Positions 1 to 21,647 of a stretch of 21,647 nucleotides of DNA are shown in pieces. Source of the stretch: a virus; IMG/VR virus record IMGVR_UViG_3300032299_001331, positions 1 through 21,647 of that record; one strand, 5' to 3'. The notes under the pieces were generated by a model. That model saw only the letters and a list, made by a program, of their open reading frames with translations, had not been told where the DNA came from and searched no databases. How positions within the stretch are numbered: the first letter of the stretch is position 1; each line of letters starts with the position of its first letter. The position numbers were made by a program, and so were the translations under genes.

Positions 1-228
1 ACAGATGGCATTACCGATAAGTTACCTGCCTGGTCAGCCAAAGCCGCCTTTGGCGAAGACGCTGTGGTTGCCGGCTTTGACGCCTCAGTTGAACCAGTGA
101 TAGATCAAGCATTAAAAATGGCCGGCCTGCCTGTTAAAAAAGTTCAGATAAGTACTCCAAACAGCCTAGAGCCCGCCCTGGTAAATCGTCAAAGCCCTGT
201 TAACGCCTTCCGGGGCTACCCTCGTTAA
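1..228 (+). CDS. C-terminal end of an unidentified phage protein (partial)
   Basis: An open frame runs from the first base of the window to a TAA at 226-228, giving 75 residues that end in FRGYPR. The 5' end lies outside the window. The visible part is soluble-looking, with no membrane segment or cysteine, and begins TDGITDKLPAWSAK. I do not recognise the family. It lies on the same strand as, and 39 bp upstream of, two fibre-like genes, so a virion or assembly role is possible but is only inferred from position. A late-type promoter motif follows immediately, so this gene probably closes its own transcription unit. Confidence 0.6.
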   Translation, partial: TDGITDKLPAWSAKAAFGEDAVVAGFDASVEPVIDQALKMAGLPVKKVQISTPNSLEPALVNRQSPVNAFRGYPR

Positions 229-237
229 TCTTTTTTG

Positions 238-244
238 CTAAATA
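238..244 (+). promoter_or_regulatory. T4-type late promoter motif (CTAAATA)
   Basis: CTAAATA resembles the T4 late promoter core TATAAATA. It lies between the preceding stop codon and the ATG at 268, with 23 nt between the motif and that ATG. In T4, transcription starts about 6 nt downstream of the core, which would leave a leader of about 17 nt. It belongs to the long-gap class of motifs in this window. Confidence 0.5.
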
Positions 245-267
245 ATTCAACTGAGAATATTTAGATC

Positions 268-936
268 ATGGCCAATCCACCACCACCATACGACAACATC
301 ACAGGCATAAGCCGTGCTGTGATGAAGGACAACGCACAAGAAACATTAGCTGGCTACGACGGCAATGCTAGACCGGGTGAACTAGTTGTTAATCTAGTGG
401 TTGATCCTCCTGCACTTTACATTGGTAACAATGCTGGCCAACTCACTGCAATCAGCAGCAGCGGCACTACAGCATACGGACAATTTTCAAGCAATGCCAC
501 ACAAACTGTAGCAAGTGCCAACACTGAATATCGGTTCACATTTAACAGCACCGACTTTAGTAATAATGTAGTGTTGGGAACAGGCGCCAGCAATAGTCGT
601 GTCATAATCAACAAAACTGGAATTTACAATATTCAATTCAGCGCACAAGTTGACAAGATTGCAGGTGGTGGTACCACTGCCTCGGGATACATATGGTTCA
701 AGAAAAATGGCACAGCAGTTCCAGCTAGCGCAGGATTTGTGACACTAGACCAAAATCTTCAAGTGGTTCAGAGTTGGAACATTCTTGCCAATGTGGCCAA
801 TGTAGGCGACTATTATGAAATGGCCTATGCCGCCAGTTCAACTGTTTTTAGTTTTCCGACCATAGCAGCAAATGTTGTGATTGGATCTCCAGCAAGTCCA
901 AGTGTCATTGTCACTGTAACACCGGTTGGCACATGA
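268..936 (+). CDS. Fibre-like virion protein with C1q/TNF-like C-terminal domain
   Basis: This 222-residue protein is probably a structural or receptor-binding component of the phage tail or capsid surface. Residues 1-41 (MANPPPPYDNITGISR..., ending NARPGELVV) are nearly repeated in the next gene and probably form an attachment module. Residues about 68-220 are rich in beta strands, Gly, Ser, Thr and Asn, with a pattern typical of C1q-like jelly-roll domains in phage proteins: TEYRFTFNS, then a GIYNIQFSAQV strand, then YIWFKKNGT. There is no signal peptide. The start is the only suitable ATG and follows a late-type motif. The jelly-roll call rests on pattern recognition, not a profile search; the virion role is inferred from this family and from the neighbouring gene. 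Confidence 0.65.
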   Translation: MANPPPPYDNITGISRAVMKDNAQETLAGYDGNARPGELVVNLVVDPPALYIGNNAGQLTAISSSGTTAYGQFSSNATQTVASANTEYRFTFNSTDFSNNVVLGTGASNSRVIINKTGIYNIQFSAQVDKIAGGGTTASGYIWFKKNGTAVPASAGFVTLDQNLQVVQSWNILANVANVGDYYEMAYAASSTVFSFPTIAANVVIGSPASPSVIVTVTPVGT

Positions 937-951
937 TAAAGGAGTAATAAC

Positions 952-1767
952 ATGGCAAATCCACCCCCACCATACGACAACATCACCGGCATTTCACGTG
1001 CCGACATGAAAGACAGTGCCCAGATCACTCTGGCCAACTACAACGGCAACGCTAGACCAGGCGAACTTGTGGTAGATCAGGCCACAAGCATTGTGTATGT
1101 AGGCAATGCCCAGGGCAACCTAACAGCAGTGGCCACACCAGGTGGAACAACCTGGGCACTGCTGGGCAACAAAGATGGTGCGTCAGGTCCCGTCACAATA
1201 GCCCTGGGTCAAAATGCTGGTTTTGACGGCCAGGCCAATGCGGCAATAGCCCTGGGTCAAAATGCTGGTGCTGGAGGCCAAGGCGTCGAATCCATTTCAA
1301 TTGGCCTAAATGCTGGTGGCAACACTACTCAAGGCGGTGTAGCAGTGGCCATTGGTTCATCAGCTGGATATGACGCTCAAGGCGACAACGCAGTGGCCAT
1401 TGGTACAAGTGCTGGACAAACTTTCCAAGGCACTAGTGCAACAGCGGTTGGTTCTCTTGCAGGATCGGCTGGACAAGGCACCTATTCTGTGGCCATTGGA
1501 ACAGGCACTGGAGAAACTTCACAAGGTATCTACTCAGTAGCTGTTGGTACTTTTGCTGGTCGCACTTCACAAGCCAACAACTCAATCATCATCAATGCCA
1601 CAGGTGCTAATCTGAATCAAACCACAGCCAACACATTCACAGTGAAACCTGTGCGAGCAGTGACCAGTGTGACTTTTGCCGCACCCACTGCAGGCTCAAT
1701 ACCTGCAGGATTCTCACCAGTATACTACAATCCCACCACAGGTGAACTTATTGTAATCACACCTTAA
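952..1767 (+). CDS. Fibre-like virion protein with YadA-head-like repeats
   Basis: This 271-residue protein shares 36 of its first 41 residues with the preceding gene, then diverges completely. Residues about 82-216 hold roughly eight imperfect repeats of 15-16 residues of the type [AV]AIG.SAG...QG, the signature of the left-handed beta-roll of trimeric YadA-like adhesin heads. The C-terminus (TFTVKPVRAV, then PVYYNPTTGELIVI) resembles the end module of many aquatic phage fibre-like proteins. A strong Shine-Dalgarno AAAGGAG at 938-944, 7 nt before the ATG, fixes the start. It is probably co-transcribed with the gene at 268. Likely a trimeric fibre or surface decoration; the receptor is unknown. 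Confidence 0.7.
   Translation: MANPPPPYDNITGISRADMKDSAQITLANYNGNARPGELVVDQATSIVYVGNAQGNLTAVATPGGTTWALLGNKDGASGPVTIALGQNAGFDGQANAAIALGQNAGAGGQGVESISIGLNAGGNTTQGGVAVAIGSSAGYDAQGDNAVAIGTSAGQTFQGTSATAVGSLAGSAGQGTYSVAIGTGTGETSQGIYSVAVGTFAGRTSQANNSIIINATGANLNQTTANTFTVKPVRAVTSVTFAAPTAGSIPAGFSPVYYNPTTGELIVITP
1196..1269 (+). repeat. Exact 26-bp direct repeat inside the YadA-like repeat array
   Basis: The 26 bases at 1196-1221 recur exactly at 1244-1269, an offset of 48 bp or 16 codons, and encode IALGQNAG twice. The other repeats of the array are diverged at the DNA level, so this unit looks like a recent in-frame duplication. Confidence 0.8.
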
Positions 1768-1777
1768 AAATGCCCAT

Positions 1778-2215
1778 ATGAAAAAACTACTTCTACTCTT
1801 GCTGATCGTACCCATGCTGGCCGTAGCACAACCTAAACAACGACCAGGTGTGACCTATGACGCTGTGATCACCAGAGTCATAGACGGCGACACAGTGGCT
1901 TTTCAAGCAGACTTTTTGCCTGCGCCACTCAAGAAAGAACTCTCAATCAGAGTGTTTGGTGTAGACACTCCTGAAAAAGGATTCCGCGCTCAATGCCCTA
2001 GTGAAGCACAGCGTGGCGAAGCAGCCTCAGCATTTACCAAAGCAGCCGTTGCCCAGGCTTCACAACGACAAGTTGTGCTCATGGACTGGGACAAATACGG
2101 CGGCCGAGTGCTAGGCGATGTCATACTCAACGGGCAAAGTCTCAGAGCCCTGCTGATACAAAATGGATTTGCACGTGAATACTACGGCGAAGCCAAAACA
2201 TCCTGGTGCCAATGA
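1778..2215 (+). CDS. Exported staphylococcal-nuclease-like (thermonuclease) protein
   Basis: This 145-residue protein is a probable Ca2+-dependent nuclease of the SNase family (PF00565 type). Residues 1-17 form a clear signal peptide: KK, then a run of leucines, then AVA before Gln18. Family motifs follow: RVIDGDT at 33-39, IRVFGVDTPE at 57-66 and KYGGRVLGDV at 107-115. Arg58, Glu66 and Arg110 fit the catalytic Arg35, Glu43 and Arg87 of the staphylococcal enzyme. Two cysteines (73 and 144) could form a disulfide outside the cytoplasm. The ATG is 10 bp after the fibre gene, with no obvious ribosome-binding site. Export suggests action in the periplasm or outside the cell; whether it scavenges DNA, aids entry or excludes rivals is unknown. 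Confidence 0.8.
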   Translation: MKKLLLLLLIVPMLAVAQPKQRPGVTYDAVITRVIDGDTVAFQADFLPAPLKKELSIRVFGVDTPEKGFRAQCPSEAQRGEAASAFTKAAVAQASQRQVVLMDWDKYGGRVLGDVILNGQSLRALLIQNGFAREYYGEAKTSWCQ

Positions 2216-2222
2216 TCCGCCT

Positions 2223-2229
2223 GTAAATA
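2223..2229 (+). promoter_or_regulatory. T4-type late promoter motif (GTAAATA), short-gap class
   Basis: GTAAATA lies between the nuclease stop codon and the ATG at 2234, with only 4 nt between motif and start codon. By T4 geometry, transcription would begin at or beside the ATG, giving a leaderless mRNA. The surrounding bases closely match those at 14266-14280. Confidence 0.5.
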
Positions 2230-2233
2230 CAGG

Positions 2234-3376
2234 ATGACGAATTTTTACTGTGCAGCCCCCTGGCGTGGACTGCATATCAATCCTCGAGGCGATGTAAAAA
2301 CCTGTTGTGCTGGCGACCCCAACATGCTGGGCAATCTAAACACACAGACCATCGAACAGATCCTCAACAGTGATTTGATGACAGAAATTCGTGGCAGCAT
2401 TGCCCAGGGCCAAAGTCATCAATACTGTTCAAACTGTGTGCAAGCCGAGCGCCATGGCGGTGACTCTGAACGAGCCTGGCACAACCGAGACAATCCCAAT
2501 TTTGATTTTGCCAAGGCCGGCGACAAATATCACTATCCAGTTATTGTTGATATTCGTTGGAACACCACTTGCAATCTAAGTTGCAACTATTGTATGGAAT
2601 ATTGCAGTTCAAAATGGGCCGCGTTGAAAGGCATTCCTGTCAAGTCTGGTGCTAGACCCTACTACGAACAAGTGTGTGACTTCATCGAGCAACATTATGA
2701 ACACATTCACGAAGTAGCTCTGGTCGGCGGCGAGCCGTTGTTGCTGCCAGAAAATAATCGCTTGCTGGACGTGATACCTAAAGATGCAGTTGTTACCTTG
2801 ATTACCAATCTTACCGGCGATCTTGAAAACAATCGAATATTTCAAAAACTAGCAAAACGAAATCGTGTTGGCTGGAGTATGAGCTTTGACAACATAGGCC
2901 CAAGATTAGAATATGTTCGCTATGGCGCTGGTTGGGAAGAAATACAACGCAACCTTGCCCTGGTCAAAAATCTAATGACCACACAGGGACACTCAGGCGG
3001 CATACATGCAGTGTACAACATATACAATGCCACACGCATCTGTGAACTGCGTGAGTTTGCCAAACAGACTGGAACCACTGTGCTATGGCAGAATCTTTTT
3101 CAACCCGACTACCTTGATCCATTCTTGCATGGTCCAGCAGTTGCTGCCGAAGCAACTGCTGAGATTGAGCGCTTTTATGCATCAGGCATTGCTACCGCTG
3201 CTGAACGACTGTTCTTTGACCGTGCATTGCAGAGCTATCGTTCAGTGACCCACCCACGGCCCAATATTGAACATCAGTTTGCACAGCATATTCAACAGAT
3301 TGAAAATCAGTACCACCCAGACTCAAAAGGACAGTTTACAAGTTTGTGGCCTGAACTAGCAACTCTATGCAAATAA
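2234..3376 (+). CDS. Radical SAM protein with N-terminal SPASM/twitch-like cysteines (paralogue 1)
   Basis: This 380-residue protein is a putative radical SAM enzyme. The cluster-binding CxxxCxxC is CNLSCNYC at 113-120, and the GGEP motif is at 165-168. Before the core lies a four-cysteine segment: C6, C24 (followed by C25), C65 and C68, with CAAPWRGLHINPRGDVKTCC, a GN at 33-34 and YCSNC. This resembles the auxiliary-cluster SPASM/twitch motif, which normally follows the core. Two further genes here (9818 and 11316) share the layout. It overlaps the SGNH-like gene by 10 bp and sits in one unit with the terminase, preceded by a late-type motif. The substrate is unknown; peptide or protein modification is a family-based guess. 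Confidence 0.8.
   Translation: MTNFYCAAPWRGLHINPRGDVKTCCAGDPNMLGNLNTQTIEQILNSDLMTEIRGSIAQGQSHQYCSNCVQAERHGGDSERAWHNRDNPNFDFAKAGDKYHYPVIVDIRWNTTCNLSCNYCMEYCSSKWAALKGIPVKSGARPYYEQVCDFIEQHYEHIHEVALVGGEPLLLPENNRLLDVIPKDAVVTLITNLTGDLENNRIFQKLAKRNRVGWSMSFDNIGPRLEYVRYGAGWEEIQRNLALVKNLMTTQGHSGGIHAVYNIYNATRICELREFAKQTGTTVLWQNLFQPDYLDPFLHGPAVAAEATAEIERFYASGIATAAERLFFDRALQSYRSVTHPRPNIEHQFAQHIQQIENQYHPDSKGQFTSLWPELATLCK
3135..3161 (+). repeat. Perfect 11-bp inverted repeat inside the radical SAM gene
   Basis: CAGCAGTTGCT at 3135-3145 is exactly complementary to AGCAACTGCTG at 3151-3161, with the 5-nt loop GCCGA. It lies in an alanine-rich stretch near codon 305. No T-tract follows, so it is not a classical terminator. 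It could be an RNA-processing hairpin or a by-product of GCA/GCT alanine codons. Confidence 0.6.
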
Positions 3377-4122
3377 CAACACCTTGGCATTTTGGAATAC
3401 CGTATGCTGGCCATACCTCTGAATGGTTGCCCACAGACACCAAAGAAAATTTTCAACGGCTCATGCAAGAGCCCAAGCATCAAGAGTATTTTGGCAGCAA
3501 AGGGTGGGACCAGCCTGGTGCAATCACCTACAAAATAAACAGTCACGGATTTAGATCAGAAGAATTTGATCCTGCTGCACCTAGTATAGTGTCATTGGGT
3601 TGCAGTTATACCATTGGTATTGGCCTACCTGAACATGCTACCTGGTCACACCTGGTCGCGCAAGCCACAGGATTAAAAAACTACAATCTGGCCTGGGCTG
3701 GTACCAGTGCAGACACATGCTTTATGCAGGCGCAGTATTGGTTGCCTGTATTACACCCTAAACTGGTGGTAATGGTGGCCCCTCCCAAACACAGATTTGA
3801 TTTGATTTCAGAAGATTCCGTGCTACCACACAGCACCTACATGTCTTCAGGAGGATCATGTGAATCATATCGTGACAATTTTGTCAAAACTTGGCTGCTA
3901 AATGATCGTAACGCAGAGTTAAATAGCTCACGTAATAGATGGGCGGTGCAAGGATTGTGTGCTGATCTGGGCATTGCATGTTTGACTTACGATGCACATG
4001 AATGGTTTGCCAAGAGTCGTGAAGAATTAGAATACGCAAGAGACCACATGCACGCCGGCCCCCGTGGGCATCAGCTGCTAGCAGAAAGAATCATAAATGA
4101 TTGGCGCGAAAAACACACTTGA
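3367..4122 (+). CDS. SGNH/GDSL-hydrolase-like protein
   Basis: This 251-residue protein is probably an esterase or acyl-group hydrolase of the SGNH superfamily. The block I nucleophile motif appears as SLGCS at 76-80, with Ser80 as nucleophile; a Cys replaces the Asp of GDS, as in many family members. NLAWAGTSAD at 107-116 may hold the oxyanion residues. Block V is RDHMHAGPRGH at 225-235, with Asp226 and His229 in the D-x-x-H arrangement. No signal peptide is visible. Its ATG overlaps the end of the radical SAM gene (ATGCAAATAA), and its own end overlaps the terminase start by 26 bp, so translation is probably coupled. It may trim acyl groups from a glycan or from the radical SAM product, which is inference only. 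Confidence 0.6.
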   Translation: MQITTPWHFGIPYAGHTSEWLPTDTKENFQRLMQEPKHQEYFGSKGWDQPGAITYKINSHGFRSEEFDPAAPSIVSLGCSYTIGIGLPEHATWSHLVAQATGLKNYNLAWAGTSADTCFMQAQYWLPVLHPKLVVMVAPPKHRFDLISEDSVLPHSTYMSSGGSCESYRDNFVKTWLLNDRNAELNSSRNRWAVQGLCADLGIACLTYDAHEWFAKSREELEYARDHMHAGPRGHQLLAERIINDWREKHT

Positions 4123-5686
4123 TACAATACTTGTAAAAGCACCGCACCGTAGAGAAACATATTCAGAGTCTGAACTTGAGGACTTTGCCAAATGTGCGGA
4201 TCCGGTCACTGGGCCCATGCATTTCATGGACAACTTCTTCTACATCCAACATCCCACTCGAGGCAAGATGTTGTACCATCCTTTTGAGTATCAGAAAAGA
4301 CTGATCAACAACTATCATTCCAACAGGTTTTCAATTTCGCTGATGCCGCGACAAACAGGCAAGAGCACCAGTGCTGCGGGTTACCTGCTGTGGTATGCCA
4401 TGTTTGTGCCTGACGCAACTATTCTGATAGCAGCACACAAATACCTTGGCGCACAAGAAATCATGCAGCGTATTCGTTATGCATATGAGTTGTGCCCTAA
4501 TCATATCAGAGCAGGTGCCACCAGCTACAACAAAGGGTCACTAGAGTTTGACAACGGCTCACGTATTGTATCGCAGACCACAACTGAGAACACTGGTCGC
4601 GGTATGAGTATTACGCTGTTGTACCTAGACGAGTTTGCATTTGTGAGACCCAGCATTGCCAAAGAGTTTTGGACGTCAATCACTCCCACACTCAGCACAG
4701 GTGGTAAAGCTATTATTACTTCGACACCAAACTCAGACGAAGATCAATTTGCCTATATCTGGAAAGGTGCGTTAAAGACTCAAGATGAGTTTGGAAATCA
4801 ACGAGCCAACGGACTTGGCGTCAATGGCTTTAAAGCATTTCGTGCATTCTGGCGTGAGCACCCAGACCGAGACGAAGTCTGGGCAGCAGAGCAAAGATCC
4901 CAGCTGGGCGAAGAACGTTTTCGTCGAGAAATGGATTGCGATTTTGTTATCAACGACGAAACACTAATATCGCCGCTGAAACTGCTGGAATTGGAAGGCA
5001 TTGAACCCACTCACAAGTCTGGACAAGTACGCTGGTACAAACCCATACACAAACACAAAATGTACATTGTTGCACTGGATCCCAGTCTAGGCACAGGCGG
5101 CGACCCCGCAGCTATACAAGTGTTTGAAGCAGGATCTACTGAGCAAGTGGCAGAATGGCGGCACAACAAAACTGATGTGCCCACACAAGTTAAAATTCTA
5201 GCAGATATTGTGAAAGAAATACATGCCGTGACCAAAGACAACAAAAGCATTTATTATTCTGTGGAAAACAACACGCTTGGCGAAGCAGCACTGATAAGCA
5301 TCAACGAGTACGGAGAAGAGAATATTCCGGGTTATTTCCTAAGTGACAACAGTGTGCAGGGCAGCAGTGGCCGCAAAATCCGTAAGGGATTTACCACCAC
5401 CAACAAAAGCAAAATCAGCGCTTGTAGCAAACTGAAAATCCTGATAGAATCTGGCCGTATGAAGATCTACAGCAAACCCTTGCTGACTGAACTCAAAAGT
5501 TTTGTGGCCAACGGCACCAGCTATGCAGCCAAACCAGGCGAAACAGACGATCTTGTGATGGCCAGCTTGTTGGTCACACGCATGCTGATGTTGCTGCAAA
5601 CCTACCATTCTGATCTGGACTCGCATCTTAAAGATCACTCAGACAACCTGATCGAACCACTGCCGTTCATCAGCATCATGCGCTAA
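4097..5686 (+). CDS. terL: Terminase large subunit (T4 gp17-like)
   Basis: This 529-residue protein is the ATPase-nuclease motor that packages phage DNA into proheads. The ATPase domain shows Walker A PRQTGKST at 84-91, Walker B LLYLDEF at 174-180 with Asp178 and Glu179, and a coupling-type TSTP at 208-211. The RNase H-like nuclease domain shows ALDPS (Asp328), a VE acid at 389-390 and ETDDLVMA at 482-489. It is somewhat shorter than T4 gp17 (about 610 residues). The ATG at 4097 lies inside the preceding gene, overlapping by 26 bp, and leaves a normal N-terminal arm before the ATPase. The stop TAA is part of the next late-type motif (CTAAATA). Family assignment is secure. Confidence 0.95.
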   Translation: MIGAKNTLDTILVKAPHRRETYSESELEDFAKCADPVTGPMHFMDNFFYIQHPTRGKMLYHPFEYQKRLINNYHSNRFSISLMPRQTGKSTSAAGYLLWYAMFVPDATILIAAHKYLGAQEIMQRIRYAYELCPNHIRAGATSYNKGSLEFDNGSRIVSQTTTENTGRGMSITLLYLDEFAFVRPSIAKEFWTSITPTLSTGGKAIITSTPNSDEDQFAYIWKGALKTQDEFGNQRANGLGVNGFKAFRAFWREHPDRDEVWAAEQRSQLGEERFRREMDCDFVINDETLISPLKLLELEGIEPTHKSGQVRWYKPIHKHKMYIVALDPSLGTGGDPAAIQVFEAGSTEQVAEWRHNKTDVPTQVKILADIVKEIHAVTKDNKSIYYSVENNTLGEAALISINEYGEENIPGYFLSDNSVQGSSGRKIRKGFTTTNKSKISACSKLKILIESGRMKIYSKPLLTELKSFVANGTSYAAKPGETDDLVMASLLVTRMLMLLQTYHSDLDSHLKDHSDNLIEPLPFISIMR

Positions 5687-5689
5687 ATA
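5683..5689 (+). promoter_or_regulatory. T4-type late promoter motif (CTAAATA), short-gap class
   Basis: CTAAATA includes the terminase stop codon and ends 7 nt before the ATG at 5697. By T4 geometry the transcript would begin next to the start codon, and no Shine-Dalgarno is present. Confidence 0.5.
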
Positions 5690-5696
5690 CACTATC

Positions 5697-8036
5697 ATGG
5701 CACAAGAACAGAATATTTCAACACAGCTGGATAACCTACTGGTTACTCGCAATTTCTCCCCAGAAATGCTGGATCGACAGGGCAAACCATCAGACTCGGG
5801 AGAAGCCAAAACATTCACATTTGACTATGTGAGCAGCAGCGGCAAGAACTACGGCACCATGGTTGTTGTGCTGGACTCCGAAAACGACATGAAAGTGTTT
5901 TACGGTGACAATCTGGGCAGAGCCATGGAAGGCGACGACAAAGACGAGTTCTTTGATTTTCAGCAGCATCTCAGCAAGTTTGCTAGAATGCATCGCTGGA
6001 CCTACAGTGCCAAAGACCTGAACCAGCTCAAACACACCATGCAAGGACTTGCAGCCATACAAGAAGGCCTGTTTGAAGGCTACTATGGCACACGCCGAAT
6101 CAGTTATGCCGGCAAACCCACAGAAGCCAGACTCATGATCAAACACAATCGTGTGCTGGGCGAAGCAGATGCACGTTTTCGTTATGTGGAAAGTTTGTTT
6201 ATTGAAACAGCAGATAGTCAACGATTTCGATTGCCTTTTAAGAACCTAGCAGGCGGCCGTGCCATGTTGGAACATGTGCGTCAGGGCGGCAATCCTTACG
6301 ATGTGCGCGGCGTACACATTGCCGAAATGGTCATGGAAATTGCCACGCTGAGTCGTTTCAACCGTGCCAGTGCTAGCCGTATGCTGGAAGGCAGCACAAA
6401 AGAATTGGTCACTGAAGCGCAGACCTACTACAAAAGTCTGCGTGAAAATATCAAACGCATGGCTAGCCCTCGTGGCTATAGTGCGTATTTTGAAACTTGG
6501 CATCCTGCCACCATTGACGAACAACAAGATCTGGTGGAAGATATCAAAACACTGTTCATTGAACAGACCCTGGACACACGAATTGAGGCAGCACTGCCGC
6601 TGTTGGCCAGAATACAACAACAAGGAAACGCTATGAAAGAAGCACAAATTTTTGAAAACTGGATCAACAGCCTAACAGAAGGCACCTGGAGTTTGCCTGA
6701 AACACCAGAACAATTGAACAAGCTCAAGCAGCTTATGACCACAGAACTCATTGTGGGACCTGATGCTACCAATGCCACAGAACAACTGTATGACTTGATA
6801 GGTGATGATATCTTGTTTGATCGACTGAGCGAGTTAGCTGACAGAGATCCCAGAGCCAATGTCTGGAATGATACTGAAGTAATGGATCGTATACGTGAAC
6901 TGGGCATTGAAACAGAAACACAAGCACCTGCTGGTGCTGAGAGCGATGCAGCACCAGTTGATCCTGCCGCTGCACCGGCACCTCAGCAACCCGTGGCTGA
7001 AGGCTCGGATGATCTTAGAAGTGCTGTGTTGTCAGTGATACAAGATATTTACAATGGTGCTCAAGCAGGCGAAGACATGATTGATAACGTTTCTGATGAA
7101 CTAGGCGACTATTTCAATCATGTAAAACGTAGCAAAGATCAAACACTTCGCAAAGCATATCAACTGATGCGTCAACAAGGTGTTGAAGCAGAAGGCGATC
7201 CAGAAATGATGGCACAAGTGGCCAAACAAGCAATTGATATGTTAAGTCAGCAAGGTGTGGCAGAAGAACTCAATGCCATGCGCAAGGCAGCTGGATTACC
7301 TGTAGTGGAAGGCGTACTTACAGATTCTACCGGCAGCACATTGGATCACATTTCCAATCGCTTTGGTAAAGAAGTGCGTGATTTTGAAACATCAGGCGAA
7401 ATGAGTGATGACTTGTTCCATGCATTGTATGACTACTACTTTGATGACATGCCATATGGTACAAAAAAGGGTCGAGATGGCGATCCCTATGAATGGGTCT
7501 CAGACCGTTTTGCACAAGACCGTGGCCTAGACGAAGGCTGGAAAGGTGCAATTGCAGGAGGCCTAGCAGGCGGAGCACTGGGTAGTGTGGTGCCTGCACT
7601 GGGCACACTAGCAGGCGCAGCCGCAGGTGCATACGCTGGCCATAAACTGGGCGATCAAGGATTTAAAGATCCAGATGCAGAATATAAAAAGGCGCAGAAA
7701 CTCAAACAAACACCGCCAGTGTCAGAAGCTGATCCAATCTCTACATTTGAAGTCATGAGCGGATTTGCTGCGCCGACTGCAAATGAAGAGATTGATCCCA
7801 TGGATACAGAAAAATCTCAGAACATGGCCATGGGTGCCGCCTTTCCGGCTGTAGGCCTGGGCATACTTGAAGGCAGTTGCAACATGACCACAGAAGGCGA
7901 ATACTGCCCCGAACACGGACTCATGGAATGCGGCATGTACGAAATGGGCACTGTGGCAGGCGGAATGGCTCCTGTGGTAGGCGAGGGCAAACAGGATCCC
8001 TTGGTGAGAATTAAATCTCTGGCCTTGATCAAATAA
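5697..8036 (+). CDS. Large phage protein of unknown function, possibly a processed head protein
   Basis: I do not recognise this 779-residue protein. Residues 1-405 are a mixed, largely helical region. An Ala/Pro linker follows at about 409-434, then acidic helices at about 437-535. A glycine-zipper stretch at 613-652 (AIAGGLAGGALGS, then AGAAAGAYAG) could insert in a membrane. A Cys/His cluster sits at 728-745 (C728, C737, H740, C745) and may bind zinc. Seven [ILV]-x-E followed by Gly sites, at about 123, 127, 328, 435, 538, 613 and 725, resemble T4 prohead-protease cleavage sites. Position after the terminase and a late-type motif suggest late expression. A virion or prohead role is inference. 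Confidence 0.6.
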   Translation: MAQEQNISTQLDNLLVTRNFSPEMLDRQGKPSDSGEAKTFTFDYVSSSGKNYGTMVVVLDSENDMKVFYGDNLGRAMEGDDKDEFFDFQQHLSKFARMHRWTYSAKDLNQLKHTMQGLAAIQEGLFEGYYGTRRISYAGKPTEARLMIKHNRVLGEADARFRYVESLFIETADSQRFRLPFKNLAGGRAMLEHVRQGGNPYDVRGVHIAEMVMEIATLSRFNRASASRMLEGSTKELVTEAQTYYKSLRENIKRMASPRGYSAYFETWHPATIDEQQDLVEDIKTLFIEQTLDTRIEAALPLLARIQQQGNAMKEAQIFENWINSLTEGTWSLPETPEQLNKLKQLMTTELIVGPDATNATEQLYDLIGDDILFDRLSELADRDPRANVWNDTEVMDRIRELGIETETQAPAGAESDAAPVDPAAAPAPQQPVAEGSDDLRSAVLSVIQDIYNGAQAGEDMIDNVSDELGDYFNHVKRSKDQTLRKAYQLMRQQGVEAEGDPEMMAQVAKQAIDMLSQQGVAEELNAMRKAAGLPVVEGVLTDSTGSTLDHISNRFGKEVRDFETSGEMSDDLFHALYDYYFDDMPYGTKKGRDGDPYEWVSDRFAQDRGLDEGWKGAIAGGLAGGALGSVVPALGTLAGAAAGAYAGHKLGDQGFKDPDAEYKKAQKLKQTPPVSEADPISTFEVMSGFAAPTANEEIDPMDTEKSQNMAMGAAFPAVGLGILEGSCNMTTEGEYCPEHGLMECGMYEMGTVAGGMAPVVGEGKQDPLVRIKSLALIK

Positions 8037-8044
8037 CATAAATA
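8037..8044 (+). promoter_or_regulatory. T4-type late promoter motif (CATAAATA)
   Basis: CATAAATA differs from the T4 core TATAAATA at the first base only. It begins directly after the stop codon of the 779-residue gene and ends 24 nt before the micro-ORF at 8069, the same gap as for the genes at 268 (23 nt) and 17606 (24 nt). Confidence 0.55.
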
Positions 8045-8068
8045 AAACAAAGAAGAGCATGTAGTGGC

Positions 8069-8143
8069 ATGCCCTTCCGTAAACAACTAGATAGGCAAAG
8101 TTCGCTACCTTTAGTGGTAGGAAACACAGACAAGCTGTGTTAA
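8069..8143 (+). CDS. Putative 24-residue micro-ORF
   Basis: The frame ATG CCC TTC CGT ... TGT TAA encodes 24 residues starting MPFRKQLDRQSS and ending TDKLC. A purine-rich AGAAGAG at 8051-8057 could serve as a ribosome-binding site, 11 nt before the ATG. A late-type motif lies 24 nt upstream. Hairpins at 8105-8120 and 8123-8141 lie inside its 3' half, which could mean that translation controls RNA folding (leader-peptide behaviour). The single Cys at the last position is notable. It could also be a chance frame: 24 codons is short, and no homologue can be checked here. Confidence 0.35.
   Translation: MPFRKQLDRQSSLPLVVGNTDKLC
8105..8141 (+). other. Tandem RNA hairpins upstream of gp32
   Basis: CTACC at 8105-8109 pairs with GGTAG at 8116-8120 (loop TTTAGT). 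AACACAG at 8123-8129 pairs perfectly with CTGTGTT at 8135-8141 (loop ACAAG). They sit in the gap before the gp32 gene, within the micro-ORF. They may shape the leader RNA. No long T-tract follows, so termination is not the obvious role. Confidence 0.45.
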
Positions 8144-8161
8144 AATAACCTTGTAGGCAGC

Positions 8162-8185
8162 ATTTAAGCAAGTCTTAAATTTTTT
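8162..8185 (+). terminator. Hairpin plus T-run before gp32: terminator-like or gp32 operator
   Basis: ATTTAAG at 8162-8168 pairs perfectly with CTTAAAT at 8174-8180 around the loop CAAGT, and a run of six T ends the element at 8180-8185. This looks like a weak, AU-rich intrinsic terminator that could close the upstream unit. In T4, gp32 binds a structured, AU-rich leader to repress its own translation. The position here, 34 nt before the gp32 start, allows that reading too. Confidence 0.4.
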
Positions 8186-8218
8186 AATCATATTAACGCA
8201 CAAGAAAGGCAACACAAT

Positions 8219-9211
8219 ATGGCATCCTTAGCAGAAATTCGTGCCCGTTTACAGGCATCAGAGAACAAAGGTTCTAACAACACAGGCGGTGGCGACAAGT
8301 CAATTTACCCGCACTGGAACATGGAAGAAGGCCAAGCAGCCACACTACGCTTCCTGCCCGACGGCAACAACAAAAACACATTCTTTTGGGCAGAGCGAGC
8401 CATGATTCGACTGCCATTCAATGGCGTCAAAGGTGAGATGGATTCCAAACAAGTCATGGTACAGGTGCCATGCGTTGAGATGTGGGGCGATGCTTGCCCA
8501 ATCTTGGCAGAAGTACGCACCTGGTTCAAGGACAAGAGTCTGGAAGACATGGGTCGCAAGTACTGGAAAAAGCGCAGCTACATCATGCAGGGTTTTGTGC
8601 GTGAAAATCCCATCGGTGACGACAAAACTCCGGACAATCCAATCCGCAAGTTTATCATTGGCCCTCAGTTGTTTACTCTGATCAAGAGCGCACTGATGGA
8701 TCCAGAACTGGAAGAATTGCCAACCGACACCTTGCGTGGCCTGGACTTCCGCATTGCCAAGACCCAAAAGGGTGGTTACGCAGACTACAACACCAGCAAG
8801 TGGGCTCGCAAGGAATCGGCCTTGACTGAAACCGAGCAAGCAGCCGTTGATGCACACGGCTTGTTTGACTTGAGCACATTCTTGCCCAAGAAACCTGGCG
8901 ATGTTGAGCTCCGAGTAATCAAGGAAATGTTTGAAGCATCGGTAGATGGTCAGCCCTACGACACAGAGCGTTGGGGTCAGTATTTCCGTCCTGCTGGTGT
9001 CAATGCACCTGGTGGCGCTGCTGCCAGTCATGATGATGCAGAAGCAGCACCTGTGGCTCGCACTGCACCTGTGGCAAAACCTGTGGCATCTAGCCCTGCC
9101 TGGGAAGATGACGCAGCAGAAGCAGCCGCTGCACCTATCACCAAACCAGCAGGCGGCAATCAAAAGGCCGAAGACATTCTGGCTATGATTAGGGCTCGCC
9201 AAGCCAAGTAA
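8219..9211 (+). CDS. 32: Single-stranded DNA-binding protein (T4 gp32-like)
   Basis: This 330-residue protein coats single-stranded DNA during replication, recombination and repair. The N-terminus (SLAEIRARLQ, residues 3-12) is basic and helical like the T4 cooperativity domain. The core, about residues 28-245, has the gp32 pattern, including ATLRFLPDG at 41-49, KYWKKRSYIMQGFV and FIIGPQLFTLIKSAL. The T4 zinc site seems incomplete: C85 and C93 fit T4 C77 and C87, but no counterpart of H64 or C90 is visible. The C-terminus has acidic patches and an Ala/Pro linker but ends in a basic helix (DILAMIRARQAK). AAGAAAGG at 8202-8209 gives a good ribosome-binding site. It heads a run of genes to uvsY. 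Confidence 0.9.
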   Translation: MASLAEIRARLQASENKGSNNTGGGDKSIYPHWNMEEGQAATLRFLPDGNNKNTFFWAERAMIRLPFNGVKGEMDSKQVMVQVPCVEMWGDACPILAEVRTWFKDKSLEDMGRKYWKKRSYIMQGFVRENPIGDDKTPDNPIRKFIIGPQLFTLIKSALMDPELEELPTDTLRGLDFRIAKTQKGGYADYNTSKWARKESALTETEQAAVDAHGLFDLSTFLPKKPGDVELRVIKEMFEASVDGQPYDTERWGQYFRPAGVNAPGGAAASHDDAEAAPVARTAPVAKPVASSPAWEDDAAEAAAAPITKPAGGNQKAEDILAMIRARQAK

Positions 9212-9837
9212 TGCAAACTCCTCTATATACAGAGTTGTTTCCAAATCAGTGTGAAGTGGTAGAGATGCCACTTCACACTCAATGGATTTACTTGATTCAG
9301 AAAAATGGAAGCAGCAGTTTGAGAGGCATTGCCAGAAGAGACAATCTCTCGGTGCTGGTCAACCAACAACTGGAATCTTTAAAATTTGTTGATGTATATG
9401 TTCGTAATCCCAAAGATAGATATGTCAGTGGGGTCAACACCTACCTACAACATTTTCAACGCGATCACCCTGATTTAGATCCTGCTACAGCATTTTGGTT
9501 TGCAAAACATTACAAATTTCTAAATAGTCATTATCTACCGCAGTTTTATTGGCTAGTAAATTTAAGCAAGCACATTGGGGTCAATACCAAAATTAGACTT
9601 AGAAATTTTGAAGACATAGGATCAGTGGCAGCCTGGAACGACAAAGCAGGTGTGGAGCCTCCAGACGATCAGTTTATGAATCGGCTGTTTGAAAATGATA
9701 AAATCATAGAATTATATCTGTTTCTAGATCAAATATTGCTGGATCTAATTGGCAACGAATTTACATGGGCCGAACTGGTAGAACACTATCGCACCAATCA
9801 CGCATTTGTAATTGACCATGTATTGCCCAAGACTTGA
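9211..9837 (+). CDS. Sulfotransferase-like protein
   Basis: This 208-residue protein probably transfers sulfate from PAPS to a sugar or other acceptor. The 5'-phosphosulfate loop appears as IQKNGSSSL at 29-37, and the 3'-phosphate-binding motif as VRNPKDRYVSG at 64-74. Both fit the carbohydrate sulfotransferase families (Sulfotransfer_2-like). It is shorter than cellular homologues and has no membrane anchor. Its ATG overlaps the gp32 stop (TAATG), so translation is coupled to a replication gene. A perfect 12-bp hairpin lies within codons 13-23. Acceptor unknown; candidates are a host or phage glycan, or a product of the adjacent radical SAM enzymes. The fold assignment is fairly confident, the role is not. 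Confidence 0.75.
   Translation: MQTPLYTELFPNQCEVVEMPLHTQWIYLIQKNGSSSLRGIARRDNLSVLVNQQLESLKFVDVYVRNPKDRYVSGVNTYLQHFQRDHPDLDPATAFWFAKHYKFLNSHYLPQFYWLVNLSKHIGVNTKIRLRNFEDIGSVAAWNDKAGVEPPDDQFMNRLFENDKIIELYLFLDQILLDLIGNEFTWAELVEHYRTNHAFVIDHVLPKT
9248..9279 (+). repeat. Perfect 12-bp inverted repeat at the start of the sulfotransferase gene
   Basis: AGTGTGAAGTGG at 9248-9259 is exactly complementary to CCACTTCACACT at 9268-9279, with loop TAGAGATG. It lies 37 nt past the gp32 stop, inside the sulfotransferase reading frame. No T-tract follows. The RNA stem would be stable enough to block 3' exonucleases or slow ribosomes, so it may set gp32 apart from downstream genes. Confidence 0.7.
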
Positions 9838-10783
9838 CCATTTTGTACGTTTTAATCCCAACGGCACAGTGAGTCGTTGCGGACACATGGTGTCGCCTCC
9901 ACAGTTTGAATCACTAGAACAAATGGATTCAAGTGCCTGGCTAGCTGATATCAAAAGCAACTCAGACACATGGCCCAAGGAATGTGTGCGATGTCAACAA
10001 ACAGAACAAATCAACAACACCAGCATAAGACTCAATGCTATAGAATTTGATAAAACACAAACACGTTTGAACTATCTCACAGTTGGCGGAGTATTGGACA
10101 ATATTTGTAACAGTGCTTGTCAATCCTGCAATCAAAATCTAAGTACAAAAATAGGTAGTTTAATATCCAATGACTATCCTATGATAGACAATTCAAAGGC
10201 GTTTTGGCAGCTACCTCTTGAACGAGTGATACATCTAGACATCAACGGCGGCGAACCCAGTGCTAGTAAAAATTATCGCAACATACTCAAAAACATTCCG
10301 TCATCAGTGACCAGTGTCAGGATCAACACCAATTGTTCCAAGGTCATACCAGAAATACAACAGCTATTAGACAACAATGTGCATGTGACGGTTACAGTAA
10401 GCCTGGACGGCATCGGCCGTGTGCATGATTATGTACGCTGGCCTATAAAATGGAATGACTTTGAAAAGAATCTGAACGAATACAAAAAAATGGGTATACA
10501 AGAATTAAACACCTGGACCACTGTGAGTGCTTTGAATATTGGTGACTTGAACAATATTTTTGGATATGCTAAAGAACAGGGACTTGATCACTCCTGGGCA
10601 TTGGTAGCACAACCAGACGTGCTGAATGTAAAATACAGTAATCATTTTACAAGGACAGCTGATGTTCCTGATGTATTAAAAAATATTGTGGCACAGGATC
10701 GAGATAACACAGTTGAATTGCAATTGTGGACATGTCAACAGGATCAGTTGCGCAGCATCAAACTATGGGATTATTTCAAATGA
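9818..10783 (+). CDS. Radical SAM protein with N-terminal SPASM/twitch-like cysteines (paralogue 2)
   Basis: This 321-residue protein has the same plan as the gene at 2234. The N-terminal cysteines are C3, C21, C56 and C59 (CVRC). The radical SAM CxxxCxxC is CNSACQSC at 97-104, and NGGEP is at 143-147. SLDGIGRVHDYVRW in the second half matches radical SAM core strands of the family. A longer frame could begin at a TTG at 9812, but the ATG at 9818 puts the first cysteine at residue 3 and overlaps the sulfotransferase by 20 bp. It ends in an ATGA overlap with the dehydrogenase gene. It is the most diverged of the three copies. Reaction and substrate are unknown. Confidence 0.78.
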   Translation: MYCPRLDHFVRFNPNGTVSRCGHMVSPPQFESLEQMDSSAWLADIKSNSDTWPKECVRCQQTEQINNTSIRLNAIEFDKTQTRLNYLTVGGVLDNICNSACQSCNQNLSTKIGSLISNDYPMIDNSKAFWQLPLERVIHLDINGGEPSASKNYRNILKNIPSSVTSVRINTNCSKVIPEIQQLLDNNVHVTVTVSLDGIGRVHDYVRWPIKWNDFEKNLNEYKKMGIQELNTWTTVSALNIGDLNNIFGYAKEQGLDHSWALVAQPDVLNVKYSNHFTRTADVPDVLKNIVAQDRDNTVELQLWTCQQDQLRSIKLWDYFK

Positions 10784-11319
10784 AGATAGCAATCACTGGC
10801 GGCACAGCAGGAATTGGCCAGGCCCTGGGCAACAAATACGAAGCACTTGGACATGAAGTATTACGACTGAGTCGGCGCACAGGCCATAACATCCGAGTGA
10901 TACCAAAAATGGCCGACGCGATACAATCCTGTGACCTGTTTATTAACAACGCACAGGCAGGCTATGCCCAGACTGAATTGCTATTTGCAATGGCCGATCG
11001 ATGGCGCGGCACCAAAAAACACATCATGGTGATCAGTACTCAAATGACACAATCACCGGTATCAAGTCTTCCTGGGCTGGATATGGATCAGTATAGAATA
11101 CAAAAAGTTACACTGGAAGAATCAGTTCGACAACTACGAAGTCGAGATCTTGACATCAGATTCACTATTGTACGTCCAGGAAACATAGCCACAAGTCCTG
11201 ATAAAACTGTACCTCCAGCAGCTGATGTTGACAATTGGGCCAACACCTTGATTGATATTTTTGAACTAGCTCGAATACAGAATTTACGTATATCGGACAT
11301 TAACCTAGGACCGTTGTGA
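10780..11319 (+). CDS. Short-chain dehydrogenase/reductase (SDR)
   Basis: This 179-residue protein is a probable NAD(P)-dependent oxidoreductase. The Rossmann motif TGGTAGIG is at 6-13, an NNAG-like NNAQAG at 56-61, a likely catalytic Ser at 86 (VIST), and the YxxxK pair is Tyr105-Lys109, followed by RPGN at 132-135. It is shorter than the typical 250 residues and lacks much of the C-terminal substrate-binding region. Upstream ATGs in the same frame exist, but the one at 10780 forms an ATGA overlap with the preceding stop and puts the Rossmann strand at the N-terminus. It sits between two radical SAM genes, suggesting a common pathway. Substrate unknown. Confidence 0.8.
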   Translation: MKIAITGGTAGIGQALGNKYEALGHEVLRLSRRTGHNIRVIPKMADAIQSCDLFINNAQAGYAQTELLFAMADRWRGTKKHIMVISTQMTQSPVSSLPGLDMDQYRIQKVTLEESVRQLRSRDLDIRFTIVRPGNIATSPDKTVPPAADVDNWANTLIDIFELARIQNLRISDINLGPL

Positions 11320-12470
11320 CTCCCAAAGATGTGTTAACCAATCGGAATTTTTGTCCCATGCCATGGACTGGATTGATGTATAATGTTGACGGCAAGGTAA
11401 AAAATTGTATTCGTAGTGCTGGAGAACTAGGTAATCTTAAACATAATACCATTGAAGAAATTCTACACAGTGATATTAATCTTGACACCCAACAACGCAT
11501 GTTGAACAACCAGCCTGGAAAAACTTGTCACACTTGTTATGATCTTGAAGCTGACAAAACAAGTTTTGATATCATCAGTGATAGAATTTTTTACATAAGA
11601 GAACTCAAACAAATACCACTAAGCACTTATCAACTTGATCAACACAACTTACAAACCATTGATGTGCGATGGACCAATTTGTGTAATTTTGCTTGTGTGT
11701 ATTGTAGCTCAGAATTTAGCAGTCGCTGGGCCAATGAATTAAACCAACCGGCGGTTCGTCCAAATTCTGAACAGCTTGCACAGTTTAAACAATATATCTT
11801 TGACCATGCGCCCACGCTTAAACATGTATACATGGCCGGCGGCGAACCCTTGTTGATGAAAGAAAATTTAGAACTATTAGAACTACTGCAAAAAACCAAT
11901 CCCAATGTAAATCTTCGAATCAATACTAACCTGAGCAAAACTCATACTCGAGTGTTTGATAAAATTTGTGAATTTCCCAATGTACACTGGACTGTGAGTG
12001 TGGAAACCACAGCTGATGAGTTCGAATACATAAGATACGGCGGCCGCTGGGAAGATTTTTTAGAAAATTTACAAAAAATAAAACAGCTTGATCATAAAAT
12101 TAGTTTCAACATGCTTTGGTTTTTGTTAAACTACCGTTCTGTATTTGATTGTGTAGACTATCTAAAACATCTGGGGTTCCACAACAACAGTTTTATAATT
12201 GGAGCACTGTTGAGTCCAGAATACCTAAATATTAGACATTTGCCAGAACATGTGTTACAATTCTTAAAGAGCAAGATACAACAGAGAGTCAATGACCATC
12301 CTGGGTATCTTCTCGAAGACAGTTACAAAAACATGTTGAGTTATATACAACAACCGTTTGAAAAAGATCTAGCAGGATCGTTTATCAAGATAAAAGAGTT
12401 GGATCAACGAAGAAACATTGACAGCAGTAAAATTTTTACAGACTTATACAAATTTAAAGAAGGGCATTAA
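11316..12470 (+). CDS. Radical SAM protein with N-terminal SPASM/twitch-like cysteines (paralogue 3)
   Basis: This 384-residue protein resembles the gene at 2234 along its length. N-terminal cysteines are C13, C31, C71 and C74, again with 18 residues between the first two. The segment MPWTGLMYNVDGKVKNC parallels APWRGLHINPRGDVKTC of paralogue 1. The CxxxCxxC is CNFACVYC at 123-130 and GGEP is at 175-178. Both copies share WANEL/WAALK and EYIRYGGRWED/EYVRYGAGWEE type segments. The likely start is a GTG at 11316 overlapping the dehydrogenase stop (GTGA). The gene ends 2 bp before uvsX, so it is probably expressed with recombination genes. Substrate unknown. Confidence 0.8.
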   Translation: MTPKDVLTNRNFCPMPWTGLMYNVDGKVKNCIRSAGELGNLKHNTIEEILHSDINLDTQQRMLNNQPGKTCHTCYDLEADKTSFDIISDRIFYIRELKQIPLSTYQLDQHNLQTIDVRWTNLCNFACVYCSSEFSSRWANELNQPAVRPNSEQLAQFKQYIFDHAPTLKHVYMAGGEPLLMKENLELLELLQKTNPNVNLRINTNLSKTHTRVFDKICEFPNVHWTVSVETTADEFEYIRYGGRWEDFLENLQKIKQLDHKISFNMLWFLLNYRSVFDCVDYLKHLGFHNNSFIIGALLSPEYLNIRHLPEHVLQFLKSKIQQRVNDHPGYLLEDSYKNMLSYIQQPFEKDLAGSFIKIKELDQRRNIDSSKIFTDLYKFKEGH

Positions 12471-12472
12471 TC

Positions 12473-13537
12473 ATGGGCAAACCATTTGACATAAGCAAGT
12501 TCCGCAAGGAAATCACCAAGAGCATCGACGGCCTTAGCATTGGATTCAACGATCCAACTGACTGGGTTGGCACAGGCAACTATGCCTTGAACTATCTGAT
12601 CTCAGGAGACTTCAACCGTGGTATTCCACTGGGCAAGGTCACTGTGTTTGCCGGAGATTCTGGTGCAGGCAAAAGCTACATTTGTTCAGGAAACATTGTG
12701 AAGAACGCACAAGAACAAGGTATCTTTGTGGTGTTAGTCGACAGCGAGAATGCGCTGGACGAATCTTGGTTGCAGGCCTTGGGTGTAGACACCTCAGAAA
12801 GCAAATTGCTCAAGCTGAGTATGGCCATGATCGACGATGTGGCCAAGACTATTGCCACATTCATGAGCGACTACAAGGCACTACCGGATGGTGAACGCCC
12901 CAAGGTCATGTTTGTTATCGACAGTCTGGGCATGTTGCTTACTCCTACTGATGTGAATCAGTTTGAAGCAGGCGAAATGAAGGGTGACCTGGGTCGTAAA
13001 CCCAAAGCACTTACCAGCTTGGTTCGTAACTGTGTGAACATGTTTGGCAGCTACAACGTTGGCATGGTTTGTACCAACCACACCTATGCCAGTCAAGACA
13101 TGTTTGATCCCGATGACAAGATCTCCGGAGGACAGGGTTTCATTTACGCAAGTTCTATCGTGGTTGCTATGAAAAAACTTAAGCTCAAAGAAGACGAAGA
13201 AGGCAACAAAGTTTCTGAAGTCAACGGTATTCGTGCTGCCTGCAAGATCATGAAAACACGATATGCCAAGCCGTTTGAAGGTGTGCAGGTCAAAATTCCT
13301 TACACAACAGGCATGAGTCCGTATTCGGGTCTTACTGATCTCATTGAGAAAAAAGGCCTACTCAAGCGTGAAGGCAATAGCTTGGTGTTTACCACCAGCG
13401 ACGGTGAAATTATCAAGAAGTTCCGCAAGGCCTGGGAAGCCAATACTGATGGTTGTTTGGATGTTGTTATGAAAGACTTTGCCAATCAAAAGAGCGAGGT
13501 AAGTATTCCTGACATTGAACAGGAGGAAAACCAATGA
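12473..13537 (+). CDS. uvsX: UvsX recombinase (RecA-like)
   Basis: This 354-residue protein is the phage strand-exchange recombinase used in recombination-dependent replication and repair. Walker A is GDSGAGKS at 61-68. A hydrophobic strand ending in the Walker B acid is VMFVIDSLG at about 144-152. The segments QGIFVVLVDSENALD and NVGMVCTNHTYAS match the UvsX/RecA core, and a GGQGFIYASS segment corresponds to the DNA-binding loop region. Length is close to that of T4 UvsX (about 390). A purine-rich AAAGAAGGG at 12456-12464 precedes the ATG. The stop overlaps the next gene (ATGA). Position with gp32 and uvsY supports the call. Confidence 0.95.
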   Translation: MGKPFDISKFRKEITKSIDGLSIGFNDPTDWVGTGNYALNYLISGDFNRGIPLGKVTVFAGDSGAGKSYICSGNIVKNAQEQGIFVVLVDSENALDESWLQALGVDTSESKLLKLSMAMIDDVAKTIATFMSDYKALPDGERPKVMFVIDSLGMLLTPTDVNQFEAGEMKGDLGRKPKALTSLVRNCVNMFGSYNVGMVCTNHTYASQDMFDPDDKISGGQGFIYASSIVVAMKKLKLKEDEEGNKVSEVNGIRAACKIMKTRYAKPFEGVQVKIPYTTGMSPYSGLTDLIEKKGLLKREGNSLVFTTSDGEIIKKFRKAWEANTDGCLDVVMKDFANQKSEVSIPDIEQEENQ

Positions 13538-13800
13538 TTGAATCAGTAGCCAGCGAAATTTGGGGCGAACTCAAACGCTATGTTAACACTGTGGACCGAG
13601 CCGAAGCAGCAGAAACTGTATTGAGCATTCTCATTGACAATGACTGCACTGTGGAAGATATCAAAGATGCCTTCAAGGGCGACAGCGATATCAAACGTGC
13701 GCTCACAGCCTATCTTGACAACGATAAAAGTTATGAAGATGATGACGAAGTTGAATACGAAGACACTGACGAATCCGAAGACGACAAGTGGGAAAATTAA
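13534..13800 (+). CDS. Small acidic protein between uvsX and uvsY
   Basis: This 88-residue protein is of unknown function. Residues 1-62 look helical (SEIWGELKRYVNTVDRAEAA, then TVEDIKDAFKG), and the last 25 residues are almost entirely Asp and Glu. Such a tail can mimic DNA or contact basic surfaces of gp32, UvsX or UvsY. A strong AGGAGG at 13521-13526, 7 nt before the ATG and inside the uvsX end, indicates efficient translation; the ATGA overlap couples it to uvsX. The gene abuts the next one with no gap. A role as a recombination cofactor is inferred only from position and charge. Confidence 0.75.
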   Translation: MIESVASEIWGELKRYVNTVDRAEAAETVLSILIDNDCTVEDIKDAFKGDSDIKRALTAYLDNDKSYEDDDEVEYEDTDESEDDKWEN

Positions 13801-14253
13801 ATGTGGTATAATCGGGTAGTTGCAGACTTATCACTGATACCTGACTTTATAACTCATTACGAATCAGAAATAATCTCAGCCAAACGAGATTGTATTATTG
13901 CTGGAGTAGTAGAACGTAATCTCAAAGAGTTGCCGGGCACGACTGAACAGCGATTTTATCAGTTGCAGGAAATTGAGGCAGTGCTAAACTATCTCAATAT
14001 CCAGTTGCGCAAGATACGCAGAAAACACTTTCAGAAATATCTAGAAAATTATCCCAGAGCACTGACCAGCAGAGATGCTGAAAAGTATGTGGATGGTGAG
14101 GACGAAGTCATTGACTACGAAACTATTATCAACGAAGTGGCATTTCTGCGCAATCGCTGGCTGGGCATCATGAAGGGTCTGGAAACCAAGCAGTGGCAAA
14201 TGGGACACATTGTGAAACTCAGAACTGCTGGCATGGAAGATATTTCAGTCTAA
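13801..14253 (+). CDS. uvsY: UvsY-like recombination mediator
   Basis: This 150-residue, mostly helical protein is probably the UvsY mediator, which loads UvsX onto gp32-coated single-stranded DNA. There is no catalytic motif, as expected. Long charged helices (LNYLNIQLRKIRRKHFQKYLENY) are followed by a TSRDAEKYVDGEDEV turn and a C-terminal segment, FLRNRWLGIMKGLETKQWQM then GHIVKLRTAGMEDI, similar in pattern to the C-termini of T4-type UvsY proteins (which end in a GFAIKHIQDMR-like helix). Length is close to that of T4 UvsY (137). Its ATG directly follows the stop codon of the acidic gene, and it closes the replication operon. The call rests on gene order and pattern, since the family is weakly conserved. 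Confidence 0.72.
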   Translation: MWYNRVVADLSLIPDFITHYESEIISAKRDCIIAGVVERNLKELPGTTEQRFYQLQEIEAVLNYLNIQLRKIRRKHFQKYLENYPRALTSRDAEKYVDGEDEVIDYETIINEVAFLRNRWLGIMKGLETKQWQMGHIVKLRTAGMEDISV

Positions 14254-14265
14254 CACTTGGCCACT

Positions 14266-14272
14266 GTAAATA
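14266..14272 (+). promoter_or_regulatory. T4-type late promoter motif (GTAAATA), short-gap class
   Basis: GTAAATA lies after the uvsY stop and ends 5 nt before the ATG at 14278. The context CTGTAAATAC closely repeats that upstream of 2234. It marks the switch from the replication operon to the glycan island. Confidence 0.5.
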
Positions 14273-14277
14273 CCAGT

Positions 14278-15036
14278 ATGAAAATTGTATTAGTAACCGG
14301 GGGTTTTGACCCTGTGCATTCTGGACACATTGCTTATTTTTCTGCTGCTAGAGAACTAGGTGACAAGCTGTATGTTGGCCTCAACAGTGACGCTTGGTTG
14401 CGCCGCAAAAAAGGGTCAGCATTCATGCCTTGGTCTGAACGTGCTGCTGTTGTGGCAGCCATGCATGTGGTTGATCGAGTTATTGAATTTGATGATTCAG
14501 ACGGATCAAGTTGTGCTGCAATCGAAGCAGTGAAACAACTACATCCAGGTCATGAAATTGTCTTTGCCAATGGTGGTGATCGCACACAAGATAACATTCC
14601 CGAAATGCGTGTACCCAACGTGGAGTTTGCGTTTGGCGTTGGCGGCCAAGATAAAAAGAACAGCTCAAGCTGGATTCTGCAAGAGTGGAAGGCCCCCAAA
14701 ACCAGTCGAGCCTGGGGATACTATCGTGTGTTGCACGAAGTGGGTGCCAACACCAAGCTCAAAGAGCTCACGGTCATGCCCAAAACCTGTTTGAGCATGC
14801 AACGCCATGATCAACGTGCAGAGTTTTGGTTTGTGGCCGAAGGCACTGCCACAGTGTACACCTTGGATGAATCCAGCACAGATCCTGACGTCAAGTGTTA
14901 TCTAGATGTGCATGAACACACCTTTATTGAATGTCGCGAATGGCATCAGCTGTGCAACGAAACTGATCAACCATTAAAACTGATTGAGATTCAGTATGGC
15001 GACAACTGCGTCGAAGAAGACATAGAACGCCAATGA
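14278..15036 (+). CDS. Nucleotidyltransferase-cupin fusion for sugar-nucleotide synthesis
   Basis: This 252-residue protein fuses two domains. Residues 1-140 are a cytidylyltransferase-like (HIGH-type) domain with GGFDPVHSGH at 8-17, NSDAWLRRKKG at 36-46 and an NGGDR at 98-102, similar to the sugar-phosphate nucleotidyltransferases of heptose pathways. Residues 141-252 resemble the cupin half of type II mannose-6-phosphate isomerases: SRAWGYYRVL, then LKELTVMP, LSMQRHDQRAEFW with His177 and Glu182, and EWHQL with His223. A TTG at 14257 would add seven residues, but the ATG at 14278 starts the beta strand properly and follows a late-type motif. It overlaps the next gene by ATGA. It probably supplies an activated sugar to the glycosyltransferases downstream; the sugar is not known. 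Confidence 0.8.
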   Translation: MKIVLVTGGFDPVHSGHIAYFSAARELGDKLYVGLNSDAWLRRKKGSAFMPWSERAAVVAAMHVVDRVIEFDDSDGSSCAAIEAVKQLHPGHEIVFANGGDRTQDNIPEMRVPNVEFAFGVGGQDKKNSSSWILQEWKAPKTSRAWGYYRVLHEVGANTKLKELTVMPKTCLSMQRHDQRAEFWFVAEGTATVYTLDESSTDPDVKCYLDVHEHTFIECREWHQLCNETDQPLKLIEIQYGDNCVEEDIERQ

Positions 15037-15716
15037 AGCCAATTCCTGTATTTGTGGGCTATGATCCCAGAGAAGCCATTGCGTATCATACCTGTGTAAA
15101 CAGTATCATTCGAAACAGTTCACAACCTGTGGCCATTGTGCCTGTGGCTTTGAATCTGTTTCAAGACTATGCAGAAACACACACAGACGGATCAAATCAT
15201 TTTATCTACACACGTTTTCTTGTGCCGTATCTAATGGAGTATACTGGTCATGCTATCTTTATAGATGGTGACATGATTGTGCGTGGCGATATTGCTGAAC
15301 TTTGGGCACTGCGAGATCCCAAGATGGACGTGCAGGTGGTCAAACATGACTACAAAACTCGTATGCCTGTAAAATACCTAGGAGCAAAAAATGAAGACTA
15401 TCCTCGAAAAAATTGGAGTAGTGTTATTTTGTGGAATTGTGCTAGCTTTCCTAACCGGCGACTTACTCCCGAGTTCGTCCAACACAGCACCGGCAGTGAG
15501 CTCCACCGCTTCTCGTGGATAGACGACGACCGTATAGGTGCTCTATCTCCTGAATGGAACTGGTTGCCCGATGAATACGGGCCCAATACCGACGCCAGGT
15601 TACTGCACTACACACTTGGCACGCCATGCTTTCAGGAGTTTGCTGATACGCCGCAAGGCAACGAATGGCACAGAGAACGTATCTTAACTGAATACTGCTT
15701 GCAAAGACAAATTTAA
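15033..15716 (+). CDS. Glycosyltransferase, GT-A fold, GT8-like
   Basis: This 227-residue protein probably transfers a sugar from a nucleotide sugar. The N-terminus (PVFVGYDPREAIAYHTCVNSI, residues 5-25) and the segment FIYTRFLVPYLMEY with FIDGDMIVRGDIAELW (57-91) carry the GT8-type layout, with DGD at 78-80 as the metal-binding DxD. Later SSVILWNC and a histidine-containing LLHYTLGTP fit the acceptor and metal-binding side. It is coupled to the nucleotidyltransferase-cupin gene by an ATGA overlap, so the pair may make and use one sugar nucleotide. Its stop shares the TTAA at 15713-15716 with the convergent gene. Donor and acceptor are unknown. Confidence 0.78.
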   Translation: MKPIPVFVGYDPREAIAYHTCVNSIIRNSSQPVAIVPVALNLFQDYAETHTDGSNHFIYTRFLVPYLMEYTGHAIFIDGDMIVRGDIAELWALRDPKMDVQVVKHDYKTRMPVKYLGAKNEDYPRKNWSSVILWNCASFPNRRLTPEFVQHSTGSELHRFSWIDDDRIGALSPEWNWLPDEYGPNTDARLLHYTLGTPCFQEFADTPQGNEWHRERILTEYCLQRQI

Positions 15717-16354
15717 ACCCAGTGCTGTTGCACCAAGGCATGATGACTCATGGTGCTGGGTTTCTGAGATACTTTTCTAAACATCAATATTTTTACTGCG
15801 CTAAGATCCAGCGCTGCGTCTTTGCGTGACGCTATGTGAAACCAATCCACAGGGCAGTGATCAGTCAACAAGGTGTGATTGGTGTGTTCACTGATAATGG
15901 CTTGGTCACCATACAAGGGCGGAGAGCTGTATAACGATTGCCAGTGTGCCAGGGGTTGACTTTGGTATAGGCTCCACAAATAGCTGTGATCTCCTTGCCA
16001 ATACATAAAAGCACTTGAGTGTATGTTCTTGTCTGCTTCATGCCACATGACAAACTTTTGGTCTGTTAGTCTAGCCATCACATGATCCAAGTTGCTGCAT
16101 ATCACAGTGTCAAGGTCCAAGAACAAGGTTGGACCAGACAATATACCAGGGCGAAACAACTGCATCTTGCTCCAGAAACCATGATCGCCGGACAACAGTT
16201 CTATTCGTTCGCAAGACACCGCACAGTCGCTGAAACAAACAAATCGATGTGGCAGTGTTAGATTACGTTCAACACTACGTTGGAGTTTGGCCACCCACTC
16301 AGCATCATACCCAACCTTGCCGCCTTGCCGTAACAAGCACACAACATTAAGCAT
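15713..16354 (-). CDS. Putative glycosyltransferase, GT-A fold
   Basis: This 213-residue protein carries GFWSKMQLFRPGIL at 59-72 followed by TLFLDLDTVICSNL at 76-89, where D80-L-D82 is the likely metal-binding DxD of a GT-A glycosyltransferase. The same block occurs in the gene at 20861 (WWYKMQLFNPALF, then LYFDLDCIVVNDL), so the two are paralogues. A YGDQAII segment near residue 150 fits the GDQ.. motif seen in this type of transferase. Its ATG lies inside the end of the methyltransferase gene before it (8-bp overlap). It ends convergently with the GT8-like gene. Donor and acceptor are unknown. Confidence 0.7.
   Translation of the reverse strand: MLNVVCLLRQGGKVGYDAEWVAKLQRSVERNLTLPHRFVCFSDCAVSCERIELLSGDHGFWSKMQLFRPGILSGPTLFLDLDTVICSNLDHVMARLTDQKFVMWHEADKNIHSSAFMYWQGDHSYLWSLYQSQPLAHWQSLYSSPPLYGDQAIISEHTNHTLLTDHCPVDWFHIASRKDAALDLSAVKILMFRKVSQKPSTMSHHALVQQHWV
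15715..15763. terminator. Possible bidirectional terminator between convergent genes
   Basis: AAACCCAG at 15715-15722 pairs with CTGGGTTT at 15756-15763; inside, CACCA at 15731-15735 can pair with TGGTG at 15751-15755, or CATGA at 15739-15743 with TCATG at 15748-15752. T-rich stretches follow on both strands. It begins at the stop of the plus-strand gene and overlaps the last codons of the minus-strand gene, as expected for a shared terminator of convergent units. Confidence 0.5.
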
Positions 16355-16919
16355 AACGTTCTAGCACAAGTAGTCCAGAATTCTTGTTACAGTGTTCCAC
16401 AATGTGCCATTGTCGATTACCATGCAAAAATATAATTACAGCTTCAAACACTCCAGGCCACTCACTGGGGTCATGCAGTATAATATATTGACTTACTTTT
16501 TCTGAATGACGGTTGAGTTCTGCTAGACAGTGAGGTCGTTTGTGTACAGTATCAATAAACAACAAATCGCATGGTTCAATGTCTAGTTCTAAACTATTGC
16601 CAATATTGAATTCAAAATCTATGTTGTGTTGTATGGCATTGTGTGTTAGTTCTGCCAGCACAGACAAGTTCTCATCAGTGATGTCATAACTGCGAAGATA
16701 TTTTGGTTTGCCCGTTAACCAAGCACAGGTGCTTAACCCGGTGTACACACCAAATTCAACAATACGATCTACCTGTTGTGCATATCTTGTGTAGGTGTCA
16801 AATCGATCTGGACTGTCACCTAACCAGGTTGTGGGCTGAATAGTCAAGTTAACGAAATCTGTTTTGAGTTGTTCCAAGGTTCTCATAGTTTTATCCAATG
16901 TATTTGTAAACTGTATCAT
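16347..16919 (-). CDS. Class I SAM-dependent methyltransferase-like protein
   Basis: This 190-residue protein (from the first ATG) is probably a SAM-dependent methyltransferase. Motif I is VEFGVYTGLSTCAWL at 54-68, a conserved acid follows in RSYDIT (Asp79), and LLFIDTVHKRPHCLAEL at 119-135 with ILHDPSEW at 147-154 resembles the Methyltransf_24/cephalosporin-hydroxylase type group acting on sugars. The first ATG at 16919 overlaps the preceding FkbM gene by 29 bp. An alternative ATG at 16886 (MRTLEQLKTDF) avoids overlap and is about equally plausible. Two methyltransferases of different families lie side by side, suggesting O-methylation of glycan units. The substrate is inferred from context only. 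Confidence 0.65.
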   Translation of the reverse strand: MIQFTNTLDKTMRTLEQLKTDFVNLTIQPTTWLGDSPDRFDTYTRYAQQVDRIVEFGVYTGLSTCAWLTGKPKYLRSYDITDENLSVLAELTHNAIQHNIDFEFNIGNSLELDIEPCDLLFIDTVHKRPHCLAELNRHSEKVSQYIILHDPSEWPGVFEAVIIFLHGNRQWHIVEHCNKNSGLLVLERYA

Positions 16920-17565
16920 GATCCCATTTTACATAAATTTCATAGCTCCAAGATTTTAACAACTCGTCAATCTTGTGTTGTGGCCAACCGTAATCGTCTC
17001 CACTGCCGTTGGTTTCCAGCACAATCAATGGCCGGCATTTGTTGATGGTCAACTGTGCCCCTAACAGTGCATGTGCTTCAAATCCTTCTACATCTAGGTG
17101 TATCAGGTCCGGGCAAACCTCCAATGAGTCAATGGTAATTTGTTTTATAGTGCCAGGGCCCTTTATTTTCAATGCTCCGGTGTTGGTTTCGTTCCATCTG
17201 GCATTGGTTTGTAGCTCAATTGACGATTCAACGTCACCAACTGCGGCCTGATGTTTTATGACATTTTGTTCTGGCACATTGTGGCACAGGCATGTGAAGT
17301 TTCTGTAGTCTGGCTCTAGTGTTATAACTGTTTGAAATATTTTACTGTATTGTTTGGGATAAAGTCCTGCATTACCGCCAGCTTGGATCACTAGACTTTT
17401 GTTTTCACAAAGATTTGATATTTGAACAGGCAAGTCCCAGTGTCCAATTTTGTTGAGCCATTTCCAAGCCCAGACATCTTCATTGGGCCATAACCATGAT
17501 CCAGCATGTCTGCGGCTTTGTCTGTAACCCAGATCCAATGAGCTAAAAGTATCTTGCACCAACAT
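16891..17565 (-). CDS. FkbM-family methyltransferase
   Basis: This 224-residue protein matches FkbM-type SAM-dependent O-methyltransferases, often found in polysaccharide clusters. Motif I appears as VIQAGGNAGLYPKQYSKIF at 59-77, with the acidic LEP at 83-85, the family's TIDSL at 144-148 and IHLDVEGFEAHALLGA at 155-170. AAGGAA sits only 2 nt before the ATG at 17565, unusually close; a GTG two codons later would have normal spacing, so the true start may be at 17559. It begins in the shared promoter region with the divergent GT25-like gene. Likely acts on a sugar hydroxyl. Confidence 0.82.
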   Translation of the reverse strand: MLVQDTFSSLDLGYRQSRRHAGSWLWPNEDVWAWKWLNKIGHWDLPVQISNLCENKSLVIQAGGNAGLYPKQYSKIFQTVITLEPDYRNFTCLCHNVPEQNVIKHQAAVGDVESSIELQTNARWNETNTGALKIKGPGTIKQITIDSLEVCPDLIHLDVEGFEAHALLGAQLTINKCRPLIVLETNGSGDDYGWPQHKIDELLKSWSYEIYVKWDHDTVYKYIG

Positions 17566-17573
17566 TTCCTTGT

Positions 17574-17581
17574 TATAAATA
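17574..17581 (+). promoter_or_regulatory. Exact T4 late promoter core (TATAAATA)
   Basis: TATAAATA is identical to the T4 late consensus core. It lies in the gap between divergent genes and ends 24 nt before the ATG at 17606, giving a predicted leader of about 18 nt. Confidence 0.65.
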
Positions 17582-17593
17582 AACTACTAACAT

Positions 17594-17602
17594 TATTTAT
17601 TT
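17594..17602 (-). promoter_or_regulatory. Late-promoter-like motif facing the plus-strand copy
   Basis: On the minus strand AAATAAATA reads from 17602 to 17594 and points to the FkbM gene, with 28 nt to its ATG. It forms an 8-bp inverted repeat with the plus-strand motif (17575-17582 with 17593-17600). The two promoters face each other, so their predicted start sites almost coincide. Confidence 0.45.
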
Positions 17603-17605
17603 GCA

Positions 17606-18367
17606 ATGAAAGCCTTTATAATTTACCTCCCCCAACGAGAACACAGTGTTCAACACTCTAAACTCATGCTGGATCAACTTCGCGAGTACAACATTGACGC
17701 TGAACTGTTTGAAGGAATACCTGGCGACAAGGCAGTTGCCCTGGCAGCAAGAGCCAAAAAAACACTGTATCCTTACAGCATCAAGAATCGTGTGCTGAGC
17801 AAAGAAGACATCAAAGAGTTGATTCGTCCGGAACTTTATCAAGAGTTTTTGAAAAAACATCAATATCAAATCATAGAACGACAACTGATCGGCGACGACG
17901 GCGCAGGCAAACTGAGTCGCCCGGGCGTGGTTGGTTGTTTCTACAGCCACTACGGTCTTTGGAAAAAATGTATAGATCTGCAAGAACCCATTATGATTTT
18001 TGAAGATGATGTCAAGTTTTATCGAGGATACACTCCTGTGGAGTTTGAGGGTGTGCTGATTCTCAGCCTGGGCAAGAGTTCCTACATGAGTGATCCACAA
18101 AAGACCTATTTGGAAAACCCCACTGGACCTGCAGTTGCTCGCAAGTGGCAAAACTTCAGCATGCCCGGAGCCAGTGGATACGCAATCACTCCTACCGCTG
18201 CTCTGGGCTTGGTCAAGTTTTACAAACCCTACTGGTATCCTGCTGACAATGCAATCAACCAATTTATAACTCCCATACAAATCAGCACATACCTGATGGG
18301 TCGCAACACCTTGCCCGAAGAAGGCAATATATCAATGACCAAATCCAAGGACTGGAAATGCAAGTAG
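17606..18367 (+). CDS. GT25-family glycosyltransferase (LPS-type)
   Basis: This 253-residue protein resembles glycosyltransferase family 25, which includes LPS galactosyltransferases. The N-terminal strand is FIIYLPQRE at 4-12. The core shows GVVGCFYSHYGLWKKC at 107-122, then PIMIFEDDVKF at 128-138 with E133-D-D135 as the acidic motif, and a later PGASGYAITPTAALGL typical of the family. Length is normal. The ATG follows an exact T4 late motif with no Shine-Dalgarno. Its end overlaps the next gene by 10 bp (ATGCAAGTAG). It may build or change a lipo-oligosaccharide-like glycan; acceptor unknown. Confidence 0.82.
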   Translation: MKAFIIYLPQREHSVQHSKLMLDQLREYNIDAELFEGIPGDKAVALAARAKKTLYPYSIKNRVLSKEDIKELIRPELYQEFLKKHQYQIIERQLIGDDGAGKLSRPGVVGCFYSHYGLWKKCIDLQEPIMIFEDDVKFYRGYTPVEFEGVLILSLGKSSYMSDPQKTYLENPTGPAVARKWQNFSMPGASGYAITPTAALGLVKFYKPYWYPADNAINQFITPIQISTYLMGRNTLPEEGNISMTKSKDWKCK

Positions 18368-19266
18368 GAATTTTCTACAACAGCATAAGCAATCCTGCCA
18401 AGTTCTCAAACAAAGTCATGCTGATGGACAACTTTGCACAAGGTGTTAGATCTCAAGGAGACACCATTGTGGAATTTCGCAACAACAGTTTGCCCACTCA
18501 CAAATTAGACGCAGGATTTGTGTTGGGCTACACTCTTGAGGACAACTTTCGTCGAAAGATAATTGATCAATTGCGACTGCAAAAAACGCCATCAGTGTTT
18601 GTGGACAGCAATATCTTGCACTACGGCCGCCAAGAACATGAATGGCACAGATACAGTCTGGGATCAGTGTATCCAGATTCTGGAACTTATTTCTTTGACA
18701 GCCTGGACAAAAACAAATGGGACACGTTCAGTGCCTGGCACGGAGTCAGTTTAAAACCCTGGCGCACTTCAGGCAACCATATTCTTGTTTTTTGCCAGCG
18801 CCCCAAGGGCTTTAACATGTTTACTGATCAAGAAGTGTGGTTGGACAAAACACTCACTCGTATTCGCAAGTGCAGCTCACGGCCCATCATGATTCGCATG
18901 CACCCAGGCGACGGGGCTAGGCTTAAACAAATAGAAAAAATAAAAAAGAAATACAGCAACGGGGTCGCTATTTCAGAACATGCAAACATCCGTGACGCAC
19001 TGGTGGACTGCTGGTGTACCATTGGGCTAAATTCAACACCCAATGTGGTGGCTGCCATTGAAGGGATTCCTGGATACATATCAGATCCTGTACACAGCTG
19101 GGCTGCTGACGTTGCGTTCAATGATATCAGCCTGATAGAAACGCCACCGCTGCTGGACAGGTCAGAGTGGATTCATAAAATTGCCAACATACACTGGTCA
19201 AATGATGAAGTCAAATCTGGCAAACTCTGGACCGCAATCAAGCGATATATTTCTGCTTCTCGTTGA
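18358..19266 (+). CDS. Putative GT-B-type capsule/LPS glycosyltransferase (paralogue A)
   Basis: This 302-residue protein has the look of a GT-B transferase of the capsule-polysaccharide (KpsS/KpsC-like) kind. SRPIMIRMHPGD at 174-185 and DCWCTIGLNSTPNV with VAAIEGIPGYIS at 217-242 would be the nucleotide-sugar-binding half. The gene at 20052 carries equivalent blocks (SDRPIVIRPHPRS; YNSGPGIQAAIAGARPVV) at the same relative distance, so the two share ancestry. There is no signal peptide. Its start overlaps the GT25 gene by 10 bp, suggesting coupled translation. Its last 29 bp overlap the convergent gene. The superfamily call is moderate; donor sugar and exact family are not determined. Confidence 0.6.
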   Translation: MQVGIFYNSISNPAKFSNKVMLMDNFAQGVRSQGDTIVEFRNNSLPTHKLDAGFVLGYTLEDNFRRKIIDQLRLQKTPSVFVDSNILHYGRQEHEWHRYSLGSVYPDSGTYFFDSLDKNKWDTFSAWHGVSLKPWRTSGNHILVFCQRPKGFNMFTDQEVWLDKTLTRIRKCSSRPIMIRMHPGDGARLKQIEKIKKKYSNGVAISEHANIRDALVDCWCTIGLNSTPNVVAAIEGIPGYISDPVHSWAADVAFNDISLIETPPLLDRSEWIHKIANIHWSNDEVKSGKLWTAIKRYISASR

Positions 19267-20035
19267 CAAAAACTGCTAGATCTTTTCTGGTGCCTTTGGC
19301 AGTCCAGATATAACTGCTTTCTTGCATTTGCCAGTCAATGTATTCAGACGGAAGATTTCCCCAACAATATCTTGGAACCAGATCCAGCAGCACATCTTGA
19401 TCAATCCCCCAATACAAGTTATCAGCTTCAATGTTGGCTTTTAAGATTGCGGCGTATTCTTTTAAAAAATCCAAACCACCAGTATTTCCAGTTAGATACA
19501 ATCCGCCTGCAAGATATCTGGCTTTGCGACCTGAGATATAGTGTATGTAAAAATCTCTAGCAGCACTCAGTGCTGGCAAGTTTTTTCTAACAACAGCGTC
19601 AACGTCTATGGCCAGGGTCTGAGTGCCGGGCTGAATCAATTGTTGCAGCCGAACAAATCTTGCTGAAGCAAAATACGTGCGTTGTATTCGTTGCTGAATG
19701 CTGGTGTCCTTGCCTTTGGTCATTGCAGTGAGAATTCGCCGATGTCGATCTGCAAGTTCAGGATCTGCGGGTGTAGTGGCCCATTGGCTGGCACACACAT
19801 CAAACAATTCTACAGGCGCATGTTCGTGAGTGACGCTGACACGACTGTGATTTTTACAATAAGCAATCTGTTCTGGTGTGGGGTTGTACAGATGCAAATG
19901 CACACCAAACTGAGTATTTTGTAGCACACTGTTGATCAAGGCAGGACCAAAGTCGTTGAAGTAATCCTGGTCGCATGCAGCATAGATAAAGAAATTGGAT
20001 TGATCTAACTTTCCGTGGAGTGGTGGCATTAACAT
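19238..20035 (-). CDS. Putative GT-A/GT8-like glycosyltransferase
   Basis: This 265-residue protein starts with a GT-A-like strand, FFIYAACDQDYFNDFG at 15-30, followed by PALINSVLQN and VHLHLYNP. TLAIDVDAVVRKNLPAL at 140-156 holds the likely DxD (D144-V-D146). A GGLYLTGNTGGLDF and a WGIDQDVLLDL segment fit the acceptor-binding part of the fold. A longer frame would begin at a TTG at 20059, but that lies beyond the promoter palindrome; the ATG at 20035, 7 nt after the motif, is chosen. The gene is inserted, inverted, between the two GT-B-like paralogues. Donor unknown. Confidence 0.68.
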   Translation of the reverse strand: MLMPPLHGKLDQSNFFIYAACDQDYFNDFGPALINSVLQNTQFGVHLHLYNPTPEQIAYCKNHSRVSVTHEHAPVELFDVCASQWATTPADPELADRHRRILTAMTKGKDTSIQQRIQRTYFASARFVRLQQLIQPGTQTLAIDVDAVVRKNLPALSAARDFYIHYISGRKARYLAGGLYLTGNTGGLDFLKEYAAILKANIEADNLYWGIDQDVLLDLVPRYCWGNLPSEYIDWQMQESSYIWTAKGTRKDLAVFVNEKQKYIA

Positions 20036-20036
20036 A

Positions 20037-20050
20037 GTTAAATATTTAAC
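20037..20050. promoter_or_regulatory. Palindromic bidirectional late-promoter-like motif
   Basis: GTTAAATATTTAAC is a perfect 14-bp palindrome between divergent genes. Read on either strand it holds TTAAATA, ending 7 nt before the start codon on each side (GTG 20052 on plus, ATG 20035 on minus). It could fire in both directions, or be the site of a dimeric regulator. Confidence 0.5.
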
Positions 20051-20051
20051 T

Positions 20052-20897
20052 GTGATCAAATCTCTAGCTTATTTTCCCTTGCAAGTGGCACTGAATGGCA
20101 AGTCAATAATGAATTCTTTTTTGGATTATTGTCAGGCTGTCAAAATACAAACACAAGAAAATTCCATGACAGCAGATGCTGCTGTGATATGGAGTGTGCT
20201 GTGGCACGGTCGCTTGTTTGCAAATCAAGCAGTATACGAGCACTACCGATCGCAAAACAAACCAGTTATCATAATAGAAGTAGGTGCGCTGTATCGTGGC
20301 AATACCTGGAAGATTGCAGTGAATCATGTGAACGCACAAGGCTATTACGGCCATCAGGAGAATCTGGACTGGGATCGTCCACGTAAATTAAAGATAAGTC
20401 TTGCTACTCAATTGCTGCCACGCCCTGAAATCATTATCGCTGCGCAACATCAGCACAGTTTGCAAGTGGAATCAATTGAACCCAATTGGATTCAGAATCA
20501 AATAGATCAAATCAAAAAGGTGTCTGACCGACCCATCGTAATTCGTCCACACCCTAGATCAGTTCTGGTTCTGGACCATTTGCCCCCGGGAGTCACCGTT
20601 GAAAGGCCCAACAAAGTTGCTGGGTCATACGACAGCTATGACATGCACTACGACTGTCATGCTGTGGTCAACTACAATTCAGGTCCTGGCATACAAGCTG
20701 CAATAGCAGGGGCACGACCTGTGGTGGATGCATCCAGTCTAGCACATGCTGTGGCAATTGATTATGCTGACCTGGAAAAACCCTACACTGTTGACAGAGA
20801 TCTGTGGCTCACACAAATATGCCACACTGAATACACTGTGGAAGAAATACAACAAGGCCTATGGCTAAAACGAATAGAATCAGCGCTGACGGCATAA
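20052..20897 (+). CDS. Putative GT-B-type capsule/LPS glycosyltransferase (paralogue B)
   Basis: This 281-residue protein shares with the gene at 18358 the blocks SDRPIVIRPHPRS (158-170) and DCHAVVNYNSGPGI with AAIAGARPVVD (201-226), the probable nucleotide-sugar-binding half of a GT-B transferase like those of capsule export clusters. The N-terminal halves are much less alike, as expected for different acceptors. The start is taken as the GTG at 20052, right after the palindromic motif; the ATG at 20109 is an alternative. Its end overlaps the next gene by 37 bp. Polymer and donor are unknown. Confidence 0.6.
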   Translation: MIKSLAYFPLQVALNGKSIMNSFLDYCQAVKIQTQENSMTADAAVIWSVLWHGRLFANQAVYEHYRSQNKPVIIIEVGALYRGNTWKIAVNHVNAQGYYGHQENLDWDRPRKLKISLATQLLPRPEIIIAAQHQHSLQVESIEPNWIQNQIDQIKKVSDRPIVIRPHPRSVLVLDHLPPGVTVERPNKVAGSYDSYDMHYDCHAVVNYNSGPGIQAAIAGARPVVDASSLAHAVAIDYADLEKPYTVDRDLWLTQICHTEYTVEEIQQGLWLKRIESALTA

Positions 20898-21598
20898 CTG
20901 ACTGTGCTTGTGTGATACACAGCACCGGTTATGACTGGCAATATGTGGAAAAACTACACAGCATGTTGACCAGATTCTTGCCTGGCGGCATACGCATGCA
21001 TGTGTATACCGAAGCTGACAGACCGGTGCCTGACCACATGATCAAACATGTGTTGACAGAATGGCCGGACGTTGCTGGTCCCAGACGAAGTTGGTGGTAC
21101 AAAATGCAGTTGTTTAATCCTGCACTATTTCAAGGCAACATGTTGTATTTTGACCTGGATTGTATTGTTGTCAATGATCTCACCTGGATCACACACTTGG
21201 ATTCCTCATTGCTTTGGGGGATCAAAGATTTCAAATACCTTCAACAGCCTGTGAGCATAATCAATTCCAGTGTGATGTGGTTCAATACCAACAAGTTTGC
21301 TTGGCTGTGGCAACGGTTCTCCGACCAAGGCATAGATGTTGCCCGGCAAGGATGCCAAGGCGATCAAGACTACATAACCAAAAACATAGATCAGAGTCAG
21401 CGGCGTTTTTTTGACACCAAATACTTTCAAAGCTATCGCTGGCAATGCCTGGACGGCGGCTACGATTTCAAATACCGTAGACATCATAAACCGGGCACAG
21501 GGGTCACAATTGCCCCGGACACTGCTGTGGTTGTGTTCCACGGCAGTCCCAATCCACATCAAGTCACAGATCCCACAATAGTTGCACTTTGGCACTAG
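20861..21598 (+). CDS. Putative glycosyltransferase, GT-A fold
   Basis: This 245-residue protein is a paralogue of the minus-strand gene at 15713. It has SWWYKMQLFNPALF at 77-90 and MLYFDLDCIVVNDL at 94-107, with the DxD at D98-L-D100, then CQGDQDYI near residue 165 and a C-terminal VVVFHGSPNPHQV whose His may complete the metal site. Only the ATG at 20861 gives a full N-terminal strand (CACVIHSTGYDW), so the 37-bp overlap with the previous gene is accepted. It is the last gene of the island before a host-type promoter. Donor and acceptor are unknown. Confidence 0.7.
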   Translation: MAKTNRISADGITDCACVIHSTGYDWQYVEKLHSMLTRFLPGGIRMHVYTEADRPVPDHMIKHVLTEWPDVAGPRRSWWYKMQLFNPALFQGNMLYFDLDCIVVNDLTWITHLDSSLLWGIKDFKYLQQPVSIINSSVMWFNTNKFAWLWQRFSDQGIDVARQGCQGDQDYITKNIDQSQRRFFDTKYFQSYRWQCLDGGYDFKYRRHHKPGTGVTIAPDTAVVVFHGSPNPHQVTDPTIVALWH

Positions 21599-21599
21599 G

Positions 21600-21628
21600 T
21601 TGACCATTATTTCCCATTCTGCTATAAT
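21600..21628 (+). promoter_or_regulatory. Near-consensus host sigma70 promoter (early promoter)
   Basis: TTGACC at 21600-21605, a 17-nt spacer and TATAAT at 21623-21628, with an extended -10 TG at 21620-21621, make a near-perfect bacterial sigma70 promoter. The predicted start site is near 21635 and reads out of the window, so early genes probably follow. Confidence 0.85.
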
Positions 21629-21647
21629 ACACACATAGACAGCAAGG

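Follow-up and report, generated by a model that had tools for sequence, protein, structure and literature searches.

A recurrent cassette with two radical SAM enzymes and a probable sulfotransferase between gp32 and uvsX of T4-like jumbo phages, and a gp32-associated hairpin inside its first gene

BtrN, an enzyme with a twitch region, oxidises the alcohol of an aminocyclitol. A second precedent for chemistry of this kind is AprD4, a radical SAM enzyme that acts on a sugar together with the NAD(P)H reductase AprD3 (PMC5461906). In phages, radical SAM cassettes have been described from pelagimyophages, where they lie in the host-recognition cluster (PMC7029224); the text of that study never uses the words sulfotransferase, uvsX or gp32. 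As for gp32 itself, the mRNA of T4 gene 32 is the most stable T4 mRNA and undergoes conserved 3' processing by RNase E (PMC3014915).

The DNA analysed here, hereafter the window, comprises 21,647 nucleotides of the IMG/VR virus record IMGVR_UViG_3300032299_001331 and represents a genome fragment from a lineage of T4-like jumbo phages. The nearest phage records to its uvsX are jumbo phages of Sinorhizobium, Vibrio, Xanthomonas, Cronobacter, Pectobacterium and Agrobacterium, with 62-67% identity. Four overlapping genes separate gp32 from uvsX (9211-12470; Table 1), and their junctions are exactly as a sequence-only reading of the window had given them. The last A of the gp32 stop codon TAA (9209-9211) is also the first base of the ST start codon (TAATG, 9209-9213), rSAM1 overlaps ST by 20 bp, the SDR start overlaps the rSAM1 end through ATGA, and rSAM2 begins with a GTG that overlaps SDR through GTGA; uvsX then starts 2 nt past the end of rSAM2. 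This arrangement is not due to chance, since about 100 distinct viral sequences share it. Scanning the cassette for promoters and terminators gave results at chance level only. A third gene for a twitch radical SAM enzyme lies elsewhere in the window (2234-3376), as does an SGNH-like gene.

Table 1. Position and basis of assignment of the cassette genes, their neighbours and the embedded hairpin in the window.
Feature	Coordinates	Strand	Basis or remarks
gp32-like single-stranded DNA binding protein	8219..9211	+	upstream neighbour; PHROG 1192, E 1.5e-63
ST, probable PAPS-dependent sulfotransferase, 208 aa	9211..9837	+	conserved residues, Sulfotransfer_2 in relatives, structure match
12-bp perfect hairpin, AGTGTGAAGTGG-loop-CCACTTCACACT	9248..9279	+	inside ST reading frame, codons 13-23
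rSAM1, radical SAM enzyme, 321 aa	9818..10783	+	N-terminal twitch-like cysteines C3, C21, C56, C59; CNSACQSC
SDR, short NAD(P)-dependent dehydrogenase/reductase, 179 aa	10780..11319	+	TGxxxGIG, NNAQ, YxxxK
rSAM2, twitch radical SAM enzyme, 384 aa	11316..12470	+	auxiliary-cluster cysteines C13, C31, C71, C74 (N-terminal); CNFACVYC
uvsX recombinase	12473..13537	+	downstream neighbour; PHROG 97, E 3.8e-67

Gene content between gp32 and uvsX was read from four IMG/VR scans, of which the set selected by uvsX is the less biased one. It holds 63 uncultured contigs with gp32 before uvsX; the site is empty in 18 of these, occupied by other genes in 34, by the full cassette in 10 and by ST and rSAM1 in one. 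Other occupants of the site include a formyltransferase, a hexapeptide acyltransferase, an AMP-ligase and an Asp/Asn hydroxylase. As the gap is either empty or filled with unrelated accessory genes in relatives, it is an accessory-gene hot spot, and a replication-linked role is not supported by the location of the cassette. In five cultured jumbo-phage relatives gp32 and uvsX are adjacent, so that we regard insertion as the best reading of the cassette. Cultured phage records yielded no tblastn match to ST, rSAM1 or rSAM2, and where larger contigs lacked the cassette here, no ST was found elsewhere in their available sequence.

The sequence-only reading had proposed comparing this gap across related phages. 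A close rSAM1 homologue is present in 169 contigs; in every one of them that extends far enough, gp32 precedes it and uvsX follows it, no close rSAM1 homologue was found outside the gp32-uvsX site, and the order ST-rSAM1-(optional oxygenase-like gene)-SDR-rSAM2 is kept in 154 of the 169. Some viruses are represented more than once among these contigs (about 104 distinct ST sequences are left at 5% difference), and the locus counts are non-independent events. Gene calls were mechanical; because the loci were collected by pattern-seeded searches, distant relatives are under-represented. The idea that the genes are inherited as a block holds in large part: they mostly come and go together at one site, but partial forms exist. 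Two loci have ST and rSAM1 without the other half (L078, L227), one group retains SDR and rSAM2 with other genes in place of ST and rSAM1 (L124 group), and one locus has rSAM2 and an ST relic (L148). ST+rSAM1 and SDR+rSAM2 behave as two halves.

Exchange is also visible at the level of alleles. The nearest relative of the window (L002) is 95-97% identical to it in gp32, rSAM2, uvsX and terL, and 35% identical in ST, 57% in rSAM1 and 72% in SDR. Alternative ST, rSAM1 and SDR alleles have been swapped between otherwise near-identical phages, a pattern to be expected of a variable surface decoration. A contig of a different phage type (L249) carries a more distant SDR-ST-rSAM1 group in another setting, clustered with a 2OG-like gene and an SGNH gene; neither gp32 nor uvsX was seen beside it. 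This contig was also the only result of a bacterial genome scan for a source of the cassette; it sits in a Porticoccaceae assembly and looks like a phage contig.

The first gene product, ST, is probably a PAPS-dependent sulfotransferase, judging by conserved residues and a structure model. The window ST alone matched no Pfam family and stayed below the gathering scores of Sulfotransfer_2 and Sulfotransfer_1, and Sulfotransfer_2 is matched by 6 of 37 members of the ST family, with a best E-value of only 0.0015. The alignment of these 37 sequences shows invariant residues N32, R65, R70, G74, H107 and Q111 and near-invariant K31 and S73. PAPS-type residues (a lysine, and an arginine and a serine for the 5'-phosphosulfate and the 3'-phosphate) are present as K31, R65 and S73, with roles assigned by analogy. 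The ST model (pLDDT 90) matches the predicted model of a phage protein labelled 'Sulfotransferase family' (E 4.5e-14, TM 0.78). Its top PDB matches, heparan sulfate 3-O-sulfotransferases, are weak (E 0.16), and a sequence search against solved structures gave nothing useful.

The two radical SAM proteins are homologous to each other (profile comparison, E 1.7e-20) and have SkfB as their common best profile match. The score of rSAM2 against the twitch radical SAM family NF033640 is 258.2 bits, above the curated cut-off of 170, whereas rSAM1 scores 124.3 bits and is filed only as a shorter, divergent relative of the family, not as a member. The CxxxCxxC motif comprises C123/C127/C130 in rSAM2, which are invariant, and C97/C101/C104 in rSAM1, the cysteines of which are invariant in 26 sequences. 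In both proteins, four cysteines near the N-terminus are assigned to an auxiliary cluster (Table 1). The N-terminal part of rSAM2 resembles the twitch region of BtrN and its radical SAM part resembles SkfB. In a fold search the rSAM2 model resembled RiPP maturases, MoaA, anSME and BlsE to a similar degree, with AprD4 only at rank 39, and the search does not discriminate the substrate class. The SDR scores 26.6 bits against the Epimerase family (cut-off 20.9) and, although short, carries the classical motifs TGxxxGxG and YxxxK, with T6, G7, G11, G13, Y105 and K109 invariant.

About 30 loci contain an optional fifth gene, mostly of 157-205 aa, between rSAM1 and SDR. Its HxD...H motif and arginine are as in 2-oxoglutarate/Fe(II) oxygenases (H80, D82, H129 and R141, invariant in 15 sequences); it matches Pfam Asp_Arg_Hydrox weakly (E 0.014) and nothing among solved structures. 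Median dN/dS values of 0.14 (ST), 0.075 (rSAM1), 0.08 (SDR) and 0.07 (rSAM2) show that the cassette genes are under purifying selection. Since the genes also move largely as a block at one site, it is likely that they serve one pathway, as had been supposed from their coupling.

Our preferred reading, to which we give an even chance, is that the four genes (five in some relatives) form one exchangeable sugar- or glycan-tailoring cassette in the gp32 transcription unit, with the gp32 hairpin kept in the ST frame. It draws on the enzyme classes, the AprD4/AprD3 precedent, the BtrN-like twitch and the glycan-type genes downstream (heptose-1-P adenylyltransferase/cupin, GT8, GT25 and FkbM methyltransferase), as well as on the alternating genes at the site, the exchange of alleles and the radical SAM cassettes that pelagimyophages carry among their host-recognition genes (PMC7029224). 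The downstream hldE/GT8 genes are present both with and without the cassette, and, judged by eye, cassette presence shows no visible association with neighbouring glycan genes. We infer that the cassette entered the gp32-uvsX hot spot and is transcribed within the gp32 unit, without a spacer, and that its substrate is a sugar or glycan that probably belongs to the virion or to the surface of the infected cell. The twitch radical SAM enzymes would activate sugar C-H bonds for oxidation, epimerisation or deoxygenation, as BtrN or AprD4/AprD3 do, the small SDR would reduce or oxidise a keto intermediate, and ST would sulfate a hydroxyl with PAPS.

Modification of a peptide or protein is a serious rival, as fold and sequence matches include RiPP maturases, even if we consider it unlikely. 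According to this explanation, the radical SAM pair would mature a ribosomal peptide or modify a phage or host protein; ST would sulfate a residue and the optional oxygenase would hydroxylate one. It is favoured by SkfB being the top profile match of rSAM1 and rSAM2, by fold matches that include SkfB, SuiB and anSME, and by the weak match of the optional gene to Asp/Asn hydroxylases. However, the gene junctions, mostly overlapping or of a few nucleotides, leave no room for a precursor peptide, and the SPASM/twitch matches are generic.

It is improbable that the cassette hypermodifies nucleotides or phage DNA. Such a role would fit the place of the genes between gp32 and uvsX, and rSAM2 has weak fold similarity to three enzymes with nucleotide or nucleoside substrates (viperin, QueE and BlsE); yet relatives have the site empty or with unrelated genes, and the SDR-ST-rSAM1 group of L249 has no gp32 or uvsX seen alongside. 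That the hot spot carries the genes along as selfish or near-neutral passengers with no joint pathway, as the many different occupants of the site and a lower GC3 (0.34-0.39 in the cassette, 0.53 in gp32 and uvsX) might suggest, is very improbable given their low dN/dS medians (0.07-0.14), invariant catalytic residues and identical order in 154 loci.

Besides the sugar- or glycan-tailoring enzymes it is proposed to encode, the cassette contains an RNA element that bears on its relation to gp32. The hairpin listed in Table 1 has the longest perfect stem of the window, at a locus with no spacer between gp32 and ST, and its region has a z of -6.4. We scanned both classes of ST for hairpins, allowing loops of up to 20 nt. 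A stem of at least 9 bp is centred 50-100 nt from the start in 96 of 104 distinct ST genes; stems of this length occur in the first 50 nt of 15 of the 104, and the other 50-nt bins of ST, rSAM1, SDR, rSAM2, uvsX and gp32 hold at most three each. The mean best stem of ST is 10.7, as opposed to 4.7 in synonymous-codon shuffles. The two ST classes have different stem sequences, with the 3' arm shifted by one codon. For one class, 34 sequences were aligned: 96.8% of cells are paired, and 6 of the 12 pairs have changes on both sides, against 2.0 in shuffled and 0-2 in slid versions. The class of the window is less variable and has both-side changes in three main-stem pairs. These compensatory changes support the predicted hairpin.

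The hairpin follows gp32 throughout the lineage, noncoding where there is a spacer and inside the ST frame where there is none. All 18 empty sites have a perfect stem of at least 9 bp after the gp32 stop, and all five cultured phages one of 7-10 bp. Where ST starts within 30 nt of gp32, a stem of at least 8 bp is present in 101 of 101 distinct ST genes, whereas an in-frame stem at that position is found in none of the nine ST genes at least 44 nt away (counts not corrected for phylogeny). All nine loci with ST separated from gp32 instead have a stem in the spacer. In L148, where ST is cut to about 45 codons, the loop sequence has changed and a perfect 12-bp stem is retained. The contrast between 101/101 and 0/9, the spacer stems and the retention in L148 tie the hairpin to gp32 and not to ST. 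Among the non-ST genes flush with gp32, four (L007, L026, L028 and L043) likewise contain an 11-13 bp stem within 120 nt of their start; others do not.

We see only a small chance that the embedded hairpin serves ST itself, through translation control, or a DNA process, and not gp32. Its position 38-69 nt from the ST start codon and a second, weaker hairpin at codons 3-10 in one ST class would agree with such a function, but ST genes separated by a spacer have no in-frame stem while the spacer has one, L148 has lost ST and retained the hairpin, and sites without ST have it too.

A role for the embedded hairpin as simple intrinsic terminator is also unlikely, because the embedded stems mostly lack the U-run that should follow: they have on average 3.2 T in 8 nt, with at least 5 T in 13 of 101, and the tail after the window stem is CAATGGATTT. 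Among the noncoding hairpins, 5 of 17 have at least 5 T in 8 nt. The gp32-associated hairpin would most likely stabilise the 3' end of gp32 mRNA or act as its partial terminator. A 3' barrier protecting this mRNA fits best; it would shield gp32 mRNA while the downstream part is lost faster or read through less, so that gp32 would be abundant and the enzymes encoded after it scarce. That the 3' hairpin of gp32 is kept inside the ST frame speaks against simple co-production of gp32 and the cassette and for their being made in unequal amounts. The tight coupling to gp32 noted in the sequence-only reading is therefore not a simple one.

More tentatively, and with somewhat less than even confidence, we propose a lineage-wide rule, whereby gp32 mRNA needs a following hairpin and a gene placed flush with gp32 evolves to encode it in-frame, combined with enzymes whose product is a new sugar decoration, sulfated and radically modified. 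If this is true, the amino acid sequence of an accessory enzyme is partly shaped by the RNA element of the gene upstream. The locus offers a natural experiment on how an RNA regulatory element is absorbed into neighbouring coding sequence, in intact, relocated and relic forms, and it makes directly testable how phages treat gp32 differently from the other genes of its operon. On the enzymatic side, the cassette represents a recurrent pathway in uncultured phages, uncharacterised as far as the open-licence literature shows, with four to five proteins to co-express.

Compared with known systems, rSAM2 and the gene at 2234-3376 both exceed the 170-bit cut-off of N_Twi_rSAM (NF033640), under which the shorter and divergent rSAM1 remains. 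The cassettes of pelagimyophages (PMC7029224) likewise involve gain and loss of radical SAM genes amid glycan genes in T4-like aquatic phages, but are located between VrlC and gp14. With AprD4/AprD3 the locus shares the pairing of a radical SAM enzyme with an NAD(P)H reductase, and with BtrN a similar twitch, that of rSAM2. It differs from both in that the twitch is N-terminal, in its second radical SAM enzyme and ST, and in that a sugar substrate is putative here; nor does the cassette contain a specific sequence match to AprD4. Finally, as with T4 gene 32, the gp32 mRNA appears to be under special stability and 3' control, but here the element is a covarying hairpin within the frame of the next gene, acting by a putative mechanism.

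The window carries, ahead of terL, a third gene of the twitch radical SAM family (NF033640), which overlaps an SGNH-hydrolase-like gene. Radical SAM/SGNH insertions similar to this pair recur in relatives at the same junction. The family is unusually expanded on two phage contigs, L197 (145 kb) and L201 (213 kb), with 15 and 12 matches, respectively, on the one contig; some of these matches are weak. L249, listed as part of a Porticoccaceae assembly, is a phage-like contig of 10 kb that carries four radical SAM genes as well as a helicase-like gene at its end.

Features of the window and of the 8-kb insertion in the related contig L011
Feature	Sequence	Position	Setting
Third twitch radical SAM gene	window	2234-3376	upstream of terL
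SGNH-hydrolase-like gene	window	3367-4122	upstream of terL
Glycan cluster	window	14257-21598	
HldE-like adenylyltransferase fused with mannose-6-phosphate isomerase-type cupin	window	within 14257-21598	glycan cluster
GT8	window	within 14257-21598	glycan cluster
GT25	window	within 14257-21598	glycan cluster
FkbM gene	window	within 14257-21598	glycan cluster
Second methyltransferase-like gene, besides FkbM	window	within 14257-21598	glycan cluster
Hexapeptide acyltransferase	L011	within 2060-9948	gp32-uvsX insertion
Transporter-like protein	L011	within 2060-9948	gp32-uvsX insertion
B12-binding radical SAM enzyme	L011	within 2060-9948	gp32-uvsX insertion

Upstream of gp32, many relatives (e.g. L031, L201) have repeated AGGCAAC motifs and a promoter-like pair, TTGACA-17 nt-TATACT, which overlaps an inverted repeat with a T-run; this arrangement is present only in part in the window (8037-8218).

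The gp32-uvsX hot spot, which holds an 8-kb insertion in L011, is occupied after gp32 by several unrelated alternatives with P-loop-like N-termini (L124, L003, L007, L080), e.g. GSMGNTILAHAL. Judged by eye, these N-termini resemble other sulfotransferases.

What the first reader, a model, noticed from the sequence alone, without database searches (positions are those of the whole stretch)
14278..15036. Nucleotidyltransferase fused to a mannose-isomerase-type cupin
An HxGH cytidylyltransferase domain (residues 1-140) is joined to a cupin (141-252) resembling the C-terminal half of type II phosphomannose isomerase. The classical ManC/AlgA enzyme joins a different, GT-A-type guanylyltransferase domain to this cupin, so this is a swap of the activating domain. 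It may be a compact phage route to an unusual NDP-sugar.
Basis: partly seen in the sequence, partly recalled or inferred. Interest (0 to 1): 0.58.

Follow-up and report, generated by a model that had tools for sequence, protein, structure and literature searches.

The report
Phage and SAR11 mannose-activating fusion enzyme
A small two-part enzyme, carried by many aquatic phages and by nearly all sampled SAR11 ocean bacteria, probably makes activated mannose the way the classical enzyme ManC does, but with an unrelated activating half, which would be a second, unrecognised way of making this basic sugar donor.

Summary
In detail: window 14278-15033 is one 252-aa ORF with an HxGH nucleotidyltransferase (NT) domain joined to a type II phosphomannose-isomerase (PMI) cupin. 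It is not a chance or phage-only fusion. All 80 kept IMG/VR loci hold it intact; full-length copies occur in SAR86 and in 48 of 53 sampled SAR11-family genomes. The cupin keeps every residue invariant in the ManC cupins sampled here; its best structural match is a solved archaeal PMI. In 28 host genomes carrying it, no ManC-type guanylyltransferase domain was found, yet 14 encode GDP-mannose 4,6-dehydratase; in the two SAR11 ones examined closely the only GT-A nucleotidyltransferases found are GlmU, RmlA-like and MurU-like, though the genomes are incomplete. In the SAR86 order, canonical ManC (18 genomes) and the fusion (104) never co-occur in 199 genomes. Best reading: a ManC analogue that isomerises Fru-6-P/Man-6-P and activates mannose-1-P, most likely with GTP, the GT-A domain replaced by an HxGH domain. 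In phages it is usually followed by a glycosyltransferase and preceded by a late-promoter-like motif. The domain swap is supported; 'phage route to an unusual sugar' is not. Activity and nucleotide remain inferred. Ten literature searches found no description.

The parts
14278..15036 (+). NT-cupin fusion gene (252 aa plus stop)
14278..14697 (+). HxGH nucleotidyltransferase domain, residues 1-140
   Evidence: PF01467; TagD 2b7l Z 15.3, 3glv Z 15.2, HldC 5xf2 Z 14.8
14317..14328 (+). HSGH motif, residues 14-17
   Evidence: H14 and H17 invariant in 81 of 81 phage and 40 of 40 host-collection copies
14653..14670 (+). K-x-N-S-S-S motif, residues 126-131, at the place of the second nucleotide motif of this fold (role recalled)
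   Evidence: K126, N128-S131 invariant in 81 of 81 and 40 of 40
14698..15033 (+). type II PMI cupin, residues 141-252
   Evidence: PF01050; Thermococcus PMI 7zvy Z 15.7 and 7zvm Z 15.5
14800..14829 (+). QxHxxRxExW motif, residues 175-184, with three putative metal ligands Q175, H177, E182, and R180
   Evidence: Q175, H177, R180, E182, W184 invariant in 81 of 81 and 40 of 40 and in the 6 canonical ManC cupins aligned
14944..14946 (+). H223, fourth putative metal ligand
   Evidence: invariant
14265..14272 (+). TGTAAATA, late-promoter-like element directly before the gene
   Evidence: TAAATA at -11 in 68 of 81 phage copies; majority sequence -13..-6 is TATAAATA
15033..15716 (+). GT8-like glycosyltransferase, start overlaps the fusion's stop (ATGA); likely user of the product
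   Evidence: PF01501 E 1.8e-7; directly downstream in 58 of 71 viral loci with room
13801..14253 (+). UvsY-like recombination mediator, upstream neighbour
   Evidence: phrog_231 E 3.2e-13
12473..13537 (+). UvsX-like recombinase (T4-type core gene, context)
   Evidence: phrog_97 E 3.8e-67; PF00154

Best explanation
The protein is a functional analogue of the bifunctional ManC/AlgA enzyme. Its C-terminal metal cupin interconverts fructose-6-phosphate and mannose-6-phosphate (inferred from homology to type II PMI). A phosphomannomutase supplied by the cell (or the infected host) makes mannose-1-phosphate. The N-terminal HxGH domain then couples mannose-1-phosphate to a nucleotide, most likely GTP, giving GDP-mannose and pyrophosphate (inferred from the missing guanylyltransferase in genomes that encode GDP-mannose 4,6-dehydratase). 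In SAR11 and SAR86 this feeds GDP-mannose and, where present, GDP-fucose. In phages the gene appears to be read late and in one unit with a glycosyltransferase that would use the product, probably to decorate virion or cell-surface material. Shown: the fusion, its conservation, its distribution, the intact cupin motifs, the pathway gap in the genomes held. Inferred: both activities, the nucleotide, the phage role.
For: (1) In an alignment of fused cupins with 6 canonical SAR86 ManC cupins the shared invariant residues include Q175, H177, R180, E182, W184, H223, E246, D248, R251; best fold match is a solved PMI, which is also the best PDB sequence hit of the SAR11 cupin, E 3.2e-4. (2) TIGR01479 (ManC) in 28 host genomes matches only cupin positions 356-467; 0 of 28 show the guanylyltransferase part. 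GDP-mannose 4,6-dehydratase is over cut-off in 14 of those 28; in G020 and G022 a GDP-fucose-synthase-like gene lies next to it. (3) In G020 and G022 all PF00483 proteins classify as GlmU, RmlA-like or MurU-like, and in G025 as GlmU and GalU-like. (4) A second PGM/PMM-family protein besides the GlmM-sized one occurs in most genomes; two tested are closest to PgmG phosphoglucomutase/phosphomannomutase, below cut-off. (5) SAR86 order: 18 genomes with a canonical ManC part, 104 with a fusion-sized cupin ORF, 0 with both of 199, 9.4 expected; 25 of 25 sampled such ORFs carry the HxGH domain (24 by pattern, L161 by eye). (6) Phages: dehydratase at 354 bits or more in 4 of 21 fusion-bearing records; cyanophage S-SCSM1 has a stand-alone PMI cupin about 1 kb from such a gene.
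Against: The fusion is in all 28 surveyed genomes (chosen for it) while the dehydratase passes its cut-off in 14, so co-occurrence alone proves nothing. Host genomes are single-cell or metagenome assemblies, so absences are soft. MurU-like proteins are relatives of guanylyltransferases and could do the job; several of the 14 genomes have further PF00483 proteins that I did not classify. Other GT-A families (PF12804), type I PMI and PGI/PMI were not searched. The nearest characterised NT domain, HldE/HldC, acts on a beta sugar phosphate (recalled), whereas the usual GDP-mannose is alpha. The exclusion count is not corrected for kinship and rests on a truncated listing. 17 of 21 phage records showed no strong dehydratase, and no mutase homologue was found within the 80 viral loci. 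Five of 53 SAR11-family genomes lack a full copy.
Confidence: 0.55

Rival explanations
1. Mannose-1-phosphate is activated, but with another nucleotide (ADP-, CDP- or UDP-mannose), used directly by glycosyltransferases such as the GT8-like neighbour.
For: HxGH relatives mostly use CTP or ATP (recalled); closest curated model is an adenylyltransferase domain; fusion present also where the GDP-mannose dehydratase is absent.
Against: Leaves GDP-mannose supply unexplained in the 14 of 28 genomes with the dehydratase and no ManC-type guanylyltransferase found.
Confidence: 0.18
2. A heptose enzyme: the cupin replaces GmhA (sedoheptulose-7-P to manno-heptose-7-P) and the NT makes ADP- or GDP-heptose.
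For: NT nearest to the HldE C-terminal domain (E 1.6e-20) and close to HldC in structure (Z 14.8); manno-heptose and mannose share ring configuration (recalled).
Against: Canonical HldA kinase over cut-off in 2 of 28 fusion-bearing genomes; the separate HldE-C-like protein found in 3 of 29 scores more than twice as high to that model; the cupin is PMI-type.
Confidence: 0.1
3. The cupin is not an isomerase here but a sugar-binding or regulatory domain, and the NT activates some other alcohol phosphate (glycerol-3-P-like).
For: The second His of HxH is lost in most copies; TagD is among the top fold matches of the NT.
Against: That His also varies in canonical SAR86 ManC (L133-L136), while all putative ligands and R180 are kept.
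Confidence: 0.12

Closest known systems
ManC/AlgA/XanB, bifunctional mannose-1-P guanylyltransferase / mannose-6-P isomerase (TIGR01479)
   Same: Same C-terminal cupin with the shared invariant residues; NT domain in front; single gene; mutually exclusive with the fusion in the SAR86 order.
   Different: GT-A guanylyltransferase domain absent; an unrelated HxGH domain of about 140 aa stands in its place.
HldE C-terminal domain / HldC, D-glycero-beta-D-manno-heptose-1-P adenylyltransferase (TIGR02199)
   Same: Same HxGH fold family, closest curated profile and among the top solved structures.
   Different: 73 bits against a cut-off of 181.5; partner is a PMI cupin, not the HldA kinase; heptose kinase mostly absent from carriers.
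TagD/GCT glycerol-3-P cytidylyltransferase
   Same: Fold and HxGH motif (Z 15.3 to 2b7l).
   Different: Model score far below cut-off (40 against 165 bits); no cupin.
Stand-alone NT of cyanophages S-SSM7, Sf-FS3, P-TIM68
   Same: NT domain about 51-56% identical over residues 2/3-137.
   Different: No cupin in the same gene; S-SCSM2R has NT and PMI cupin as separate, distant genes.
Stand-alone archaeal cupin PMI (7zvy, 7zvm)
   Same: Best fold match of the cupin (Z 15.7 and 15.5).
   Different: No NT domain.

Membership tests
ManC/AlgA (TIGR01479) | GT-A (NTP_transferase, PF00483) guanylyltransferase domain | tested here: not met
   No PF00483 hit in the protein; TIGR01479 aligns only to positions 358-460
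ManC/AlgA (TIGR01479) | Curated whole-protein score cut-off | tested here: not met
   64.3 bits against 372.95
ManC/AlgA (TIGR01479) | C-terminal type II PMI cupin | tested here: met
   PF01050 73.7 bits against 23.6; invariant residues shared with 6 canonical ManC
ManC/AlgA (TIGR01479) | Mannose-1-P guanylyltransferase and mannose-6-P isomerase activity | not testable with these tools
   Pathway gap and mutual exclusion only
Type II PMI cupin domain (PF01050) | Cupin fold with QxHx4E...H ligand set | tested here: met
   AF2 model and VIA-align; Q175, H177, E182, H223 invariant. That these bind metal is inferred
HldE-C / HldC (TIGR02199) | Curated score cut-off | tested here: not met
   73.4 bits against 181.5
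HldE-C / HldC (TIGR02199) | Works with heptose-7-P kinase HldA and isomerase GmhA in the same genome | tested here: not met
   HldA over cut-off in 2 of 28; SIS_2 at 47 bits or more in 9 of 29
HxGH nucleotidyltransferase superfamily (PF01467) | HxGH motif and Rossmann-like fold | tested here: met
   50.2 bits against 21; H14 and H17 invariant; fold matches
TagD (TIGR01518) | Curated score cut-off | tested here: not met
   40.1 bits against 165.4

The most novel reading that the evidence does not exclude
A second, non-homologous class of mannose-1-phosphate guanylyltransferase, built on the HxGH fold and fused to a type II PMI cupin: nearly universal in the sampled SAR11 family, replacing ManC in much of SAR86, and carried by large numbers of aquatic T4-like phages as a late-expressed donor-supply gene next to a glycosyltransferase.
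Probability: 0.48. Interest if true: 0.75.

Novelty: new variant of a known kind. Interest (0 to 1): 0.62.

Why it matters
GDP-mannose is a core sugar donor, and its synthesis is described as the work of GT-A pyrophosphorylases (recalled). If an HxGH enzyme does it in SAR11, one of the most abundant bacterial groups in the ocean (recalled), a gap in these genomes closes and a gene of unassigned function gets a directly testable one. It would also say that many aquatic phages bring their own activated-mannose supply for glycan decoration.

Tried and rejected
Chance fusion or assembly error: rejected (80 of 80 loci; host copies). Degenerate, inactive cupin because the second His of HxH is missing: rejected after aligning canonical SAR86 ManC, where that position also varies and Q-x-H-x4-E fits the cupin spacing better. 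Heptose pathway as the general role: weakened. Phage defence role: no PADLOC match at E 0.01. Structured RNA next to the gene: no Rfam family other than tRNA at gathering threshold in 8 sources. Link to DNA synthesis because SAR11 copies follow polA and cyanophage NT copies follow gp43: left as an oddity, since SAR86 copies sit elsewhere. Pseudomonas phage Y5 hit: the cupin motif lies in a 550-codon open frame whose N-terminus I did not classify further, so it is not counted as the fusion. Literature: ten searches gave no description of this architecture in the open-licence library; most subscription papers are not held. PMC8231724 (passages) tests a SAR11 glycosyltransferase with UDP-sugars; in those passages GDP-mannose is not among the donors bought or tested. 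PMC8066274 (one passage) reports gmd, fcl and algA on Lake Baikal phage scaffolds; whether its algA is this fusion was not checked. PMC7304191 (passages) was not useful. Of the other papers I saw only the search listings.

Full report
What is there. The window is a 21.6-kb fragment of a T4-like phage: terminase, gp32-like, UvsX-like and UvsY-like proteins are recognisable, and it is held as a virus record. Between the UvsY-like gene and a GT8-like glycosyltransferase lies the ORF 14278-15036. It encodes 252 residues with an HxGH nucleotidyltransferase domain (PF01467, residues 6-105) and a type II PMI cupin (PF01050, residues 141-251).

Reality of the fusion. Over the window and the 80 loci, 105 positions are conserved in at least 99% of copies. 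A scan of GTDB genome contigs gave 42 relatives, mostly SAR86 and Pelagibacteraceae, about 50% identical over the full length in nearly all; one row is truncated by a contig end and one weak row has no full open frame. L087/L089 and L105 look like phage sequence inside bins, since a GT8-like gene or virion-like genes follow (inference). Both sets share the HxGH motif, K44-K45, E54-R55, D101-R102, K126, N128-S131 in the first half, and Q175, H177, R180, E182, W184, H223 in the second. On a 41-row tree the phage copies form one side of a branch (96/92) and so do the five SAR11 copies (100/97).

Host distribution. In the family of genome G008 (SAR11) 48 of 53 genomes have a full copy, one has a piece at a contig start and four have only weak matches to other proteins. 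In all 19 SAR11 loci the gene directly follows the same gene, identified as polA in L098, and precedes a transporter. In SAR86 it stands in several places: between pntB and gyrA, after uvrC and a CDP-alcohol phosphatidyltransferase with a Wzz gene downstream, or after a membrane transporter (the last by eye). A gene that is single, mobile in position and retained in small genomes is likely to be self-sufficient (inference).

The cupin. AlphaFold2 on a 45-sequence alignment gives pLDDT 90.8. The best solved match is Thermococcus phosphomannose isomerase 7zvy (Z 15.7, rmsd 2.2, 108 aligned), although many cupins follow closely, so the fold alone does not fix the function. The sharper test is the alignment with six canonical ManC cupins taken from SAR86 genomes: the columns invariant in that mixed alignment are WG, a K, Q-x-H-x-x-R-x-E-x-W, a G, the later H, and the end E-x-D-I-x-R. 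The spacing Q-x-H-x4-E-x6-G corresponds to the metal-binding cupin motif, and Q/H/E/H are the zinc ligands of type I PMI (both recalled). The second His of HxH, missing in most fused cupins, is also missing in some canonical ManC.

The NT domain. It is closest in curated models to the HldE adenylyltransferase domain (73.4 bits) but far below that model's cut-off, and in structure to TagD, 3glv and HldC (Z 14.8-15.3). Nucleotide and sugar cannot be read from this.

The pathway gap. In 28 genomes carrying the fusion, the ManC model matches only the cupin part, never the guanylyltransferase part, although the same search finds canonical ManC in related genomes. GDP-mannose 4,6-dehydratase passes its strict cut-off in 14 of the 28. 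In the two SAR11 genomes examined closely (G020, G022) a protein close to GDP-fucose synthase lies next to it (459 and 471 bits, cut-off 500). The PF00483 proteins there are GlmU (over cut-off), an RmlA-like protein in G020 (282 bits, cut-off 361) and a MurU-like protein; in G022 the latter stands beside an AmgK-like kinase and TsaE-like gene, the usual MurU setting (the AmgK pairing is recalled). In G025 (SAR86) they are GlmU and a GalU-like protein just under its cut-off; in G011 one is MurU over cut-off and the other was not classified. Some of the other dehydratase-bearing genomes have further PF00483 proteins that I did not classify. A second PGM/PMM-family protein accompanies the GlmM-sized one in most genomes; the two classified score best to PgmG, below cut-off. 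So the cupin, a mutase and the NT together would complete Fru-6-P to GDP-mannose. Heptose enzymes are mostly absent: HldA over cut-off in 2 of 28, a strong separate HldE-C-like protein in 3 of 29.

Mutual exclusion. In 199 genomes of the SAR86 order, 18 show a ManC guanylyltransferase part and 104 a PMI cupin in an ORF of 245-300 aa; none shows both, against 9.4 expected (naive hypergeometric 6.6e-7). I fetched 25 of the 104: 24 match both motifs by pattern and the 25th (L161) begins with ASGGFDPLHSGH, so all 25 carry the HxGH domain. Canonical ManC sits beside dehydratase-like genes in L131-L133 and beside fucose-synthase-like genes in L131 and L133 (by eye). The count ignores kinship among genomes, and the printed list was truncated.

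Phage context. In 58 of 71 viral loci with enough downstream DNA the GT8-like gene follows directly; the fusion's stop codon is overlapped as ATGA in 72 of 80. In 68 of 81 copies TAAATA lies exactly at -11 from the start, and the majority sequence at -13 to -6 is TATAAATA, the T4 late promoter element (recalled). This predicts late expression with transcription starting close to the start codon (inference). Of 21 larger fusion-bearing phage records, one has the dehydratase over cut-off and three at 354-404 bits; in G264 and G265 it lies about 6-7 kb from the fusion in one glycosylation cluster. G264 and G265 share their gene order and may be near-copies of one phage, so these are perhaps three independent cases. 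Cyanophage S-SCSM1 has a separate PMI cupin near dehydratase and epimerase genes; S-SCSM2R carries NT and PMI cupin as two distant genes, and single-cell virus AG-345-D19 carries them on two contigs, which suggests that the two domains work in one pathway even when not fused.

Verdict. A domain-swapped ManC analogue is the best-supported reading. It is not a member of the ManC family, because the defining guanylyltransferase domain is absent, but it probably works like one. Enzymology is missing, the guanylyl specificity rests on pathway logic in incomplete genomes, and the anomer question is open.

Noticed in passing
window 14265-14272 and the same place in 68 of 81 phage copies: TAAATA exactly 11 bases before the start codon, majority TATAAATA, suggesting a late promoter that would give a nearly leaderless transcript. 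The window gene at 2234 has nearly the same spacing.
   Followed up: partly
L098 5188-8765; L083 3491-6447; L081 5325-8447: The SAR11 fusion overlaps the end of polA, and the cyanophage NT-only gene overlaps or closely follows the gp43 DNA polymerase. The shared neighbourhood with DNA polymerases is unexplained.
   Followed up: partly
window 2234-3376, 9812-10783, 11316-12470: Three radical SAM proteins in one phage stretch, two with a SPASM domain before, not after, the radical SAM core.
   Followed up: no
window 268-936 and 952-1767: Two neighbouring genes share a nearly identical N-terminus (MANPPPPYDNITGISRA); the second has repeats like a trimeric adhesin head. A shorter ORF with a similar start occurs in another fusion-bearing phage.
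   Followed up: no
window 18358-19266 and 20052-20897: Two proteins without Pfam or PHROGs match whose relatives in other phages hit both of them, so they are likely paralogues; relatives are frequent in the viral loci (57 and 43 of 80).
   Followed up: no
L186 5317-5403 (S-SCSM1): An annotated wcaG RNA lies between the stand-alone PMI cupin and the dehydratase gene, a possible regulatory element of phage GDP-sugar genes.
   Followed up: no
L038 173-7219: 22 tRNA genes clustered around the fusion in this 152-kb phage record.
   Followed up: no
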